Assembly: GCF_031598375.1 (NCBI RefSeq)
Contig: NZ_CP123872.1
Coordinates: 3,096,501 to 3,160,500 of the forward strand
Origin: Temperatibacter marinus
GTDB taxonomy: Bacteria; Pseudomonadota; Alphaproteobacteria; Sphingomonadales; Kordiimonadaceae
DNA length: 64,000 nucleotides
Direction: 5' to 3'
Shown here: in pieces, positions 1 through 64,000 of the stretch
Position numbering within the stretch: the first letter of the stretch is position 1
Layout: each line of letters starts with the position of its first letter
Notes under the pieces: model-generated
Seen by the model: the letters and a program-made list of their open reading frames with translations, nothing else
What the model was told of the DNA's origin: nothing
Database searches by the model: none
Program-made: the position numbers and the translations under genes

Positions 1-1
1 C

Positions 2-496
2 TATTTATCTATCACCTTTATCATGTTGATGTCCTTTTCATTCGTAGCTGTTTCAGGCGACGATGATGAAATAGAGATGAAAAATGCTAAATGGATTTCT
101 GACAAAATTCTTGTTGGAGGTCAACCTTCAGAAACTGACCTTGCCAAGCTTAAGAAGCAAGGCATTAAAACAATTGTCACCCTTAGGCCAGAAGCTGAAT
201 TTGATCGCAGCGATCTCTTATTGAAGAGTAATTCTCTTGGCATGACATACTTATCATTACCAATCGGTAGCCGTAGCGACATCTCATTAGACAAAGCAAG
301 AATGTTGGACAAAATTCTAGCAGCCTCAGAAAAAGATAAAGTGGCTGTCCACTGTGCCAGTAGTAACCGGGTCGGCGCATTGATGGCATTACGAGCCTTT
401 CATCTTAAAGGGAAGTCTAAAGAAGACGCCCTCAAAGAAGGAGAAAAGGCTGGTCTAAAAAGCTTGAAAGGTGTGGTAGAACCCCTCTTGAAATAA
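2..496 (+). CDS. DUF442 / beta-lactamase-hydrolase-like phosphatase-fold protein (5' end outside window)
   Basis: The reading frame is open to the window edge. The first in-window ATG is at 23, but the residues before it are hydrophobic and merge with FIMLMSFSFVAVSG, so the gene probably starts upstream with a signal peptide. The mature part follows the DUF442 pattern: a W-x-S-D-K-I-L-V-G-G-Q-P opening, an IVTLRPEAEFDR segment, and a catalytic-type loop HCASSNRVGA (C111 and R116 counted from the ATG at 23, a C-x4-R loop). The family has a dual-specificity-phosphatase fold; substrates are mostly unknown. An exported role is inferred from the leader. Confidence 0.75.
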   Translation, partial: YLSITFIMLMSFSFVAVSGDDDEIEMKNAKWISDKILVGGQPSETDLAKLKKQGIKTIVTLRPEAEFDRSDLLLKSNSLGMTYLSLPIGSRSDISLDKARMLDKILAASEKDKVAVHCASSNRVGALMALRAFHLKGKSKEDALKEGEKAGLKSLKGVVEPLLK

Positions 497-564
497 ATCT
501 AATTTATCGATCATTAAAATAAATATAATCAATTGGATCGATTTAATTGAAATTGATACTGTCA

Positions 565-596
565 GGTCAATCGAAACGCTAACAGAAAGATTGACC
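565..596 (+). promoter_or_regulatory. Inverted repeat directly upstream of dps
   Basis: GGTCAATC (565-572) and GATTGACC (589-596) form a perfect 8-bp inverted repeat with a 16-nt loop. It ends one base before the dps ATG. No strong Shine-Dalgarno is visible outside it; the AGAAAG stretch lies in the loop. It could be a translational-control hairpin or an operator. The function is inferred. Confidence 0.4.
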
Positions 597-597
597 C

Positions 598-1062
598 ATG
601 ACACTCAATAACGGCATTGATAGACAATCACAGGCAGTGATTGCTTCACAACTAAAAAACATCTTAGCAGACAGCATTACGCTCTATGCCTTAACTCAGA
701 ATGTCCACTGGAATGTGACTGGCCCCTTATTTCAATCTGTGCATGCCATGACTGAGGATCATTATCTAGAACTTGCCACTGCCATTGATGACATCGCTGA
801 GAGAATAAGGGCCCTAGACGTAAAAGTCCCCCTTGACCTAAGTGGCCATAAATCTGAAGGACATAGTGTACTAACGGAAAACTCAGATGCAAAGGAAATG
901 GTTGAAGCGTTGGTTAGGGCCCATGAAACATTAGCTCGCGGATTGAGAGCGAGTATCTCTACTGCGGCCGATGCATCAGATGAGGTGACCGCAGGATTGT
1001 TAACAGATCGATTGACCATCCATGAAAAAACAGCCTGGATGTTGAGAGCCCTTCTTCAGTAA
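598..1062 (+). CDS. dps: Dps family DNA-binding ferritin-like protein
   Basis: Dps forms a 12-subunit shell that oxidises and stores iron and protects DNA during oxidative stress or starvation. The protein is 154 aa, typical for the family. The ferroxidase ligands occur with exact Dps spacing: H37, H49, D64 and E68 (intervals of 12, 15 and 4), within the NVHWNVTGPLF segment and the following helix. The start at 598 gives the usual N-terminus. It is a monocistronic gene preceded by an inverted repeat; its stop codon lies in a 17-bp tandem duplication. The DNA-binding N-terminal tail is short and only weakly basic, so DNA binding is less certain than iron handling. Confidence 0.93.
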   Translation: MTLNNGIDRQSQAVIASQLKNILADSITLYALTQNVHWNVTGPLFQSVHAMTEDHYLELATAIDDIAERIRALDVKVPLDLSGHKSEGHSVLTENSDAKEMVEALVRAHETLARGLRASISTAADASDEVTAGLLTDRLTIHEKTAWMLRALLQ

Positions 1063-1088
1063 AGAAATAGATTCAGTAAAGAAATAGA
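1055..1088 (+). repeat. Perfect 17-bp tandem duplication across the dps stop codon
   Basis: TTCAGTAAAGAAATAGA occurs at 1055-1071 and again at 1072-1088 without a mismatch. The first copy carries the last codons and the stop of dps; the second is intergenic. This is a recent slippage-type duplication without effect on the protein. Confidence 0.85.
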
Positions 1089-1092
1089 AAGA

Positions 1093-2391
1093 CTAGGTGG
1101 GTGTTTTCTCACCTAGTGCTTCAGCAAGAGCCCAAATGCGGTCTTGCCCCCAAAAAGTTTTCCCGTTTGCTCGCATCACGGGGACTCCCCAACATCCGTA
1201 CTGAAGGATTTCTTTTCTATTCTCTTCCAGTGCTTCCTGCCATTCCTGCTGCTGCAAAGCGTCACGAACGATCGCGAGGCTGATTCCTGATTTTTCTGTA
1301 ATTTTCTGGAGTCCCTTATCAGTAGACGCATCAATACCTTCCGCCATAACAGACCGGAAGAACACTCTATAAAAAGCCAACTCCTTACCTCTATCAATGG
1401 TCGATAAATACTGACCAATTGCTAATCCATAATGTACAGCTTTACCTAAAGGGTCGGCAAACCGTCCAAAGGCAATATCATGTTGCAAAGCCTCTCTCTT
1501 AGCATCCTTAACGATATAAAATTTCTTAGTATCAGGCACTTTCAGCCCTCTGGCTACCATCGGCAATACTGGTTTCAAGTTAAGTTTGACGCCTGTTTCA
1601 GCACTAAGCGCAGCCAATTGTTCCAAGGCTAGATAACTGTAGGGACTTCGCAAAGAAAAATAAAAATCTATAACACCTGATGCTGAGGAAACTTTTGAGC
1701 GACGGAGTCCGTATCGCCAAAGTCTCTGCAAATCATAATGAACTTCTCCGTCCCCAATAAGTAGGCTATTAAAACGTTGTTCCAAGTGATCAAGACGATC
1801 AATGCCCGTATACCATTCTCCAGCATAATAAAGTGATCCACTGGCGTAATGCCCCAGCGAAATCAACAGCCGCTCATTGGCCCTCAGTGTCTCTTCTTCG
1901 ACAAGCGCAACAGAACATTTTTCTTGAATGCGACTTACAGAGCGACGCCATAAAAGGGCTCCCAATTCTTCTGCCACTGCAAAGAAGTCTGGTTTGTCTT
2001 GGATGCTAGCAAGTTGGCGATTAACCATACCTGTTGACAGAACGTCAGGAACTGTTGCATCTGCCGGAAAGCCTAATCCATAGAGTTTGGCGACACGGGA
2101 GGCATCAACAATCGAATAGGCTTCAAATCGAATGGGATCAGGATACATAGACCCAGGAAGGCGCTCCAATACTTTGGGGCGTATAGTCACTTGAAAGCGT
2201 TGAGCAAGCTCAGGTAGAATTTGCACCATAAGTTGACAATAAGGATCATCAGCTCGGTGAAAGTATAAGAGCTCATGCTCCTTACCTGTAAGCTTTCGTT
2301 TCCATTCCTGAAGGCGCCTTTCTAATCCAAGCTTGAAAGAGCTAGTGATCCATTCTGCACCAAATGGTCGGAGTGTTTTCTTAAGTGACAT
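1093..2391 (-). CDS. Tandem DsbA/2-hydroxychromene-2-carboxylate isomerase-like thioredoxin-fold protein
   Basis: The protein is about 432 aa. The C-terminal half has the HCCA-isomerase/DsbA-fold pattern: VIDFYFSLRSPYSYLA, a helical insert, then GCWGVPVMRANGKTFWGQDR near the end. The N-terminal half (LLYFHRADDPYCQLM) looks like a second, diverged copy. The family includes glutathione-dependent isomerases and DsbA-like oxidoreductases; the canonical CxxC is absent (SPYS instead), favouring the isomerase-type subgroup. The start at 2391 is chosen because it has an AGGGA ribosome site, whereas the longer frame starting at 2478 begins inside the terminator of the upstream peroxiredoxin gene. The substrate is unknown. 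Confidence 0.7.
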   Translation of the reverse strand: MSLKKTLRPFGAEWITSSFKLGLERRLQEWKRKLTGKEHELLYFHRADDPYCQLMVQILPELAQRFQVTIRPKVLERLPGSMYPDPIRFEAYSIVDASRVAKLYGLGFPADATVPDVLSTGMVNRQLASIQDKPDFFAVAEELGALLWRRSVSRIQEKCSVALVEEETLRANERLLISLGHYASGSLYYAGEWYTGIDRLDHLEQRFNSLLIGDGEVHYDLQRLWRYGLRRSKVSSASGVIDFYFSLRSPYSYLALEQLAALSAETGVKLNLKPVLPMVARGLKVPDTKKFYIVKDAKREALQHDIAFGRFADPLGKAVHYGLAIGQYLSTIDRGKELAFYRVFFRSVMAEGIDASTDKGLQKITEKSGISLAIVRDALQQQEWQEALEENRKEILQYGCWGVPVMRANGKTFWGQDRIWALAEALGEKTPT

Positions 2392-2462
2392 AGCAATCCC
2401 TAATGAGTCCTTCTCTGTTTTTAATGCCTTCCAAGGCAGAGAACAACTAAAAAGGCGCGCAA

Positions 2463-2489
2463 TAAAAAAGGGCAGCAAAAAGCTGCCCT
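2463..2489 (-). terminator. Intrinsic terminator after the peroxiredoxin gene
   Basis: On the minus strand GGGCAGC-TTTTT-GCTGCCC is followed by six T residues. It lies 26 bases past the peroxiredoxin stop codon and separates it from the downstream thioredoxin-fold gene. Confidence 0.85.
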
Positions 2490-2514
2490 ATAGATAACCT
2501 ATTTCTCTGAAGAT

Positions 2515-2997
2515 CTAAAGCAAGGAAACTACATGCTCAGCGCTTGAAACTTTAAAATCACCAGGCGCTTCAATACAAGCATGTTCGACCACACCGTCCG
2601 TCACGATCAATGCAAAACGCTGGCTTCTTTGTCCCATACCGAACCCTGAACCGTCCAAAACAAGATCTAAAGATTTTGTATAGTCACAGTTACCATCTGC
2701 TAACATTGTGACAACCTCGTCAGAGCCTTGGTCTTTTCCCCAAGCACCCATCACAAAGGCATCATTCACTGACATACAATATACAGCATCTACGCCTTTA
2801 TCTTTTAGGGCTTGAGCGTGCTCAACATACCCTGGCACATGGCGGGCTGAACATGTGGGCGTAAACGCACCAGGAACAGCAAAAAAGACAACTTTCTTTC
2901 CAGCAAATAAATCCGCTGTATTGTGCGGCGCGGGTCCATCCCCTGTCATTTCAACTAAAACACCTTCAGGCATCTTATCCCCTGCTTGAATTGGCAT
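2515..2997 (-). CDS. Peroxiredoxin (Prx5-like, thiol-dependent peroxidase)
   Basis: It reduces hydrogen peroxide and alkyl hydroperoxides through a peroxidatic cysteine. The 160-aa protein carries the family signature PGAFTPTCSARHVPGY with C49 as the peroxidatic residue, and the Prx5 features KGVDAVYCMSVNDAFVM and SQRFALIVTDGVVEH. There is no fused glutaredoxin domain, so a separate glutathione/glutaredoxin reductant is likely. A good ribosome site (GGAG) precedes 2997. Its own terminator follows. With Dps nearby it makes a small stress-defence group. Confidence 0.93.
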   Translation of the reverse strand: MPIQAGDKMPEGVLVEMTGDGPAPHNTADLFAGKKVVFFAVPGAFTPTCSARHVPGYVEHAQALKDKGVDAVYCMSVNDAFVMGAWGKDQGSDEVVTMLADGNCDYTKSLDLVLDGSGFGMGQRSQRFALIVTDGVVEHACIEAPGDFKVSSAEHVVSLL

Positions 2998-3047
2998 AAC
3001 ATTCTCCTTTTTTTCTAAAATACACCTAATGCTCTATTTAATCTCTT

Positions 3048-3842
3048 TTAACGCGAAACGTCTATAGCTTTTCCATTACCATCAATAACCGTGATCCGCA
3101 ATTTTTCATTCTTTAGATCTGGTATATCACCCATACCTGATGTCTTGACAACAAAGCGAACAAAATCACCCTTTGATGTTTTTCCTGCTGGTATAAACAT
3201 CATTGTTGCAGGTCCCTCAATTAGCAAGTCCGCCTGCTGATAAGCCTCTAACCCCTTCACATCGATGATAACTCGCTGCTTGCCGACTGGGCCAATAATT
3301 TTATGAGACATGACTTTAAATTTACTCTCTTCAAGGCTTGTCATCGGGACTTTCGAAAGCCAAGATGCAATCTTTAGATCATAATCAAATTTATCTTTTT
3401 GAGGTGGCTGGAATGTATGCTCAATTGGGATACAGATGTCCTTACAAACCATAAAGCTAACATGAATTTCCGTATCACCCCGTTTAAGAGCTTCAGCCTC
3501 GATTTGAAAAGGAATGATAACCTTCTTAGAATAACCGTATGTTTGCAGGCCAAATAGCTCAAATCTCTCAGGAATTGGATAAGCCAGCTCTTTTTCAACA
3601 TCGTTAATTTTAACAATTACAGGCAATCCTGCTTCACCTGGACTGCGCCAGTATGTTTTCCAACCATTCTGCAGCTCTGCTTCCCAAGCCAACCAAACGA
3701 GACCAGCATTGCCCGCAACTGGTTTCGTTCCAATCAGGCGCGTCTTCGCTTCTTGGCCATGAGAGACCCACTCAGTTTCCTTTGCATGTGTGGCTGTCGA
3801 TATAACGCACAACCCTACAAAGAATATGATAATTTTATTCAT
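3048..3842 (-). CDS. Exported DsbD N-terminal-domain-like protein
   Basis: This 264-aa protein has a Sec signal peptide (MNKIIIFFVGLCVISTATHA) and matches the periplasmic N-terminal domain of DsbD/ScsB-type thiol-disulfide proteins: WEAELQNGWKTYWRSPGEAGLP and a VCKDICIP motif whose two cysteines are typical of the family's redox pair. The membrane and thioredoxin domains of full DsbD are absent, so it must work with another electron donor. It is followed by the peroxiredoxin gene on the same strand (about 50 bases) and is divergent from the TonB receptor. Confidence 0.8.
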   Translation of the reverse strand: MNKIIIFFVGLCVISTATHAKETEWVSHGQEAKTRLIGTKPVAGNAGLVWLAWEAELQNGWKTYWRSPGEAGLPVIVKINDVEKELAYPIPERFELFGLQTYGYSKKVIIPFQIEAEALKRGDTEIHVSFMVCKDICIPIEHTFQPPQKDKFDYDLKIASWLSKVPMTSLEESKFKVMSHKIIGPVGKQRVIIDVKGLEAYQQADLLIEGPATMMFIPAGKTSKGDFVRFVVKTSGMGDIPDLKNEKLRITVIDGNGKAIDVSR

Positions 3843-3956
3843 TGTCTACTCCAGACTTACTCTCTTTGTGGCTATGTAGCAGTATCCCAGTGGTTTGGCT
3901 ATACACAGGTGATCACATCTTTGTAATCAAAGAAATTGCATAACTCGATTAAACAG

Positions 3957-3985
3957 TGACAAATTTACAATATTTCTGTCAAATT
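3957..3985 (+). promoter_or_regulatory. Direct repeat upstream of the TonB receptor gene
   Basis: TGACAAATT (3957-3965) and TGTCAAATT (3977-3985) are the same word with one change, spaced exactly 20 bases (two helical turns) in the divergent promoter region. This is compatible with a dimeric regulator site. No regulator can be assigned. Confidence 0.3.
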
Positions 3986-4101
3986 GGAAAAAAAATTCAA
4001 CTTTAGTCAAAATACGTACCCTTTTTTCTTGCTGTTCACTTTCTCTCCTTCTTAAGCTTTTTCCTGAGTTGAATACTCATATAACAAACTCGGAGGAATA
4101 C

Positions 4102-6486
4102 ATGAAAAAATCAACTAAATATTTGATGAGTGCATCGTTAGGGGCGATGCTCATCTCTCAACCTCAGATGGTCATGGCCCAGGATAGTGATGAAGCCGCG
4201 GCAGCAGAAGAAATTGCTGTTATTGGTTCAAGAAGCAAAAAACCTCGCACAGCCACTGATTCACCTGTGCCAATCGATGTTTTTGGCGCAAATCAAATCA
4301 ACGAAATGGGCAATGCTGCCGACATGACGGACAATCTTAAAGCGCTTGTTCCTTCTTTCACAGCATCTCCAGCTACGGGTGATGGTTCAGCTTTCGTAAG
4401 ACCAACATCTTTGCGTGGACTGGCTCCTGATCAAACACTTGTTCTTCTCGGCGGAAAACGTCGTCACCGCTCAGCTCTATTGCATTTCTTTGCACCGGCA
4501 GCTGGTAATGGTGCTCACGGTCCAGACATCGGCATGATCCCTGGCATTGCGCTTAAGCGCGTTGAGGTACTTCGTGACGGTGCTGCAGCTCAGTATGGTG
4601 CTGACGCGATTGCTGGTGTGATTAACTTTGTCCCTAGAGACAACAGTGAAGGCGGCCTTGTAACAGCCTCTTATGGTCAGTTCTATGAAGGCGAATCCAG
4701 CATTAAGATCGCTGGTAACGTTGGTTTCCCACTCGGTGATAACGGCTTCATTAACTTGAGCATGGAATATGTTGATAATGATGCACTGTCACGCGGCACG
4801 CAGCGCCCTGACGCACAAGCTCTTGAAGATGCTGGCGTTCCTGGTGTTGGATCAGACAGCCCCTTTGGTGACGCACCGCTGGTACAAACCTGGGGTCGGC
4901 CTGAAACAAGTGGCTTTATGACATTCCTTAATTCTGGTCTAGAGCTCAACGAAGATCACAGTCTTTACTTCATGGGGAACTATTCTGAAAAAGAAGGACG
5001 CTATCGTTTCTTCTATCGTAGCCCAACTCACTCATCACTTGCCCCACTACGTGCTGATGGCTTTACAGGTCTCCCTGCAGGTTTCACACCTTATTTAGAC
5101 GGCGACCAAACAGACTTTAGTGCTATTGGTGGTATTAAAGGTGTCTTTGGTGATGTTGACTATGATTTCAGCATGGCATACGGCTACAGTGAAATGGATT
5201 ATTTCCTAAATAACTCTGTCAACCCAAGCCTTGGCCTATCCGGCGGCCAAATTGCACAAATGGACTTTGATGTTGGTGCTCTTTTCCAAGAAGAAATGAA
5301 TATCAACCTTGATTTCTCTAAAGAGCTAAACGACACATTGAACCTTGCTTGGGGCGCCGAATACAGAGACGAGACCTACCAGATTGCATCAGGGGAACCT
5401 GGATCATTCATCGGTGCTGGCGTGAGTGGCTTTAAAGGCTACCATCCACGTGATTCAGGTGAGTTCTCACGTGATAACTGGGCTGTCTATGCAGATCTAG
5501 AGCAAGATGTGAACGAAGACTTCCTAATGCAATATGCTCTGCGTTATGAAAACTTCTCTGATTTCGGTAGCACAGTGAACGGTAAGATTGCTGCTCGCTA
5601 CAACGCGAATGAAACATGGACACTTCGTGCCGCTGTATCAACAGGTTTCCACGCGCCAACACCTGGCCAGTCCAATGTTCAGGCTGTGATCACGACATTT
5701 GATAGTATCTCAGGTGGTCTTGTTGAAGAAGGCCTTGTGCGCCCAGATAGTGCCGCAGCACTTGGTGCTGGTGGTGCTCCCCTCACTGAAGAAAAGTCTA
5801 AAAACTTTAGCTTTGGTGCAACAGGCGTCTATGAGAATACGACATTAACAATTGATTTCTACCGCATTGAAATTGATGATCGTATCTATCGTACAATTAA
5901 CCTTCCTGGTGCAGCACCTGGACAGACTGTTTCTTTCTTTACAAACAGCCTGGATATGTATTCACAAGGGATCGATGTTGTTTTGAACAGCAGCGTTGAC
6001 TGGAATGATGACGTTACGACAGACCTCACATGGGCAGCTAATTTCAATAAAATCAAAATCACGGGTCAAAAAGACGTGAATGGTCAACAGCCTGTAAGCA
6101 ATTCGACCATCGAAGATATTGAAAATAACTACCCAAGCACTCGGATGGTTTTCACTACAAATACAAAATGGGGTGAAGATAAGTGGAACTTAATGGTTCG
6201 TGCGAACTACTATGGTAAACACTATGATGAGCGCGGTGAAATTGGTGCTGCAACAAACCCAAGTTTCGAAATTGGATCAACAATCTATGTTGATGCTGAG
6301 CTTGGATATCAAGTAAATGAAGGCCTAAAAGTTGTTCTTGGCGCTTCTAATATCTTTGACAGCTATGTTGATGTTATTGATGCACCCTATGCCAACCGTC
6401 AGAGCGTAGGACTTCCTTACCCTCGCCGGTCTGCTGCCAACTACGAAGGTGGAAGCTGGTATCTAAGAGCGAGCTTTGCATTCTAA
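4102..6486 (+). CDS. TonB-dependent outer-membrane receptor
   Basis: A 794-aa TonB-dependent transporter for active uptake of a ligand across the outer membrane. The start at 4102 has a strong GGAGGA site and gives a clear signal peptide (MKKSTKYLMSASLGAM, cleaved after VMAQ). The plug domain follows (IAVIGSRSKKPRTATDSPVPIDVFG; RGLAPDQTLVLLGGKRR; RDGAAAQYGADAIAGVINF), then a long beta-barrel that ends in the canonical terminal aromatic residue (LRASFAF). The IDVFG plug and VLVNGKRR-like motif place it among sugar/oligomer-type receptors of alphaproteobacteria, but the ligand is not readable. An intrinsic terminator follows. Confidence 0.93.
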   Translation: MKKSTKYLMSASLGAMLISQPQMVMAQDSDEAAAAEEIAVIGSRSKKPRTATDSPVPIDVFGANQINEMGNAADMTDNLKALVPSFTASPATGDGSAFVRPTSLRGLAPDQTLVLLGGKRRHRSALLHFFAPAAGNGAHGPDIGMIPGIALKRVEVLRDGAAAQYGADAIAGVINFVPRDNSEGGLVTASYGQFYEGESSIKIAGNVGFPLGDNGFINLSMEYVDNDALSRGTQRPDAQALEDAGVPGVGSDSPFGDAPLVQTWGRPETSGFMTFLNSGLELNEDHSLYFMGNYSEKEGRYRFFYRSPTHSSLAPLRADGFTGLPAGFTPYLDGDQTDFSAIGGIKGVFGDVDYDFSMAYGYSEMDYFLNNSVNPSLGLSGGQIAQMDFDVGALFQEEMNINLDFSKELNDTLNLAWGAEYRDETYQIASGEPGSFIGAGVSGFKGYHPRDSGEFSRDNWAVYADLEQDVNEDFLMQYALRYENFSDFGSTVNGKIAARYNANETWTLRAAVSTGFHAPTPGQSNVQAVITTFDSISGGLVEEGLVRPDSAAALGAGGAPLTEEKSKNFSFGATGVYENTTLTIDFYRIEIDDRIYRTINLPGAAPGQTVSFFTNSLDMYSQGIDVVLNSSVDWNDDVTTDLTWAANFNKIKITGQKDVNGQQPVSNSTIEDIENNYPSTRMVFTTNTKWGEDKWNLMVRANYYGKHYDERGEIGAATNPSFEIGSTIYVDAELGYQVNEGLKVVLGASNIFDSYVDVIDAPYANRQSVGLPYPRRSAANYEGGSWYLRASFAF

Positions 6487-6514
6487 GCTCTCTTAAGAAC
6501 ATAGAAATTGAAAA

Positions 6515-6539
6515 GGCGCCGAAATGGCGCCTTTTTTTT
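6515..6539 (+). terminator. Intrinsic terminator of the TonB receptor gene
   Basis: GGCGCC-GAAAT-GGCGCC followed by eight T residues, 28 bases after the receptor stop codon. It touches the 3' end of the convergent BKACE gene. Confidence 0.9.
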
Positions 6540-7341
6540 ATAAGGAAAACAGCTTTCTAATCGTATCAGCTGTTGCAAGAGTTCTTCCCGATTTTTGAGC
6601 CGCCTCCTGCGCTTTGAGAATCATAAATTGATGATCCTCCAGCGGTACCGCTGCAGAGTGCATAATATTATTCTCAAATCCAACACGAACATGTCCAGAG
6701 TGCTCTGCTGCAAAGCCCACTATCTTCTGCTCTCGTGCCCCAAAACCACACATTGTCCAAGGAAGGTCTGTTTTCTTTGCCTGTTCATAAAGACATTGAT
6801 CTTGTTGATCATTTTGATGTCGCCCTATGACAAATAAAACAAAAGGATTTGCCCGCGCCAGAAGACCTCGGTTCCTCATCCCTATAAATCGTTGATAATC
6901 ATTCTCGTCATAAAGAATATATTGAGGGAAAACATTCTCTTTTTGCATCCATCTGTTAAGCTCAGCGAAATCTTTCTCATCCGCATCATCAGGACACAAT
7001 TCTCTGAGGGCTAAAGACACAGCTTCTGGCTTTAGGGATTTAATCACAGCCACTTGCTCGTCTTTCGAATATTGCCCAACGGCTTCCGTTGTGACTTGAA
7101 GAATGAGGTGATCTTTTAGAATGACTCTGATCGCTTTCAGCGCCTCGTTGTATATATCGGGATCTAAGCTATGGAGCCCCTTGTGATCACGGATATGTAA
7201 ATGAAGCATCGAACATCCCGCTTCATTCACCTCTTCAGCCACTCTAACAATTTCAGGAATTGACAGTGGAATAAGGGGATGATCCGCCTTCTGGCGGCGC
7301 GCGCCATTTGGAGCGGCCATAATGATCATGGGATTAGACAT
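6538..7341 (-). CDS. BKACE family beta-keto acid cleavage enzyme (3-keto-5-aminohexanoate cleavage-type, DUF849)
   Basis: BKACE enzymes condense a beta-keto acid with acetyl-CoA and release acetoacetate and a new acyl-CoA. The 267-aa protein shows the family zinc-site segment CSMLHLHIRD, the N-terminal IIMAAPNGARR, and a late VRVGFENN that matches the family VRVGlEDN pattern. Its start overlaps the upstream aminotransferase stop by 8 bases, so the two are translationally coupled. The pair suggests that an amino acid is transaminated and the resulting beta-keto acid cleaved (lysine/beta-amino acid-type breakdown); the exact substrate is not determined. Confidence 0.88.
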   Translation of the reverse strand: MSNPMIIMAAPNGARRQKADHPLIPLSIPEIVRVAEEVNEAGCSMLHLHIRDHKGLHSLDPDIYNEALKAIRVILKDHLILQVTTEAVGQYSKDEQVAVIKSLKPEAVSLALRELCPDDADEKDFAELNRWMQKENVFPQYILYDENDYQRFIGMRNRGLLARANPFVLFVIGRHQNDQQDQCLYEQAKKTDLPWTMCGFGAREQKIVGFAAEHSGHVRVGFENNIMHSAAVPLEDHQFMILKAQEAAQKSGRTLATADTIRKLFSL

Positions 7342-8656
7342 ACTTTATGTCCTTTAACAAACGATCGATTTTTAGGATTGCTTCGTCACTATGACGATCT
7401 TCAAGGATATACGGCGGTGCCAAGAGAATATGCTTACTCAAACCATCCTGAGAGGACCCACCACCAGGATAGCAAATTAACCCATGGTTCATGGCGGCTT
7501 TTTTAATTTGAGAAGGAAGAGCCACAGCATCTTCAATGGGAGCGAATGTATCTTTATCTTTCACGAATTCAATACCAATCATCAGACCACGTCCACGAAT
7601 ATCTCCCACATGGGGGTGTGCGCTAAACTGATGCTTCAAGGCCTTTCTAAAATACTCACCTCTGGGAGACACATTCTCTAACACCCCTTCGTTCAACAAC
7701 AGGGTATGAACAGCCAATCCGGCAGCACAGGCCGTGGCATGCCCCACGTACGTATGACCGTGTTTAAAGCCCTCCGTCTGAACAAAATGCTGATGAATTT
7801 CTTCTCTGACCAGCGTAGCAGCGAGCGGCTGATACCCTGACGCAATTCCTTTACCTAGAGTGACCATGTCTGGAATGACCCCTTCCTGCTGATGAGCGAA
7901 ATAGGATCCCGTGCGACCAATGCCGCACATAACTTCATCAGAAATCAGAAGGATTGAATGGGCATTACAGAGATCCCTAACGCGACTAAAATACCCTTCT
8001 ACTGCAGGAACGACGCCTAACGAAGCCCCCACAATTGGCTCCGCAATAAAGGCTGCAATCGTCTCGGCTCCTTCTTTATTGATAAGGGTCTCTAACTCAT
8101 CAATCAAATAGGAACAATAGGCCTCCTCAGAAGCATGTTCGGCCCCAAGTCTGAATCTGTAGCAGGCCTTCGTTCGCGGCCAATCAAGCAAAATATTATC
8201 CATTGATCGCCTTCTAGGCAGATTGCCGCTAACAGAGAGAGCACCTAGAGTATTGCCATGATAACTATGTTCACGGCTGATGATTTTTACTTTTTTGGGC
8301 TGCCCTTTTTGCCGCCAATATTGCCAAGCCATTTTTAAGGCTGTCTCATTGGCTTCAGACCCTCCAGAGGAGAAATACACATAGGAGTTTGCTTCTTGAA
8401 ATTGCTGGGTGATAAGCTCTGCTAACTGTTCTTGGGGGTCCGTCGTGAAAAAACCAGAGTGCGCATAGGCTACTTGATCAATTTGACGATGCATAGCTTC
8501 TATGACCTGAGGATGCCCGTGCCCCATACTGGCCGACGCCGCCCCCCCACTCATATCTAAATACTGTTTTCCCTGTGAATCTGTGAGATACATTCCATGT
8601 GCTGAAACTGCTTTTGGATAAAGAGATTTCACATCTCTATAGAAGACTTTTGTCAT
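7334..8656 (-). CDS. Class III PLP-dependent aminotransferase
   Basis: A 440-aa fold-type I transaminase. Key motifs are SGGSEANETALKMA (cofactor phosphate loop), ISREHSYHGNTLGAL, LLISDEVMCGIGRTGSYF (the Asp that contacts the pyridine nitrogen) and TLGKGIASGYQPLA with the Schiff-base lysine. The start is set at 8656 (MTKVFYRD) because the family begins there; the longer frame runs through the divergent promoter of the next gene. It is probably co-transcribed with the downstream BKACE gene. The substrate is likely an omega- or beta-amino acid, inferred from class and partner. Confidence 0.9.
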   Translation of the reverse strand: MTKVFYRDVKSLYPKAVSAHGMYLTDSQGKQYLDMSGGAASASMGHGHPQVIEAMHRQIDQVAYAHSGFFTTDPQEQLAELITQQFQEANSYVYFSSGGSEANETALKMAWQYWRQKGQPKKVKIISREHSYHGNTLGALSVSGNLPRRRSMDNILLDWPRTKACYRFRLGAEHASEEAYCSYLIDELETLINKEGAETIAAFIAEPIVGASLGVVPAVEGYFSRVRDLCNAHSILLISDEVMCGIGRTGSYFAHQQEGVIPDMVTLGKGIASGYQPLAATLVREEIHQHFVQTEGFKHGHTYVGHATACAAGLAVHTLLLNEGVLENVSPRGEYFRKALKHQFSAHPHVGDIRGRGLMIGIEFVKDKDTFAPIEDAVALPSQIKKAAMNHGLICYPGGGSSQDGLSKHILLAPPYILEDRHSDEAILKIDRLLKDIKYV

Positions 8657-8725
8657 GTGACTATGTCCATAAAATTTAAACGACAAAGTAAGCCTGACAG
8701 CTTTTTTTTGAATGTCAAAACGCTT

Positions 8726-8754
8726 TTGACAAAACCTGTATATGAACTTGCTAT
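8726..8754 (+). promoter_or_regulatory. Putative sigma-70 promoter for the yqgE gene
   Basis: TTGACA at 8726-8731 followed 17 bases later by TGCTAT (8749-8754, part of TGCTATATT) points toward the YqgE gene. It lies in the divergent spacer between aminotransferase and yqgE. Confidence 0.45.
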
Positions 8755-8811
8755 ATTTTCGAAAAAGTATAGTCTTGTTAGGGTAACGCCATCTCAAACT
8801 GGACAAAAAAA

Positions 8812-9372
8812 ATGACATCCAGCCCCTATCTCAAAGGTCACCTTTTGCTCGCGATGCCGGGCATGTCAGACCCACGATTCGATCGGAGCGTGGTGCTGCT
8901 ATGTTCCCATGATGAAACAGGCGCCATGGGGGTAGTTCTCAATCAGCCTCTTAGCAACATGTCGCTTTCTTCCCTAATGGAACAGCTTGACATTACGATC
9001 GATGAAGAGATTGAAGCCCTTATTCACTGCGGTGGTCCCGTCGAACCTGGTCGAGGCTTTGTCATCCATTCTGCTGATTACAGTCAGGATAGTACAACAG
9101 TGATCAACGAAAAGCTTGCTGTGACGGCAACTACAGATGTCCTGAAGGCCATAGCCAATAACGAAGGGCCAGAGCATTATGTTATTGCGTTAGGGTACGC
9201 GGGATGGAGTGCTGGGCAGTTGGAAGGTGAAATTCAACAAAACAGCTGGATGACCTCTGCTTCAGATACTGAACTTCTCTTTCATACGGAAGCCGACAAC
9301 ATTTGGCCGCGTGCTATGGCCATGCTTGGCATCGATATATCGATGCTCTCCTTGGACAGCGGCCACGCCTAA
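8812..9372 (+). CDS. YqgE/AlgH family protein (UPF0301)
   Basis: The 186-aa protein matches the YqgE/AlgH family from end to end: LKGHLLLAMPGMSDPRFDRSV, GAMGVVLNQPL, IHCGGPVEPGRGFVIHS, ALGYAGWSAGQLEGEI and NSWM. The biochemical function of the family is unsettled; AlgH was linked to alginate regulation in Pseudomonas. It is divergent from the aminotransferase gene and has its own likely promoter. Confidence 0.93.
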   Translation: MTSSPYLKGHLLLAMPGMSDPRFDRSVVLLCSHDETGAMGVVLNQPLSNMSLSSLMEQLDITIDEEIEALIHCGGPVEPGRGFVIHSADYSQDSTTVINEKLAVTATTDVLKAIANNEGPEHYVIALGYAGWSAGQLEGEIQQNSWMTSASDTELLFHTEADNIWPRAMAMLGIDISMLSLDSGHA

Positions 9373-9567
9373 ATTCCTGAAATACACCATAGTTTCATTT
9401 GTACCCCCATCTAAACTAAATGCCATGTTGCTTTCGGCATGCCAGAGACTATTGTGCCGCCTTCTGGGTTATACTGAAGGTATGACTGGCTTGTATATGA
9501 AGCCTTCAGCTTCTTAGAAGCTCAGGCACATCAGCCCTAGTCAAAAATAATTTCGAAAGCTACAGCG

Positions 9568-10509
9568 ATGAAATATATAATAAAATTTCTATTTTTAGCA
9601 TGTCTCATTGGCAACACCAGCATTGCCCCTCATGCCACTGCATCAGATTTTGATATGCCCCCACAACAGCTTGGAAAAAATGTCTACAGTCTTGTAGCTC
9701 CTGCCTATGGACGCCCTACAGCAGAAAATAAAGGCTGGAATTCTAACAGCTACTTTATTATTACTTCCGAGGGTGTACTTGTCATTGACACAGGGTCTTC
9801 TGAAACAATCGGGCGAGCGATAATAAAGGCGATTCGGTCTATTACAGATCAACCCATCCGCTGGGTGATTAACTCTCACAGCCATGCTGATCATTGGTTT
9901 GGCAATGCCGTTTTCAAAGACATCAATGCTGAAATCATCTCCACTGCCAAGGCGGTAGCAACGATGAAGCAAGACGGCAAAGCAGATGCTGCCGCCTTCA
10001 ACAGAATGACAAAAGGCACCACTGGGACAATTCGATTCACATACCCTGAAACTCTGGCCAAGCATGAACAAATTCGTACTTTCGGTAAGACAAAAGTGAA
10101 GTTTATTTTCTCTCAGGACGGCCATTCGCCTGGCGATGTCATGGTCTGGCTGCCAGAGCAACGCATTATAATAGGCGGTGACGTACTAAATTCTGAATGG
10201 ATGCCTATCATGACACATCATGGGGACTTGAAACATTTAGTCAAAAGCCTCAAAGCCGTCGCATTGCTCAATCCGGCGATTGTTCTCCCTGGACATGGCA
10301 AACCAACAAACGGCAACTCTGTACTCCGAGATGCCACGCTGCTTGAAAGTGTCATATCTGTTGTCAAAAAAGGGAAAGCGCACTCCCATACTCCCGATCA
10401 AATTTTCCAAACAACATTAGAGGAAATTGGCCCGATCTATCGGACCCATTATAATGATTTTGACAATAATATTAAATATTTGGTCACTATGATCACAAGA
10501 AGCATCTAA
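9568..10509 (+). CDS. Exported metallo-beta-lactamase-fold hydrolase
   Basis: A 313-aa protein with a signal peptide (MKYIIKFLFLACLIGNTS; cleavage near ATA-SD). The MBL zinc signature is complete: NSHSHADHWFGN (HxHxDH), a later DGHSPGDVMVWLPE histidine, GGDVLN with the bridging Asp, and LPGHGKPT. It resembles the family of periplasmic MBL proteins often found with quinoprotein or lactamase-like functions, but nothing identifies the substrate. It stands alone between yqgE and a convergent gene. Confidence 0.85.
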   Translation: MKYIIKFLFLACLIGNTSIAPHATASDFDMPPQQLGKNVYSLVAPAYGRPTAENKGWNSNSYFIITSEGVLVIDTGSSETIGRAIIKAIRSITDQPIRWVINSHSHADHWFGNAVFKDINAEIISTAKAVATMKQDGKADAAAFNRMTKGTTGTIRFTYPETLAKHEQIRTFGKTKVKFIFSQDGHSPGDVMVWLPEQRIIIGGDVLNSEWMPIMTHHGDLKHLVKSLKAVALLNPAIVLPGHGKPTNGNSVLRDATLLESVISVVKKGKAHSHTPDQIFQTTLEEIGPIYRTHYNDFDNNIKYLVTMITRSI

Positions 10510-10618
10510 GCTATACAAATATACTATTGGGTGAGGCTCTGTGGATGTCTCCTCTCCTCGCCCTTTCCTCTGTCAGAGTGAACAGTCCACCTTATCCAAA
10601 CTGGTAATATGTATTCCT

Positions 10619-11155
10619 CTAATGAACAGCGCGCCTAACTCGATAAGTTTCCTGTGACAGAGCTTCAAGTATTTCACCCTTAATAGGCAGCCCAATTTTT
10701 TGTAAAGAACATGCGATTAAAATAAGGGTATGAAAAGTCATCTCTAGGTGCTGCGCTTCAACCTTTCGCGCAAGAATTTCATAGGCTTTTTCTCTCTGAC
10801 CACTTTGCAGAGAAAAAAGCATAGATAAAAGGTTAATTTCATCAGGGCTCAGCTTACCACAGCAGCGACATCCCATAATCATATCTGTTAGGCAATGACG
10901 TGCGAGTAAACTCATGAAACGATCCATCGCATGAACTACTTCTGCACCCAGAAGACAGCTCAAACTTTGCCACTGATTAAACGTTTCCATAAAAGCCTCT
11001 CTTTTAGACTCATCTTCTTTTAAGTGAATAATTTTCACCCATAAACGACAAAGAGCAATCACATATTCAGAGCCGTCTTTAGAAAAAGGCACCCTTTCTT
11101 TTGTCTTTTGCCTGCTTGATTCTGGGGTCAATAATTCAGTTTGGTATAATATCAT
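10619..11155 (-). CDS. Hypothetical protein with a CRCC motif
   Basis: A 178-aa protein of unknown function, mostly helical, with no signal peptide. A CxCC cluster (CRCCGKLSPDE) in the middle could bind metal, and the C-terminal half (AYEILARKVEAQHLEMTF) looks like a helical repeat. It is divergent from efp. The coding assignment rests on length, a plausible start with an AGGAG-type site, and ordinary composition. Confidence 0.6.
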   Translation of the reverse strand: MILYQTELLTPESSRQKTKERVPFSKDGSEYVIALCRLWVKIIHLKEDESKREAFMETFNQWQSLSCLLGAEVVHAMDRFMSLLARHCLTDMIMGCRCCGKLSPDEINLLSMLFSLQSGQREKAYEILARKVEAQHLEMTFHTLILIACSLQKIGLPIKGEILEALSQETYRVRRAVH

Positions 11156-11343
11156 ATCTCTCTCCTAGTTAATAATAATTATTAATTGCATTAAAAGAGA
11201 TGTCAATATCGTTTCCCACCTTTCGGTCATATATTATAATTGACCCAAATACGCATCTCTGCTATGTGCCAGTCAACTATGGTTAAACAGACGATTTAAC
11301 CGCTTTGCTCTTTAAAATGTTTTATCACGTGAGGATTTAGTCC

Positions 11344-11907
11344 ATGAAAATTGACGGCAATACAATTCGTCCTGGAAATGTCATTGAACATAAAGGTGGC
11401 CTATGGCGCGCAGTAAAAATCGCCCATACTCAACCTGGTAAAGGCGGCGCCTACCTTCAAGTAGAACTCCGCAACCTCAAAGATAGCAGCAAATTAAACG
11501 AACGCTTCCGCTCTTCTGAAAAAGTCGAAAAAGTATCTCTTAGACAAGTTGATTATCAATTTCTCTTTAGCGATGGTGACATGTATACTTTTATGGACGG
11601 ACAAACATACGAACAGATCTCAATTTCTGCTGAAGACATTGGGGAGGACACTGTCTTCCTTCAAGACGGCATGACGGTTCAGATTGAATTCCATGAAGAA
11701 TCACCACTTGGCGTGAGAGTTCCTGAAAAAGTAACCTTAGAAGTCTCTGAGACAGAAGCTGTAGTGAAGGGACAAACTGCGTCATCCTCATACAAACCAG
11801 CCACATTGGAAAACGGCGTGCGTATCGGCGTGCCTCCTTTCGTGAAAGCTGGTGATAAAGTCATCGTTAACACAGCCGAGCGCGAATATGCTGGCCGCGG
11901 TGAGTAA
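11344..11907 (+). CDS. efp: Translation elongation factor P
   Basis: EF-P relieves ribosome stalling at polyproline motifs. The 187-aa protein has all three OB-type domains (GNTIRPGNVIEHKGGLW; GEDTVFLQDGMTVQIEF; GVRIGVPPFVKAGDKVIVNT). The modification-site loop HTQPGKGGAY carries the conserved lysine at position 33, the residue lysylated by EpmA in other bacteria; no epmA is in this window. A GTGAGGA site precedes the ATG. It is followed 34 bases later by suhB on the same strand. Confidence 0.98.
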   Translation: MKIDGNTIRPGNVIEHKGGLWRAVKIAHTQPGKGGAYLQVELRNLKDSSKLNERFRSSEKVEKVSLRQVDYQFLFSDGDMYTFMDGQTYEQISISAEDIGEDTVFLQDGMTVQIEFHEESPLGVRVPEKVTLEVSETEAVVKGQTASSSYKPATLENGVRIGVPPFVKAGDKVIVNTAEREYAGRGE

Positions 11908-11941
11908 CTGAGTAACCCCAATATATAAAGGAGCCTCCCCC

Positions 11942-12751
11942 ATGGCCCGTCGTTCCCCCTTAATGAATGTAATGGTTTCTGCTGCACATAAAGCTGCACG
12001 CCACCTTCGCCGAGACTTTAACGAAGTTGAACAACTTCAAGTCACAAAAAAAGGCCCTGCTGATTTCGTATCAAAAGCGGATAAAAAAGCGGAGAGCATT
12101 CTCGTTGAAGAACTTTCAAAAGCTCGCCCTGACTTTGGTTTTCTGCTTGAAGAAGGCGGAGAAATCAAAGGCAAAAGCGATGTCTCTCGTTTCATCATTG
12201 ATCCTCTTGATGGAACCACAAACTTCCTTCATGCCCTCCCGCATTGGTCTATCTCCATAGCGGTTGAAGAGCGAGGGGAGTTGATAGCAGGGATTGTTTA
12301 TGATCCCATCAAAGAAGAGCTTTTCTGGGCTGAGCGCGGCATTGGCGCTTACTGTAATGATACCCGCATTCGTGTTTCTGGCAGAGAGAAACTTGATCAA
12401 TCTATTCTAGCCACAGGCATCCCTTTCATGGGGCGTGGCAATCACGATCTTTTTCTGGCTGAAATGAAAGAAATTATGCCGAACGTGGCTGGCATTCGTA
12501 GATTTGGAGCGGCAAGCTTGGATCTAGCTTATGTCGCGGCGGGTCGATATGACGGCTTCTGGGAAGCCTCTCTTGAAGCCTGGGATATGGCGGCAGGCAT
12601 TCTGATTGTGCGTGAAGCTGGCGGTTATGTCTCAGACTTTAGTGGGAAATCAGAAATGTTAGACAGTGGGTCAGTTATTGCCGGAAACAGTCGTTTGCAT
12701 GCACCACTTGAGCGTATGGTAAGGCGGGTTCATCGCAACCACGCCAAGTAA
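11942..12751 (+). CDS. suhB: Inositol monophosphatase family protein (SuhB-like)
   Basis: A magnesium-dependent phosphatase of the inositol monophosphatase family, 269 aa. Metal-binding motifs are LLEEGGE (equivalent of the E70 site), IDPLDGTTNFLH and WDMAAG. SuhB proteins also act in rRNA antitermination in Enterobacteria, which cannot be judged here. The gene is preceded by AAAGGAG and probably forms an operon with efp, a common alphaproteobacterial arrangement. It ends at a bidirectional terminator shared with mobA. Confidence 0.95.
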   Translation: MARRSPLMNVMVSAAHKAARHLRRDFNEVEQLQVTKKGPADFVSKADKKAESILVEELSKARPDFGFLLEEGGEIKGKSDVSRFIIDPLDGTTNFLHALPHWSISIAVEERGELIAGIVYDPIKEELFWAERGIGAYCNDTRIRVSGREKLDQSILATGIPFMGRGNHDLFLAEMKEIMPNVAGIRRFGAASLDLAYVAAGRYDGFWEASLEAWDMAAGILIVREAGGYVSDFSGKSEMLDSGSVIAGNSRLHAPLERMVRRVHRNHAK

Positions 12752-12774
12752 CGCCCCCCCCTATTCCATAAAAC

Positions 12775-12804
12775 AAAGCCTAAGGTTTCCTTGGGCTTTT
12801 TTTT
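12775..12804 (+). terminator. Bidirectional terminator between suhB and mobA
   Basis: AAGCCTAAGG-TTT-CCTTGGGCTT with one G-T pair, followed by eight T residues on the plus strand and an A-rich upstream side that gives a T-rich tail on the minus strand. It serves both convergent genes. Confidence 0.85.
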
Positions 12805-13309
12805 ATTGGCAAATTTTTTTGTAGTCTTTCTGTGTATTAATATTCGCCAACTGACCTTGCCATTCTGTCGGGCATACAATGCTTTCACTTGCATAATAGT
12901 CAAGTATATCGCGCATTCTATAGTAATTTTCTGTAAGCGGACGAGGCCTATCAAAGATGCATGGAAAGAAAGACTGATCGAAATAAGCACTCAGAGCATG
13001 GTTCAAAAGATGGTCAATGCAGACCTTAGAAAGCAAAGGCATATCCACAGACAATACAATATAAGTCTTACTGTAGTCTGCTTTCCTTAAAAAATTTGAG
13101 AGCGCCTGCCCAGGACCAGAAAACGGGCGTTCATCTTCAATCCCTTCAGGCCGACCTAAAATATGGATAGTCTCACAATTCAAACGCTGCAACAGATCTT
13201 TTGCGAGGCTCAAAAAGCTCTTACCCTGGTAAAGGCACGTAGCTTTATCTTGACCAAATCTTAAAGATCTTCCCCCTGCAAGAATAACCCCTATTCGCGC
13301 TGACGTCAT
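12803..13309 (-). CDS. mobA: Molybdenum cofactor guanylyltransferase
   Basis: MobA attaches GMP to molybdopterin to make the MGD form of the cofactor. The protein is about 168 aa with the nucleotide-binding signature ILAGGRSLRFGQDKA, a GRPEG segment and VLSVDMPLL for metal/GTP binding. The start at 13309 (ATG, GGAAAGG 7 bases upstream) is preferred over an in-frame GTG at 13333. It is divergent from a molybdopterin oxidoreductase that needs this cofactor; moaD and moaE are 4 kb away. Confidence 0.9.
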   Translation of the reverse strand: MTSARIGVILAGGRSLRFGQDKATCLYQGKSFLSLAKDLLQRLNCETIHILGRPEGIEDERPFSGPGQALSNFLRKADYSKTYIVLSVDMPLLSKVCIDHLLNHALSAYFDQSFFPCIFDRPRPLTENYYRMRDILDYYASESIVCPTEWQGQLANINTQKDYKKICQ

Positions 13310-13379
13310 GCGATAGCCTTTCCATATTGCCACATGTCTCTAGAGAGGATAGACTAGAATCAGTGGCGGAGGGAAGTCA

Positions 13380-15506
13380 ATGACATCAGAAACAAAGACA
13401 GTGTATCGGGCTTGTAATTTATGCGAGGCCATTTGTGGACTGGAAATAAAAGTCAAAGATAACAATATCATATCTATCAAAGGCGACAAAAAAGACCCCT
13501 TTAGCCGGGGTCACATTTGTCCCAAAGGCACTGCCCTTCAAGATTTACAAGAAGACCCTGATCGATTGAAATTTCCTGTAAAAAAAGTTGGGGAAGATTT
13601 CCTACAGATTACTTGGGAAGAAGCCTATCAAATCATTGCAGACAATATCGCCTCGATCCAAGCCATCCATGGAAACAATGCTGTTGGTATTTATGCTGGG
13701 AACCCCTCGGTGCATAATTACGGAACAATGACCCATGGGAGTGTTTTAAGAAAATCCATAGGCACCAAAAACAATTTTTCTGCTTCCTCTATAGATCAGC
13801 TCCCTCATCAATTGGTTTCCTATGCCATGTACGGACATCAGTTTATGATCCCGATTCCCGATATTGATCATACAGATTATATGCTCATGTTAGGGGCAAA
13901 CCCCTTGGCTTCAAATGGCAGCTTAATGACTGTGCCTGACGTGAAAGCACGTCTCAAAGCCATTCAAGAACGAGGTGGCAAGGTGATCGTTATCGATCCA
14001 AGAAAGACAGAGACCGCCAAGCTGGCAGATGAACATTTTTTCATCAAACCAGGTACTGATGCTTTCTTTTTGCTCGCTCTCATTCATCAGCTGTTGTGTG
14101 ATCCCCTTGAAAACCTAGGTCACCTTGAACCCCATTTAGAAGGTTTAGAGGACATCCTACCTCTCGTCACAGACTTCACAGCTGACTATGCTTCTTCTAT
14201 CTGTGGAATCCCTGCAACAAAAATTAAAACCATTGCCAAAGAGATTACTTTGACCAAAAGAGCCGTCTGCTATGGCCGCATGGGGGTGTCGACACAAATC
14301 CATGGAACACTTTGTCAGTGGGCGATACAAGTAATCAACATTCTCGCAGGCAATCTAGATGTTCGAGGCGGCGCGATAGTCCCGACACCAGCCTTTGCCA
14401 ACATTTCATCGAACGCCGAAAGTGGCCCTGGCAACTACATCCCCGGACGCAGTCGTGTGAGCGGCAAACCTATGGCCGGCGGAGAAATACCCTGTGTGAG
14501 TATGGCAGAAGAAATTACTACGCCCGGCGAAGGGCAAATCAAATCAATGGTTACCATCGCAGGCAATCCTATCCTATCAACGCCAGACGGACGTGGCCTT
14601 GAAGAAGCCTTTCAAACATTAGACTTCATGGTCTCAATTGACTTTTACATTAATGAAACTACGGCCCATGCGGATGTTATCCTTCCCCCAACTTCAACGC
14701 TAGAACATGACCATTATGATGTCGTCTTCAACCGGTTCGCCGTCAGAGACGTAACCCGTTACAACGAGCCTGTGATCATCCCTGAAGACAGCACTAAGCA
14801 CGACTGGGAAATTATGAATGAACTAGCGAGTGTCATTGCAAAAGCAAAGGATATTGATAGCCAACCGCTTCCCCCACCCCATCAAATTATCGACAGAGGG
14901 ATCCAATATGGCCCTTACGGCGCTAAAAGTGACCATGACCTCGCCTTATCCCTTGCTAAACTGAAAGCAAACCCACACGGCATTGACCTTGGTCCACTTA
15001 AACCAGGCCTGCCCCAACGTCTTGCAAGCCATCACCCAAAAATCATCCTCAACAGCGCTTATATTTTAGAAGATATTGAACGGGTAAAGAGATCTGCAGA
15101 TGCAAATACCAGTAAGGGACTCTTGTTGATCGGGCGTCGTCATATAAGAAGTAACAACAGTTGGATGCATAACTCAAAAAGATTAGTGAAAGGTAAGATG
15201 CGCTCTCACCTTTTTATGAACCCTGAGGACATGAAATCTCTAGGCATTAATGATCGCGCCAAAGTAGAGATCTCTTCTGCCGTTGGGAGTGTCATTACAG
15301 AAGTCGAAGCAAATGAAGATATGATGCTTGGTGTCGTAAGCTTACCTCATGGCTGGGGGCACAAAGGGCGCAGAGGCCGACTTTCCACGGCCACTGAAAA
15401 AGACGGTGTCAGTTGTAATGACATCACCGATACAACGCTGATTGATGCAGTGAGTGGCAATGCTGCTGTAAACGGCGTCCCAGTGACTGTCAGCGCTTTA
15501 GTGTAG
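13380..15506 (+). CDS. Molybdopterin oxidoreductase with N-terminal 4Fe-4S site (formate dehydrogenase/nitrate reductase superfamily)
   Basis: A 708-aa catalytic subunit of the DMSO-reductase superfamily. The N-terminal Fe4S4 motif is complete (C12-x2-C15-x3-C19-x28-C48, ending in CPKG). The MGD-binding domains follow (DYMLMLGANPLASNGS; VIDPRKTETAKLADEHFFIKP; CQWAIQVINILAGNLDVRGG), and the C-terminal cap has RHIRSNNSWMHNS and SLPHGWGH. No Tat signal is seen, so it is cytoplasmic. The substrate cannot be read: the usual Cys/Sec-type molybdenum ligand region reads ASSIDQLP. It is flanked by cofactor genes. Confidence 0.88.
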   Translation: MTSETKTVYRACNLCEAICGLEIKVKDNNIISIKGDKKDPFSRGHICPKGTALQDLQEDPDRLKFPVKKVGEDFLQITWEEAYQIIADNIASIQAIHGNNAVGIYAGNPSVHNYGTMTHGSVLRKSIGTKNNFSASSIDQLPHQLVSYAMYGHQFMIPIPDIDHTDYMLMLGANPLASNGSLMTVPDVKARLKAIQERGGKVIVIDPRKTETAKLADEHFFIKPGTDAFFLLALIHQLLCDPLENLGHLEPHLEGLEDILPLVTDFTADYASSICGIPATKIKTIAKEITLTKRAVCYGRMGVSTQIHGTLCQWAIQVINILAGNLDVRGGAIVPTPAFANISSNAESGPGNYIPGRSRVSGKPMAGGEIPCVSMAEEITTPGEGQIKSMVTIAGNPILSTPDGRGLEEAFQTLDFMVSIDFYINETTAHADVILPPTSTLEHDHYDVVFNRFAVRDVTRYNEPVIIPEDSTKHDWEIMNELASVIAKAKDIDSQPLPPPHQIIDRGIQYGPYGAKSDHDLALSLAKLKANPHGIDLGPLKPGLPQRLASHHPKIILNSAYILEDIERVKRSADANTSKGLLLIGRRHIRSNNSWMHNSKRLVKGKMRSHLFMNPEDMKSLGINDRAKVEISSAVGSVITEVEANEDMMLGVVSLPHGWGHKGRRGRLSTATEKDGVSCNDITDTTLIDAVSGNAAVNGVPVTVSALV

Positions 15507-15631
15507 ATAATAGAACCTTAGTATTACAGTCTATAAATAGCCTTTTGTGCCTTGGTTACCATTTATTAGGACTTTCTTGGTAAACATAGGATCAGTGTTT
15601 TGGGAAAACACGTCATGAGAGGTAAATGTTT

Positions 15632-15889
15632 ATGAGTAATTGGGAACTCGTGCTGGGGAATGTGCCCACGGAGCCACTAGCTATGATATCATACTATTTG
15701 GCATCAGATAAGGCTGCACAAGCTTTGCATATGATCAAATTATATTCAGCTTCATCCCCTACATCCATTATCAATGGAGCGGCATCAACCATTCTTTCAC
15801 ATGGTGCAATCCGAGGTGAGAAGGAAACAATCATATCAACAATTAATGAAATTATTAATTCTCGCTGCCGTATTGAAGAACCTGCTTAA
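15632..15889 (+). CDS. Small hypothetical protein
   Basis: An 85-aa protein of unknown function. GAGAGG lies 9 bases before the ATG at 15632; an alternative ATG at 15626 is too close to it. The sequence is compact and helical (MISYYLASDKAAQALHMIKL), without signal peptide or membrane segment. No family recognised. Confidence 0.55.
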   Translation: MSNWELVLGNVPTEPLAMISYYLASDKAAQALHMIKLYSASSPTSIINGAASTILSHGAIRGEKETIISTINEIINSRCRIEEPA

Positions 15890-15918
15890 AAAGTTAAGCA
15901 GGTCATTTCATAACTTTC

Positions 15919-16806
15919 TTAAGCTAAATGTTCTTTAAAGAATGCAAGAGTTCTTTCCCATGAGAGATCTGCAGCATCTTTTTTAAAGCGCCGCGTACTA
16001 TCATTATGAAAGCCATGATGTGCGTCTGCATACATATGCATTCTAAAGTCTACACCCCCTGCCTTCAAAGCAGCCTCATAGCTAGGCCACATCTGATTAA
16101 TCCGCTTATCAAGTGACCCCAGTTGGTGCATCATGGGAGCCTTAATGTTTTTGATAGTTTCTAGGCGCGCTGGACTGCCGTAATAAGGCACTGACGCATC
16201 AATAAGATCCGGCACTTCTGCCGCGAGCATATTGCTAATAAAACCACCAAAACAAAAACCAACGACACCCGTTTTTTCAGTCGTATCTTCTCTCGTTTTC
16301 AAGAATTTCGCCGCAGCTTTAAAGTCCGCTTCAATCTTTGAGCGATCCATGCTGCGTTGCATTTTACGACCTTCATCATCATTTCCTGGATAGCCACCCA
16401 GAGGATGAAGTGCATCGGGGGCAAATGCAATAAACCCTGCTTTTGCAAGGCGCCGTGCAACATCTTTGACATAAGGATTAAGCCCTCGATTTTCATGAAC
16501 AACAAGAACTGCTGGCTGTGGACCGTCAGCCTTTCGGGGTGAGACGTAATACCCTCGACCTTCACCATGCCCATCAGGAGAAAGGAAAGTCTCATAGGTT
16601 GCTTTAATTTCAGGATCATTGAAGGAAACCTGTTCCGCCAGCGCATAGTTTGGTAAAATAGCCCCGGCGAGCGCAGCTACTGTTAAACCGCCTACAGCAT
16701 ATTTACCAAGACGAGTCATAAATTCTCGTCTATCAATGCCACCATGGGCATAGCTGTCGTACCAATCAAATACTTCTTCAGGAATGATAATATCTTGATG
16801 TGTCAT
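15919..16806 (-). CDS. Tat-exported dienelactone hydrolase family protein
   Basis: A 295-aa alpha/beta hydrolase. The nucleophile elbow GFCFGG carries the dienelactone-hydrolase cysteine and the C-terminal DAHHGFHND carries the histidine; the usual ENRGLNPYVKDVARRLA and FAPDALHPLGGYPG segments are present. The N-terminus has a long n-region followed by DRREFMTRLG and a hydrophobic stretch to ALA-EQ, a Tat signal. This points to a periplasmic hydrolase; the true substrate is not determined. It is convergent with a small unknown gene. Confidence 0.9.
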   Translation of the reverse strand: MTHQDIIIPEEVFDWYDSYAHGGIDRREFMTRLGKYAVGGLTVAALAGAILPNYALAEQVSFNDPEIKATYETFLSPDGHGEGRGYYVSPRKADGPQPAVLVVHENRGLNPYVKDVARRLAKAGFIAFAPDALHPLGGYPGNDDEGRKMQRSMDRSKIEADFKAAAKFLKTREDTTEKTGVVGFCFGGFISNMLAAEVPDLIDASVPYYGSPARLETIKNIKAPMMHQLGSLDKRINQMWPSYEAALKAGGVDFRMHMYADAHHGFHNDSTRRFKKDAADLSWERTLAFFKEHLA

Positions 16807-16880
16807 AAAAAACTCCCCTCGTTCATCTTCTTTAAATTAGATCAACTTTTACCTCTGTCCAGTTTTAGATCGCCGTAGAG

Positions 16881-17369
16881 TTAATGATCGTGTGTGTGCT
16901 GATGACCTTTATGGACATGATCTTCGCCACAAAGTTCGCACCCTTCAGTCCACTCACTGTCTCCGTCCACGTAGTGTTCCTTTTTCCAAATGGGCGCTTG
17001 ATGCTTAATTTCTTCAATCAGAAAACGACAAGCTTGAAAAGCCTCATCTCTGTGAGGTGTTGAAACCGCGATGATGATGCTGAGGCCCTTAACATCTAAA
17101 CGGCCTTTATAATGCCAGCAATAGACCTTCATCTGCCCCCATTTTTCTCGCGCTTTATGAACTAGAGTAGTGAATATTGTTTTTGTGAGTGGATCAAAAC
17201 AATCATAGGAGACCCCTTCAACAGAACGCCCCATATTGAGATCACGGACAGCCCCGATAAAACTCGTCTGGGCCCCATGCCCTGGATGCTCAATAAATTT
17301 TTCTGCACCATCAGTAGAGAGTCTCTCTTCACTTACACCAACACTAAACCAAGAATTTTGATCTGCCAT
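16881..17369 (-). CDS. moaE: Molybdopterin synthase catalytic subunit
   Basis: MoaE transfers sulfur from MoaD thiocarboxylate to precursor Z to make molybdopterin. The 162-aa protein has the family blocks HGAQTSFIGAVRDLN, VEGVSYDCFDPL, CWHYKGRLDVKG, AVSTPHRDEAFQACRFLIEEIKH and WKKEHY (the conserved lysine region). The C-terminus has an unusual histidine-rich tail (HVHKGHQHTHDH), possibly metal-binding. Its ribosome site GGAGGA is formed by the last two glycine codons of moaD, with a 1-base gap between stop and the moaE codons, so translation is coupled. Confidence 0.96.
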   Translation of the reverse strand: MADQNSWFSVGVSEERLSTDGAEKFIEHPGHGAQTSFIGAVRDLNMGRSVEGVSYDCFDPLTKTIFTTLVHKAREKWGQMKVYCWHYKGRLDVKGLSIIIAVSTPHRDEAFQACRFLIEEIKHQAPIWKKEHYVDGDSEWTEGCELCGEDHVHKGHQHTHDH

Positions 17370-17370
17370 C

Positions 17371-17622
17371 TCATCCTCCGTTCACAGGCGGGAGCAAAGC
17401 ATAGTCCCCAGGGCTATTTAATTTCTCTCCATCTAGAAAAATATGCGTGTCATCAGCTAAGCGCGAGCGATCTAAAAGCAAGAGAAAGGATTCTTGTCCC
17501 TGAAAGTGCTGACGAATTTGATTCTTTACCTCATTGACTGTCATACCTTCGCTATACTCTAGCGAAAGTTTATTACTCTCATTAAAATCTCGAAAAGCCC
17601 CAAAAAGTTGGAGTGTGATCAT
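17371..17622 (-). CDS. moaD: Molybdopterin synthase sulfur-carrier subunit
   Basis: An 83-aa ubiquitin-like sulfur carrier. It starts with VITLQLFGAFRDF-type beta-grasp sequence and ends in the obligatory Gly-Gly (ALLPPVNGG), which is adenylated and converted to a thiocarboxylate. It precedes moaE in one operon. The GGA GGA codons for the C-terminal Gly-Gly double as the Shine-Dalgarno of moaE. Confidence 0.93.
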   Translation of the reverse strand: MITLQLFGAFRDFNESNKLSLEYSEGMTVNEVKNQIRQHFQGQESFLLLLDRSRLADDTHIFLDGEKLNSPGDYALLPPVNGG

Positions 17623-17740
17623 GGTCTATCCTTCATCTGGTCATCTATCTTGATATTTATTGCATCTTAGCAAAAGAAAAAGACTTTTCATCCACATATT
17701 GCGTTCTATAGTTAAATCAACTCACAAAAGAGGGAATAGT

Positions 17741-20119
17741 ATGAAAAAAGTAATTCTTATAAGCAGTCTGATTGCCTGTAGCTTCTTGTCTTCTGAGGCT
17801 CAAACAACAGATAAAAAAATCACACTAAAAAAAGTCATGTCTGACCCTGACTGGATGGGCAGACCTGCGCAAAACTGGCGCTGGCATTATAAGAGCGATA
17901 AAATTATATACAGTCAAAAGCGGCTAAACAGTCCTATTCGTGATAGCTTTGTCGATGGCATTGATGCAGGCGATACGCCGAACCAAGTTGATGCACATTC
18001 TTTGCACACCCTCTCAAACCGGGCCGTATGGAATGCCGACAAATCAAAGCTTATTTATCTCTCAAATGGCAATATTTTCATGCGGGCTGTAGCAACTGGT
18101 AAGCTTAAACAACTTACCTTCACCTCAGAGAGCAAAACAGGTCTTCAATTTTTAAGCACTGGTAAAATTGTTTTCCGAAGCGGCTGGACCTATTACAGCC
18201 TAAATCCCGACAACTTTCAATTGGCAGAGCTGGCTAATCTTAAAATTGGCAAACCTCCCAAGAGCATCAAGGATCCAAAATCATATGTTGCCAAGGAACA
18301 GCATAAATTAATTGAATATGTAGCCAAGAAACATGCGGAAAAAAAAGCTGCTAAGGCACATAGAGACGCTCTAAAAGAAGCCGCGCCAGCCTCACTTCCT
18401 GATTCCATCTATCTCGGTAAAGAGGTAACAATTCGCTGGTCAAGCCTCTCGCCAACGGGAGATAAAATGATCGTCGCCACACGCGAAAAAGGCGATGCCT
18501 ACAACAAAAAGGATGTTATGCCCAACTATATCACGGGAGATGCATCCGTGGAAGCCGTCAAAGCCAGAGTTAGGGTTGGAACGACGACGCCTCCCAAAGA
18601 AAAATTATGGCTCCTTGACTTGAAATCCAGCACAAAATTGCAATTAAGCATCAAAGACTTGGATGGCTTTGACGAAGACGTCCTTGCGTCAGTTAAACAG
18701 GAAAATATGCAACGGGACGGTAAATCATACACTTCCCAAAATGCCCCTAGGAATATCGTTTTCTGGAGAGCCCTTTGGTCTCCAAACGGTGCTGATGTCG
18801 CCGTAATGATGGAGGCTCATGACAATAAAGATCGTTGGATTGCAACGGTTGACCTTAGCACAGCAAAATTCAAACAAGAACACCGCCTTCATGACGATGC
18901 ATGGATAAATTATCATCACAATCAGATGGGTTGGCTTCCCTCTTCAGATCAATTTTTCTACCAATCCGAAGAAGATGGCTATGCACATATCTATCTTAAA
19001 AAGCCAGGCCAAAAAACTATTCAGCTCACTAAAGGTTCTTATGTTGCAGACAGAATAACTGTGACCAAGAAAGGAGACTATCTTTATTACCGAGCAAATA
19101 AGGAACATCCTGGTGTTTTTGAAATTTACCGTGTGGCTCTCGCCTCAGGAAAACATGAGCAACTCACGTCTTTAGGGGGATTGATTGACTATCGTCTTAG
19201 TCCTGATGAATCGTCTCTACTGCTTGAGCACTCTAAGACAATCATGCCGCCAGAATTGTTTGTGCAATCAGCGCACTCAAACTCAAAAGCTGTCCAAATT
19301 AGTGCTTTCACCAGTGAAGAGTTTAAATCATATTCTTGGCAAACGCCTGAGATCGTTGAGGTAAAATCTGATCACCATGACCGTCCGATTTATGCCCGCG
19401 TCTATAGACCCGTCGCTCAACATGACGCTATAAAAAAACGCGCTGTTATGTTTATCCACGGTGCAGGGTATCTCCAAAATGCGCACAAGGGGTGGTCTGG
19501 ATATTTCCGTGAATTTATGTTCCATCAGATGCTTATTCAAAAAGGATATGTTGTGATGGACATGGACTGGCGAGCATCAAAGGGCTATGGCCGAGACTGG
19601 CGGACAGCTATCTACCGTCAGATGGGAACACCTGAAGTTGAGGATATTCGAAGCGGTATTAATTTCATGATAGAAAATGAGAATGTAGATCCAAAGCGCA
19701 TTGGCGGATACGGGGGGTCATACGGTGGCTTTCTGACGTTAATGGCCATGTTTAAAGAGCCTGATTTATTTGCTGCAGGCTCAGCCTTGCGTCTTGTCTC
19801 TGATTGGACCAGTTATAATCATGGCTATACATCTAACATTCTCAACACCCCTCAGGTTGACCCCATTGCATTTGAGCGCAGCAGTCCAATATATTTTGCA
19901 GAAGGCTTACAAAAGCCACTCTTATTAAATGCACCTATGGTGGACAGCAATGTCTTCTTCCAAGACACCGTCAGATTAGTACAAAGACTGATTGAACTTG
20001 AAAAGACTGACAATTTTGAAACAGCGATTTTTCCGGTCGAAAACCATGGCTTCACAGAGCCATCCAGCTGGTTGGATGAATATCGACGCATATTTAAGTT
20101 GTTTGAAAATAATTTATAA
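17741..20119 (+). CDS. Exported S9 family prolyl oligopeptidase-type peptidase
   Basis: A 792-aa serine peptidase with a Sec signal (MKKVILISSLIACSFLSSEA). Residues about 40-530 form the beta-propeller, and the C-terminal third is the alpha/beta hydrolase domain: the nucleophile in GGYGGSYGGF, the acid in the NAPMVDSNVFF region, and the histidine in ENHGF. This is the DPP4/acylaminoacyl peptidase group. The start at 17741 has an AGAGGG site; the frame extends to a TTG at 17660 but that would bury the signal. It probably trims peptides in the periplasm. It ends at a terminator shared with hisI. Confidence 0.92.
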   Translation: MKKVILISSLIACSFLSSEAQTTDKKITLKKVMSDPDWMGRPAQNWRWHYKSDKIIYSQKRLNSPIRDSFVDGIDAGDTPNQVDAHSLHTLSNRAVWNADKSKLIYLSNGNIFMRAVATGKLKQLTFTSESKTGLQFLSTGKIVFRSGWTYYSLNPDNFQLAELANLKIGKPPKSIKDPKSYVAKEQHKLIEYVAKKHAEKKAAKAHRDALKEAAPASLPDSIYLGKEVTIRWSSLSPTGDKMIVATREKGDAYNKKDVMPNYITGDASVEAVKARVRVGTTTPPKEKLWLLDLKSSTKLQLSIKDLDGFDEDVLASVKQENMQRDGKSYTSQNAPRNIVFWRALWSPNGADVAVMMEAHDNKDRWIATVDLSTAKFKQEHRLHDDAWINYHHNQMGWLPSSDQFFYQSEEDGYAHIYLKKPGQKTIQLTKGSYVADRITVTKKGDYLYYRANKEHPGVFEIYRVALASGKHEQLTSLGGLIDYRLSPDESSLLLEHSKTIMPPELFVQSAHSNSKAVQISAFTSEEFKSYSWQTPEIVEVKSDHHDRPIYARVYRPVAQHDAIKKRAVMFIHGAGYLQNAHKGWSGYFREFMFHQMLIQKGYVVMDMDWRASKGYGRDWRTAIYRQMGTPEVEDIRSGINFMIENENVDPKRIGGYGGSYGGFLTLMAMFKEPDLFAAGSALRLVSDWTSYNHGYTSNILNTPQVDPIAFERSSPIYFAEGLQKPLLLNAPMVDSNVFFQDTVRLVQRLIELEKTDNFETAIFPVENHGFTEPSSWLDEYRRIFKLFENNL

Positions 20120-20124
20120 CGGAA

Positions 20125-20155
20125 AATAGGCCATGAAGACGGGGCCTATTTTTTT
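20125..20155 (+). terminator. Intrinsic terminator after the S9 peptidase gene
   Basis: AATAGGCC-ATGAAGACGG-GGCCTATT followed by T residues, six bases after the peptidase stop. The T tail overlaps the stop region of the convergent hisI gene. Confidence 0.8.
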
Positions 20156-20553
20156 GTGAGGGTTGTCTCTAGTCGGCCCCCCTCATCCTCAAGGCTTATT
20201 TCTCGATAAAAGCAAGAGGGGTAGCCCACATGACAGCAGCCCTCTCCCATTTGCTCAACAATCAGCCAAAGACTATCTTGGTCGCAATCTGTTTTGAAAT
20301 TGATTACTTTTTGAATTTCCCCAGAAGTAGCCCCTTTATGCCAAAGCTCCTGTCTAGAGCGAGAAAAATAATGCGCTTCTTTGGTTATCAGCGTTTGCTT
20401 TATCGCTTCCGCATCCATCCAAGCCTGCATCAATATCCCCCCAGTTTTGACACATGTTGTTGTCACGGGAATTAAACCGCGGTCATCAAATTTGGGGGCA
20501 AAACCAGATCCTTCTTCCAGGTCGCTTCGGCTTTTTGGCGTATAAAATTCCAT
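20146..20553 (-). CDS. hisI: Phosphoribosyl-AMP cyclohydrolase
   Basis: HisI opens the adenine ring of PR-AMP in histidine synthesis. The 135-aa protein shows MQAWMDAEAIKQT, the active-site segment FSRSRQELWHKGATSG, the magnesium-binding DCDQDSLW and the zinc-binding cysteines (CVKTG; GEGCCHVGYPSCFYR). There is no fused HisE domain. The ATG at 20553 follows the stop of the upstream VOC gene by two bases, which suggests coupling. An in-frame GTG at 20559 is less likely. Confidence 0.96.
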   Translation of the reverse strand: MEFYTPKSRSDLEEGSGFAPKFDDRGLIPVTTTCVKTGGILMQAWMDAEAIKQTLITKEAHYFSRSRQELWHKGATSGEIQKVINFKTDCDQDSLWLIVEQMGEGCCHVGYPSCFYREISLEDEGGRLETTLTKK

Positions 20554-20555
20554 TA

Positions 20556-20933
20556 TCACTCTCTAATCTCAACTCTCCAGGGAGGATTTAACCGGTTCTC
20601 GCCTGCCCAGTAAAGTTTAATTTTATTCCCAGATGGGTCTTCTAGCATAGCCTCGCGCCAGAGGTAGCTTTTTGTTTCCGGCTCTGTTAAGAAAATATGC
20701 CCCTTTTCCTTTAAGCGATGGACCCAATCATCAAGCTCTTCTTCTTCAAAATAGATGATTGCCCCATTGACGGCATTTTCCTCTAGAGAGAGAGAAAAAC
20801 TGGCGGTTCCATCTTGATCTTCAAATCGCGCATAATGAGGTGTGTCCACAATCTGCAAGAACCCCAGCGACAGATAGAAAGCAACAGCTGCCTGCATGTC
20901 AGATACAGGCAATGTTATTTGATTAAGTTTCAT
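20556..20933 (-). CDS. VOC family (glyoxalase/bleomycin-resistance-like) protein
   Basis: A 125-aa vicinal-oxygen-chelate fold protein with the paired beta-alpha-beta-beta-beta modules: LNQITLPVSDMQAAVAFYLSLG and the C-terminal EAMLEDPSGNKIKLYWAGENR with the metal-binding glutamate/tyrosine region. The activity of such small members ranges from isomerases to dioxygenases and is not determined. It lies between folE and hisI in one minus-strand operon with tight spacing. Confidence 0.88.
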   Translation of the reverse strand: MKLNQITLPVSDMQAAVAFYLSLGFLQIVDTPHYARFEDQDGTASFSLSLEENAVNGAIIYFEEEELDDWVHRLKEKGHIFLTEPETKSYLWREAMLEDPSGNKIKLYWAGENRLNPPWRVEIRE

Positions 20934-20949
20934 TTAAAATATCCCGAGT

Positions 20950-21591
20950 TCACCCCTGAACAGCGCGCCAAAACCTTTTCTCAAACTTCGACTCGTTGAA
21001 ACAACCTCTGAAACTATGTGTGACCGTTGTGGTATCATGCTTATGAACGCCGCGCATTGTCATACAGTGATGGGCCGCGTCAATCACAACGGCAACTCCT
21101 TCGGCTTGCAACTCTTGTTCTATTGCATCCGCGATTTGTGCTGTCATCTTCTCTTGAACTTGAAGACGCTTTGCAAACAGATCGACCGTGCGAGCAAGTT
21201 TCGAAAGGCCAACAACTCTTCCATTCGGCATATAAGCCACATGAGCCTTACCAATGATTGGAACCATATGATGCTCACAATGACTTTCAAAGGGGATATC
21301 TTTCACAACAACCATGTCGTTATAGCCCTCAACCTCTTCAAATGTTTTTGATAAAATTTCATGAGGGTTTTGACTATAGCCTTTGAAAAATTCTAAGTAA
21401 GCTTTTGTAACCCTTTTCGGCGTTTCTAAAAGACCTTCTCTTTCAGGATTTTCTCCTGCCCAGCGCAACAATGTACGCACAGCTTCTTCAGCTTCCTCTC
21501 TGGTCGGCTTCGCAGAGGCGTGATCTGCAGTGGCGTCCTTCAGTTCCAGGTCATCGCCTAAATCAGGCGACCTTTCAAGTACGGCATCCAT
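20950..21591 (-). CDS. folE: GTP cyclohydrolase I
   Basis: FolE converts GTP to dihydroneopterin triphosphate for folate or preQ-type pathways. The 213-aa protein has the zinc-binding residues in [15 protein letters not shown] and [13 protein letters not shown], and the signature [22 protein letters not shown]. The N-terminal 30 residues are an acidic extension. It is the first gene of a run folE-VOC-hisI and is divergent from the Fe-S scaffold gene, an arrangement frequent in alphaproteobacteria. Confidence 0.98.
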
Positions 21592-21807
21592 CTGGATTTC
21601 CTTTATGTCTGAGGGTGCAATATGCTGCCCTTTCTGTCCTGTTTACGGGCCTGAGGTATGATCAGATCAGGAATAACTTCCTTGAAACAGGCAATAGCTG
21701 CGCCCCATGGGGAGGTACAGCAAATCTATTATATCATAAAATGGTTGGAAAAACAGAGCTTTCAAGTTACACAGCAAATATTCTTACTTTCACCCTTAGA
21801 GATACCT

Positions 21808-22236
21808 ATGTCCAAATTGTATACGAAAGACATCCTCCGCCTGACTTTACAAATTCCAAATCAAGTTAGATTGGAGAACCCAGACAAAACAATTGACCGT
21901 CGCAGTCGCATATGCGGTAGTTCATTGGCTTTGGATCTTAAGCTCTCGGATACAGGAGATATTTTAGATTTTGGGTGGGACGTAAAAGCCTGCGCCCTTG
22001 GTCAAGCTTCAGCCGCGATCATCGGTCCTAAACTCATCCATCTCAGTCTTGATCATCTCATCATTCTAAAAGACCATATGGACGCAATGCTACGGGATGG
22101 TAAAAAAGTTGAGTGGGAAACAGTCTTGGAAGGTGATTTTACGAAAATGCAGTATCTAGAAGCTGCAAAAGATCATCCTGGTCGCCTTGGGGCTATCTAT
22201 CTGCCCATAGATGCCCTCCTCACTCACTATAGATAA
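21808..22236 (+). CDS. Iron-sulfur cluster assembly scaffold protein (IscU/NifU N-terminal-like)
   Basis: The 142-aa protein matches the alphaproteobacterial scaffold-like family encoded beside folE: MSKLYTKDILRLTLQIPN, RICGSSLALDLKL and DFGWDVKACALGQASAAIIG, which preserve two of the cluster-ligand cysteines (in RICGS and KACAL). The third IscU cysteine is not seen in the C-terminal part, so the role may differ from IscU. The start at 21808 is chosen by family alignment. The frame is open further upstream to 21658, but that sequence shows no family pattern. Confidence 0.78.
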   Translation: MSKLYTKDILRLTLQIPNQVRLENPDKTIDRRSRICGSSLALDLKLSDTGDILDFGWDVKACALGQASAAIIGPKLIHLSLDHLIILKDHMDAMLRDGKKVEWETVLEGDFTKMQYLEAAKDHPGRLGAIYLPIDALLTHYR

Positions 22237-22240
22237 TCAC

Positions 22241-23188
22241 TTAGTCTTCAAACGTGGTAATGGTTTGACGCTTTCTATTCACCTTTAGTTCAAAGACATC
22301 TGGGCGGCTATAATGCCCTGAGCTATCAAAATTCTGCCGTTCTTGCCTTACGAGACCTGCATCTATATCTGCATATATGATCTCTTCGTCAGATCCAATC
22401 GGGGCAACGAGCCAGTGCCCATTGGGTGCGGCGATACAACTGCCACCGTTTGCCATTATTGCTTTGGATGTTTTGGTCAATAGATCATAATGCGGGGTGG
22501 TTTTCGGGTAATCGCTGGGACGCATGACACCAGAAACAGAAAGGACAAACGACCGTCCCTCTTTCGCTATAACTGGCGTAAGGTCTTTGGTGTTATGACT
22601 CCCTCCAGGCCAAGAAGCAATATGTAAACTTTCTCCCTGCGCATATAAACTAGCTCGAGCAAGCGGCATCCAATTCTCCCAACAATTTAGTCCCCCAACT
22701 TTAAAGGCACCTATATCATGCACTTTCAGTCCATTGCCATCACCGATGGACCAAGCCAGACGTTCTTCATATGTTGGCATTAATTTTCTTTGTGTGGACT
22801 GAAGGTGTCCTTCTTGATCTATATAGGCAAGAGTACAATAGAGGCTATGAAATCCACGATCTTCAGCCCGTTCGATTAGTCCCAAATAACAAGCAATAGA
22901 TTTTTCCGCACAAACCGCCTGAATGGGGTGAAGGTCACCCCGCGTAATGGAAACGGCCTGATCCATATAATGGGAGTGAATTTCTTTTTGCGCTTGATCC
23001 TCAAATTTTGAGGCATGAGTGTCACTGAGCCAAAAAGGATATCCTGGTAGAAGCCCCTCTCCAAATGCGACGAGACTTGCACCATTTGAAGCTGCTTCAG
23101 AAATCGCTGTTACGATTTTCTCTGTCGTTTTCACACGATCACCCCAAATAGGAGCAAGCTGAGCGGCAGCCACTTTTAAACAGTCCAT
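22241..23188 (-). CDS. Nitrilase-family carbon-nitrogen hydrolase
   Basis: A 315-aa enzyme of the nitrilase branch. The catalytic triad is visible: Glu in LVAFGEGLLPGYPFW, Lys in QRKLMPTYEER and Cys in GLNCWENWMPLAR. The CWEN context is typical of true nitrilases rather than amidases. It hydrolyses a nitrile to an acid plus ammonia; the substrate cannot be read. It is convergent with the Fe-S scaffold gene, with only four bases between stops. Confidence 0.93.
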   Translation of the reverse strand: MDCLKVAAAQLAPIWGDRVKTTEKIVTAISEAASNGASLVAFGEGLLPGYPFWLSDTHASKFEDQAQKEIHSHYMDQAVSITRGDLHPIQAVCAEKSIACYLGLIERAEDRGFHSLYCTLAYIDQEGHLQSTQRKLMPTYEERLAWSIGDGNGLKVHDIGAFKVGGLNCWENWMPLARASLYAQGESLHIASWPGGSHNTKDLTPVIAKEGRSFVLSVSGVMRPSDYPKTTPHYDLLTKTSKAIMANGGSCIAAPNGHWLVAPIGSDEEIIYADIDAGLVRQERQNFDSSGHYSRPDVFELKVNRKRQTITTFED

Positions 23189-23322
23189 AAAACATTCCCT
23201 TCATTAAAGATTATCTATACAACATAGGAGGAGTATGGTTTAAGCGGAAAATTAATAAGTTCACAATATTGTCATGATTAAGAGACATATTCATATGTCA
23301 ATTTTAATGGAGTGAAACTTAC

Positions 23323-24459
23323 ATGCCTGCATCAAAGTTAAAAATTGCCTTATTTTCTGGTAATTACAACTATGTAAAAGACGGCGCAAATCAAGCGCTC
23401 AATAAACTTGTTGCCTATCTTGAAAAGCAAGGAGTTGAGGTGCGTGTTTATTCTCCCACCTCCAAGACACCAGCTTTTGAACCAGCGGGGACTTTAATCA
23501 GTATCCCGTCATGGCCCATACCGACAAGAAAAGAATATCGAATTGCCTTCCGTCTCCCAAAAGAGATCATTGCCAATCTGGATGAATTTGCCCCAGATAT
23601 CATTCACATATCTTCTCCTGATTGGGCCAGTCAGAAAGCCATCAAATATGCAACAAAGCGAGGCCTGCCAGTGGTTGCCAGTGTTCACACACGGTTTGAG
23701 ACTTATATGTCTTACTATAAACTTGGCTGGGTCGAAGGGATGATGTCTCGCAAAATTGCTAAAATATACAATACATGTAATGAAATCTTCATCCCAACAC
23801 CCTGCATGGAGGATGTCTTAAGGCCTACAGGTGTGACAGTCCCAATGAAAACATGGACACGGGGTATTGATTTAGAGCAATATTCGCCAAACAACCGAGA
23901 CGAAAAATGGCGTCTCTCGCAGGGATTTTCTGCAAATGACTGTGTAATTAGTTTTGTGGGTAGAATCGTGCTAGAAAAGGGCCTTCAAGTATTTGCTGAT
24001 ACAATGAATATACTCAGGAAGAGAGGCCTCGAGTTTAAAGTGGTGGTCGCAGGAGAGGGCCCGAAAAAAGCATGGTTTCACCAACGCATGCCCTATGCAC
24101 ATTTTGTTGGCTTTCAGACAGGCGCAGACTTAGCCAGAACCTATGCCAGTTCAGACATTTTCTTTAACCCCTCTGAAACAGAAACTTTTGGCAATGTCAC
24201 TCTAGAAGCCATGGCTTCTGCAGTGCCTCAAGTCTGTGCGAATGCTTCTGGTAGTAAATTTCTTGTGGTAGATGGTGAAACTGGGTTTCTTGCCCATAAG
24301 AATACAGCTACAGAATATGCTGATAGAATTGAAGTCTTAATAACAGATCCAAATACTCGTAAAAAATTCTCAAGTCATAGCGTCAAGCGCAGTGAGGAAT
24401 TCCACTGGGATAGCGTTCTGGGGCAGGTTTTAGGGCATTACAGGTCCCTTTTAAGTTAA
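23323..24459 (+). CDS. Group 4 glycosyltransferase
   Basis: A 378-aa GT-B fold glycosyltransferase. N-terminal acceptor side: ALFSGNYNYVKDGANQALNKL. Donor side: ISFVGRIVLEKGLQVFADT, VVAGEGPKKAWF, and the E-x7-E type motif NPSETETFGNVTLEAMASAVPQVCANASGS. It resembles GDP-mannose or UDP-sugar-dependent lipid/diacylglycerol glycosyltransferases. It is followed 82 bases later by a polytopic membrane protein and glycerate 2-kinase on the same strand, possibly one envelope-related unit. Confidence 0.88.
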   Translation: MPASKLKIALFSGNYNYVKDGANQALNKLVAYLEKQGVEVRVYSPTSKTPAFEPAGTLISIPSWPIPTRKEYRIAFRLPKEIIANLDEFAPDIIHISSPDWASQKAIKYATKRGLPVVASVHTRFETYMSYYKLGWVEGMMSRKIAKIYNTCNEIFIPTPCMEDVLRPTGVTVPMKTWTRGIDLEQYSPNNRDEKWRLSQGFSANDCVISFVGRIVLEKGLQVFADTMNILRKRGLEFKVVVAGEGPKKAWFHQRMPYAHFVGFQTGADLARTYASSDIFFNPSETETFGNVTLEAMASAVPQVCANASGSKFLVVDGETGFLAHKNTATEYADRIEVLITDPNTRKKFSSHSVKRSEEFHWDSVLGQVLGHYRSLLS

Positions 24460-24541
24460 GGAGCTTGCGCTTCTCAATTCACTATCGAAAGCATTTGGGA
24501 AAGCTGTTGCGTTGATATTATTCTTTGAATAGACTTTTGAG

Positions 24542-25492
24542 ATGAAACACATGCTTGAAAAATTACCGAAGGATCTGACAAAAAAGGTCGGTTCCTTATT
24601 ACAACTCGCCATGATCTGCAGCCTATGCTTTTATGTGTTTTCTAAATTATCAACCATGGGCTGGGAGACGATATTTAACAACTTACCAACCCATCCTCTT
24701 TTTTACTGCCTCTTTGCGATCAATTTTATTTTATTACCGCTCAGTGAATCCTTCATATACAGGAGACACTGGCTGACCCTTTTTTCGGCTCCTCAACGTT
24801 TTCTCCCCGCTCTAATGCGCAAGCAAGCCTTAAATGATGTTGTTTTAGGTTACAGCGGTGAAGCTTATCTATATTTTTGGGCTCGCAACAATGTCAAACA
24901 AGATCATAAGCTATCAGCTTCATTGATAAAAGATAACACACTCCTCTCTGGCGCGTCGTCTTCTACTCTGGCTTTATTCTTCCTTATCGGCTTTTGGCTT
25001 ATGGGCGATTTTGATGACCTCTTGAACACCTTGCCAGAAGGAGTTGAATATGTTGGCGGTGTCATGATCTTTAGCATTATGATCGTCATCCTTCTCCTCC
25101 TCTTTGGCCGCCGCCTCCTTAAAATTAAAGCGCCCGAAATTAGTAGAATTACTAGCATTCATATAGGCCGCCTTATACTATTCGAAAGTCTGCAAGTGCT
25201 GCAGTGGTCTTTGATACTTCCTGAGGTTCCTCTTGCCGTATGGGTTGGCTTTGTAACAACAAAAATGATGATTACACGCATTCCTTTTACGCCCAATAAG
25301 GAACTCATCCTCTTAGGCTTAGCTGTATCACTGGCAGATTTCGTTCCCTCTCCAGAGGCGGCCGTAGCGGGCATCTTTTTAGCCAACACGCTTTTGAATC
25401 AGCTCTCAAATACTGGCGTATTCATCCTTATGTATTTTTCAGGCTTTAGAAGTCAGAAGGAACTTGAAGCCACATCCCCAAAGGACTCATAG
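24542..25492 (+). CDS. Polytopic membrane protein, flippase/LPG-synthase-TM-like
   Basis: A 316-aa protein with about seven hydrophobic segments (for example LLQLAMICSLCFYVFSK, LALFFLIGFWL, VMIFSIMIVILLLLF) and no soluble domain. The layout, including a helical loop after the second segment and ITRIPFTPNKELILLG near the C-terminus, recalls the lysylphosphatidylglycerol-synthase transmembrane/flippase-like superfamily, but this is a tentative match. The position behind a glycosyltransferase would fit export or synthesis of a glycolipid. Confidence 0.6.
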   Translation: MKHMLEKLPKDLTKKVGSLLQLAMICSLCFYVFSKLSTMGWETIFNNLPTHPLFYCLFAINFILLPLSESFIYRRHWLTLFSAPQRFLPALMRKQALNDVVLGYSGEAYLYFWARNNVKQDHKLSASLIKDNTLLSGASSSTLALFFLIGFWLMGDFDDLLNTLPEGVEYVGGVMIFSIMIVILLLLFGRRLLKIKAPEISRITSIHIGRLILFESLQVLQWSLILPEVPLAVWVGFVTTKMMITRIPFTPNKELILLGLAVSLADFVPSPEAAVAGIFLANTLLNQLSNTGVFILMYFSGFRSQKELEATSPKDS

Positions 25493-25494
25493 AG

Positions 25495-26766
25495 GTGCAA
25501 ATCACTCGCAAAACCCTTCTCTCTTTATATGAAACAGCTGTTACAGCTGTTCACCCAACACGCTGCCTTCCCTCTTATATCCCCTCCCCCATAAAAGGGC
25601 GAACTCTGGTTGTTGCAGCAGGCAAAGCCTCCGTACAGATGGCTGAAGTTTTTGCAAATGCGTATAAAGGCCCATTCGAAGGGCTTCTCATCAGTCATTA
25701 TTCGCCAGACCCAACTTTATCGGTTCTTTCACAGTTTGAGCAAATTACAGCGAGCCATCCTATTCCAAATGCCGCTGGACAAAGCGCAGCCATAAGAGCT
25801 CTAGAGCTTGCTACGTCCTTGAAAGAAGGGGATCGTCTTATTGTTTTGCTGTCTGGGGGGGCTTCTGCCTTATTACCAGCCCCGTGTCAGGGCATTTCAC
25901 TAGAAGACAAAATCAAATTAACCCAGCAACTTCTTGCCTGCGGTGCATCCATTCAAGAGATTAACACAGTTAGGCAGCATTGCTCAGAGATCAAAGGCGG
26001 CCGGTTAGCATCACAAGCCGCTCCTGCAGAGGTGCTCACTCTGGCAATTTCAGACGTGGTTGGTGATGATCCCGTCTATATCGCCTCGGGTCCAACCCAT
26101 CACACTCTGACACCCAAAAACTCTGTTGAAAAGATCTTGAATAACTATCAAATCTCTCTTCCTTCTGCAGTAAGAGACGCAATTTTAGAGCGGGAAATTT
26201 CCCATTCAAAAAATGTGAATACGCACTACTCTCTTATCGCGAGTGCACGCGTTGCCCTAAACGCCGTTGAAGAGCAGCTTCGTCAGCTAGGATATACGAT
26301 CCACAATCTGGGATATGATCTGAAGGGCGATGCTATTGAAACAGCAACAGAACATGCCAATCTCATCACCTATCACATCGCTAAGAAAAAGGTCAATCTC
26401 AGGGAAGGAAACCTAAGGAAACCGATCGCTTTTATCTCAGGCGGGGAACTCACTGCTATCTTAGGTCCTGCAACTGGAAGAGGCGGCCCAAATACAGAAT
26501 ATCTTCTAAGTCTCTACAGCCAGCTGTCTATCAACAATCCATACTATGCACTCGCCTGTGATACTGACGGTAAAGATGGCACCGGTGAGGCGGGGGCACT
26601 TTTAACACCTGACCTTGTAGAAACAATTAAGACGCAAAAGCTTAACGCCTCACAATATATTAAGCACAAAGATAGCTATACATTTTTTGATGAGATTGAC
26701 GGTTTAGTTATAACAGGGCCAACAGACACCAATGTGAATGACATTCGAATTATTCTCGTACATTAG
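25495..26766 (+). CDS. Glycerate 2-kinase (MOFRL/DUF4147 type)
   Basis: A 423-aa kinase that phosphorylates D-glycerate to 2-phosphoglycerate. The N-terminal DUF4147 domain shows VVAAGKASVQMAEVF and LIVLLSGGASALLPAP; the C-terminal MOFRL domain shows FISGGELTAILG, GRGGPNTEYLLSL and ACDTDGKDGTGEAGA. Translation starts at GTG, three bases after the upstream stop, so it is coupled to the membrane protein gene. It would link glycerate from sugar-acid or glyoxylate metabolism to glycolysis. Confidence 0.92.
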   Translation: MQITRKTLLSLYETAVTAVHPTRCLPSYIPSPIKGRTLVVAAGKASVQMAEVFANAYKGPFEGLLISHYSPDPTLSVLSQFEQITASHPIPNAAGQSAAIRALELATSLKEGDRLIVLLSGGASALLPAPCQGISLEDKIKLTQQLLACGASIQEINTVRQHCSEIKGGRLASQAAPAEVLTLAISDVVGDDPVYIASGPTHHTLTPKNSVEKILNNYQISLPSAVRDAILEREISHSKNVNTHYSLIASARVALNAVEEQLRQLGYTIHNLGYDLKGDAIETATEHANLITYHIAKKKVNLREGNLRKPIAFISGGELTAILGPATGRGGPNTEYLLSLYSQLSINNPYYALACDTDGKDGTGEAGALLTPDLVETIKTQKLNASQYIKHKDSYTFFDEIDGLVITGPTDTNVNDIRIILVH

Positions 26767-26828
26767 TTATAAAAGCAGTGACCTGACAAGGCCTCGTGAA
26801 TCAGGGATACCCTCTTGTGAGGACGACA

Positions 26829-26944
26829 CAAGGATTAGTATCTCTTCTTTGACGCAGGGGCGATAAAGAAGCCGCCGAAATATTCTGCCGATCATATCGG
26901 CAGTCTATTGGCACTAATCCTTGCTCTGCCCTCCTCCCACAGAG
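26829..26944. ncRNA. Candidate structured RNA: three-way junction plus 3' hairpin
   Basis: In the 190-base spacer between convergent genes, CAAGGATTAGT (26829-26839) pairs perfectly with ACTAATCCTTG (26913-26923). This closes two internal perfect hairpins, CTTCTTT/AAAGAAG (26844-26871) and CTGCCGAT-CAT-ATCGGCAG (26885-26903). CTCTG/CAGAG (26924-26944) adds a fourth stem. This is not the shape of a simple terminator and there is no T run. The strand is undetermined. It does not match tmRNA, RNase P, 6S or SRP signatures that I know. It could be a small RNA or a mobile palindromic element. Confidence 0.5.
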
Positions 26945-26956
26945 TAGCAGGGGCCG

Positions 26957-27793
26957 TTAAAAAGTTAAATTTCTCAGGTGTTTAATAGAGGAAGCAATGC
27001 TTGCCATAGCATCTGAAGGATTATCGTGCTCGACAAAATAATGCTTCAATCCGGCTTTCTTAGACGCTTGGAAAACCGTCTTAAAGTCAATAGTCCCTTT
27101 TCCAACACTGACCATTTGATTGTCAGCGCTTCTATCTTTTACATGTACCGCAGGGACCCGTCCCGGATAGCGATTGATATATTCAAGGGGATCAACGCCT
27201 GCAACAGCGCACCAATAAAGATCAAGTTCCAATTGAACAAGATCTGAATCTGTACTTTCTAGAAGCATTTCATAGGGCACCACACCATCGACTGTTTCAA
27301 ATTCAAACTCATGATTATGGTAAAGCATTTGCATGCCAGCAGCCTTGGTACGCTCAGCAACCTTATTAAGTTTCTCAAATACACCTTTATAGCCATCAAG
27401 AGTACGTAACTGTGGCGGCAACCACGCTAGAACCACATAGTCATGCCCTACCTCAGCTGCATAATCTACAAAGGAATATGGGTCCTTAATGAAAAGATTT
27501 ACATCCATATGAGCTGAGGGAGCTGTTAACCCATTGTCTTTTAAAATCATGCTAAAGTCTTTGGCGCTTTTCCCAAAATAACCTGCTGTTTCAACTTCAT
27601 CAAAACCAAGGGCGGCGATCCCTTTTATAGTTTTCTCAACACTCTCGGCCATAAGGTTTCTAACTGTATAGAGTTGAACTCCAATTTTTTTCAGCTTTTC
27701 ATGATGTCCTGCGAGAGCTGAATTTGGCATAGCTAAAGCCGTTGCTGCTGCTCCTAAGGAGGCTATAAACTGCCGTCTCTGTATTTGTGTCAT
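26957..27793 (-). CDS. Tat-exported sugar phosphate isomerase/epimerase-like TIM-barrel protein
   Basis: A 278-aa AP-endonuclease-2-type TIM barrel. A Tat signal is clear (QRRQFIASLG, then AATALAMPNSALA). Barrel motifs include KKIGVQLYTVR, LGFDEVETAGYFG, LYHNHEFEFE, LVQLELDLYWCAVAG, VPAVHVKDR and HYFVEHDNP, giving the usual metal-binding Glu, Asp, His and Glu. Exported members in such loci act on oxidised (3-keto) sugars; this is inferred from neighbours. It follows the second isomerase gene in one operon. Confidence 0.88.
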   Translation of the reverse strand: MTQIQRRQFIASLGAAATALAMPNSALAGHHEKLKKIGVQLYTVRNLMAESVEKTIKGIAALGFDEVETAGYFGKSAKDFSMILKDNGLTAPSAHMDVNLFIKDPYSFVDYAAEVGHDYVVLAWLPPQLRTLDGYKGVFEKLNKVAERTKAAGMQMLYHNHEFEFETVDGVVPYEMLLESTDSDLVQLELDLYWCAVAGVDPLEYINRYPGRVPAVHVKDRSADNQMVSVGKGTIDFKTVFQASKKAGLKHYFVEHDNPSDAMASIASSIKHLRNLTF

Positions 27794-27824
27794 GTGGGAT
27801 CTCCCTCCGCTCTATAAATCAGTA

Positions 27825-28751
27825 TTACTTCATGAATTGTCTTAAGTGTTGGCCGCTCTCAATAATTGCCTGCTGGCGACGCTCTAGCGATTCTTCATAA
27901 TCACTATCCTCCACCTCGATACAAAAATATCCATCAAAGCCTTTTGCGTATAAAGCCGCGACATATTCTTCCCAGTCAATATCACCGCGTCCCGGTATTC
28001 TTGGGTCATGATATTCAAGAGGGTTTGCCATTGTTCCAACCTCATCGAGACGGTCATGATCAACTTTAACGTCTTTTGCATGAGCATGATGAAAACGGTC
28101 CATAAACTCATCCAAGGGCTTCAAGTGATCCATCTGCATCCAAGCTAAATGGGAAGGATCATAATTTAAGCCGAAATTCTTTGTGGGAAATTCTTTAAAC
28201 ATGCGGCGCCAAATTTGTGGGCTACGGGCTAAATTCTTGCCGTTTGGCCATTCATCATCAGTGAAATACATGGCGCAATTTTCTATGCCAATCTTTACAT
28301 CTTTCTTGTAAGCATAATCAAGAATCGGCCCCCAGATTTTTTTAAATCGTGGCCAATTTTCATCAATTGTTTTCTGCCAGTCATTACCAATGAAAGTTGT
28401 CACCATATTGATCCCCATCTGAACAGAAGCATCAATCAGTTTATAAAGGTGATCCACATAGACTTGTGATTCCTCCTCGTCAGGGCACAAAGGGTTTGGA
28501 TAATAACCAAGCGAGCTTATTTCCACCTCTTTAGAACGTGCATATTGAACATAATAATCAGCCTTTTCTGCTGTAAAGTCACTGACATCAATATGTGTAA
28601 CGCCAGCATATTTGCGCTCAGCATCCCCCGGAGGCCAGCACATGACCTCAACACAGTCAAATTTATTCTTTGCTGCAAAATCTATGACTTCTTCAAACGA
28701 CATGTCGTCTAAAATTGCACTGACAAACCCTAACTTCATCCTATTGCTCAC
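27825..28751 (-). CDS. Cytoplasmic sugar phosphate isomerase/epimerase-like TIM-barrel protein
   Basis: A 308-aa TIM-barrel isomerase without signal peptide. Motifs are FDCVEVMCWPPGD, IGIENCAMYFTDDEWP, GLNYDPSHLAWMQMD, FHHAHAKDVKVD and GYFCIEVED, which supply the metal ligands. It is related to IolE/hydroxypyruvate-isomerase-like proteins of inositol and keto-sugar breakdown. It is the first gene leftwards from the LacI-type operator, divergent from the MFS permease, so it should be sugar-induced. Confidence 0.88.
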   Translation of the reverse strand: MSNRMKLGFVSAILDDMSFEEVIDFAAKNKFDCVEVMCWPPGDAERKYAGVTHIDVSDFTAEKADYYVQYARSKEVEISSLGYYPNPLCPDEEESQVYVDHLYKLIDASVQMGINMVTTFIGNDWQKTIDENWPRFKKIWGPILDYAYKKDVKIGIENCAMYFTDDEWPNGKNLARSPQIWRRMFKEFPTKNFGLNYDPSHLAWMQMDHLKPLDEFMDRFHHAHAKDVKVDHDRLDEVGTMANPLEYHDPRIPGRGDIDWEEYVAALYAKGFDGYFCIEVEDSDYEESLERRQQAIIESGQHLRQFMK

Positions 28752-28771
28752 TCTCTAATTTCCCTAGAGTT

Positions 28772-28801
28772 AATGTAACCGGTTACATTTTTACTTGTCA
28801 A
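28772..28801 (-). promoter_or_regulatory. LacI-family operator overlapping divergent promoters
   Basis: AATGTAACCGGTTACATT (28772-28789) is a perfect 18-bp palindrome with the central CG typical of LacI-family operators. On the minus strand a TTGACA box (28796-28801) and TACATT (28772-28777) are 18 bases apart, so the operator fills the spacer and covers the -10. A TTGTCA (28795-28800) can serve as -35 for the MFS gene. The LacI-type regulator is encoded 1.3 kb downstream. Repression of both divergent units is inferred. Confidence 0.8.
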
Positions 28802-28880
28802 GCCTTTATACAAAGAGTAGTCTCTGCACAGGGAAATTTCTTAAAGAAGGCCATTGCCTACTTTAATTGGAGGGAAAATT

Positions 28881-30125
28881 ATGAATTCGAAACTTTATGC
28901 TCAACTCAGCACTATGATGTTCTTACAGTTTTTTATCTGGGGCGCATGGTTTGTTACTCTAGGAACTTATCTTTCAGGGATTAATTTCAGCGGGACAGAT
29001 ATTGGCACAGCCTATCTGATGAATAATATTGGCGCTATTATCTCTCCCTTTTTTATTGGCATGGTTGCTGATCGGTATTTCGCAAGCGAAAAAGTCATGG
29101 CTGTCTTGCATCTCGTGGGCGGCGTAACGCTATATTATGTTTCAGACATGACAACAGCAGGTTCAATCATTCTTGGACTTCTTTTTTATAATGCCTGCTA
29201 CATGCCGACTTTAGCACTGGTCAACACAGTGTCTTTTAATCAAATGGAAAGCCCTGACACTCAATTTCCTAGAGTGCGTGTTTGGGGAACAGTGGGCTGG
29301 ATCGTCGCAGGTCTTGCCATTACATTCATTCTTGCTAATCGCATTGACAATGTTGAAGCGACGTCTGTCCCCATGAAAATGGCTGCTGCCGCTTCAATCC
29401 TTCTTGGATTATTTAGCTTCACACTGCCCAACACACCAGCCTCTAATAAGGGAGCATCCGTTACAATAAAAGACATCCTAGGGCTTGATGCACTAACACT
29501 TCTAAAAGATCGCTCTTTCGCTATTTTTGCACTTTGCAGTCTATTGATCTCAATCCCGCTTGCCTTTTATTATGCTTTTACAAACCTCTATCTCAACGAG
29601 ATTGGAATGGAAGGCGTTGCGGCCACCATGAGCCTAGGACAGGTTTCTGAAGTTGTCTTCATGGTCCTGATGCCGTTTTTCTTCCGTCGTCTAGGGGTTA
29701 AATGGATGCTTTTAATCGGCATGTTAGCCTGGGTTGTTCGATATGCTTTCTTTGCAGTCGGCGATATGGATGGACTGGCTTGGATGATATACGGTGGAAT
29801 TCTCCTTCACGGCATTTGCTATGACTTCTTTTTCGTCACAGGACAAATCTATGTGGACAAGAAAGCCGACAAGAAAATTCGTGCCAGCGCCCAAGGCTTT
29901 ATCGCTTTGATCACTTACGGTGTAGGCCTGGCAATTGGGTCTAGCCTTTCGGGCCGTGTGGTGGATACTTTCACTACAGACGGTGTCAAAGACTGGGTCT
30001 CTATCTGGTGGGTGCCTTGCATACTCGCTGCCCTAATCGCCCTACTTTTTGCCCTTATCTTTAAAGATGAAAGTGCTTCTGAAAGCGATACTGGCAATGA
30101 GGCTTCATCTGAAGCACAGGCATAA
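28881..30125 (+). CDS. MFS transporter, nucleoside:H+ symporter-like (NHS family type)
   Basis: A 414-aa major-facilitator protein with twelve predicted membrane helices. The first helix FLQFFIWGAWFVTLGTYL and the RVWGTVGWIVAGL segment are typical of the NupG/XapB-like group, whose members in sugar loci often carry saccharides or keto-sugars rather than nucleosides. The start at 28881 has GGAGGG upstream. Its stop is two bases from the regulator start, so both share the operator-controlled promoter. Confidence 0.87.
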   Translation: MNSKLYAQLSTMMFLQFFIWGAWFVTLGTYLSGINFSGTDIGTAYLMNNIGAIISPFFIGMVADRYFASEKVMAVLHLVGGVTLYYVSDMTTAGSIILGLLFYNACYMPTLALVNTVSFNQMESPDTQFPRVRVWGTVGWIVAGLAITFILANRIDNVEATSVPMKMAAAASILLGLFSFTLPNTPASNKGASVTIKDILGLDALTLLKDRSFAIFALCSLLISIPLAFYYAFTNLYLNEIGMEGVAATMSLGQVSEVVFMVLMPFFFRRLGVKWMLLIGMLAWVVRYAFFAVGDMDGLAWMIYGGILLHGICYDFFFVTGQIYVDKKADKKIRASAQGFIALITYGVGLAIGSSLSGRVVDTFTTDGVKDWVSIWWVPCILAALIALLFALIFKDESASESDTGNEASSEAQA

Positions 30126-30127
30126 TT

Positions 30128-31126
30128 ATGACTACGATCCGACAGGTTTCTAAGTTGGCTGGGGTTTCAGTAGCTACTGTTTCCCGAGCCCTTCAGAAAC
30201 CCGACATGGTTTCTGAATCGACCCGAAAAAAAGTCATCACGGCGGCTGAGGAAGTCGGTTATCAACCCAACATGATGGCTGTCAAATTTAGAAACAAGAA
30301 GTCATTTGCTATCTTGGTTTTGGTTCCTGATGTCTCTAATCCGTTCTTTTCAAAGATTATTAGCGGCATTCAAACCCAGGCGAAGAAAAAAGGCTATAAT
30401 GTCATCTTAGGGAATACAGCCAACGATTTGGCAACAGAACAAGAATTAGCCAATATGGTCTTTACCAACCAAGCCGATGGCATTATTCAGCTTGCAGCGC
30501 GCAATCCACTTATCGATAACATCCGTCATGCAACAGTCCCTATTGTTAATATTTGTGACTGCGTCACCGACGGCAGCATGCCAGTCATAAGACTGGATAA
30601 TAATGGCGCCGCAAAAGCCATTATTTCTCACTTTGCCGATTTAGGGCATAACAGAATTGCAGCCATTATGGGACCAGATGGCAGCCCCATTACTGAGCAA
30701 CGCCTAAGTGGCTACCTTGACGGCCTTAAAGAACAGAAGATAGACATAATCGAGTCTCTTATGGAGCGTGGTGATTATTCGATGGAATCTGGTGCAATTG
30801 CTGCTGGAAAACTGCTCGCTCATGAAGTAAGGCCAACTGCAATTTTTTGTTTTAATGATGAAATGGCGATCGGCGCAATTCACGAAATTCGTAATCAAGG
30901 TTTAAGAGTGCCTGATGATATCTCTGTCGCAGGCTTTGATAATCTTAATTTCTCGAGATTTATGGACCCGCCGCTCACAACCATTCGTCAACCTAATGCT
31001 CATTTTGGACAACATGCTGTAGAAATGCTTTTTGAGATGATTTCACAACAAGGACAATCCGTGGAAAGCTTAACTCTCCCTTACGAACTGATTGTAAGAA
31101 AAAGCACAACGAAAGCAAAACCATAA
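30128..31126 (+). CDS. LacI-family transcriptional regulator
   Basis: A 332-aa regulator with an N-terminal helix-turn-helix (TIRQVSKLAGVSVATVSRAL) and hinge (AVKFRNKKS), followed by a periplasmic-binding-protein-like effector domain (DVSNPFFSKIISGIQ; GFDNLNFSRFMDPPLTTIRQP). The spacing to the MFS gene implies co-transcription, giving autoregulation through the 28772 operator. The likely effector is a sugar or sugar-oxidation product of this locus. Confidence 0.95.
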   Translation: MTTIRQVSKLAGVSVATVSRALQKPDMVSESTRKKVITAAEEVGYQPNMMAVKFRNKKSFAILVLVPDVSNPFFSKIISGIQTQAKKKGYNVILGNTANDLATEQELANMVFTNQADGIIQLAARNPLIDNIRHATVPIVNICDCVTDGSMPVIRLDNNGAAKAIISHFADLGHNRIAAIMGPDGSPITEQRLSGYLDGLKEQKIDIIESLMERGDYSMESGAIAAGKLLAHEVRPTAIFCFNDEMAIGAIHEIRNQGLRVPDDISVAGFDNLNFSRFMDPPLTTIRQPNAHFGQHAVEMLFEMISQQGQSVESLTLPYELIVRKSTTKAKP

Positions 31127-31152
31127 TCCTTAACGATTAGAAAGGACAATCA

Positions 31153-31683
31153 ATGATTACTCGTAGAAAGGCACTTGTAGGTTTAAGCGCCCTCTTAGGC
31201 GTTAGTTTAACGCCTCAATCAATTGCCGCGACTTGGACTGCTGTTCAGGGAGAGACCTACGAATCTTTCCTCACAGAAGAGCAAAAAAAGGCGCTTAGAA
31301 CTACGTGTGGTCATATGATCCCTACAACAGAATCGCCCGGCGCACTGGATGTTAAGGCTCCCGAGTTCATCGAGCATCTATTGTACAACTGGGCAAGTAC
31401 GGAAAGGCGCACTGCTCTCGTAAACGCCATTGATTTACTTGTAGATCAACGGATGGCATCTGGGACAATCCGTCAATTGGGCACCTTAGATAAAAACGCC
31501 TACTCAGAAAGCGGTCCTCTCTCAGTGGAAGAGAAGAACCAATTTCGTGAGTTAAAGGGATTAATTTTAGCAAGTTATTACAGCAGTGAGGCTGGTGCTA
31601 GTGAAGAGCTGGGCTATGAATATGTCCCTGGGCCTTTCCAAGGGGACATCGCTTTATCTGACATTGGCAAAGCGTGGTATTAA
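31153..31683 (+). CDS. Gluconate 2-dehydrogenase subunit 3 family protein (Tat carrier subunit)
   Basis: A 176-aa small subunit with a Tat signal (TRRKALVGLSALLGVS, cleaved near IAA-TW). It has the subunit-3 pattern (LTEEQKKALRTTCGHMIPTTESPGA; YYSSEAGASEELGYEYVPGPFQG). In this family the small subunit carries the signal and takes the folded GMC flavoprotein through the Tat pore. The GMC gene begins 10 bases downstream, fitting a 1:1 complex. Confidence 0.9.
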   Translation: MITRRKALVGLSALLGVSLTPQSIAATWTAVQGETYESFLTEEQKKALRTTCGHMIPTTESPGALDVKAPEFIEHLLYNWASTERRTALVNAIDLLVDQRMASGTIRQLGTLDKNAYSESGPLSVEEKNQFRELKGLILASYYSSEAGASEELGYEYVPGPFQGDIALSDIGKAWY

Positions 31684-31693
31684 GGAGGCGGTC

Positions 31694-33388
31694 ATGACTG
31701 AAGAATTTGATGCGATTGTTGTTGGATCTGGTGTTTCTGGTGGTTGGGTTACTAAAGAATTATGTGAGAAAGGATTGAAAGTCCTTCTTGTTGAAAGAGG
31801 CCGCCAAGTTGAACATGGTGTTGACTATCCAGGTGAAGGCCGTGCCCCTTGGGAGTTTGATCTTCGAGGCCGCCTGAAAGAGGAAGAGGTTGAAGAAAAT
31901 CATGAGATCCAAAAAAAATGCTATGCTTTTTATGATGGGACTAGTCAGTTTTTTGTGAATGACAAGGAAAACCCATACGAGCAGGCCAAAGATGCGCCTT
32001 TCGATTGGATCCGAGGGTATCATTCTGGTGGTAAATCCCTCTTATGGCACCGCCAAAGTTACCGCTGGGCTGCTAAAGATTTTGAGAGTAACAAGAAAGA
32101 TGGATATGGGTGTGACTGGCCTATTAGGTATGACGACCTTGCCCCGTGGTATGACTATGTGGAAGAATTTGCTGGCATTTCGGGAAACAAAGACGGTCTA
32201 GACAATCTTCCTGATGGCGTTTTTCAAAAGCCTCATGAATTTACAGTCCTTGAAAAATTTGCAAAAGAAAAAATTGAAGAGAATTTCCCGGGACGAAATT
32301 TAATTATGGGCCGCTGTGCGCATCTGACAGAGCCGACCGAAGAACAAATGGCGTTAGGGCGCGGTCTCTGTCAAAGCAGAAATGAGTGTCAAAGAGGCTG
32401 TAGTTGGGGTGGGTATTTCTCTTCTTTGAGTGCCACTTTGCCTGCAGCTAAGCGAACGAATAACCTCACAATGGTCCATGATAAAATTGTGCATAGTGTT
32501 ATCTATGATGAGACAACAAAAAAAGCATCAGGTGTTCGTGTTATTGATAGCAATACAAAGGCTGGTGGTACGTATAAAGCAAAAATGGTTTTCCTTTGTG
32601 CCTCGACAATTCCAACAACTCAAATTCTGCTTAACAGCAAGAGTGAAACTTTTAAAAACGGCATTGCAAACAGCAGCGGTGTAGTGGGACGTTATTTAAT
32701 GGATCATATCTTCCACTTTGGAGCAGATGCATCCCACTCCGGCTTCACAGATAGATATTATAAAGGGCGACGCCCGACAGGCATCTATATCCCGCGATAT
32801 GTTAATTATGGTGACGATGACAGAGACTTTCTCAGAGGTTATGGCTTCCAAGGCGGCTCTTCAAGAACAACCTGGTGGCGGGGCAATTGGCAAGAAGGCG
32901 TCGGCGCTGACCTTAAAACCTCTCTGAAGCAGCCAGGGAAATGGCGAATGCATCTTGGAGGATACGGTGAAATGCTTCCATACGAGGACAATACAATAAC
33001 ACTGACAAATAAAACAGACAAATGGGGCATTCCAATATTAAAGATCGACTGCACGCTCCGTGAGAATGAGAAAAAAATCATGAAGGCTGCAGCGGATGAT
33101 GCCGTGGACATGCTGACTCAAGCAGGTTTTGAAAATGTCCAAGGTCGCTACAATCTTGCAGCACCAGGATTGAGTATTCATGAAATGGGGACCGCACGCA
33201 TGGGCAGAGACCCCAAAACTTCGGCTCTCAATGGATGGAACCAGGCCCACGACATTGATAATCTTTTTGTAACAGACGGTGCCAGCATGGCTTCCAGTGC
33301 TTGTCAAAACCCATCGCTTACTTATATGGCGCTCTCAGCTCGTGCAGCAAATTATGCCGTTGGGCTTCTAAAAGAAGGAAAACTCTAA
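31694..33388 (+). CDS. GMC-family FAD-dependent sugar dehydrogenase, large subunit
   Basis: A 564-aa flavoprotein. The FAD-binding motif is [17 protein letters not shown]; the catalytic His-Asn pair lies in [13 protein letters not shown] and [22 protein letters not shown] offers three cysteines that could hold a [3Fe-4S] cluster, as known in FAD-glucose and glucoside-3-dehydrogenases. The start at 31694 has AAGGAGG upstream. It lacks its own signal and should travel with the Tat subunit encoded before it. Oxidation at C3 of glycosides is likely given the DUF1080 neighbour; gluconate or glucose oxidation is the alternative. Confidence 0.9.
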
Positions 33389-34155
33389 TGATTCGTACAT
33401 CCTTAACAGTCGGACTATTCCTTGCCAGCCTCACTAGCGTCACTGATGATTCATGGGAAAGTATTTTTAATGGGAAAGACCTCAGCGGGTGGACAGTAAA
33501 AATCAAAGGATCAAAAGTTGGCGAAGACCCCTATCAGACATTCTCTGTTCAAGGCGGAGCCATAACAGTTACTTATGATAACTACACACTTTTCAAAAAT
33601 AGATTTGGCCACCTCTTTTTCATGGAAAATCTGTCCCATTATAAACTCAAATTAGACTATCGCTTTACAGGCGATCAAGTAAAGGACGGTGAAGGTTGGG
33701 CCTATAGAAATAGTGGCGTTATGTTGCACGGCCAGCACCCTGAAAGTATGGCAGTGGATCAAGATTTTCCTGTATCTGTAGAGGTGCAATTGCTTGGCGG
33801 CAATGGCAAAGATAACCGATCCACAGCCAATATTTGCACACCGGGCACTCATGTTGAAATTGAAGGAAAACTTGAAAAGAACCACTGTATAAATTCAACT
33901 TCAAAAACCTATCACGGCGACCAATGGGTTCATCTTGAACTAGAAGTAAAGGGCGGCAAGGTGATCCGGCATAGCATAAACGGAGACAAAGTCTTTGACT
34001 ATGGAGGGGCTGTCTTAGATTCGACAGATCCTGATGCCAAGCGATTGATTGAAAACGGTTTCCCTCTATCTTTGTCCACTGGCTATTTCTCATTACAATC
34101 GGAAAGCCATCCCGTTCAATTTAAAAATATATTCCTCAAGCGATTAGACAAATAG
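33388..34155 (+). CDS. DUF1080 family protein (3-keto-disaccharide hydrolase/lyase-like)
   Basis: A 255-aa protein with a concanavalin-like jellyroll of the DUF1080 family: WESIFNGKDLSGWTVK, RFTGDQVKDGEGWAYRNSGVMLHG, FPVSVEVQLLGG, WVHLELEVKGGKVIRHSING and FSLQSESHPVQFKNIFLK. A signal peptide is likely at the N-terminus (SLTVGLFLASLTSV). Members cleave 3-keto-glycosides made by a dehydrogenase. The ATG overlaps the stop of the GMC gene (TAATG), so the pair is translationally coupled. Confidence 0.88.
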   Translation: MIRTSLTVGLFLASLTSVTDDSWESIFNGKDLSGWTVKIKGSKVGEDPYQTFSVQGGAITVTYDNYTLFKNRFGHLFFMENLSHYKLKLDYRFTGDQVKDGEGWAYRNSGVMLHGQHPESMAVDQDFPVSVEVQLLGGNGKDNRSTANICTPGTHVEIEGKLEKNHCINSTSKTYHGDQWVHLELEVKGGKVIRHSINGDKVFDYGGAVLDSTDPDAKRLIENGFPLSLSTGYFSLQSESHPVQFKNIFLKRLDK

Positions 34156-34182
34156 CGTTTCTTTTTCGACTGAGATGACGAA

Positions 34183-34206
34183 GGGGCTTTCTATCAGAAA
34201 AGCCCC
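34183..34206 (+). terminator. Likely terminator between DUF1080 and the convergent GH5 gene
   Basis: GGGGCTTT (34183-34190) and AAAGCCCC (34199-34206) form a perfect 8-bp stem with an 8-base loop, 28 bases past the DUF1080 stop and just before the GH5 stop on the other strand. The T tail is weak. Confidence 0.6.
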
Positions 34207-34211
34207 TATTA

Positions 34212-35288
34212 CTATTTCTCGAGTAAGACATCTCGCATTGCTGGAATTGGTTTGCCCTGATCGTCAACAAAACCAAACGCCTTACTTTTATAATTCCAAT
34301 TTGCAGAAGAGATATGGTGCTCTCGGAAAATTTCCATCATATCCTTATACCAAGCCAATCGATCTTTCTCAGAGACAGTGAAGAAGACACCATATTCTCC
34401 GCAGTAGAGAGGCAGCCCTAACTTTTTGGCCTTCGCCAATGGCTTTTCCATCATTTTGAGTAAAGTCTTTTTATCGAACTTCTTACCCACATAGTCTTTT
34501 ACAATACCCTGCTGCTCTGAAGGAAGAGCGTTAAAATCCTTCTTCTTTAAGATCGGGCCAGGATAATTCACAGGGCCGTCATAGGGCTTTAAAAAAGTCC
34601 AGGGCGTTTTATAATGACTTAAGAGAAAAGGTTCGTAAAAGTGATAGCTCAAGATGATTTTTCGATCATTTGGAATTTTAAGCTCATCAAACGTATCTGC
34701 TGATTGCCAGCGATTTGACCCAATCACAATCCAGCGATCCGCTTCTAGGGATCGGATTTCAGAGAAGACTTTTTGTACCAGCTTATTCCAATCTTCTGGA
34801 TCGTCAGCTACTGGCTCATTCATTAGCTCGTAGACAAGTTTATCTGTTGGATAGCTTTTTAACTCTTCAGATAAGTCCCGCCACAAATTAATAAATTTCT
34901 CTTGTTCATTTAAATCTGTCCAAAGAGGTTTCTTTTTGGCATTAAAATGATGCGATCGCAAAATATGAAGATCAATAACAACTTTTAAATCATGATGTAA
35001 ACTCCACTTGATAACATTGTGCATAAGTTGAAAGGCCACTGCGTCCTTCTGACCATCTTCAAACCACATTTGTTTTTCATCAATTGGTAACCGCACATGA
35101 TCAAAGCCAAGAGACGCAATGTAAGCAATATCTTTCTCAGAGAGAAAGTTTCTTCTATCTTCCCCTGTTCTTGAGGTTTGCGAAATATAGTGAGCGAGGT
35201 TGGTGCCTTTTCCAAGGATCACTTGATCATTAGCCTGAGATAAAAAGCTGAAGAGACAGACACTAAGAATGAGGACTAACTGTTTCAT
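34212..35288 (-). CDS. Exported glycoside hydrolase family 5 enzyme
   Basis: A 358-aa retaining glycosidase with a Sec signal (MKQLVLILSVCLFSFLSQA). The GH5 catalytic acid/base is in VYELMNEP and the nucleophile in LPLYCGEYGVFF; GFDHVRLPID and LSYHFYEPFLLSHY supply substrate contacts. Members are endoglucanases, mannanases or beta-glucosidases; which one cannot be told. It is the last gene of an operon with gluconolactonase and gluconate permease, suggesting that it releases glucosides or glucose for periplasmic oxidation. Confidence 0.9.
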   Translation of the reverse strand: MKQLVLILSVCLFSFLSQANDQVILGKGTNLAHYISQTSRTGEDRRNFLSEKDIAYIASLGFDHVRLPIDEKQMWFEDGQKDAVAFQLMHNVIKWSLHHDLKVVIDLHILRSHHFNAKKKPLWTDLNEQEKFINLWRDLSEELKSYPTDKLVYELMNEPVADDPEDWNKLVQKVFSEIRSLEADRWIVIGSNRWQSADTFDELKIPNDRKIILSYHFYEPFLLSHYKTPWTFLKPYDGPVNYPGPILKKKDFNALPSEQQGIVKDYVGKKFDKKTLLKMMEKPLAKAKKLGLPLYCGEYGVFFTVSEKDRLAWYKDMMEIFREHHISSANWNYKSKAFGFVDDQGKPIPAMRDVLLEK

Positions 35289-35300
35289 AGATCGAGCTCC

Positions 35301-36662
35301 TTAAACGATAAAATAAAGGATTAACAATGTACCAAAACCAGCTAAACTCACAAGGCTAGAGCTCACTGTCCAAGTCTTGGCCGTTTGAACGGGAGTTAGA
35401 TTAAAATACCGACTTACTAACCAGAACCCACTATCATTTACATGAGAAAAGCCTGTTGCTCCTGCCGCGATCGCAATCACAAGCATTGCTGTTTCTTGAG
35501 GGCTTAAGGTAAAGGAGGAGAGAAGCGGTGCCATGAAGCCTGCGGCTGTTATCATCGCAACTGTTGCTGAGCCTTGGGCAATACGAACCACTGCGGCAAT
35601 AATATAAGCGGCAACGATGGGAGCGAACCCTATAGAAATAATAGAATCCGCGATAATTGTTCCCGCCCCCGTATCAATCAGAATTTGCTTAAAAGCGCCC
35701 CCAGCACCAGTGACCAATATGATCACTCCTGCAGGCTCCAATGCCCTCTCTATAGCTTTTTTAAAATCATTTTTCCCTTCAAGCGTCGTTGGCCTAAACA
35801 GCTGATAAGCTAAAGCGCAGCTCAATAATAGGGCTGCAAAGGGGTGACCTAAAAATAAAATCACATCAAAACCAACCCCGGAAAGTTTCATCATTTTTAT
35901 CAGGCTCGCCCCCAAAATTAGCCCCATAGGCAGGGCAATGATGAATAGACATTTTCCGACTAAATTATAAGAGCCGGGCTCGTCTTTTGAAACACTCGTC
36001 TCAAGCTGTCGGTTTTCTTCTATTGGAGGCAACCATTTTATTTTTTCTGCGAATCTCACCCATAACGGACCAGCCACAGTGACAGCAACTAGACCAGAAA
36101 TAAATCCATAAAAGATCACTAAACCGATTTCCGCGCCGAGCAAATTGGCAACAGCAATCGGACCAGGTGTCGGGGGGATAAAAGCATGGGCTGTTGCTAA
36201 TCCAGCTAGGAGTGGTAAGGCCAGATACATGACAGGTTTTTGAATTTTCTGAGCCAAAGCAAAGAGGATCGGGGCAACAATAATCAAAGCCACATCAAAA
36301 AATACTGGAATAGCAATGAGAAGGCCTAAAAAGGCAAGCACCCAATCCAACATAGTCTTAGGTGTCTTGGAGGTGACAAAGTTAGAGAGCTGTTCTATTC
36401 CACCGCTTTTGTGAATAAGAACCCCAAGCATAGATCCGAGACCTACGACCACAGCAATGAACCCAAGTGTTCCACCCATACCATTTTGTACGGCTGAGAG
36501 GGTTTTATCCACACCAAGACCAGCCAGCAACCCAGCTAACAAACTTGCTGTCAACAAGGCTGGAAAGGGTGATATCCGAAAGCGAATAATCATTACCAAC
36601 AGTATGATTACCGCTAAAACAGTTGATAGAACGGCCCTATGGTTTATAAAAAAATCAATCAT
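35301..36662 (-). CDS. gntP: Gluconate permease (GntP family)
   Basis: A 453-aa inner-membrane H+ symporter with about 12 to 14 membrane segments. Family marks are VGLGSMLGVLIHKSGG, HAFIPPTPGPIAVANLLGA, GAGGAFKQILIDTGAG, RIAQGSATVAMITAAG and ATGFSHVNDSGFWLVSRYF. It imports gluconate made in the periplasm by the oxidases of this locus. It lies between gluconolactonase (6 bases) and GH5 (12 bases) in one operon. Confidence 0.95.
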   Translation of the reverse strand: MIDFFINHRAVLSTVLAVIILLVMIIRFRISPFPALLTASLLAGLLAGLGVDKTLSAVQNGMGGTLGFIAVVVGLGSMLGVLIHKSGGIEQLSNFVTSKTPKTMLDWVLAFLGLLIAIPVFFDVALIIVAPILFALAQKIQKPVMYLALPLLAGLATAHAFIPPTPGPIAVANLLGAEIGLVIFYGFISGLVAVTVAGPLWVRFAEKIKWLPPIEENRQLETSVSKDEPGSYNLVGKCLFIIALPMGLILGASLIKMMKLSGVGFDVILFLGHPFAALLLSCALAYQLFRPTTLEGKNDFKKAIERALEPAGVIILVTGAGGAFKQILIDTGAGTIIADSIISIGFAPIVAAYIIAAVVRIAQGSATVAMITAAGFMAPLLSSFTLSPQETAMLVIAIAAGATGFSHVNDSGFWLVSRYFNLTPVQTAKTWTVSSSLVSLAGFGTLLILYFIV

Positions 36663-36668
36663 AATGCC

Positions 36669-37652
36669 TTACCACCCTTTGACTTTGGTCTGAACTTTCA
36701 ACAACCTGCCTTGTGCTGCAATAAACAGGGTCTGCCCATCCTCGCCAAAGGCACAATTTGCAGATAAACTCTCCAGGCGAATTTGGCCAAGCGGTTTACC
36801 TTCTGGAGAGAGAATAAAGACACCCCCAGGGCCGGTAAGAAAGATATGCCCTGAGGTCGCAATTGTCATACCATCTGGCATACCTTTCAACCCTGACTCA
36901 AGATAACTTTTCATATCAAACAATAGCTTCTTTTCCTGAACTTTCCCTTCTTCAGACAATCTATAACCGTATAAGTGCGGCGTGTTAGGATCAGAGACAG
37001 CCACGTAAAGCATTTTTTGATCAGGAGAGAGAGCCACACCGTTGGGAAAAGACAGGTCTTTATCTATGACTGAGGTTTGCCCATTGTTCCCATGATAATA
37101 GACACCGCTGAAATCAATCTCTCTTAAAGGTGAAGTTAAGACACCTTCTAACCCGTAAGGTGGATCTGTAAAATACAGCCCCCCGGACTGGGTCGGTATA
37201 ATATCGTTAGGGCTATTAAATTTTTTCCCCTTATAGGTCTCAACAACAGCTGATCTCTCTAAGGTCTTTAGATTAAGAATTTCCACACGGCGGAGACCAT
37301 GGTTAGCCATCATGAGACGATCTCCTCCTAAATAATACAGACCATTTGTACCTGGTTCTCGAAAGCCTGCAGCCTGGCGAGGATCAATCCCACTTGGATC
37401 AAGAAAAGGTGTTACGCCCTCAGTTGTCGACCACTGATAGGACCGATTTTCTGGTACATCTGAAAAATATAACTTCTGCCTTTTTTTGTCCCATGCCGGG
37501 CCTTCAAGCCACCGATGGCCTTTAGACAAAGTCATAATTGATGCCTCGGTATCTATGACTTCATTCAATGCTGGATCAAATTGAATTATTCTATCTTGAG
37601 CACTGATCGATGGACTAAAAAATACGATAATTAAAAAGACAAATCTAGCCAT
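36669..37652 (-). CDS. Exported gluconolactonase (SMP-30/LRE family)
   Basis: A 327-aa six-bladed propeller lactonase with a signal peptide (MARFVFLIIVFFSPSISA). Motifs are RWLEGPAWDKKRQKLYFSDVPENR, KFNSPNDIIPTQSGGLYFTDPPYG, DLSFPNGVALSPDQKMLYVAVSDP and GMPDGMTIATSGHIFLTG, which contain the metal-binding Glu, Asn and Asp residues. It opens the lactone made by a sugar dehydrogenase and yields gluconate for GntP. It is the first gene of a three-gene operon, divergent from gluconokinase. Confidence 0.93.
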   Translation of the reverse strand: MARFVFLIIVFFSPSISAQDRIIQFDPALNEVIDTEASIMTLSKGHRWLEGPAWDKKRQKLYFSDVPENRSYQWSTTEGVTPFLDPSGIDPRQAAGFREPGTNGLYYLGGDRLMMANHGLRRVEILNLKTLERSAVVETYKGKKFNSPNDIIPTQSGGLYFTDPPYGLEGVLTSPLREIDFSGVYYHGNNGQTSVIDKDLSFPNGVALSPDQKMLYVAVSDPNTPHLYGYRLSEEGKVQEKKLLFDMKSYLESGLKGMPDGMTIATSGHIFLTGPGGVFILSPEGKPLGQIRLESLSANCAFGEDGQTLFIAAQGRLLKVQTKVKGW

Positions 37653-37739
37653 GCCCTCTTCTCCCTATAATCCTTATTTAAAGCTTGCCAACTTCTATTT
37701 TTGTTTGCACACTCCCGTTCAAAATACAAAGGAAAGCCA

Positions 37740-38228
37740 ATGATTTTGATCGTTATGGGTGTTAGCGGCACTGGGAAATCCACTATTGCCCAAGCGCTTT
37801 CTCAGGCCCTTACCATCCCCACACTAGAAGCCGATGATTATCACCCTCAAATGAACATCGACAAAATGTCTGCCGGTATCCCGCTAACTGAAAAAGATCG
37901 CCTACCCTGGTTGCAGGCCCTCTCAACAGAATTAAAAGACTGTGATCAAAAACAACAATCAGTCATTCTCGCTTGTTCCGCTCTGACAGAAAAGTCTAGA
38001 GACATTTTGCAGGGCACTCTTTCTTCAGTCACTTATATTCATCTAACAGGATCCAGAGATCTCATCCTCAGCCGTATGGCCTCTCGATCAGATCACTTTA
38101 TGCCAACGTCACTTCTAGACAGCCAACTCGATACGCTTGAGCCCCCTATTGAAGCAATCAAGGTGGACATCTCCCAGTCTATTGACGAGATAACCACCTT
38201 CATTTGTTCTTCCTTAAATGGCGCCTGA
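37740..38228 (+). CDS. gntK: Gluconokinase
   Basis: A 162-aa P-loop kinase that makes 6-phosphogluconate. Features: ILIVMGVSGTGKSTIAQAL (Walker A), LEADDYHP, KMSAGIPLTEKDRLPWL, ILACSALTEKSRD and SRMASRSDHFMPTSLLDSQLDTLE, all characteristic of the GntK/IdnK family. The start at 37740 has AAAGGAAAG upstream; the longer frame begins at a TTG with no support. The last 15 bases overlap the 3' end of the convergent GMC gene. Confidence 0.96.
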   Translation: MILIVMGVSGTGKSTIAQALSQALTIPTLEADDYHPQMNIDKMSAGIPLTEKDRLPWLQALSTELKDCDQKQQSVILACSALTEKSRDILQGTLSSVTYIHLTGSRDLILSRMASRSDHFMPTSLLDSQLDTLEPPIEAIKVDISQSIDEITTFICSSLNGA

Positions 38229-39911
38229 TTTCATCAACTTATCAGCATGGTCTGCAGCTCTAGCCGTCAGAGCCATGAACGTAAGAGATGGATTTTGGCA
38301 GGCCGTTGAGGCAAACGCAGCACCATCTGTCACAAATAAATTTGCCACATCATGAGACTGGTTGTAGCCATTGAGGTAACTCGTTTTAGGGTCATGTCCC
38401 ATACGAGCGGTCCCGACTTCGTGTATAGCGTTTCCAACTTTAGGGGGACCATTCCACCCTGTAACATTTTTAAAGCCAGCAGCCTCTAAAATGTTAATCG
38501 CTTGAACTTTCATGTCCTCTTTCATCTTTATCTCATTCTCACCGTAGGCAGCCGAAATTGAAACCACAGGCATACCTAATGGATCTAATCGCTTATCATT
38601 CAGTTCAATCTTGTTATCATAGTTAGGAAGCATCTCACCAAATCCGACAATAGACATGCCCCAAGAGCCTGGGCTTTGGATAGATTTTTTAAAGTCTTCT
38701 CCAATGCCCTTTTGGCCCCAACTGCCTTGCCATCCACCGCGACTGGCACCCCCTTGATAACCAAAACCACGAATATATTCATCCGTCTGTTCTGTCACAT
38801 TCATAAAGCGTGGAATATACAAGCTGGTCGGGCGACGGCCTTTATAGTAAACATCTTCATAGCCATCCATACGTCCAGCAGCCCCAGACCCTGCCACATG
38901 ATCCATCAAATATCGACCAAGAACACCACTTGAGTTTCCGATACCATTTTCAAAGGTTTCGCTTCTTGAATTTAAAAGGATCTGCGTCGTTGCAATTGTA
39001 GAGGCACACATAAAGACAACACGAGCCTTAAAGGTCTTTGTCTCCTTGGTAATAGTATCAATAACCTTAACCCCCGTCGCTTTCTTAGTTTTGGGATCGT
39101 AAGTAACACTATGCGCAGTTTTATTTGAAAGCAGGGTTAAATTCCCAGTCCTCTCCGCTGCAGGCAGCGTCGCAGATAAGCTTGAAAAATACCCGCCCCA
39201 AGAACACCCGCGCTGACACTGATCTCTTGATTGACAAAGGCCACGTCCCAGTGCCATCTGCTCTTCAGTCGGCTCTGTTAAGTGAGCACAGCGGCCAATA
39301 ATTAACTTGCGAGAGCCTTTATAGGCTTTCTCAAGGCGCGCCTTAGCATCCTTTTCAACAATATTCATCTCATGTGGTTTTTGATAAATACTATCTGGCA
39401 ATTGCGGTAAATTTTCTACTGAGCCGCTGATCCCTGCAAATTTCTCAACATAGTCGTACCAAGGCTCAACATCTTTATAACGAATTGGCCAATCAATGCC
39501 GTGACCGTCTTTTTTATTAGCTTCAAAATCCATCTCGCTAAACCGATAACTTTGACGGTGCCATAAGACAGATTTCCCGCCGACTTTGGAACTTCTAACC
39601 CACTGAATTGGCTTATCTTCAGGAAATTCATATGGGTTTTCACGGTCATTGAGAAAGTGATGCTTTGTATATTCGTTAAAAGCATAACATTCGCTGTTAG
39701 TTTCGTAATCTCTTTTGGCTTCGTCTTCATTGACCTGGCCGCGATTAGGCATGTCCCAAGGGGGCGTAAATTCTGTTTTATACTCGCCGTGGGTTAGATC
39801 TCCCCCACGATCAAGCACCAATGTTTTATAGCCTTTTACAGTAAATTCTTTAGCCGCCCAGCCACCGGACATACCGGAGCCTACAACAATGACATCAAAT
39901 TCTTCAGACAT
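38214..39911 (-). CDS. GMC-family FAD-dependent sugar dehydrogenase, large subunit (second copy)
   Basis: A 565-aa paralogue of the GMC protein at 31694-33388, with nearly identical central blocks ([21 protein letters not shown] and [18 protein letters not shown]). FAD motif: VIVVGSGMSGGWAAKEF. Catalytic region: GNAIHEVGTARMGHD and [11 protein letters not shown]. The CQSRDQCQRGC cysteine cluster is retained. It follows its own subunit-3 gene by nine bases. The two paralogues probably differ in sugar specificity. Confidence 0.9.
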   Translation of the reverse strand: MSEEFDVIVVGSGMSGGWAAKEFTVKGYKTLVLDRGGDLTHGEYKTEFTPPWDMPNRGQVNEDEAKRDYETNSECYAFNEYTKHHFLNDRENPYEFPEDKPIQWVRSSKVGGKSVLWHRQSYRFSEMDFEANKKDGHGIDWPIRYKDVEPWYDYVEKFAGISGSVENLPQLPDSIYQKPHEMNIVEKDAKARLEKAYKGSRKLIIGRCAHLTEPTEEQMALGRGLCQSRDQCQRGCSWGGYFSSLSATLPAAERTGNLTLLSNKTAHSVTYDPKTKKATGVKVIDTITKETKTFKARVVFMCASTIATTQILLNSRSETFENGIGNSSGVLGRYLMDHVAGSGAAGRMDGYEDVYYKGRRPTSLYIPRFMNVTEQTDEYIRGFGYQGGASRGGWQGSWGQKGIGEDFKKSIQSPGSWGMSIVGFGEMLPNYDNKIELNDKRLDPLGMPVVSISAAYGENEIKMKEDMKVQAINILEAAGFKNVTGWNGPPKVGNAIHEVGTARMGHDPKTSYLNGYNQSHDVANLFVTDGAAFASTACQNPSLTFMALTARAADHADKLMKSGAI

Positions 39912-39920
39912 AGTATTTCC

Positions 39921-40463
39921 TTAAGTCGACCAAGTTTTTGGATAATCAGCGAGTGCCACCTGATGATAGGGCCCTGGCACTGGGTCATAGGCAAGCTCTT
40001 CTTCCGCCCCGATTTGAGACGTATAATAGCCCATAACAGTGAACTGCTTGGTATATTTATAAAAGTTCGTAATAGGTTTTTCGGCATACATTCGATCATC
40101 CAGTTTCGCTACAAGCTGTGTTTGCTTCTTCAAACTCATCTCAAGAAAATTCGGATTTTCTTTCTGAAACACTTTTAAAAGTGCTTTATAGCCTTTTGCT
40201 TTCTCTTCTGAATAGACTGAGGCGAATAAGTGATCGATAAAAAATCCGACACCTGCTTTTTCGGCACCGCCTGTCTCAGTATCGGGTATTATGATATCAG
40301 CAATCTTAGTGACAACTTCAAACTCTGATTGAGTTAAAAACTTAAGGGCCGAGGGCCCATCAAATGATAAATAGGCTTCATAAGCTGATCCAGCCTGGGC
40401 AACAGCTTGCGAGCCCATCAAGGCTGTTAGGCCCATTAAAAATTTACGTTTCGTGATCTTCAT
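39921..40463 (-). CDS. Gluconate 2-dehydrogenase subunit 3 family protein (second copy)
   Basis: A 180-aa Tat-type small subunit: TKRKFLMGLTALMGSQAVAQA uses Lys-Arg in place of the usual twin Arg. The C-terminal part (FTVMGYYTSQIGAEEELAYDPVPGPYHQ) matches the family. It would carry the GMC protein encoded directly downstream across the membrane. A sigma-70-like promoter overlapping a LacI-type operator lies about 300 bases upstream. Confidence 0.88.
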   Translation of the reverse strand: MKITKRKFLMGLTALMGSQAVAQAGSAYEAYLSFDGPSALKFLTQSEFEVVTKIADIIIPDTETGGAEKAGVGFFIDHLFASVYSEEKAKGYKALLKVFQKENPNFLEMSLKKQTQLVAKLDDRMYAEKPITNFYKYTKQFTVMGYYTSQIGAEEELAYDPVPGPYHQVALADYPKTWST

Positions 40464-40875
40464 TTCACCACATCCTTATGTATTATAAGTACAATTTCCA
40501 TATGAGTTGAGAGATACAAACAAACCCGACGCAATCACACTCTGTGCCTGACCCCAGACATAAAAAATCCTTTCCGCAAAAGGCATTTAAAACACCCCGC
40601 AGATAAGGACCATGACCGTATGCACTATAGCATTATACGTCGAATATTTTCATTCCCCTGGAAATCTCTTTCCCCGCCTAATAAGACTACTTTCCAACTG
40701 GATGAAAAGCAGGGTCTCCTCCCCCTTGCAATTCAGCATCTTATTAAGCTTCAGCGCTATGATACACATATAATGTAAGCGTTTACAAGTCATTTCCTGA
40801 CTATTTTTTTCATCGAAAAACTGTAAATAAACACGCTCATTCAATCACAGAATATCAAGCTCTAATAAGTGAGAG
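40464..40875. other. 412-base intergenic region holding the promoter of the second dehydrogenase operon
   Basis: No convincing gene is present. The only strong signal is the LacI-type operator and promoter near 40759-40788 described separately; the remaining 300 bases toward the subunit-3 gene would be an untranslated leader. A 64-codon frame on the minus strand (40650-40844) lacks a ribosome site and overlaps the promoter. Confidence 0.6.
40759..40788 (-). promoter_or_regulatory. LacI-type operator overlapping the promoter of the second GMC operon
   Basis: On the minus strand TGTAAACGCTTACA (40774-40787) is a near-palindrome differing from the 28.77-kb operator core at two symmetric-neighbour positions (14 of 18 bases shared over the extended site). 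A TTGTAA box (40783-40788) and TATCAT (40759-40764) are 18 bases apart, so the operator covers the -35. Control by the same LacI protein is inferred. Confidence 0.6.
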
Positions 40876-41841
40876 TTAAAGAGAATATGCCAGCCGATAC
40901 CCGGACAGAAAAGCCTTCTCGACCTTGCCGCCTAGGCACCAATCTCCAACAGCATATAAGGGCAAGTCATTATGCTGCCAAAAGTCCTGACCAAGCGGAC
41001 TTGTCACAGCCGCATAACGCCAACGATGGACCTGACTGTGACCCACTGAGTGATATGAAACTTGAAGCAAGTTTTCCACTTCAGTGAGCATGGTGCCTTT
41101 GACATCATTCAGGTCTTGCTCTTGCATTTTTTCCGCCCATATATTCGTTGATTGTACTATCAGAGACGAGGGCGAGCGACGACCTGGCTTCCGAGAATTG
41201 ACTGCTATCCATCCAAGTAAATTCTCTTCTACTTTCGCCCCATCAAACTCAGGGAGGGGTAGATTTTCACCCCCAAGCATAAGACTAATACAGCCCTGCA
41301 TGATAACGGAATTGAACACCCTCTTGTCGTAAATATAATTGGAACATAAATCGAGAAACTGAGGCAGAGGAATCGCTGAGATCACTTTATCATAAGGGCC
41401 ATAGGATTTTCCAAGCTGATCAGTCAGTGTAAAGCCTTCAGAGGAACGATACTCAATGCCTTGAATATTTATTCCAAGGGTACAGCAAAGCTCTTTAGCC
41501 ATCTCTTTGCAGAGGCTTGTCATTTTATCGACGCCTACATATCGAGTGCCTGCGCCGTGATAGGGGGTGAAAACACCCCCCTTAATGGTCACAAATTGAC
41601 CCTGCCATTCTGAGACATAGGGAGAAAATATTTTCTTTTCCAAGAAGGCTTTAAATTCTGGAGAATTAACCGTAAAAAATTGAGCGCCGTGATCGAATTG
41701 ATAAGGGGGCGCATGACGCGTTGACATACGCCCACTCACGCCCCTTGCTTTCTCAAACACTTGAACCGAATACTGGCCTTTCAAATGATGAGCCGCTGTT
41801 AATCCAGACAAGCCAGCCCCAATGATTGCAATTGTCTGCAT
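40876..41841 (-). CDS. FAD/NAD(P)-dependent amine-oxidase-like oxidoreductase (renalase-type)
   Basis: A 321-aa flavoprotein. The dinucleotide site is IAIIGAGLSGLTAAHHL, followed by FEKARGVSGRMSTRH and FDHGAQFFTV, the signature of bacterial renalase-like proteins; VYAVGDWCLGGKVEKAFLSG near the C-terminus closes the FAD site. The start at 41841 has AAGGAA eight bases upstream; the frame runs open to 41907. Substrate unknown. It is transcribed toward the dehydrogenase operon but is separated from it by a promoter. Confidence 0.85.
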   Translation of the reverse strand: MQTIAIIGAGLSGLTAAHHLKGQYSVQVFEKARGVSGRMSTRHAPPYQFDHGAQFFTVNSPEFKAFLEKKIFSPYVSEWQGQFVTIKGGVFTPYHGAGTRYVGVDKMTSLCKEMAKELCCTLGINIQGIEYRSSEGFTLTDQLGKSYGPYDKVISAIPLPQFLDLCSNYIYDKRVFNSVIMQGCISLMLGGENLPLPEFDGAKVEENLLGWIAVNSRKPGRRSPSSLIVQSTNIWAEKMQEQDLNDVKGTMLTEVENLLQVSYHSVGHSQVHRWRYAAVTSPLGQDFWQHNDLPLYAVGDWCLGGKVEKAFLSGYRLAYSL

Positions 41842-41946
41842 CCAGAAATTCCTTATTATTCCGCTTACACTAGGGTCATCTTGATAGGGTGATTTTTCAG
41901 CCCCCAATCAGCGGCCTACCCAACTCAATCAACCGTGGAAATGCGT

Positions 41947-42726
41947 TTACAGTCCTTTACCAGTGGCGGCCCAGTAAATCCCTCCCAGAACGTGCTGAAG
42001 AAAGATTGGATTGGTATAGTTTTGCGGCGTATGCCCTAGTGCTGTGTAAAAGGAGCGACCTCCATCAAAGTTATGATACCAAGATATAGGATGAAATTTA
42101 CCCATCCCCTTCCCCCTAGCGGGTTGCCCCCAATAGGCCTCAGTGTCATATGAGCTTTCGTCCACTGTCAGCAAATAGGTAAGCCCTTCAACAGCTTCTT
42201 CACTAAAATCATACCATTCGTCCGTCCATAGAATTTCATCAGGGAACAAGGACATACCGGGGAATTTACGTGTTACAACCTTAAGCTTTGCTGTCTGAGT
42301 TTCTGGATGTGTCACAAAATGGCGCCCAATTAACTTTTGATACCAAGGCCAATCATATTCAGTGTCTGACGCCGCATGAATACCTACAAACCCCTTACCA
42401 GACCTGATAAATTTCTCCATAGCCGCTTGTTGGTCAGCATTAAATATATCCCCTGTAGTCGAAAGAAAAACGATCACATCAAAGGATTTTAAAAAGTCAT
42501 CGGTGATCCGATTACTGTCTTCGTGCCATTCAAGGGTGAAATCATGATTTTTAGCCATTAACTTTAATGCTGACACGCCGTCATGAATAGTTTCATGGTG
42601 CCACCCAGCTGTCTTTGTAAAAAGCAATACTTTAAACTGCGAAGCGCTCGCAGGCATAGTAGACCCGATCATCATAACGGTTGCTGCAAGCCAATATTTG
42701 ATGACAGTCGGTGTAAATCTCTTCAT
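41947..42726 (-). CDS. Exported ThuA-domain protein
   Basis: A 259-aa class-I-glutamine-amidotransferase-like (ThuA) protein with a signal peptide ending near MPASA. Motifs: FKVLLFTKTAGWHHETI, DVIVFLSTTGDIFN, GKGFVGIHAASDTEYDWPWYQKLIG, RGKGMGKFHPISWYHNFDGGRSFYTALGH. ThuA-type proteins occur in keto-disaccharide pathways such as thuAB, next to DUF1080 proteins and GMC or GFO dehydrogenases, which supports a role in keto-sugar processing here. The enzymatic step is not firmly known. Confidence 0.88.
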   Translation of the reverse strand: MKRFTPTVIKYWLAATVMMIGSTMPASASQFKVLLFTKTAGWHHETIHDGVSALKLMAKNHDFTLEWHEDSNRITDDFLKSFDVIVFLSTTGDIFNADQQAAMEKFIRSGKGFVGIHAASDTEYDWPWYQKLIGRHFVTHPETQTAKLKVVTRKFPGMSLFPDEILWTDEWYDFSEEAVEGLTYLLTVDESSYDTEAYWGQPARGKGMGKFHPISWYHNFDGGRSFYTALGHTPQNYTNPIFLQHVLGGIYWAATGKGL

Positions 42727-42825
42727 TCTTTATCCCCTTCTCACTCATAGAACCCTCAGCTAAGGATAAGGATTATTCTTTCTATGTAAATTTGTATTTT
42801 TGAATAGGCTGGGAAAAACTGCGTT

Positions 42826-42851
42826 GAAAAATTTGACGTGACAAATTTTTC
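42826..42851. promoter_or_regulatory. Perfect inverted repeat in the divergent spacer
   Basis: GAAAAATTTG (42826-42835) and CAAATTTTTC (42842-42851) are perfect complements separated by six bases. The repeat lies 64 bases upstream of the 42915 gene and between two divergent genes, so an operator is more likely than a terminator. Confidence 0.45.
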
Positions 42852-42914
42852 ATTGTTAAACTTAAGATTATCTAGGGACAACACTACCCCTTCTACGTGG
42901 GAAAGGAATGAGCA

Positions 42915-43334
42915 ATGAACAGACTGAATACAATGAGCCTAACTATTCTTGCGCTCTGCGCCTTTCTCGGGTCGCTTTGTACGATCACATCGCCGATTGC
43001 TGCGGAGGAGAAAGAATATCTTACGGCTTATATTGTGGTAACTGTTCCTGAAGGCACACCGGATGTGTTTATTACAGGCAATCTTGAATTTTTCGGCCCT
43101 TGGTGGGCAGATAAAGTTATTATGCATAAGGATGCTAACCGCAGAATTTATCAGATGGAAGTCCCGAAATATTTTCGAATGCAGTATAAATTCACCCTCG
43201 GGGACTGGAAGCATGAAGCCATTAAGAAAAATGGCCGAAAATATAAGAATTTCAAAATGAAGGTGACGAAGAATAATCAAGTTTTCCAGCATACCGTTGA
43301 CGATTGGTCAGGCGAATGGAAAAAAGCTCAGTAA
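42915..43334 (+). CDS. Small exported protein with a CBM20/CBM48-like fold
   Basis: A 139-aa protein with a Sec signal (LTILALCAFLGSLCTITSPIAA). The mature part, VPEGTPDVFITGNLEFFGPWW then MQYKFTLGDWKHEAI, follows the pattern of starch/glycogen-binding modules (xxxTGNxxxLGxWxxx then YKFxxGxWxxE). It is thus a free-standing carbohydrate-binding-like protein, perhaps periplasmic or surface-bound. No enzymatic residues are visible. The family match is from pattern only. Confidence 0.6.
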   Translation: MNRLNTMSLTILALCAFLGSLCTITSPIAAEEKEYLTAYIVVTVPEGTPDVFITGNLEFFGPWWADKVIMHKDANRRIYQMEVPKYFRMQYKFTLGDWKHEAIKKNGRKYKNFKMKVTKNNQVFQHTVDDWSGEWKKAQ

Positions 43335-43396
43335 TCTGACCATCTCATACTAAATACGCCTTTCACACCCTTCAAAAGAGGCATTGTGGTTTTTAA

Positions 43397-44545
43397 CTAT
43401 GACTGCACTTCTGGAGCCATTGCGCAATTTTGGGCAATAAAATCAGACTGACTTGGCATTGTCTCCACTGAACGGTCGATTACAGACTTCACGTTTTGTA
43501 GCCGCCGATCAATCTCTTCTTCGCTGTGGATATCGACAAGGGGATGATAGCCTGAAGGCCGAATTCCCTGTCCGTTTAAGACAGCCAGCCAACTTACGTC
43601 ATTGAAGAGTTCATCATTTTCTCTAAATATCCGCCCACTGGCTTTGTAAATATCAATTTTATCCTGCAGAAAAGAAGGGATTTCCATCTGTTTGCAGTAG
43701 CGCCAAAACTCGCTATCTTCCCGCTCTGTCGCTTTATAATGCAAGATGAGAAAGTCTCTAATCCGATCATAATCCCAATGAGTTTGTTCATTATATTTAT
43801 CTATGGTGGATTGATGAAAGTCCCGGTCAGGAAATAAGGCGAGAAGCTTCGCTATGGCTGCTTGAATTAAATGTATGCTCGTGCTCTCAAGGGGCTCCAT
43901 AAATCCAGATGACAATCCTATAGCAACACAGTTCTTATGCCAGAATTTATTCCTTTTTCCTGTTGTAAAAGGGATCACCCTTGGCTCTGCCAAAGGCTTA
44001 CCCGGTAAATTATTCATTAGGATAGATGTGGCCTCATCTTCACTCATATAGTCAGCGGCAAAAACATGCCCATTGCCTGTTCTATGTTGCAGCGGAATAC
44101 GCCATTGCCACCCAGCTGAATGTGCTATGGACTTTGTGTAAGGTTCTGGCGCGCGCCCTGTTTCACTGGGCACGGCTACTGCACGATTGCAGGGCAACCA
44201 ATGGGTCCAATCTGTATAACCTGTCTTGAGCGCCCCTTGAATAAGCAGTCCGCGCGTTCCCGAACAATCAATGAATAAATCACCATCGATTTTCGCCCCT
44301 GATTTTAAAGTGACAGCTTCAATAAAGCCATTCTCTTTGCTTGAAGCAACAGAATCGACCATACCTTCAGTTCGCCTAACTCCGCGATCCTCTGCATATT
44401 CTCTTAGATATTTAGCATAAAGGCCAGCATCAAAATGAAAGGCATAAACGATATTAGATAAAGGAGAATTTCCTGCATTCACAGGCCGCATAAACTTCCC
44501 CTTTTTTGCGGCCATGCAGGCTAGTGAATATTCTTGAAGGTCTGG
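43397..44545 (-). pseudogene. Tryptophan-halogenase-like flavoprotein, 5' truncated
   Basis: The remaining part is clearly of the tryptophan-halogenase family: KAPDLQEYSLACMAAKKGKF, YAFHFDAGLYAKYLREYAEDRGV, DLFIDCSGTRGLLI, the GWQWRIPLQHRTGNG form of the WxWxIP motif, AIGLSSGFMEPLESTSIHLIQAAI and YNEQTHWDYDRIRDFL. The N-terminal Rossmann GxGxxG segment (about 100 residues) is missing. The frame continues to 44644, but there it reads antisense to a ROK gene remnant. The protein cannot bind FAD normally, so it is most likely dead. In related bacteria such genes sit beside TonB receptors in carbohydrate loci. Confidence 0.8.
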
Positions 44546-44879
44546 CGCCTTATTGAAAAATACAGTTTGCCTTATTGAAAATATGCTGGACCCAGAAGCC
44601 ATCGTTATCGGCGGTTCAGCGCCCCCACTTCTAATAAGAACCATTCTTGATCACATGACAGCCCTCCCCGCTTCTGTCCGCGGAGGCATGACCCCTGATC
44701 ATGACAGAATTCTAATTTCAGAACATCAGGGGGATAGTTCTATTCTTGGAGCGGCTGTTTTGCCAATTTATAAAATGCTTTCACCGCTCTATGATGTTTT
44801 GCTTCAAGGCGATAACGCCAAACAGAAAAGGTCGGATATACTGGGGCACAGGTCTATTACCGGCGCTGGTCGATTATAA
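44541..44879 (+). pseudogene. C-terminal fragment of a ROK-family sugar kinase
   Basis: About 110 codons match the end of ROK kinases: VCLIENMLDPEAIVIGGSAPP and GDSSILGAAVLPIYKML. An in-frame stop at 44535 lies just before it, and no ATP-binding DxGGT or ROK zinc motif is present. It abuts the 5'-truncated halogenase gene on the opposite strand. Both genes lost their beginnings at the same point, which is the signature of one deletion. Confidence 0.78.
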
Positions 44880-44909
44880 CTTCTAACTTATGCCACATGG
44901 AGACATTTA

Positions 44910-45833
44910 ATGAGACTCACCCTGATCACCATCCTTTTGCTACTCATCTCAGAGTCTGTATACAGCGATGACGTTCGTCAAAAAAGAATTGTCCTGAGCT
45001 ATGATGACGCCCCCATGAGCGGCACACGATATTATTCAGGAGAAGCGCGAACAGCACAGCTGATCTCTTCCCTACGAGAAGCAAAAGCAGGGCCTGTTCT
45101 TTTTTTCGTGAATACAAAGGGAATAGAGAAGCTTGACAAAGGCATGGCTCGGTTAAAGTCATATGCAAAGTCTGGGCATTTGCTGGCAAACCACACCCAT
45201 TCTCACCTATATGCACATAAAGCCTCTGTCTCTGATTTTTTAGAAGATATTGATAAAGCTGAGGCCCATTTATCCACCTTACCCAATAACCGTCCATGGG
45301 TCAGGTTTCCGTATTTAGATGAAGGACGTTTTCCTGAAAAGATTGCCCAATTGGCTAGAGGGTTAGCGAGCAGAGGTTTGTCCAATGGTTATGTGACTGT
45401 TGATACGTATGACTGGTACCTCAATGACCTTTTTCAAAAAGCCCTAAGGGATGGTAAACCTATAAACCACGATATTCTTCGCGATCTATATGTCCGCCTG
45501 TCTCTTGAAGCAGCAGAGCATTATGATAAAATTTCTTTATCAACTTTGGGCCACTCCCCTATTCATGTTTTGCTACTACATGAGAATGATCTAGCGGCTC
45601 TCTATGCCAAGGATTTGGTTCTTGCTCTGCGAAGAGCCGGTTGGCAAATCATGCATCCTGACGAAGCCTATAAAAATCCTCTGCCGGCACCCACAACACT
45701 TCATACATCACAGGGGCGCTTAGCTGCCCTTGCCATTGACAAGGGCATGGCTCCTAAAAAAACTGCGCATTGGAGCATCATTCAAACTGCGATAGATAAC
45801 GAAATTGAAACACTGGGTGCATTTAAAAAATAA
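44910..45833 (+). CDS. Exported polysaccharide deacetylase family protein
   Basis: A 307-aa NodB-fold protein with a signal peptide (MRLTLITILLLLISESVYS). Motif 1 reads LSYDDAP, motif 2 NHTHSH and motif 3 RFPYLDEG, so the metal-binding Asp-His-His set is present. Members remove N- or O-acetyl groups from glycans. It lies 30 bases behind the ROK fragment and may once have belonged to that operon. Confidence 0.88.
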   Translation: MRLTLITILLLLISESVYSDDVRQKRIVLSYDDAPMSGTRYYSGEARTAQLISSLREAKAGPVLFFVNTKGIEKLDKGMARLKSYAKSGHLLANHTHSHLYAHKASVSDFLEDIDKAEAHLSTLPNNRPWVRFPYLDEGRFPEKIAQLARGLASRGLSNGYVTVDTYDWYLNDLFQKALRDGKPINHDILRDLYVRLSLEAAEHYDKISLSTLGHSPIHVLLLHENDLAALYAKDLVLALRRAGWQIMHPDEAYKNPLPAPTTLHTSQGRLAALAIDKGMAPKKTAHWSIIQTAIDNEIETLGAFKK

Positions 45834-45964
45834 AACGCTTGAAAAGCCATGAATGCAAAGGGCAATGTTTAGAAAGCTGCTTCTTTCACTTAGAAACCAA
45901 GCAACACAGTCATCAAAAGGGCTTCCAAACTATTGAGGACACCCATTAAGGAAAAGACCGCACT

Positions 45965-46837
45965 ATGTACCGCCTATTGATTGCCATCAACTGCATCCTA
46001 TTTTCTGCTCTCGCGCATGCAGAAGAGAACCATAATGCCTTGACAATAATAACCTATAACATTCGAACAGATTGGCAGCAGGACGGGCCAAACAATTGGC
46101 AGTTCAGGCGTGACAACATGGTATCCCTTATTAAAGATCACACGCCTCATATCATAGGCCTTCAAGAAGTCCGACCTCACCAAATGATTGAAATAAAAGA
46201 ACAATTAGGAGATCACTATATCTCATACGGTGTTGGTCGTGAGGATGGTCAACAGAAAGGGGAATCCGCACCGCTCTTCTTTCTTCAGTCTCGGTTCAAA
46301 ATGATTAAAGCTCAAACTCTTTGGTGTTCCCCTTCACCGAATAAGCCTAGTAAAGGGTGGGACAGTGCCTATAATCGCACCCTGACGATTGTACATCTCC
46401 ATGACAAACAAGCTGACCGCAGCCTTTATGCCATCAATACACACTTTGATCATGTGGGAATAGAAGCAAGAAGGGCCTGTGCCGCTATGCTCCTCCGACA
46501 GCTTCAGAGCCAGCAACTTGACCTCGCGGTGGTCATGGGAGATTTTAATTTTGACCGGGGCAGCCCGCCGTACAAGATTTTAAACGGCGCTAAGATCAAG
46601 AGTGGCATCAAACTTCTTGATAGTCGCCACCAAGCGCAACAGCGTGAGGGCCCAGACTATAGTTTTAATGGCTTTAATGCGAAATTCAAAGCCAACAGTC
46701 CTATTGACTTTATCTTCACGACCTCAACTCTGTCAGTGCTAACTCATCTAACTGATGACAGGCGCATAGACGGACGCTATCCCTCAGATCATTTTCCCAT
46801 CTTAATTAAGACCAAGTATAAAAGTCAGGCCAACTAG
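45965..46837 (+). CDS. Exported endonuclease/exonuclease/phosphatase family protein
   Basis: A 290-aa EEP-fold hydrolase with a signal peptide ending at AHA-EE. Motifs: LTIITYNIRTD, IIGLQEVRPHQ, YAINTHFDHVG, VVMGDFNFD and YPSDHFPI, which give the metal-binding Asn, Glu, Asp, Asn and the catalytic His. Exported members hydrolyse phosphodiesters or phospholipid head groups. It is the last chromosomal gene before the genomic island. Confidence 0.9.
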   Translation: MYRLLIAINCILFSALAHAEENHNALTIITYNIRTDWQQDGPNNWQFRRDNMVSLIKDHTPHIIGLQEVRPHQMIEIKEQLGDHYISYGVGREDGQQKGESAPLFFLQSRFKMIKAQTLWCSPSPNKPSKGWDSAYNRTLTIVHLHDKQADRSLYAINTHFDHVGIEARRACAAMLLRQLQSQQLDLAVVMGDFNFDRGSPPYKILNGAKIKSGIKLLDSRHQAQQREGPDYSFNGFNAKFKANSPIDFIFTTSTLSVLTHLTDDRRIDGRYPSDHFPILIKTKYKSQAN

Positions 46838-46852
46838 AAAGATAGAAAAGAA

Positions 46853-46917
46853 AAACCCGCGATCTCTATTGAAATCAAGGGTTTAACTTATAAAATTGGT
46901 AGCGGAGGAGGGATTTG
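46853..46917 (-). repeat. Attachment-site repeat A (attL): tRNA-Met 3' end plus terminator
   Basis: Positions 46892-46917 are identical over 26 bases to 63358-63383, the 3' end of tRNA-Met. The flank 46853-46889 holds a hairpin-plus-T terminator (minus strand AAACCC...GGGTTT then T run) that corresponds to the terminator beside the intact tRNA. The copy breaks off after GGATTTG. This marks the left border of the island, and probably the original chromosomal tRNA end. Confidence 0.85.
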
Positions 46918-47334
46918 CCAGCCTCTGATACCAAAAATTAAATCCATAAATTTCAATATGTTATACAATATCACATTTCGTAGTGGCTCATTGTTCACGT
47001 AAATAACGTAAAATCAAAATCCTCTATTATGCAACAACTAACTTTGGCACCATAAGTGTTAATGGCGGACACAATTGCGAACAAGCTAAATAATTCTTAT
47101 AGCCTTTAAAGGAAATAGACATTTGATGAGTTTGAAGGCATCTACTCAAGCATCAACTTAATTTGAGGGCGCACAGTGATTTTGAAGAAAAGGAAAAAGA
47201 TAAAATAAAAAAACATGAAACAAAGGCGCTTGCAACACTGCAGTCAACTTGCTTAATATTAACTAACAATCAAGATAATGCACTCTCTTAGTTTAAACGC
47301 CATATGGTAACAATTTATCTGATAACGGACAAAT
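46918..47334. other. Gene-free stretch at the left island border
   Basis: AT-rich sequence without a supported gene. It contains only the left inverted repeat of the NADAR cassette (47038-47067) and no clear promoter. Confidence 0.5.
47038..47067 (+). repeat. Left 30-bp inverted repeat of the NADAR cassette
   Basis: Begins CTAACTTTGGCACC and is complementary over 30 bases, with one mismatch, to 47908-47937. The two copies enclose about 840 bases with a single gene. No transposase is inside. Confidence 0.85.
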
Positions 47335-47898
47335 ATGACCTACAATGTAAAAGATTTAATCGCTCTAACCAGCAGGAAAAAATGTAAATACGTGCTGTTC
47401 TGGGGGCATAAAAATCGGGGAAAGGAGATGACCAAAACCTGTCTCAGCCAGTGGTACCCAAGCCCCTTTTCTGAAACAAATGGGATCAGATACGCTACTG
47501 CCGAGCATTACATGATGGAGCGCAAGGCAGTGATGTTTAATGCATTCGACCTGGCTGAGGAAATACTAAAGGACGATGATCCGGCCAGAGCCAAAGCTTT
47601 GGGGAGGCAAGTACCTAACTTCGATCCTGACATCTGGGACGCTAGGAAATATTACCTTGTGATTGCAGGCAACAGACTCAAGTTTTTTCAGAATGAGCCG
47701 CTCAAGACTTACCTGCTCTCGACTGGCAAAAGAATTCTGGCAGAAGCCAGTCCTAAGGATCTGGTTTGGGGAACAGGATTAACCGAAGACCACCCGGATG
47801 CAAAAAACCCAGCTCGCTGGAGAGGCAGTAACTTGCTAGGTTTTGCCTTAATGCGAGTCAGGTCCGAGTTATTTATGAGAAGGCAAAGGGGTGGATAA
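47335..47898 (+). CDS. NADAR-domain (YbiA-like, DUF1768) protein
   Basis: A 187-aa protein with the NADAR domain: YVLFWGHKNRG, LSQWYPSPFSETNGIRYATAEHYMMERKAVMF, ILKDDDPARAKALGRQVPNFDPDIWDARKY, LLSTGKRILAEASPKDLVWGTGLTEDHPDAKNP and WRGSNLLGFALMRVR. NADAR proteins act on riboflavin intermediates (YbiA) or remove ADP-ribose from guanine bases in toxin-antitoxin/phage-defence settings. The gene is flanked by a 30-bp inverted repeat and has only a weak ribosome site. Its place in an island makes the ADP-ribose or defence role plausible, but that is inference. Confidence 0.9.
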   Translation: MTYNVKDLIALTSRKKCKYVLFWGHKNRGKEMTKTCLSQWYPSPFSETNGIRYATAEHYMMERKAVMFNAFDLAEEILKDDDPARAKALGRQVPNFDPDIWDARKYYLVIAGNRLKFFQNEPLKTYLLSTGKRILAEASPKDLVWGTGLTEDHPDAKNPARWRGSNLLGFALMRVRSELFMRRQRGG

Positions 47899-47907
47899 GT
47901 TATAATT

Positions 47908-47937
47908 CGCCATTAACACCTATGGTGCCAAAGTTAG
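47908..47937 (-). repeat. Right 30-bp inverted repeat of the NADAR cassette
   Basis: Reverse complement of 47038-47067 with one mismatch (CCATAGG versus CCATAAG). It begins ten bases after the NADAR stop codon. Confidence 0.85.
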
Positions 47938-48020
47938 CTAGCATTGTTAGAGTGATCTTACTGGGATTAAATATAGCACATCCTTAAAGTTAATTGCTCA
48001 TTGATTATCATTTTAAAGTG

Positions 48021-49424
48021 CTATCCTCTCCTATTTTTATGCATATCTTTGTCATACTTTGCAATAGCAGGGATAAGCTTTGGGCTAAGGTTTTTTCTAT
48101 GTAAGTAATCGTATAATCCCTTAGCTGTGTCTAAAAAATATTTATAATTATGTTGGAATTTTTCTGTGGTTAAGCCTCGAGCTTTAACATCGAATGAAAA
48201 TGCTAAAATAACATGTTCTGTTGCTTTTCCAGCAAGAAGATAATATTCCCTCTTCTGTTGGAATTTTAGTTTCCCATACCAATTATTATCTTTTTTTATT
48301 AAAGATAGTGTATATGGATCATGCCATTCAGTTCCCCATGACTTTTCTTTTGTCCCTGAATAAAATTCTTGAGGGCCTTTCTGTTTTATTCTTTCAATTT
48401 CATTTCTGATAACACCTCCTGTCTCAATTGAGGTTTTTACATCGCCTATAGCAAGGAGCATGTCAGTGATTTTATAGTATTGGCCATCTTTACTAGTAGA
48501 GCCTATTTCGTATTTATAATTTGGTAATCCTCCCTCTTTAGCGTGTTTCACGAACTTGATTTTCCAATCCTTAGGGAAACCTAAATATTCATGCATGCTA
48601 TTAGAGTTTATCATTGCAATTGCTATGTCCATAGCCTTATCAGTATGTATTCCTTCAGGGTAATGATCATCAAATTCTTTGTAAGCTTTAAAAGTATTGA
48701 GCTTCTTCGCAATCATCCAAGTAATATCTTGCGATAAATTATAAAAGGGGCTCTTCTTTTTATTCTCATACAATGAGGCTATATTATGAGGGTCATTTGA
48801 TTGAGCTGCTTTTAGTAAATTATTTGCTTCAATAATGTCTTTGATGGCTTGACCGTATTGAGTTGAAGCCTGATCAATATTAAGTATAATATGGTTGCGA
48901 GATGCTTCAGTAAGGAGTTCCTCAATCAGTTCGATTGTCTGGTTAAATCCCATGACATTATTTGAATATTTTTCATTCAATGATTCCAATGTTTTATTGG
49001 CAACATCTTTTGAATAATCAATTGCTGTTGATAGAGTATCTTCAATAGTTAACTCACTAATTTCTTTATCTATTTCTTTAAAGTGGAGATAAGAATTTAC
49101 TGAGTTTGATATATTGGTGTCATAGTTCTCATATATGTCGGGCCCAGTTTTAAATTTGTTCTCTAATTTTAAAAGAGAGTTTTCTAGATTTGATAAAAGT
49201 ACAATTGTAGCTTTTGAGTTTAAAGAATGATCGAGACGATCGTATGTCTTTACTTGCTTCTTGATTTTGGAAGTTAAAATCAGACTGTTGCTTATATCCT
49301 GAGAAAGATTGTACTTAAATTCAGATAGCTTATCAATTCTGAGGTTATTGTAATAGAAATATGATCCATATCCTAGTGTAACAATAACTAAAAACATTAC
49401 GATTTTAGATAGTAAATTATTCAT
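48021..49424 (-). CDS. Membrane-anchored hypothetical protein
   Basis: A 467-aa protein with an N-terminal membrane anchor (IVMFLVIVTLGYGSYFYY) and a long, mainly helical, coiled-coil-prone body (residues 35-230), then a mixed C-terminal domain (KDNNWYGKLKFQQKREYYLLAGKATEHVILAF). AGGGGAG precedes the ATG by six bases. No family is recognised. The composition is much more AT-rich than the chromosome genes. It sits in the decayed island, so a defence or surface role is possible but unsupported. Confidence 0.65.
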   Translation of the reverse strand: MNNLLSKIVMFLVIVTLGYGSYFYYNNLRIDKLSEFKYNLSQDISNSLILTSKIKKQVKTYDRLDHSLNSKATIVLLSNLENSLLKLENKFKTGPDIYENYDTNISNSVNSYLHFKEIDKEISELTIEDTLSTAIDYSKDVANKTLESLNEKYSNNVMGFNQTIELIEELLTEASRNHIILNIDQASTQYGQAIKDIIEANNLLKAAQSNDPHNIASLYENKKKSPFYNLSQDITWMIAKKLNTFKAYKEFDDHYPEGIHTDKAMDIAIAMINSNSMHEYLGFPKDWKIKFVKHAKEGGLPNYKYEIGSTSKDGQYYKITDMLLAIGDVKTSIETGGVIRNEIERIKQKGPQEFYSGTKEKSWGTEWHDPYTLSLIKKDNNWYGKLKFQQKREYYLLAGKATEHVILAFSFDVKARGLTTEKFQHNYKYFLDTAKGLYDYLHRKNLSPKLIPAIAKYDKDMHKNRRG

Positions 49425-49705
49425 AAATTCTCCCCTTAAAAATAACTTAGCTAATTACTTACTTATTTGTCAATTTCCCGGCCTTAAAGGCCTTTAAAAT
49501 TATTAATAATTGAAAAACACTTTTTATTAATGCTTTGTAAGTTGAGTAATAATATTAAGCACGTGATTTGAATTTTAACTTGGCTAGTTATTAAAATTAA
49601 TTTGAATTATTTATAACTTTACATAAGTCTTATCAGCTAATAACTTTCTACTCTGAATTAAGTGAAACTGTATTAAAAATAAATTTTATCCCCTAAGGAA
49701 TTACA
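49425..49705. other. Divergent AT-rich promoter spacer
   Basis: A 281-base, very AT-rich spacer between two divergent orphan genes. One short hairpin (GGCCTT-A-AAGGCC, 49488-49500) is visible. No gene is seen. Confidence 0.45.
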
Positions 49706-50176
49706 ATGAATAAACCTGGTATTATTAATATGTTAGTTGGGCTATTTTGGGGAGTTGCAACTTTGATTGGTGTTTTTGTTTATGAGTATTTACTTTATAT
49801 TTTAGCCATATTAGCACCTCTGCAGTTTCTATACGGTTTGGGGCAGTTTATTCACTATAAATTTCTTATGGACCCAGATGAAGCCGCGCAATATGACTTT
49901 TCGCTTGATACAAGTCATGTAAAAACTGGAAAATTTTGGTTGATTATTGCTTGCTGTATTGGAGTGTTTACAGGTTTTGACATTTATACTCGTATTGATA
50001 TGGAATTTGTTGCAGTCCCTACATTGTTATTAGCAACATATTGTTTTTTCTGTTTATATGAAACTTATGATTTTGAAGGCTGGAAAAATAGGGCTTATTA
50101 TACAAAAATGTTGTCTTTAGCTTGTTTAGGTGGAGCCATTTATAATGGCATTCGTGCATATAATATAATATTTTAA
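49706..50176 (+). CDS. Small polytopic membrane protein
   Basis: A 156-aa protein with four hydrophobic segments (IINMLVGLFWGVATLIGVFV; YLLYILAILAPLQFLYGL; FWLIIACCIGVFTGF; VPTLLLATYCFFCLY). AAGGA precedes the ATG by seven bases. No family recognised. It is divergent from the anchored 467-aa protein. Confidence 0.6.
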   Translation: MNKPGIINMLVGLFWGVATLIGVFVYEYLLYILAILAPLQFLYGLGQFIHYKFLMDPDEAAQYDFSLDTSHVKTGKFWLIIACCIGVFTGFDIYTRIDMEFVAVPTLLLATYCFFCLYETYDFEGWKNRAYYTKMLSLACLGGAIYNGIRAYNIIF

Positions 50177-50290
50177 TTATTAAAATTTAACGGATGACTA
50201 TCTCAGAAACTCTGTCACTCGAAACCTTTTAATATATGAATATAAACAGTAGCTTATTCTTTTAGCTAAGCATTGTTCTTTAGTTTTCAA

Positions 50291-50377
50291 TTATAGACGT
50301 AAATCAAAATAGCTTGTATTAATGAGAAAATTCTTACGGAGATAGTAAACCGCACCACGGCGGATTAAGTTCTGCAC
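50291..50377 (-). pseudogene. N-terminal remnant of a tyrosine integrase
   Basis: On the minus strand, 28 codons from a GTG at 50377 read VQNLIRRGAVYYLRKNF and end FDLRL then a stop. This aligns with the start of the intact integrase (LNYLYRRNAVYYFRK ... IELRLSLK). The distance and orientation to attachment repeat B copy those of the intact integrase to repeat C. The rest of the gene is gone, so this is the stump of the integrase of island 1. Confidence 0.75.
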
Positions 50378-50462
50378 TTTTGGCAGCTTCAAACTCCTGC
50401 GAGGGAGCTTTTAGCTGTCATTTTAAGGTTAAACGGAACGCCCTAAAGGACCACTAAAAGAA

Positions 50463-50521
50463 AAACCCTCGATCTCTATTGAAATCAAGGGCTTATCTTA
50501 AAATTGGTAGCGGAGGAGGGA
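50463..50521 (-). repeat. Attachment-site repeat B: internal tRNA-Met 3' end plus terminator
   Basis: Positions 50500-50521 match 22 bases of the tRNA-Met 3' end (core GGTAGCGGAGGAGGGA). The adjoining hairpin (minus strand CCCTTGATT...GAGGG, T run) is nearly identical to that of repeat A. It divides the island into two units. Confidence 0.85.
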
Positions 50522-50589
50522 AGCGAAACCAATACCCTCTCAGTCTGAAACCAACAGTAATCCTAGTTCTTCAAAGCATATTGTTAACA

Positions 50590-50617
50590 TGCTATTGGCA
50601 CAGCTGTGCCAATAGCA
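50590..50617. repeat. Perfect 28-bp palindrome near the left end of island 2
   Basis: Half-site TGCTATTGGCACAG followed directly by its exact complement. Each arm contains TTGGCACA, the same octamer that occurs twice at the integrase end (63264-63271 and 63277-63284). Likely a recombinase arm or directionality-factor binding site. Confidence 0.7.
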
Positions 50618-50741
50618 CTATTGAATCATTGTAAATGATTTTTGTCAACTGAATAGAACTGAACTATTAAAGAGAGTTATATGGCGATTTCATCCGACAA
50701 AAACCAATAAACGAAAGGCATAGATATACTCTTGTAAGCGG

Positions 50742-51251
50742 TTATTTAAATAGCCGCTTAATGCCAGCAATTACAGACGACCCTAAGCCACCCTCGTCGA
50801 ATACTTGTTGTGATTTTATTTTTGTAATTCGTTCTTGCTCAGAATAATAGAAATAATCATTATTGGTAAAAGACTCTTCGGTACCGAAAGCCTTTTTCAG
50901 CATCTTTTGTTCTTCTTCTTTTGTAACCTTGAGCGCACTGGATAGATAGTGGGATAAAAACATTGGTTTTGCTTCTATCTGCAGAAAAATTTGACGTAAG
51001 AGTTCTTCACCTTCAGGAGATAGTTGTTTTGCACCCACCATTAACATGCGGTTAAAGTCTACGAATGAAACATTAGCGTCTAATTCTTGAATTTCGCTTT
51101 CAAATTCCTCTTTAGTGATATGTAGATGGTTCATAAAATCATATTCATGCAAATTTGAGAGAATAAAAGCTGCTTTAGCGATTAATTGACCTTCCGGTAA
51201 ATCTTTAGTGGCGCCTAGCTTAATTGCTTTCAGAACGGTAATTTTAGACAT
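50742..51251 (-). CDS. Hypothetical protein downstream of the mob genes
   Basis: A 169-aa soluble, helical, acidic/basic-alternating protein without signal or known motif. GAGGA lies about nine bases before the ATG. It follows the MobC-like gene by 20 bases, so it belongs to the mobilization operon and may be an accessory transfer or stability protein. Confidence 0.65.
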   Translation of the reverse strand: MSKITVLKAIKLGATKDLPEGQLIAKAAFILSNLHEYDFMNHLHITKEEFESEIQELDANVSFVDFNRMLMVGAKQLSPEGEELLRQIFLQIEAKPMFLSHYLSSALKVTKEEEQKMLKKAFGTEESFTNNDYFYYSEQERITKIKSQQVFDEGGLGSSVIAGIKRLFK

Positions 51252-51271
51252 AGTTATTTGTCCTCTTCTTT

Positions 51272-52033
51272 CTAGTGTGCGTTTCTGACAGAATTTTCTT
51301 GTTTGTCAGCACGTGCATTTTCTGCATATTCACGAAATTTCGTCATAGTGATGAAGGTGAACGGTTTTCTGTGTTCATCTCTGATATTAATAAGGCGTTG
51401 ATTGTGTTTAACACTCTCAATACCCATCATGATTTGTTGAAGGCGCCGGTTAAATGCATCATCAGGTGTGATGTATAGTACCTTGTGGTATACGCCCTTA
51501 TTCAGCTTTAATATGTGCTGATATGTCAATTGCTGATACCTAATGTGCGACTTGGTGGACCTTTCACACTCGATGCAGATAATCTGACCTTTCTTATCTG
51601 TAACAAGCGCATCTGGCTTTTTCTGTCCCTTGATTTTCATCGTGTTTTCATAATGAAAATCTGCCCAACCAAATGTATCGCAATGGATTTGAACTTCACG
51701 CAACATGACTTCATGGTCATACGTGCCAAAATGAAACTTTGCTGGCTTAAATAGCTTATAGGCAGATAAGTCTTCGTCGGGTTGTAGAGCCATTCCCAGC
51801 CCGTGAGGGCTCAATGACCAGATGGTTTTGCGTCTGCCATCATCTAAGCTAAATTGATGACGTCTGATCAATCCTTGTTTCTCCATGTTACTCAAAAGAC
51901 GGTGGGCCATTTGGCGGGAGTTAAACCCACACAAGAGCTGAATTAAATCCTGTGAAGACCAGCCACTTACTTTCAAGTGGCAAAGAACCATCATAATATA
52001 AATTTCATGCTTTTTATTGTTAGAGATAGTCAT
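51272..52033 (-). CDS. MobC-like relaxase / replication-relaxation family protein (CloDF13 type)
   Basis: A 253-aa protein with an N-terminal winged-helix segment (LLCGFNSRQMAHRLLSNMEKQGLIRRH) of the replication-relaxation family. A C-terminal nuclease-like core reads KPDALVTDKKGQIICIECERS, an Asp then Glu-x-Glu arrangement as proposed for the non-HUH MOB-C relaxases of CloDF13 type. Its ATG is three bases past the coupling-protein gene, reproducing the mobB-mobC order of CloDF13. It would nick the transfer origin. The assignment rests on size, motif and gene order. Confidence 0.7.
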   Translation of the reverse strand: MTISNNKKHEIYIMMVLCHLKVSGWSSQDLIQLLCGFNSRQMAHRLLSNMEKQGLIRRHQFSLDDGRRKTIWSLSPHGLGMALQPDEDLSAYKLFKPAKFHFGTYDHEVMLREVQIHCDTFGWADFHYENTMKIKGQKKPDALVTDKKGQIICIECERSTKSHIRYQQLTYQHILKLNKGVYHKVLYITPDDAFNRRLQQIMMGIESVKHNQRLINIRDEHRKPFTFITMTKFREYAENARADKQENSVRNAH

Positions 52034-52036
52034 GGT

Positions 52037-53800
52037 CTATCCTTTCGGCAGTAAATCATCATCAAAAGACGAGAAAGGCATTAGCTCGTCATTAATACTG
52101 CGTGGTGGTGTATGATTTGTAACGATTGGCTTATAGGGAACTGGATCAATCAAGATAGGCGCTGTAATCCCAAGCTGAGGAATGCCTCCTGCTCCCATAA
52201 TAAGGCAGCAACGCTTAGGTAAGTTCATAAGAACATTAGTTGAAAAGTATGGCACTTGAGTTTGAGCTAATGTTCTTCCTCTTTTATGAAGTTCAGAATT
52301 AGCTTCATTGGTCTCAGTTTGTTGAATTTCATTATCCACCAAAATTGTTCCAGTTAGATCAGAGAACATCTTTGCAGTCTTTGGATTCTGACAACGATAA
52401 GACAGTTTAAGTCCAGTATTGTCTGTTACCGTCTGATAAACTACCTTTGGCTCCAGACCTGCTACCGCAATTTCAATATCACCTAAACTTTGATGACAAA
52501 GCCAATACGAGGCATTACTTGACCTTAGGGCCCCAAGACTATCACAAATTACACGCGATAATGAATATTTAAATTCATCTCCCACGATAGTAACATGGCT
52601 GGATTTATCGTCTCTATTTTCTACGATTTGAGGAATACGAGCAAAGATTAAACGCTGAAGCATTTTCACTGCATCATCCCGCATGGCACCCTTAAAATAC
52701 CAAACTCCCTGTGAAGAGAGAATTTCCTCTAAATCATTCGGCGCATCAGTCTGCACGGCAGGAATCAGTGCAATTTCTTTGATTTTTTTATAAACATCAC
52801 CCAACTCATCATTAATATCTTCTGCTAAATCCAAAAGTTTTGGAAAGCTGGGGTTCTCATCAATCATATAACATAGTGTATATAATGGATCGCGCTCATT
52901 AATACGATAGTGATCACTATCTTTATCGCTTAAGGACAAACCGAACGCCGAGATTAAAAGCTCATACAAATCTTCAGGCGTTATATTATGTAATGGATTA
53001 AACTGAGGTGGTTGATCTCTTTTTAAGTTAATTTCACGATAAGGAACACCTGCAATTTTTGCCGAATTTTCTAGTAATGCAGGCAAATAGACATCGTGCT
53101 TAGGGTCAATTGTGACAACAACATGCCTGCCCGAAAGGACTCTCTGGCAACAAGCAATAGCACATACCATGCTTTTACCTGCAGATGGTGCACCAACAAG
53201 CTGAACATTCGTTTCACGGTAGTAGTCTTCATCCAAAAAAATTGGTTTATGGTTTTCATCTAAACACAGAAAAACCTTGTTAAGTTTTAAAGCCTGCTGA
53301 AAGTATTTTGTGGGGTCATATTTAATGACTTCAGGAAATAATTTTGCCAAATCTCTGACATCTGTAAGCCCCTTCTTGTCGACACTCTTAAGTGCCCGTT
53401 TGGTCTTTCTATTCATGTATGGCTCAAGATATCGTGCAATCAAATGACGCAATACGAAGCCTGTTGGTAGACCTACCACTAATCCTGCAAATCCATACAT
53501 ATAAACCTGTTCAAAGTGATGTTTAAGCTGAAGGATGAGATCATATCTGGTGATAAATGCTGCAATTAAGCCTGTTCCAACAAAGAATGTAGCAGTATAG
53601 AAGATAACAATTAAACCACCCGATAGTAGTCGTGTAACAGATGGTAAGAATGATTTATCACCTTTGCATACGACAGATGTGCGATGAAGTGCAGGTAAAA
53701 GGCTGGCAATAAGAAAGGCATAGGTGAACAACCAATCTTTTGAGTGAGCGAGTGTGATGATAGAATATTGTACGAGGTCATGTGACGATAGCGAAAACAT
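52037..53800 (-). CDS. Type IV coupling protein (TraD/MobB-like ATPase)
   Basis: A 587-aa membrane ATPase. The N-terminus has membrane segments (LFTYAFLIASLLPAL; GLIVIFYTATFFVGTGLIAAF; MYGFAGLVVGLPTGFVL). The ATPase domain has Walker A QLVGAPSAGKSMVCAIA and a Walker B-like VTIVGDEF, with TIDPKHD between them. Such proteins dock the relaxase-DNA complex at a secretion channel. The start at 53800 has GGAGAA seven bases upstream; the frame is open to 53848. It precedes the MobC-like gene, and a large structured region lies just upstream. Confidence 0.82.
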   Translation of the reverse strand: MFSLSSHDLVQYSIITLAHSKDWLFTYAFLIASLLPALHRTSVVCKGDKSFLPSVTRLLSGGLIVIFYTATFFVGTGLIAAFITRYDLILQLKHHFEQVYMYGFAGLVVGLPTGFVLRHLIARYLEPYMNRKTKRALKSVDKKGLTDVRDLAKLFPEVIKYDPTKYFQQALKLNKVFLCLDENHKPIFLDEDYYRETNVQLVGAPSAGKSMVCAIACCQRVLSGRHVVVTIDPKHDVYLPALLENSAKIAGVPYREINLKRDQPPQFNPLHNITPEDLYELLISAFGLSLSDKDSDHYRINERDPLYTLCYMIDENPSFPKLLDLAEDINDELGDVYKKIKEIALIPAVQTDAPNDLEEILSSQGVWYFKGAMRDDAVKMLQRLIFARIPQIVENRDDKSSHVTIVGDEFKYSLSRVICDSLGALRSSNASYWLCHQSLGDIEIAVAGLEPKVVYQTVTDNTGLKLSYRCQNPKTAKMFSDLTGTILVDNEIQQTETNEANSELHKRGRTLAQTQVPYFSTNVLMNLPKRCCLIMGAGGIPQLGITAPILIDPVPYKPIVTNHTPPRSINDELMPFSSFDDDLLPKG

Positions 53801-54488
53801 AAAGTTCTCCATTCTGAATATCGAAATTGGTATTGAAGGGGATGCCAAGCGCGTAGCGTGCGGAAGCCACTAGGCTGAAGTAACGGCAAGGATCATTTAC
53901 ACTTCAGCAGATGAAATACTGGTGAATGATCTTTGATCTCGTCTGCCGACCGTCAGAAATAAAAGACGGCATAAACGAGATCGCAGCAAATCAAGACCCC
54001 AGTCTTGAATTGACTGCGACCAAAGAGGTAGTGAAGGTTCCCCAGAACCGGAAAACAATGTGTACACCCAAGTGTAGGCATGGTGGCTGCCTCGCCGCCT
54101 GTCGGACTGCAAAGCGGTCCCGACCATCCGAGAGTTGGTATTGCGTACAGCAAGCCCTTGGGCCCTTGAGTGAGGACGGTCAACAGCAGATAATAAATCT
54201 GCCGTTCCTCGCACAAGAGAGTGCTCAGTGCTCGGATGGTCGGGACTGATCACCTCACTGAGGTAAGGACCAGACAGGCGGCAATTTGCAGGGGTAATAT
54301 TGAACGGTACAGCATCGACTAGATGCCCGTTTAAGCCTGCAATACTAACGGTTTCAAGATATAAGGAGTGGCGTCCAGTAAACGAAGAAATATTCTTGAA
54401 ACCCACATTCTGTCGTTGACATACCTTGTTGACGAGGATTGTTGACACCGCTTTACAAGCAGTGTCAACAACAGATGATGCCTTAAGC
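53801..54488. other. Large non-coding region of nested perfect hairpins: candidate oriT or ornate RNA
   Basis: At least ten stems are visible. GATCATT/AATGATC closes 53891-53931. GATCTCGT/ACGAGATC (53935-53982) has an inner CCGTC/GACGG. TCGCAG/CTGCGA (53981-54019) encloses TCAAGAC-CCCA-GTCTTGA. Small hairpins lie at 54036-54049, 54063-54076 and 54252-54264. GCCGCCTGTC/GACAGGCGGC (54094-54282) encloses a perfect 16-bp pair, 54117-54132 with 54231-54246. TTGCAGG/CCTGCAA closes 54286-54342, GGTTTCAAGA/TCTTGAAACC closes 54350-54403, and TTGTTGACAC/GTGTCAACAA closes 54439-54471. It is richer in GC than the genes around it. It lies directly upstream of the coupling protein. Confidence 0.7.
54415..54453 (+). 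repeat. Three 13-bp iterons (GTTGAC-N5-TT)
   Basis: GTTGAC recurs at 54415, 54428 and 54441 with exact 13-base period, each unit ending in TT. The third overlaps the hairpin at 54439-54471. Iterons of this kind bind replication or relaxosome proteins. Confidence 0.6.
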
Positions 54489-54950
54489 CTAGGCATTCCA
54501 CTTACTCATGAATGTGTGTTTTTGACTTTCAGTAAAGTCGAAAATAACAGACAATGACTTTTCAACAAAGTCTTTCGTTGGTTGGATTTGAGCAAATGCA
54601 TTATTGGTACATTTGATGAATGCAGCCGAGAATTGAAGGTTCTTCACATCAAAGCCATTAAAGCTCTCGCCACTCATAGGCGTAAAGATAAATCGGCGAA
54701 TTTGATCTTCAATATGATCCAAGGTATCCACGCCGTAGCTATTTGCAACAGCATGCAAAGCAATAATGAAGTCTGTTGAAGGTGAGTATTCTGGGCTGTC
54801 TTTACCTTCATTGATCATGAGACAAACCATTTTCTTAACGAAAAGGTTTAACTCATCGTCAGACATCAGGCGGTATTGCAAACAAATGCCAGACGACAAT
54901 AAATGAAAAATGGATTTTGGACATAATTGTCCTGTATAGTGAAAACTCAT
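54489..54950 (-). CDS. Hypothetical island protein
   Basis: A 153-aa soluble protein with no recognised family. AGGAG lies eight bases before the ATG, which supports expression. The middle section (LFVKKMVCLMINEGKDSPEYSPSTDFIIALHAVANSYG) is helical. It sits just upstream of the structured region and could be a DNA-binding or processing partner, but nothing in the sequence proves this. Confidence 0.65.
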   Translation of the reverse strand: MSFHYTGQLCPKSIFHLLSSGICLQYRLMSDDELNLFVKKMVCLMINEGKDSPEYSPSTDFIIALHAVANSYGVDTLDHIEDQIRRFIFTPMSGESFNGFDVKNLQFSAAFIKCTNNAFAQIQPTKDFVEKSLSVIFDFTESQKHTFMSKWNA

Positions 54951-55092
54951 CAGTTTTCTCCTCTAAATAAATTCAAACAAAACGATACACTTCACCTGCA
55001 ACACAGATGTTGACCGTATTTTTCATTTGTCAGTGAAGAGACTTTAAGGTAAGCTTCAGGTCTGAATCGGAGCTGACCTTGTGTCTCTTCAT

Positions 55093-55129
55093 TAAAAAGC
55101 GTCATAGCCCTTGGGCATTGGCGCTTTTT
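55093..55129 (-). terminator. Bidirectional intrinsic terminator
   Basis: AAAAAGCG pairs with CGCTTTTT around an inner GCCC-TT-GGGC stem, with T runs on both strands. It lies downstream of the four-gene operon. Confidence 0.65.
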
Positions 55130-55231
55130 TACTTTCCCACCCATTACGTATGCAATGAGCATCGAAGCTGACAATCTAGATATTAACAAAAAACTGCTAC
55201 CACCGCAACCCCGAATAAATATTTTTTCTTT

Positions 55232-55249
55232 TGTAACCAATAGGTTACA
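55232..55249. promoter_or_regulatory. Operator-like inverted repeat TGTAACC-AATA-GGTTACA
   Basis: A perfect 7-bp inverted repeat with a 4-base spacer. It is followed by a T6 run ten bases... further on the plus strand, so an alternative reading is a weak terminator. It shares the TGTAACC half-site with the LacI operator at 28.77 kb, but with a different spacing. Confidence 0.4.
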
Positions 55250-55421
55250 CTATGTTTTTTAATAAAATAGTATAATTATCATTTCTTCATACATTTCTAT
55301 TTCTACTCAAATATTAAATAACACATCGACAACAAATTGATTATCAAGTCAGCCTGATAAATTTGAAAATGAATTTTCACCGAAGACGGACATAGCTGAC
55401 TGTTTAACTGGCTTGGGGAGT

Positions 55422-56645
55422 TTAAGCTTTACCTGTATGAACAATTTTAGGAAACACACCTCTTTCAAGAGCGTGATTAGCGATATCAATTAAGTTATCA
55501 AAAAAATGATCTGAGCTAGTCGAATTTTTTGTTAATAGATGTAATTGAGGGTAGTCCGTCAAAACCACAGGAAGTTCCAAATCAACCATCAAATTTATAA
55601 CTGGGTCACTACATTCTTTATACTCGTCATCAAACAATTCCTTAACAATAACTAGTCCAATAAGCTGTTTATCCAAATTCATGATTGAAATTGAGTTAGT
55701 TGCAGTTTTTATTGATATTCCATTGTTGTTTTTTGCATGGGTCATTGCTCCACACAATTGATCTATTGCTTTCGATATATGCCTTTTTATGGTTTTTCTT
55801 TTCCTATCTATCTTTCTGGTAAGAGACTTAGGCGTATTAGGACTATCTTTGGCTTGAATGAATAAAACTTCATGCTCGGTTACAACTAATATATCCGTTA
55901 ATTCCTTATCTGTATCTATCCTGTATGGATTTACATAAATCTCAGATTTATCGAATATTCGTCTCATGAGGAGTGCTATATCACGCTCTTGCATATCCCC
56001 AGGATTTTTATCTCGATCGAGACTGGTCATTGCAATCGACTGCATATCATCATTAAAGCCGTCGAACTCTTCGCGGACATCTATAATAAGCGTATCATCA
56101 GGATAAATTCTTTTTTCGAACTTGATAGTAAAAGCATTAGCATCATCCGCAACATCTCTGACAGAAAATCTTCGTTGTAATCGTTTTAATATGCCTACAA
56201 CATCACCTTTTTCTGAGTTATAAAACTTTGCCTGAGTAAGAAGATTGCCAAATATTTCATGCTTTTCATTGATTGCTGAAATTCCCATTATTTCTCGGTC
56301 AAGTTCATCAAAAAAGTATATATCAAACTCGGACTGATTAAGGGCATGACAAATATTTAGCATTAACTCGTCATCATCAAAAATTGGTGTCGTTAGTGTC
56401 AGAGGTTCGTCATGGTCATCAAAGAACGCAGTGATCAAACCTAAACTGTATAAATCATTCTCATAATCCTTTAAAAAATATACTTTAAATTCATTCTGTG
56501 TACGGGCTGTTAAAATCATTTCCTTTGTTGTTTTTATTACAAAAAACCATTTGCCAGTCTCATTATTTTTTAAAGGTATATACCCACCATTAAATGGTTG
56601 AATGTATTTGATAATTTCTGGGTATAAAATAGAGATCATTGTCAT
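55422..56645 (-). CDS. PD-(D/E)XK-like nuclease-fold protein, last gene of the defence operon
   Basis: A 407-aa protein. Near residue 250 a restriction-nuclease-like core is visible: TDILVVTEHEVLFIQAKDSP, with D251 and Q264-A-K266, where Q replaces the usual Glu as in some PD-(D/E)XK enzymes, and E220 as a possible upstream acid. The N-terminal 200 residues are unassigned. The gene starts six bases after the HEPN gene stop, so the two are co-transcribed. A nuclease effector role is inferred from this motif and the operon. Confidence 0.6.
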   Translation of the reverse strand: MTMISILYPEIIKYIQPFNGGYIPLKNNETGKWFFVIKTTKEMILTARTQNEFKVYFLKDYENDLYSLGLITAFFDDHDEPLTLTTPIFDDDELMLNICHALNQSEFDIYFFDELDREIMGISAINEKHEIFGNLLTQAKFYNSEKGDVVGILKRLQRRFSVRDVADDANAFTIKFEKRIYPDDTLIIDVREEFDGFNDDMQSIAMTSLDRDKNPGDMQERDIALLMRRIFDKSEIYVNPYRIDTDKELTDILVVTEHEVLFIQAKDSPNTPKSLTRKIDRKRKTIKRHISKAIDQLCGAMTHAKNNNGISIKTATNSISIMNLDKQLIGLVIVKELFDDEYKECSDPVINLMVDLELPVVLTDYPQLHLLTKNSTSSDHFFDNLIDIANHALERGVFPKIVHTGKA

Positions 56646-56651
56646 GTGTCT

Positions 56652-57245
56652 TTAAGTAGAGATGTTTAATACGCTAGCTAGATGTGAAAAAACGGCTGTT
56701 GTGAAATACTCAGAAAGCTCAATAGCAAGATACGCATCATCTTTAGATACTGGATTACAAGAATGTACTGCAGAATTTCTAATTTTTTTCTGTCTTTCCC
56801 ATTCTTGTTTCAAGGTTCGCCCTGTATCACCAAACTCTTCTTCACTTAGGTTTACGCCATATTTTTCAAGAATTTTGAAAAGCAAATTCAAGAAATTCTT
56901 GTTTTGCATAACAATCGGAGCAATGATCTCATCAACACTTTCATCATGAATAAATCCCGCAACTACGGGTTCTAATAATACTTTTTTGATGAAATATTCC
57001 GTTGCCGCAAATGCAAAAACAAAAGAAGCAGTACTATCTACTTTTAAGATAGCTTTTGCTTTTTCTAAGTATTCTAGAGCTGGCGCAGCTAACTTCTTAT
57101 TAGCTCTATAGTATGAAGATAATCGTTCATCCTGAAAATCAGCTATGATTTCATCTCGAGCACCTTCGATTATTTCTTCTACCATTTCATCATAGGCCGC
57201 TTGTTCAGCATACCAATAATCTCGATCTTCATCTGGGTGTGCCAT
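56652..57245 (-). CDS. HEPN-like protein with an R-x4-H motif
   Basis: A 197-aa helical protein. IRNSAVHSCN places R156 and H161 in the R-x4-H motif of HEPN ribonucleases, late in an all-helical C-terminal half that has the HEPN/apea-like look (SFVFAFAATEYFIKKVLLEPVV). The start overlaps the helicase gene by 17 bases and has a GGGGGA site. HEPN proteins cut RNA in many defence and toxin systems. Toxicity here is not proven. Confidence 0.65.
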   Translation of the reverse strand: MAHPDEDRDYWYAEQAAYDEMVEEIIEGARDEIIADFQDERLSSYYRANKKLAAPALEYLEKAKAILKVDSTASFVFAFAATEYFIKKVLLEPVVAGFIHDESVDEIIAPIVMQNKNFLNLLFKILEKYGVNLSEEEFGDTGRTLKQEWERQKKIRNSAVHSCNPVSKDDAYLAIELSEYFTTAVFSHLASVLNIST

Positions 57246-59154
57246 TTACATTCCCCCAATCCAGTTTCTTTAATCCTAATGTCGATAATTTAGTCTCGTC
57301 AGCGCCTTCAGGAACCGCCCAAATGAGTAACTTTCTTGGCCTTGAGCTCGCTACGTAGGCAAATCGAGCTGGCTCTTGAGAACTATCCTCCAACCACTTT
57401 TCCCAATGGCCGTCCTTGCCCTTTGTTGGTGATGATACGAGCATTACTGCATCTAATGTATCCCCTTTGACTGAATGGATTGTTCTAATAGGAATATTCG
57501 TGGCGTTTCGCTTTACATATTTAATCGTCTGAATAACATTTTTACTGGCATCACCACTTGGCGAGCTAAAAACAAGCTTGCTAGGTATGCTGAACTGATA
57601 TGATCTATCATTATATTCTAACAAATAATGACTGTTAGTGACTGCATTATGAAGAGTTACTTTTAGCTTTTTTGCCCATGCTGACCATTGCAGTTCTAGG
57701 TTTTTAACCTCATTGTCATCACATACCTTTGTTAAAATAGAAGCAATAAATGTACGCCAATTAGAAGCTGTAGAAACAATTGATGGTAAATGGAATTTGG
57801 AGGGGCTAGCTGAATTATCATTAAAATATTTATTGGCTAAGAATTTTCCCATCAATTTTAGCGCATCAATTAAACTCTCCTCCTCACCTTCACTCCAAAT
57901 TTTAATAGCTAAAGCGACTTCATGTGAGGGCTTTAGATTGGCATTTGATGCAGGGCGCATTCTAGAGATCATCGAATGACCTCGTGTGATTATAGCTGAA
58001 GTTTTAAATAGACCTGAATTATCACGTTCTAGATATTGTTCAAAACTTTCAGATAGATCACTAATGTTCCTTTTGTCATATAATACATAAAAGCAATCTA
58101 AAGCAGGGATTTTGGCATTGCCTTTTATTGGAGTACTTAAATCAATAACTTTATTACAGAAATCGACAACACCTTGATGGCTTCTAAAGTTATTTGTTAA
58201 CTTCAATACTTTCATCTTATTTTCATCAGCAAAATTTTGGACTAAACTGGGATCAACTTTTTTAAAGTTATAGATTGCTTGATCTAGGTCCCCTACCAAA
58301 TTGATAGAAATTCCTTTGTCATGTAAAGTTTGCAATATAATTAATTGCCCAGCAGATAGGTCTTGGGCTTCATCAACAAAAATACAAGGAAAACGTTTTG
58401 CTAAGAAATCACATAATTCATCTTGCTTATCGAGCAACTCTTTACACATAAGCTCTATATCTTGATAATTAGCAAAGCCTGCTTCCCAAAATTTCTTTTT
58501 TGTATTTAACAATTCAGTATTTTGCCATATTTCTAAAGTCATACTGTTTCTAGCGGAATCTACAGTGCGTTTTCCACTTGCAAATTCCCATTGGCTACTT
58601 GAAACATCATAATGGTACTGATTAGCGAATGGTGTACCAGTCCCATTATATTGATACTTAGTAGAGTAACTATTAAGAAACCCCGCTTCTGATGATGGAT
58701 CAATTAATCTGAACGACCTATCCAGATCATTTTGATCCTCTCCATTATATTTAGTGAGATGATGCAGGAAAGGGTGAGCAATATAAGAATGTAACCAGCT
58801 ATCGAAGGTGCCAACAAAATGTGGGTAAACGATACTGCTCAACCCTGTAAATTCAGAAATTCGATCTGTGATGACATCTGCTGCATTGTTAGTAAATGAT
58901 AGAATTGCAATGCCGCCATTTATCTCCCACCTAGAAATTTCATAAGCAGCTTTTATTGCGACTACTTCTGTTTTTCCACTTCCTGGGCAAGCCTTAAGAA
59001 ATGTAGATTCATCTATTGATGAAAAAATATAGTCTAATTGTTCCTCAGTTTTTTCATCAATACGGCATGCCCCGTAAGATTGGCATTTATTACAGCTTTT
59101 ATGTTTAGTTCCTGAAGGACATAATGCATTAAGTAATGATGATTTATTAGTCAT
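57229..59154 (-). CDS. UvrD-like superfamily 1 helicase (GajB-like)
   Basis: A 641-aa SF1 helicase: Walker A LKACPGSGKTEVVA (residues 53-66), GGIAILSFTNNAADVI, Walker B CIFVDEAQDLSAGQL, VGDLDQAIYNFK, LTNNFRSHQGVVDFCN and IRTIHSVKGDTLDAVMLV near the end. The first 30 residues hold four cysteines (C12, C21, C24, C30) in a metal-site-like pattern. The ATG at 59154 has GGAGG eight bases upstream and overlaps the stop of the OLD nuclease gene by eight bases. The pairing and order match GajA-GajB of Gabija, although both proteins here are larger than typical members. Confidence 0.85.
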   Translation of the reverse strand: MTNKSSLLNALCPSGTKHKSCNKCQSYGACRIDEKTEEQLDYIFSSIDESTFLKACPGSGKTEVVAIKAAYEISRWEINGGIAILSFTNNAADVITDRISEFTGLSSIVYPHFVGTFDSWLHSYIAHPFLHHLTKYNGEDQNDLDRSFRLIDPSSEAGFLNSYSTKYQYNGTGTPFANQYHYDVSSSQWEFASGKRTVDSARNSMTLEIWQNTELLNTKKKFWEAGFANYQDIELMCKELLDKQDELCDFLAKRFPCIFVDEAQDLSAGQLIILQTLHDKGISINLVGDLDQAIYNFKKVDPSLVQNFADENKMKVLKLTNNFRSHQGVVDFCNKVIDLSTPIKGNAKIPALDCFYVLYDKRNISDLSESFEQYLERDNSGLFKTSAIITRGHSMISRMRPASNANLKPSHEVALAIKIWSEGEEESLIDALKLMGKFLANKYFNDNSASPSKFHLPSIVSTASNWRTFIASILTKVCDDNEVKNLELQWSAWAKKLKVTLHNAVTNSHYLLEYNDRSYQFSIPSKLVFSSPSGDASKNVIQTIKYVKRNATNIPIRTIHSVKGDTLDAVMLVSSPTKGKDGHWEKWLEDSSQEPARFAYVASSRPRKLLIWAVPEGADETKLSTLGLKKLDWGNVNGTPR

Positions 59155-61102
59155 CAACACTGCCTCCACATGCCCAAATGACAGCTTTATTTATGTTGTC
59201 AGGAATCGTGAAATTACTATCTTCTTGTAATACTTCAGATAATAACTGCGCATAATACCCTTTCCCCATATTATTATCTTCAATTCTTTTTAGAATGATA
59301 TTTGCATTACTCCCCTTTATCTGAGGCTTTTCATCATTCCATTCTTTCTCTGCTATACTTTTAATCTCTTTGTAAACTGTTCCACGATTATGCCAATTAT
59401 CCTGTAAGACTTTTGCCATGACCTGAAGGTTGTTACCTTCCATAGCCAAGTCATATTCTAGTGTCTTGTATGCTCCTGTATATAATCGACAATAATCTGA
59501 TGAGTTAATCTTCGTTAAAAGGTTTAAAACAGGATTTTTACCGTCATTGTGATCAGGATCGATTGGAGTAGCGGGTATCGTTTTTTCATCCTTTTCGTCT
59601 TTCAACTTTTCAGGGTCTTTATCGGTAATCCCTGCGCATCTAATTTCTATGTTTTGGCAATCTTTGTCTTGCTTGCCAAAATTACAGAAAAGACGCATGA
59701 AATGCTTAAAATATATACCATTCATATTGACGATACTAACACCTGCCTTTTCTAAACTGTCTGGCAACAAATCTTTTTTGTCTTTGCCTTCATTATAATT
59801 TTTAAGGATGCTTTTTGCTAATTGTGGTACTAAAAAAGCCTCTGCGATGCCTTCGACCAAAATAACACCCTTGGCAAATAGTAAGGTTGATTTTGTCGTA
59901 TCCAGCCACCTGCTTAAAAACAAATTACTTGCAGGTATTAAAACGTCTTCTTTACCATCAATTTCATGCTTAATATCTTTATCAATACCTGTACATATTA
60001 TTGGCGTTGCATTGATGCTACTTGTGTTGCCTGAGGAAATATGGATAAGGCTCTCAATTGACGCTGAAGATGCCAACACAGGTGAGTGTGACGTAACTAT
60101 TACTTGTATAGGAGATGTTTCATTTTTTGAAATCTCTTCAAGATATTTTAAAAGTCTTATTTGAAGCTGTGGATGAAGATGGGCTTCAGGCTCTTCGACC
60201 AACAATACTTTTAATCGTTCATCCTCTTCACCTGAGTCTATCAATTCTGCCAATACGGTTGCTAAATATAATAAGTTATTATGACCTAAGCTATTCTCAT
60301 TTAACGAGCGATAATAATCTTTGTTTGTTCCATCACTTATGAAGTCTGGGAAGAAAAACAACCGTAAACTTTCCGCAATTCTATTAAAGCCTACTTCTGA
60401 AAATCCAATATGAGTATCTTGACCAAATACTTCACCAACAGCATCTGTTAGCTTACTCTTGATTAAGTCATTCATCTTTTTTATTGGAAGATCATCGCTT
60501 GTTGCGATGTCATGGTTGAATGATTGAACCTTCTTTTCTAATGAATGTATCTCACCTTTATCTTTAAGTTCTTTAAGGGCTTTTGCTTCTATATTTTTAA
60601 GTAATTTAGCCAGTCGAGAAGCTTTTCCTTCTTTAAGTTTTGCTTCAGCATCTCGAAGAGGCGGTAAATAAATGCAATTGAACTTTTCGAACAATTCCCA
60701 TTCAAAGGCCGAAGATTTTGAACTGCCACCCCAAACGTGTCTTTTAAAGCGACCGTATTTTTCTTTATTTTCTACTTTTAAATTTAATGTGGCGTGCTGG
60801 TCTATATCATACCAAGGTAAGAAAGTAACTTTGTCATCCTTAGTTAATCCTGCAAAGCTTGCTTGAATAACAAAACTTTCAGAGGCTTGAGCGCTTACTT
60901 CGAAGGGTTTGTGAAAATCACTTTCTGATACAGGAGTATAACCAAATTCATCTTCCCTCAAAAGCAATCGTATGGCATCAATTATTGAGGTTTTTCCTGA
61001 AGCATTTTCCCCAACTATAACATTAAGCCCCTGCCTTAAATGGATAGCTGTTTTCTGCCCTATTCCTTTGTAATTTTCGATAGATATATTTGAAATGTAC
61101 AT
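59147..61102 (-). CDS. OLD-family ATP-dependent endonuclease with TOPRIM domain (GajA-like)
   Basis: A 651-aa protein. The ABC-type ATPase comes first: YISNISIENYKGI, Walker A VGENASGKTS (residues 30-39), the signature region ENSLGHNNLLYLATVLAEL and Walker B VLLVEEPEAHLHPQLQ. A TOPRIM nuclease domain follows: AKGVILVEGIAEAFLVPQLA with its Glu and GITDKDPEK with Asp-x-Asp. This is the OLD/GajA layout, in which ATP or nucleotide levels control DNA cleavage. It is the first gene of a four-gene operon. No strong promoter is visible in the 120 bases before it. Confidence 0.87.
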   Translation of the reverse strand: MYISNISIENYKGIGQKTAIHLRQGLNVIVGENASGKTSIIDAIRLLLREDEFGYTPVSESDFHKPFEVSAQASESFVIQASFAGLTKDDKVTFLPWYDIDQHATLNLKVENKEKYGRFKRHVWGGSSKSSAFEWELFEKFNCIYLPPLRDAEAKLKEGKASRLAKLLKNIEAKALKELKDKGEIHSLEKKVQSFNHDIATSDDLPIKKMNDLIKSKLTDAVGEVFGQDTHIGFSEVGFNRIAESLRLFFFPDFISDGTNKDYYRSLNENSLGHNNLLYLATVLAELIDSGEEDERLKVLLVEEPEAHLHPQLQIRLLKYLEEISKNETSPIQVIVTSHSPVLASSASIESLIHISSGNTSSINATPIICTGIDKDIKHEIDGKEDVLIPASNLFLSRWLDTTKSTLLFAKGVILVEGIAEAFLVPQLAKSILKNYNEGKDKKDLLPDSLEKAGVSIVNMNGIYFKHFMRLFCNFGKQDKDCQNIEIRCAGITDKDPEKLKDEKDEKTIPATPIDPDHNDGKNPVLNLLTKINSSDYCRLYTGAYKTLEYDLAMEGNNLQVMAKVLQDNWHNRGTVYKEIKSIAEKEWNDEKPQIKGSNANIILKRIEDNNMGKGYYAQLLSEVLQEDSNFTIPDNINKAVIWACGGSVDD

Positions 61103-61223
61103 TTATTTTCCATTACTTTTAGGTGTAAAAGTTAATAATTGCATATCAAATCGAAACTCTCCACAAAATTGTCACCAATACAACCACTATACAGGAAAAT
61201 TAGTATTTTTCAGATACAGAAAC

Positions 61224-63221
61224 CTACATGCACAATAGGTCTAGATCATGCTTTTTCATATACCGTTCAAAGTCAGCAGCATTCGCATCCATCATTTCCA
61301 GATGTGCGCGTGACCAAAAATCACGATTTGGTAATGGATGAAAGTCATTGTCCCCTAAACTCTCTGATCGGCCAATCATATTGGCGTTAGAAATAAGTTT
61401 GATCGGCACAAGCTTCAAATGGCTGGTCACAATAGGGATCACAGCGTTGATGTCGTTTAGAACAGGCATATAGCCCCCAGCATTATATACAACATCACCT
61501 AGCGTTGTTTTATTGTCATTGCGGCCCAAGAATTCTGCCACATGTCGACTCTCAATATGTCTACCGTCAATTTTCACCCTCCCTACTAGAGTTTCCACTG
61601 AGTGACGAAATCCTCCTAGCGTCATTTCAGGATACTTCATATCTCCAAATAACTTTGGTCTCATCTTCGTCCAAATAAGCCTATTAAAAACATCCCCTGT
61701 TGCTGTAGTTCTACTGGTAGGAATAAGCTCTGGGAAAAGAGCTCTTCTTCCAGCCATATGCGTTGCCAGCACAAATTCTTTAAACCCTAATCTCACTAGC
61801 TCTGGATGAACTGGAATAACCCTTAGGCTTGTTTTCTTTTTAATATTTCCCATGAGATTAGAGCGTATCACCACACACAAAGTTCCTGAGGTTTCCAGAA
61901 AGTCACTCGTCATTAAACCACAAGCTTCACTTGGCCTCATACCAGAATACCAAAGCAGTAGAGGCACCCAATATGCTGCGTCTTGATAGATGGCCCGCCC
62001 TGCTTCAAATCTAGGACTAACTTTTTTAGGGCCGTCAATCTTCTCACCGCGCGATCCTGTATAGATCGTAGTACTGAAAAGCTTAGTTGCATCACTTACC
62101 AAGATGTATTCTGTTCTTTCTTTTGTTGATCGATAATCACGCTTCGTAGTTTTGAGAAGGTCCCATTCAATTGTCGGAACAATGTACCCTTTCTTTCTAT
62201 CGTCTGTCAGGAGCATTTTTAAAGCAGTAATTGATCCATTGATCTTGTTAATCGATAGCCCGTCGCCTTTTAAGGCACTAGGCATTTGTCCTACAACAAA
62301 TCCTTTCTTTTTTTCTTTGTTTTCTAGGCATTTAAGGAAATTGGACAATTTTTCCTGTGTTACATCAGCTACTGTGTCATCAGGATAAATTTCAGTATAT
62401 CTAACGATTGCAGTCTTATAATCCTTACCGCCCTTATTACCCCATTGACCTCCGCTCACCTGATCTTCTTCAAATGTCAGGAAACGCTCAAGCAACTTTA
62501 TTCTTGGTGCTATATTTTTCTGATCTGGTAATTGTTCGAGTTCAGGGCGGGATTCTGTACTAAGTTGTGTTTGAATGGAATATTTCTCAACCTTATGAGG
62601 CTTATCAATTTCCTCACCTAAAACATTTAAATTAGCTTGCAATACTGCTTCTGCTATTGCTTCGCATACCAATTTCCAAACATCATTACGAACACTAGAA
62701 GTTTTCAACAGCTCAAACTGATCAAGAATTTGATCACGGTATCTTGCTGCGACGCCCCTTGTGTCAAGCTGGGAGGCAATCATTTGAGAAGACAATTCCC
62801 CACGTAGCTCCGAACTGTTGATTTCAGGGTTTCCTTCATATTTAAATAGGCTAGGTAAAGCGCTGTGAATAGTCCGCCATTGATTATTCTGTGAGATATA
62901 CTCCTGTAGTGTGGCTTCATTGTCGTCAGACATTTTCAGTTCAGCTTGAAACTGGTTCAACAGTCTATCGCGCTCAAAAGAAACGACATCTTTAAAGGCT
63001 TCTATTCTTTGCTCTGATGTTAAAAAATTTCCACGCCCTTTTAACTCGACCACACTTTTTTCCTCAATAAACACTACTAAATAATCACTTATACTTTTAG
63101 CTAGTGTCTTGCAGTACGTTTTTAAAGATAGGCGCAGTTCTATTTTTTCACCGCCGCATAAAATGACTTTGCGAAAGTAGTAAACCGCGTTGCGGCGATA
63201 TAGGTAATTTAATGATGGCAT
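61224..63221 (-). CDS. Large tyrosine site-specific integrase
   Basis: A 665-aa integrase, longer than typical phage integrases (about 400 aa). The N-terminus (SLNYLYRRNAVYYFRKVI) matches the DUF6538-type start common in alphaproteobacterial integrases. The catalytic domain has the first arginine in WYSGMRPSEACGL, LGGFRHSVETLVGR with the second, and the nucleophile in GDVVYNAGGY. The usual HxxR histidine is replaced by Gly. GGAGGG sits six bases before the ATG at 63221; the frame extends to 63311 without support. It faces away from the tRNA it uses as target. Confidence 0.85.
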   Translation of the reverse strand: MPSLNYLYRRNAVYYFRKVILCGGEKIELRLSLKTYCKTLAKSISDYLVVFIEEKSVVELKGRGNFLTSEQRIEAFKDVVSFERDRLLNQFQAELKMSDDNEATLQEYISQNNQWRTIHSALPSLFKYEGNPEINSSELRGELSSQMIASQLDTRGVAARYRDQILDQFELLKTSSVRNDVWKLVCEAIAEAVLQANLNVLGEEIDKPHKVEKYSIQTQLSTESRPELEQLPDQKNIAPRIKLLERFLTFEEDQVSGGQWGNKGGKDYKTAIVRYTEIYPDDTVADVTQEKLSNFLKCLENKEKKKGFVVGQMPSALKGDGLSINKINGSITALKMLLTDDRKKGYIVPTIEWDLLKTTKRDYRSTKERTEYILVSDATKLFSTTIYTGSRGEKIDGPKKVSPRFEAGRAIYQDAAYWVPLLLWYSGMRPSEACGLMTSDFLETSGTLCVVIRSNLMGNIKKKTSLRVIPVHPELVRLGFKEFVLATHMAGRRALFPELIPTSRTTATGDVFNRLIWTKMRPKLFGDMKYPEMTLGGFRHSVETLVGRVKIDGRHIESRHVAEFLGRNDNKTTLGDVVYNAGGYMPVLNDINAVIPIVTSHLKLVPIKLISNANMIGRSESLGDNDFHPLPNRDFWSRAHLEMMDANAADFERYMKKHDLDLLCM

Positions 63222-63263
63222 TGATACCCTCCAAATTGAGGAACTGCCTTCTAGATGTGCATT

Positions 63264-63284
63264 TTGGCACAGGTTATTGGCACA
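63264..63284 (+). repeat. Paired TTGGCACA octamers next to the integrase (arm-type sites)
   Basis: TTGGCACA at 63264-63271 and 63277-63284, 13 bases apart, between the integrase start and repeat C. The same octamer builds the palindrome at the other island end. Confidence 0.55.
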
Positions 63285-63308
63285 AAATTCCGACCAAACC
63301 GATGCGCG

Positions 63309-63344
63309 CAAAAAAAAGAAGCCCCCGACTTACTTTGAAGTCAA
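63309..63344 (-). terminator. Terminator of the tRNA-Met gene
   Basis: On the minus strand AAGCCCTTGACTT pairs with AAGTCGGGGGCTT (two G-T pairs) and is followed by a run of T residues. It was delivered with the element; counterparts remain at repeats A and B. Confidence 0.8.
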
Positions 63345-63357
63345 GGGCTTAACTTTT

Positions 63358-63383
63358 AAAATTGGTAGCGGAGGAGGGATTTG
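63358..63383 (-). repeat. Attachment-site repeat C (attR, within tRNA-Met)
   Basis: The 26 bases shared with repeat A and 22 with repeat B. They cover the CCA end, the acceptor-stem 3' strand and part of the T arm of tRNA-Met. Confidence 0.85.
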
Positions 63384-63439
63384 AACCCCCGGCACATGGA
63401 TTATGATTCCACTGCTCTAACCAACTGAGCTACTCCGCC
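63363..63439 (-). tRNA. tRNA-Met (CAT), elongator
   Basis: A 77-nt cloverleaf with encoded CCA. Acceptor GGCGGAG/CTCCGCT (one G-T pair), D arm GCTC-AGTTGGTTA-GAGC, anticodon arm GTGGA-ATCATAA-TCCAT with anticodon CAT, and T arm GGGGG-TTCAAAT-CCCTC. The first-pair and stem sequences match elongator tRNA-Met rather than initiator (no three G-C pairs in the anticodon stem) or tRNA-Ile2. It is the integration target of the islands. Confidence 0.95.
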
Positions 63440-63520
63440 ATATAGATAAAGCCAAATCGGGACCTGAAAGGACATGATACTCAGAACAATGCCTAACGGT
63501 TTCCGTCAGAAGCGAGGGCG

Positions 63521-63549
63521 TGTATACTGCTCCCCATCTTCACTGTCAA
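63521..63549 (-). promoter_or_regulatory. Strong sigma-70 promoter of tRNA-Met
   Basis: On the minus strand TTGACA (63544-63549) and TATACA (63521-63526) are separated by exactly 17 bases. The start would be near 63514, giving a leader of about 75 nt before the tRNA. Confidence 0.85.
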
Positions 63550-63658
63550 GCATCTGATGACAGTTTTTTTGTTTTTTTACATTTCCTCATGCGGACAAGA
63601 AAAAGTTCATGATTAGAGCTGGCACATTGCTTGCAAAGTTTTACCCTAGAAAAAGAAT

Positions 63659-63670
63659 GACCCTAGGGTC
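63659..63670. promoter_or_regulatory. 12-bp palindrome GACCCTAGGGTC
   Basis: A perfect palindrome 35 bases before the ATG at 63705, with an additional ACCCTAG half-site about 15 bases upstream. Possible operator of the receiver-like gene. Confidence 0.35.
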
Positions 63671-63704
63671 TGCATTTGATAATATAGGGATCAAGGAGCT
63701 CAGT

Positions 63705-64000
63705 ATGAATGAAATGTATGAAAAGGAATTGCCTGCAATTAAAGCCTTAATTTGCATTGGTAACGATCATATATCCCATCCAATTTATGAGTATATCAAA
63801 CGCTCTGGCTCAGTCAAAACTACCATAGCCACCAATAGCTTAGCTGCGATGAACGAGCTATATGATGAAGAATACCACTTCTTCTTAATCGCCCAAGAAT
63901 TGCCTGACGGCGATGGGTTGGATCTCTATAAGAAAATGGTAGACAAGGGCTTTATCACTGCACAAAGTCGCTGTATCTTTCTCATGGAAAATCCTTCCCG
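63705..64000 (+). CDS. Receiver-like protein, 3' end outside window
   Basis: An open frame of 98 codons from an ATG with AAGGAG seven bases upstream to the window end. The segment FFLIAQELPDGDGLDLYKKM has the LPDGxGL turn of response-regulator receiver domains, and a conserved beta-alpha rhythm (ALICIGNDHISHPIYEYIKRSG) comes before it. The residue at the phosphoacceptor position appears to be Ala, so it may be an atypical, non-phosphorylated receiver. The downstream domain is unknown. Confidence 0.6.
   Translation, partial: MNEMYEKELPAIKALICIGNDHISHPIYEYIKRSGSVKTTIATNSLAAMNELYDEEYHFFLIAQELPDGDGLDLYKKMVDKGFITAQSRCIFLMENPS

Follow-up and report, generated by a model that had tools for sequence, protein, structure and literature searches.

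The window, a stretch of 64 kb from Temperatibacter marinus analysed as a whole, contains a mobilizable island of 12.9 kb (50498–63383) situated between copies of the 3′ end of tRNA-Met (24 and 27 bp). An integrase-like gene (61224–63311) is found beside the tRNA-Met gene (63363–63439). Three copies of the tRNA-Met 3′ end are present, at 46891 (27 bp), 50498 (24 bp) and 63357 (27 bp), and a second segment of 3.6 kb (46891–50498), with no integrase gene listed, lies in tandem with the island. A match to the PADLOC candidate defence family PDC-M42C (47335–47898, + strand; 4.3e-42) is located between two att copies. The island carries as cargo a Gabija anti-phage pair (57229–61102) consisting of GajA (2.4e-234) and GajB (1e-191). 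From the mobilization region to Gabija there are two genes of 407 and 197 amino acids (55422–57245, − strand), neither of which has a Pfam match.

Two island genes on the − strand resemble mobilization genes. The mobB-like gene (52037–53799) encodes a VirD4-type coupling protein that matches PF12696 and is 21–32% identical to MOBC coupling proteins. The next gene is mobC-like (51272–52033), immediately downstream, and encodes a relaxase of the Replic_Relax, PD-(D/E)XK type. The relaxase matches PF13814 with 25.6 bits, just above the cut-off of 25.3, and the NCBI MobC subfamily NF041423 with 173 bits (E 5e-51), below the cut-off of 200, and it is ∼30% identical to MobC of many plasmids. In the P-D ... 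E-x-E-R ... K region, this relaxase and four relatives agree at every acidic and lysine position. Judged from sequence, the gene pair is a mobB-mobC module of the MOBC family, whose prototype is CloDF13. No transfer-pore genes are seen in the island's gene list, so that mobilization would depend on a helper, as it does in CloDF13.

A structured intergenic region (53800–54488) lies between the mobB-like gene and a gene for a 153-amino-acid protein of unknown function (54489–54950, − strand). It is a putative MOBC oriT, as suggested by its fold z-scores, by a cluster of motif hairpins and by the presence of the same region in relatives; its conserved-loop strand is the + strand. Both strands of 53820–54488 form much more stable structures than dinucleotide shuffles do (z from −8.5 to −9.6), and none of the 20 shuffles made for each fold folded as well. 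With RNA parameters the fold energies are −268.8 for the + strand (z −9.6) and −255.9 for the − strand (z −8.5), and with DNA parameters they are −142.1 (z −8.5) and −134.0 (z −8.6), respectively. An earlier note, made from the letters alone, had counted at least ten stems; at least 20 helices of four or more pairs are common to two or more of these four folds. The longest perfect inverted repeat has 16 bp, compared with a maximum of 12 and a mean of 8.2 in 60 shuffles. The GC content, which the note had put above that of the AT-rich surroundings, is ∼0.50 vs. 0.31–0.42 in the flanks.

The note had also stated that the region holds no credible gene, and this stands for the most part. A frame of 199 amino acids (53897–54496, − strand) covers almost the whole region and is unusually long, as frames of at least 190 codons occur in 0.2% of shuffles. 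It has no Pfam match and no tblastn match in plasmids. Long open stretches, of up to 222 codons, are also found in some relatives.

Read along the + strand, the folds begin with a small hairpin GCGCG-TAG-CGTGC (53849–53861), which may alternatively form a weak C(GTA)G hairpin with three Watson–Crick pairs and a G-T pair. The folds then show a hairpin with a 10-bp stem AAGGATCATT/AATGATCTTT (53888–53934) and a two-part hairpin GATCTCGTC...AACGAGATC with an inner TGCCG/CGGCA stem (53935–53982). Two hairpins, both picked up by the motif scan, have the CCCA tetraloop of the family: TCAAGAC-CCCA-GTCTTGA with seven perfect pairs (53981–54019) and GGTTC-CCCA-GAACC (54036–54049), the second also appearing in the folds. 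TACAC-CCAA-GTGTA (54063–54076), also seen in the folds, has the variant loop CCAA. Next is a perfect 16-bp inverted repeat, which, as described in the note, spans 130 nt (54117–54132/54231–54246) and is enclosed by a closing 10-bp pair GCCGCCTGTC/GACAGGCGGC; an inverted-repeat search places the latter at 54094–54103/54273–54282, also perfect. Within the repeat the folds give the inner hairpins CTTGAGTGAGGA/TCCTCGCACAAG and ACAGCAGAT/ATCTGCCGT (54165–54217). On the 3′ side are TTGCAGG/CCTGCAA with an inner GCATC/GATGC stem (54286–54342), seen in all four folds, GGTTTCAAGA/TCTTGAAACC (54350–54403) with the family motif GCGTCCAG at 54371–54378, and TCGTTGACA/TGTTGACGA (54413–54435). A terminal hairpin with 15-nt arms and one mismatch (54439–54471) is not followed by a T-run. 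The window has two CCCA hairpins, one CCAA hairpin, one weak GTCCA hairpin and no strong C(GNA)G hairpin. Two or more CCCA hairpins, as found here, were present in none of 3000 shuffles, and the best cluster of family motif hairpins in the entire 64 kb is at 53998–54041 (+ strand), inside the structured region.

Both arms of the 16-bp repeat contain the nic-like motif GGATGGTCGGG, at 54119–54129 (−) and 54234–54244 (+), and 0 of 3000 shuffles match this. CloDF13 has GGGTGGTCGGG, from which the window motif differs by one base. We take GGGTGGTCGGG to be the nic sequence of CloDF13, the nic of that plasmid presumably being GGGTG/GTCGGG. Many enterobacterial MOBC elements have GGGTGGTCGCG in both arms of a long inverted repeat. 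This agrees with the literature on pMET1 and the HPI of ECOR31, where the putative oriT precedes mobB and an inverted repeat in it contains two nic sites (PMC2262945).

Close DNA homologues of the structured region were found neither in 100 related genomes nor, by DNA search, in plasmids, and relatives were therefore reached through MobB. A single-protein scan of genome contigs and an alignment scan of viral contigs gave no relatives. In three plasmids the region upstream of mobB is as strongly structured as that of the window, with z-scores of up to −16 (10 shuffles each), and an alignment of 13 MobB proteins led to 80 further loci. Taken together, CloDF13, enterobacterial ICEs and plasmids, and Vibrio, beta- and alphaproteobacterial elements nearly all have a strongly structured region of 0.45–0.75 kb upstream of mobB. 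The sequence GCGTYCAGC is present upstream of mobB in most of the 80 loci, usually in one to four copies and mostly between variable complementary bases; enterobacterial elements have two copies 42 nt apart. Two or more motif hairpins occur near the mobB start in 65 of 79 loci and elsewhere in one, and the 13 with fewer include several with little or no upstream sequence. None of 30 control loci (97 kb) has two motif hairpins.

A match to the enterobacterial element is present in 313 of 5,426 E. coli genomes. In three chromosomal MOBC elements of E. coli (L150, L151 and L152), virB genes and the structured region are grouped with mobB and mobC, and the last of these elements adjoins clbS, a colibactin gene. 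A Vibrio plasmid (L031, 4348–5119) has two small genes between mobB and mobC, and a topoisomerase gene follows mobC. In the CloDF13 group, plasmids having the origin but lacking mobC are not in excess (the region occurs in 837 records and mobC in 876, as unmatched counts only).

The covariation analysis proposed in the earlier note was carried out on 31 enterobacterial copies, and the helices covary strongly. Across the 95 consensus pairs, 98.0% of cells can pair. Changes on both sides were seen in 41 pairs, as opposed to 19.1 ± 2.2 in shuffled alignments and 7–10 in slid structures, and the covariation score is 0.220 vs. 0.090. Some consensus pairs occur as three Watson–Crick types with zero broken cases. 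The nic-bearing repeat covaries as well, with one pair found as CG in 17 copies, AU in 12 and UA in one. The hairpin loops CCCA, GTYCA and C(GNA)G are constant on variable stems, all on one strand. Pairing itself, beyond sequence, is conserved in these copies. A covariance model of the enterobacterial form (R1, with two GTYCA hairpins) clearly matches four loci (L032, L033, L034 and L048) and others weakly, and it does not find the window copy. The window copy is a distant family member that shares the gene context, the nic repeat, the CCCA loops and one GCGTCCAG.

The question of which strand acts, raised in the note, can be answered. Elements were oriented by GCGTYCAG alone and fall into two orientation classes, represented by 29 and 13 non-redundant elements. 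CCCA tetraloop hairpins are found on the motif strand vs. the opposite strand in ratios of 45:0 and 26:0, respectively. One strand acts, and in the window it is the + strand. The motif strand has the same sense as mobB in 57 of 72 oriented regions and is reversed in 15; the reversed class includes CloDF13 and the window.

The loops also bear on the nature of the folded molecule. C(GNA)G triloops occur on the motif vs. the opposite strand as 43:1 and 29:2 in the 29 and 13 elements (72:3 in total). This loop class has been reported to form extraordinarily stable DNA mini-hairpins, e.g. GCGAAGC (PMC4686876). The GTYCA loop is likewise a G...A loop closed by C-G. GNRA loops are at background (5:8 and 7:2) and no UNCG loops are found in the MOBC loop census; in the RNase P control, 23 of 27 tetraloops are GNRA. 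In pairs predicted from both strands, G-U vs. A-C counts are 109:83 for MOBC, which are partly alignment noise, and 24:1 for RNase P, a small set of 8 sequences from enterobacterial relatives; MOBC subsets of 8 give 21:25, 24:14 and 13:13. These near-equal counts are a sign for DNA over RNA, but are supportive only. A strand-preference test based on mismatch counts is weak (47 G-U to 29 A-C), with too few cases in RNase P. Promoter and terminator matches are at chance level only. The Rfam search that the note had proposed gave only tRNA in the 64 kb and no match in three relatives. Thus the one-strand C(GNA)G loops, the lack of GNRA or UNCG excess and the small G-U preference favour folded single-stranded DNA over RNA.

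The region directly upstream of mobB-mobC contains an inverted repeat with a nic-like motif, and relatives have a region of this kind in the equivalent place. The window region is therefore probably the oriT of the island's CloDF13-type MobB-MobC module, with the + strand selected to fold as an array of single-stranded DNA hairpins around the nic-like repeat. Of the three options given in the earlier note, a transfer origin has strong support from the neighbouring genes, from the inverted repeat with its nic-like motif and from the occurrence of such an ornate region in most of the MOBC relatives that were tested. The option of a large RNA in the style of GOLLD or ROOL finds no support, as there is no Rfam match, no excess of RNA tetraloops and little G-U preference, and the triloops are of the DNA type and on one strand.

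In the proposed mechanism, MobB and MobC, the presumptive protein partners, would assemble on the folded region. MobC, together with MobB, would nick the + strand within the right arm of the nic-like repeat. From this presumed transferred strand, the 3′ part with the GTYCA motif would enter the recipient first, with the CCCA hairpins following behind. The relaxosome or the coupling protein may read the constant loops (CCCA, GTYCA, GNA) on their variable stems. MOBC relaxases have been reported without a covalent intermediate (PMC12857230, PMC9299015), and for this reason the folded strand is perhaps a non-covalent handle through which the coupling protein keeps hold of the transferred DNA. We tentatively suggest the possibility that MOBC elements have a large natural folded single-stranded DNA of ∼0.5 kb, made up of about 15–20 helices with loops specific to DNA. 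The mobilization proteins would read this structure, and it would retain the transferred strand without a covalent bond, in the role that a covalently attached relaxase has in other systems.

Other functions of the region may be considered. The folded strand might be a single-strand origin or a single-stranded promoter, which starts complementary-strand synthesis or early expression in the recipient. Frpo-type elements occur on conjugative leading regions, and this counts in favour of such a role; it would act as folded DNA on the same transferred strand and is compatible with the oriT reading as a possible second function. However, the loop motifs are common to MOBC modules of alpha-, beta- and gammaproteobacteria, a distribution that suits recognition by Mob proteins more than by a host polymerase, and promoter-like sites are at chance level. 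This role is unlikely.

It is improbable that double-stranded DNA is the active form of the inverted repeats, whether as cruciforms or as plain protein binding sites. The near-symmetric G-U/A-C counts would fit cruciforms too, and TraX of pAD1, a MOBC relaxase, binds direct repeats 70–120 bp from nic (PMC12857230). Plain duplex binding, however, does not predict freely varying compensated stems with constant loops on one strand.

A structured RNA from the region that is needed for mobilization, as sgm-sRNA is for SGI1, has a good RNA fold to its credit (z −9.6, + strand). In nearly all elements for which energies were compared, the motif strand has better RNA-parameter values than the opposite strand, and SGI1 is an example of an element with an atypical relaxase that needs an RNA from its mob region (PMC9299015). 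Such an RNA is nevertheless quite improbable given the absence of GNRA/UNCG enrichment, a G-U count barely above A-C, the chance level of promoter and terminator matches and the lack of an Rfam match; in addition, families differ in the orientation of the motif strand relative to mobB. The setting is not that of sgm-sRNA itself, whose gene neighbours are mpsA and mpsB, as the relaxase here is MobC and not MpsA. A 5′ leader of the mobB mRNA, which the position directly upstream of mobB might suggest, is ruled out with near certainty, since in both CloDF13 and the window mobB and the conserved strand run in opposite senses.

A MOBC oriT upstream of mobB is known already. The conserved, strand-specific, DNA-type fold of ∼0.5 kb across the MOBC family seems to be new; no such fold was found described in the literature searched, a scope that excluded most subscription papers and the original CloDF13 work. 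MOBC modules move ICEs and plasmids for resistance and virulence in enterobacteria, and the fold with its loops provides a signature for finding MOBC origins by computer. A 2025 review (PMC12857230) describes strand recruitment and religation without a covalent relaxase bond as open questions. For these, a DNA fold that is conserved on one strand and has unvarying loops offers something concrete to examine.

Several known systems resemble the window region in part. Frpo and other single-strand origins and attC sites function as folded single-stranded DNA; compared by description, they are smaller and have other motifs. GOLLD and ROOL RNAs are similar in size and ornateness, but the window region matches no covariance model of these or other Rfam families and has a DNA rather than an RNA signature. 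SGI1 is a mobilizable island too, and its mob region likewise has a structured non-coding stretch next to the mobilization genes (PMC9299015). Its sgm-sRNA, however, is an RNA with mapped transcripts and is associated with the unrelated relaxase MpsA, whereas the window has DNA-type loops. The Gram-positive plasmid pAD1 has a MOBC-type PD-(D/E)XK relaxase as well; this enzyme, TraX, has binding sites away from nic, and no covalent intermediate has been detected (PMC12857230). The pAD1 oriT, set apart here by description and not by sequence, consists of five direct repeats and has no hairpin array. The oriT of CloDF13 and of the MOBC plasmids and ICEs pMET1, pCRY and HPI ECOR31 has the same position upstream of mobB-mobC and an inverted repeat that contains a nic-like motif. 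Hairpins with GCGTYCAGC and with CCCA are found in the oriT regions of CloDF13 and other MOBC elements, described in the literature as 'putative oriT' (PMC2262945). Unlike these, the window region has diverged in sequence, has one copy of GCGTCCAG and has perfect 16-bp arms.

Follow-up and report, generated by a model that had tools for sequence, protein, structure and literature searches.

Gabija, which excerpts of PMC10681800 place among the most abundant anti-phage systems, is made of two proteins. In Bacillus cereus VD045, an OLD ATPase–TOPRIM protein (GajA, 578 aa) is followed by a UvrD-like protein (GajB, 494 aa), and excerpts of PMC10781630 give E379, G409 and D432/D434 as the TOPRIM residues of the reference GajA. 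The GajB protein studied in PMC10681800 is reported in those excerpts to be without helicase activity, so unwinding of DNA by a GajB should not be assumed. HEPN genes are found as companions of restriction systems in excerpts of the survey by Anantharaman et al. 2013 (PMC3710099), where an R-x4-6-H protein stands beside a DNA-attacking system; the survey covers R-M, Abi, TA and CRISPR systems, and its passages in these excerpts do not name Gabija.

Here we describe a locus of Temperatibacter marinus that joins a Gabija pair to two further genes. The ORF check of the window (the whole stretch of 64,000 nucleotides that was analysed) found four intact ORFs at 55422–61102, all on the minus strand (Table 1). 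An earlier note, made from the sequence alone, had proposed one co-regulated system of four activities. We favour, with a probability of about 0.68, a Gabija pair with two stacked, probably separate defence genes, the four being transcribed as one unit and forming the cargo of an integrative mobilisable element at tRNA-Met. The earlier note had also placed the two added genes outside classical Gabija, which agrees with our limited literature search: it found no named Gabija subtype containing them (absence from print being unproven) and no account of a Gabija linked to suicide by RNA cleavage. Among the matches listed for 'GajC', all were unrelated by title, and among those listed for third or additional genes Gabija was not mentioned.

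Table 1 Features of the element and its four-gene cargo, in window coordinates
Feature	Position	Strand	Details
att copy, element's other end	50500..50520	+	exact 21-bp repeat
MobC-like replication-relaxation protein	51272..52033	-	Pfam Replic_Relax 1.5e-5, just above cut-off
TraD/TraG-like coupling protein	52037..53848	-	Pfam TraG-D_C 5.7e-5, 23.5 bits vs cut-off 22
gene 4: PD-(D/E)XK-type protein (predicted)	55422..56645	-	407 aa
gene 3: small protein, R156-x4-H161 HEPN-type motif, probable RNase	56652..57245	-	197 aa
gajB: UvrD-like SF1 helicase-fold protein	57229..59169	-	646 aa from GTG
gajA: OLD-family ATPase + TOPRIM nuclease	59147..61102	-	651 aa
tyrosine-recombinase-type integrase	61224..63311	-	PHROG phrog_1 integrase E=8.7e-10; adjoins tRNA-Met
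att copy overlapping tRNA-Met 3′ end	63358..63378	+	exact 21-bp repeat
tRNA-Met	63363-63439	-	

A Gabija pair in an apparent operon on a mobile element

Genes 1 and 2 are strongly supported by their sequences as a genuine GajA–GajB pair. GajA matched PADLOC model PDLC00091 over residues 1–647 (E=2.4e-234) and Pfam OLD-like_TOPRIM (4e-13; 50.1 bits against a cut-off of 23.2), with a Walker A motif from G31 and LVEEPEAHLHP from residue 301. Its TOPRIM residues E417, G454 and D494-x-D496, assigned by motif rather than by aligning residues with those of the B. cereus TOPRIM, are invariant in three aligned GajA sequences. GajB matched PADLOC PDLC00129 (E=1e-191) and Pfam UvrD-helicase (1.1e-30). 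The sequence features of Gabija, an OLD-type ATPase with TOPRIM, the TOPRIM catalytic residues and a UvrD-like gene directly downstream, are all present, and the assignment that the earlier note had made from gene type and order is borne out. The locus shares with the B. cereus system the order of the two proteins and the TOPRIM E, G and DxD, whereas its sequences are distant (phmmer scores of 30–36 bits with the solved B. cereus pair) and two extra genes follow the pair.

The gene spacing suggests that the four genes form a single transcript and thus an apparent operon. gajB overlaps gene 3 by 17 bp, genes 3 and 4 are separated by 6 bp, and gajA and gajB overlap by 23 bp with the GTG start of gajB or by 8 bp with an alternative ATG start at 59154 (641 aa), upstream of which lies GGAGG. 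The overlapping and near-touching layout given in the earlier note therefore holds, with its 8-bp overlap applying to the ATG start. Overlaps of this kind point to coupled translation; such coupling can extend to function, which would then speak against stacking. Predicted promoters (24 sites, shuffled mean 30.4) and terminators (5, shuffled mean 5.2) were no more numerous than in shuffled sequence, and therefore we draw no inference on transcription from them. The GC content of the four genes is uniform (0.33–0.36; GC3 0.24–0.29), unlike that of the element's integrase and transfer genes (0.39–0.41) and of the window's first 40 kb (0.44); this shared low GC fits one co-acquired cassette.

The earlier note had put the operon inside a mobile island, a placement that the integrase, the tRNA-Met gene and the att repeats sharpen to an element of ~12.9 kb bounded by two 21-bp repeats. 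A third copy of the repeat lies at 46892, and a search of the 3.18-Mb genome allowing up to 1 mismatch found no further copies; all copies are exact. An integrase at a tRNA gene and flanking att repeats, which mark an integrative mobilisable element, are both present. The integrase also matched Pfam Phage_integrase below the family cut-off (E=1.8e-4), as did the TraD/TraG-like protein NCBIfam SXT_TraD (5.6e-15) and the MobC-like protein NCBIfam MobC_subf (E=5e-51; 173 bits against a cut-off of 200). As for a relaxase of the element's own, the ORFs searched, which include part of its small ones, gave the MobC-like and TraD-like genes only.

Gene 4 has a predicted FokI-like domain

The active-site pattern of PD-(D/E)XK nucleases is E...D...(D/E/Q)-x-K. 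Gene 4 carries E220, D251, Q264 and K266, all invariant in an alignment of 32 sequences (that of the window included) with 22 invariant columns. The structure model (mean pLDDT 87.4) has an N-terminal half of mixed alpha/beta and a C-terminal nuclease domain at about residues 195–400. VIA-align placed the model on 6qnz_A with Z 13.9 over 166 residues at 3.2 Å, and the eight best VIA rows were BspD6I subunits and FokI (Z 12.1–13.9). Together, the residues and the model support placing gene 4, through a FokI/N.BspD6I-like domain, among the PD-(D/E)XK-type proteins, the class that the earlier note had suggested. FokI and N.BspD6I are type IIS restriction and nicking enzymes whose cleavage domain has the same fold as the modelled C-terminal half; they differ from gene 4 in sequence (6–16% identity) and in the third acidic residue, which is Q264 here, and the four-gene set is without a methylase gene. 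Gene 4 is unnamed in Pfam, PADLOC and NCBIfam, PHROGs gave a weak unnamed match only, and the viral structures of BFVD gave nothing at E<=0.001.

Gene 3 is a probable HEPN-type protein

The motif of gene 3 reads R156-NSAV-H161; its position, like those of D251 and Q264-A-K266 in gene 4, is as the earlier note had claimed. R156, N157, V160 and H161 are invariant between gene 3 and a 29%-identical relative, Burkholderia relatives keep the motif as RNALVH, and a Cupriavidus relative has R-x4-H in one frame. By this conserved motif gene 3 is a probable HEPN-type RNase with an unproven fold: the earlier reading of it as HEPN gains from the relatives, whereas neither model, profile nor structure comparison established the fold. 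No family in Pfam, PADLOC, NCBIfam or PHROGs was matched above its cut-off, and the Burkholderia relative matched no Pfam family. The Pfam match of gene 3 to DUF4145 was weak (E=0.098; 13.2 bits against a cut-off of 23.1), as was hhalign against eight DUF4145 stretches (probability 12). The single-sequence model is all-helical and of low confidence (mean pLDDT 64.9), and Foldseek found nothing for it at E<=0.001; a sequence search of solved structures had no match for A1 or A2 (A2 being a query for gene 3). In VIA, 6 of 50 rows are titled HEPN, HEPN-MNT or MntA-HpeT; we take the toxin–antitoxin-type entries 5yep and 7bxo to be HEPN pairs.

Gene 3 could instead be a small helical protein that regulates or serves as a structural partner, and in which R-x4-H is incidental, a reading compatible with any account of the operon. 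It is favoured by the lack of a family above cut-off, the DUF4145 profile result and a fold comparison at the noise level of helical bundles. Set against it are the four invariant residues and the HEPN-titled chains, although the latter score Z 6.1–7.4, level with designed or unrelated helical bundles, and we consider this reading unlikely. Gabija was described later than the 2013 survey of HEPN genes.

Relatives of gene 3 lie on Burkholderia plasmids, in stretches where no Gabija is annotated (L006 alone was also checked by tblastn). The Cupriavidus relative has a Gabija pair ~3.4 kb away on the opposite strand. Viral contigs gave no match for gene 3, and phage records none for gene 3 or for gene 4.

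Gene 4 relatives are mostly found away from Gabija

The occurrence of gene 4 is scattered, and its relatives are mostly found away from Gabija. We counted 43 genome loci, 4 plasmids and 6 viral contigs; gene 4 and GajA as single-protein queries had no match in viral contigs. The family tree spans five phyla; L050 was dropped because the stretch in use contained stops, and several other gene-4 loci were left out. Gene 4 was present in one genome besides that of the window in a 398-genome set, and in none of 97 further genomes related to that of the window (1 of 98 with its own).

Gabija queries, some of them supplied by L029, L042 and L048, were run on 54 gene-4 loci. GajA, GajB and gene 4 stand in line in one of these, L048 (Burkholderiales MAG NC_groundwater_1606), where all three share a strand and gene 4 begins 28 bp past gajB if it starts at 9940. 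L048 differs from the window in having no relative of gene 3, in its best PADLOC models (PDLC00099 and PDLC00147) and in a gene 4 spread over several frames in the assembly; with its GajA only 27% identical to that of the window, these are very different Gabija proteins. Three further loci have an OLD/GajA-type gene close to gene 4 in another layout: a convergent Gabija-type pair in L029, a convergent Old in L021, and in L012 a GajA-like gene in a row, truncated where the contig ends, that also holds gene 4, an R-x4-H protein and a PDC-S04 match. The L048 order and these three neighbours are observations that run against stacking, and together the four cases make a preference for OLD-type neighbours possible, as cases without a background rate. 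On whether the last two genes ever co-occur with OLD/UvrD pairs, as the earlier note had asked, the answer differs: gene 4 does so in L048, and gene 3 has a relative in no GajA/GajB operon in the five of eight plasmid records opened.

Twelve loci were also examined starting from Gabija: two plasmids, the closest among 86 plasmid records matching GajA, and 10 genome loci. The region past gajB is visible in 10 of these 12 loci, and none of the 10 has a relative of gene 3 or gene 4 there. The two plasmids, Acinetobacter nosocomialis p2014S01-097-1 (GajA 48%, GajB 35%) and Cohnella herbarum unnamed1 (GajA 46%, GajB 36%), carry the closest pairs found, and neither gene 3 nor gene 4 lies in the parts viewed, which counts against a single system.

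An integrated four-component Gabija variant, expressed from one message with layers acting in sequence, would have GajAB recognise and cut phage DNA, gene 4 serve as a second DNase that it recruits or licenses, and gene 3 act as a HEPN RNase suicide fail-safe. The coupled layout, the shared composition, the recurrence in L048 and the truncated L012 row fit such a variant, whereas the 10 informative Gabija loci, the gene 3 relatives outside Gabija operons in the records opened and the mostly Gabija-free occurrence of gene 4 do not, and we regard it as quite unlikely. The co-regulated system of the earlier note is thus retained in part: the genes are laid out as a single transcript would have them, but comparison across loci does not reveal a unit.

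Gene 4 also adjoins other defence genes: RADAR-like genes (L020), bSEFIR/TIR (L002), type I R-M (L003), the PADLOC candidate PDC-S64 (L012) and a NERD-UvrD protein (L042). At least 11 of the 47 named loci have known or candidate defence genes beside gene 4, a raw count without a background rate. Neighbours came from a crude longest-ORF caller on a list outside which L016, L083 and the viral contigs lie; the tally of 103 excludes 11 near-duplicate neighbourhoods, neighbours <110 aa and two L048 entries, and individual scans covered selected neighbours. Also quite unlikely is a classical Gabija beside a separate module in which a HEPN gene 3 and a nuclease gene 4 cooperate or check each other. 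The 6-bp gap and the R-x4-H proteins adjoining gene 4 in L049 (29-bp gap), L012 and L037 would point to it, but those proteins are unlike gene 3 (its tblastn had no match there), Pfam gave no match at E<=0.01 for the ones of L049 and L037, the motif often arises by chance, and such neighbours are few in a listing that covers most gene-4 loci.

Probable stacking of defences and a candidate nuclease family

Because gene 4 is usually located elsewhere, the locus resembles a stack of defences more closely than it does a new machine of four parts. Stacking agrees with the scattered gene 4 and its mixed neighbours, the gene 3 relatives outside Gabija operons, the uniform low GC of the four genes, the mobile element with its att repeats and the HEPN companions of restriction systems in PMC3710099. 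Going by the Gabija literature, GajA and GajB would assemble into a large complex and cleave phage DNA, perhaps where host repair has left it unprotected. The FokI/BspD6I-like domain of gene 4 may cut or nick DNA once its N-terminal half senses some trigger, and gene 3, if HEPN, would cut RNA and halt growth as a last resort after the DNA-directed layers fail. Sharing an operon would let the four genes travel as a set and link their dosage, with no need for all four proteins to bind each other.

An operon joining Gabija to two nuclease-type genes offers a ready case for weighing stacking for joint transfer against joint action. The gene-4 family, with no curated family in the libraries searched, an invariant predicted nuclease site and members in five phyla, is itself a reasonable candidate for a defence nuclease encoded by a single gene; if it is a phage-defence nuclease, it is one absent from PADLOC-DB 2.0.0, independently of the four-layer reading.

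Two minor features were considered and set aside. An inverted repeat flanking the operon (54924-54941 / 61185-61202) was rejected as transposon ends, since an 18-nt pair of 94% within 24 kb is roughly the chance expectation by a rough hand estimate and its left arm falls within a listed ORF. GajA and GajB, at 651 and 646 aa, had been called larger than typical, which is so against the solved B. cereus proteins only; the PADLOC models compared are up to 752 (GajA) and 738 (GajB) positions long, which makes the size of both proteins unremarkable, and it was rejected as a novelty.

A Gabija pair opens a probable operon of four intact genes

Reading of the window's ORFs confirmed the four genes and overlaps described in an earlier note, all intact on the minus strand of 55422–61102. 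GajB probably starts at the ATG at 59154, which has a GGAGG ahead of it; with this start GajA and GajB overlap by 8 bp. By sequence, genes 1 and 2 are Gabija, as the note had read them. Gene 1 matches the PADLOC GajA profile PDLC00091 (E=2.4e-234, residues 1–647 of 651) and gene 2 the GajB profile PDLC00129 (E=1e-191); Pfam agrees, with AAA_15 and an OLD-like TOPRIM domain in gene 1 and UvrD-helicase in gene 2. Sequence similarity to the solved B. cereus Gabija proteins is weak. Counterparts of the B. cereus GajA TOPRIM residues E379, G409, D432 and D434 (excerpt of PMC10781630) were assigned by motif as E417, G454, D494 and D496, all invariant in an alignment of the window's GajA with its two closest relatives. 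The closest pairs found lie on plasmids of Acinetobacter nosocomialis (GajA 48%) and Cohnella herbarum (GajA 46%), and genes 3 and 4 are absent from the stretch viewed of both.

Features of the window and of loci from other replicons (L-numbers)
Feature	Coordinates	Description
gajA (gene 1)	59147–61102 (−)	651 aa
gajB (gene 2)	57229–59169 (−)	646 aa from GTG, 641 aa from ATG
Gene 3	56652–57245 (−)	197 aa, R156-x4-H161
Gene 4	55422–56645 (−)	407 aa, PD-(D/E)XK-type
Integrase	in 50500–63378, adjoining tRNA	phrog_1 E=8.7e-10; Pfam match under cut-off
TraD/TraG-like protein	in 50500–63378	Pfam/NCBIfam profile search
MobC-like protein	in 50500–63378	Pfam/NCBIfam profile search
Inverted repeat around operon	54924–54941/61185–61202	18 nt, 94%; judged chance-level by rough estimate
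L048		GajA–GajB–gene 4 in line, one strand
L029		Gabija-type pair (E=2e-72, 2e-57), convergent with gene 4
L012, Sphingomonadales MAG	10001–14518	Gene 4, R-x4-H protein matching candidate system PDC-S64, PDC-S04 match, GajA-like gene cut by contig end
L021		Old-type gene, convergent with gene 4
L043		Weak match ~7 kb from gene 4
L020, Desulfobacteraceae MAG	186–7496	Gene-4 relative ~0.7 kb upstream of RADAR-like RdrA and RdrB
L002		bSEFIR/TIR protein near gene 4
L003		Type I restriction near gene 4
L042		NERD-UvrD protein near gene 4
L011, L031, L032		Candidates PDC-S65, PDC-S33, PDC-S31, respectively, near gene 4
L067	4809–6410	533-aa same-strand ORF behind gajB, 4-bp overlap
L069	5016–6152	378-aa same-strand ORF behind gajB, 12-bp gap

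Genes 3 and 4 rarely accompany Gabija in the loci read

At a threshold of E<=1e-80, PDLC00091 matches six genomes among 385 of the class and six among 398 of the phylum, and both counts include the genome of the window. The ten other genome loci were fetched; two contigs end in or just behind gajB, leaving eight informative loci and, with the two plasmids, ten that show what follows. None of these ten carries a relative of gene 3 or gene 4 behind gajB by tblastn. The single co-regulated four-part machine proposed earlier is possible but the less likely reading. Only the two plasmid pairs are close to that of the window; those of the ten genome loci are distant, with GajA 26–31% identical. Directly behind gajB, L067 and L069 carry different unnamed ORFs, unlike genes 3 and 4 and with no Pfam or PADLOC match; extra genes after Gabija therefore occur but vary.

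Viewed from gene 4, the window's GajA and GajB as queries were found together at one locus, L048. Five more Gabija/UvrD query sources were run against 54 gene-4 loci, with PADLOC scans of chosen neighbours, and returned varied defence genes (see table); at L014 no defence neighbour was seen among the ORFs read. The nearest parallel to gene 4, a HEPN-like and a Gabija-like gene at a single site is L012. In the gene-4 tree the closest row to the window is a Micavibrio MAG (L010, 50%). The Gabija contacts of the window, L048 and L029 look independent of one another, because L048 and L029 sit on other branches. Gabija is widespread and defence genes tend to sit together, so a tally of one to four such contacts may be due to chance.

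On a Pseudomonas putida plasmid (L005:1999–10191), the gene-4 relative comes after three genes annotated as tyrosine recombinases and one as thymidylate synthase. Judged by ORF lengths, L033, L035 and L046 probably share this row, which looks like a slot for cargo in a mobile element.

All relatives of gene 3 that were found lie on plasmids, from Burkholderia and, in one case, Cupriavidus: not one of 90 pattern stretches from genome contigs encodes a relative, the single match in 289 genomes of the class is the window's own, and viral contigs and phages gave none. Five of the eight records were opened. The four from Burkholderia have no Gabija gene annotated in the stretch viewed, and one of them (L006) is also negative by tblastn. 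The Cupriavidus plasmid has a PADLOC-confirmed Gabija pair on the other strand, at a distance of ~3.4 kb. Gene 4 recurs in line with GajA/GajB at L048; in the five records opened, gene 3 shares no operon with them. R156, N157, V160 and H161 are kept in Burkholderia (RNALVH), and one frame of the Cupriavidus stretch reads RNAIIH. By this motif gene 3 is likely HEPN, as first proposed. Its DUF4145 match stays below the cut-off, and in structure comparison HEPN chains score level with other helical bundles.

Gene 4 represents a putative nuclease family

No Pfam or NCBIfam profile matches gene 4 above its cut-off, PADLOC gives nothing, and PHROGs a single weak, unnamed match (4.7e-6). Its relatives comprise four on plasmids, 43 confirmed genome loci among 104 pattern matches, and six in viral contigs, one of which (L074) agrees with genome locus L010 in length and in the coordinates of the match. 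One was found in 398 genomes of the phylum besides the window's own, and none other in 98 relatives of the window's genome. The tree names Pseudomonadota, Bacteroidota, Bdellovibrionota, Actinomycetota and Thermodesulfobacteriota. Across 32 aligned sequences 22 columns are invariant, among them E220, D251 and Q264-A-K266. The structure model (mean pLDDT 87.4) resembles the N.BspD6I and FokI cleavage domains (Foldseek best E 8e-4; VIA Z 13.9 over 166 residues, 3.2 A, the top eight rows all BspD6I or FokI), followed in VIA by the CRISPR ancillary nucleases Cdn1 and Can2 (Z 8–9) and McrBC (Z 8). The fold class is well supported, in agreement with the earlier nuclease-like assignment, and the protein would probably cut DNA. 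This family is the most useful lead beyond the earlier note, whose interpretation as a whole is partly supported.

Most likely, Gabija, gene 4 and gene 3 are separate layers that share an operon so as to be transferred and dosed together. The pair would act in this host as Gabija does in the literature, where excerpts describe an octameric GajA–GajB complex whose GajB has no helicase activity in vitro (PMC10681800) and, in a preprint, propose linear DNA kept free of RecBCD as the target (PMC12407980). Gene 4 would supply another nuclease directed at DNA, one half of the protein serving as its sensor. Least certain is the step in which gene 3 would act as a last-resort HEPN RNase; HEPN toxins tightly associated with restriction-modification systems are reported (PMC3710099).

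The four genes lie in a mobile element at tRNA-Met

A 21-bp sequence overlapping the tRNA-Met 3′ end has three copies in the whole 3.18-Mb genome (46892, 50500 and 63358, window coordinates). The interval 50500–63378 is an integrative mobilisable element of ~12.9 kb that also holds the four-gene operon. GC content is low in all four genes (0.33–0.36), against 0.39–0.41 in the element's integrase and transfer genes and 0.44 over the window's first 40 kb. Between transfer genes and operon, ORFs overlap on both strands at 53897–54496, which is possibly non-coding or decayed. In tandem lies a second segment of ~3.6 kb (46892–50520) with its own att copy at 46892, containing 467-aa and 156-aa ORFs of unknown kind. 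At 47038–47937, inverted repeats of 30 nt, 97% complementary and separated by 840 nt, surround a 187-aa ORF (47335–47898), an arrangement that looks like a small insertion sequence.
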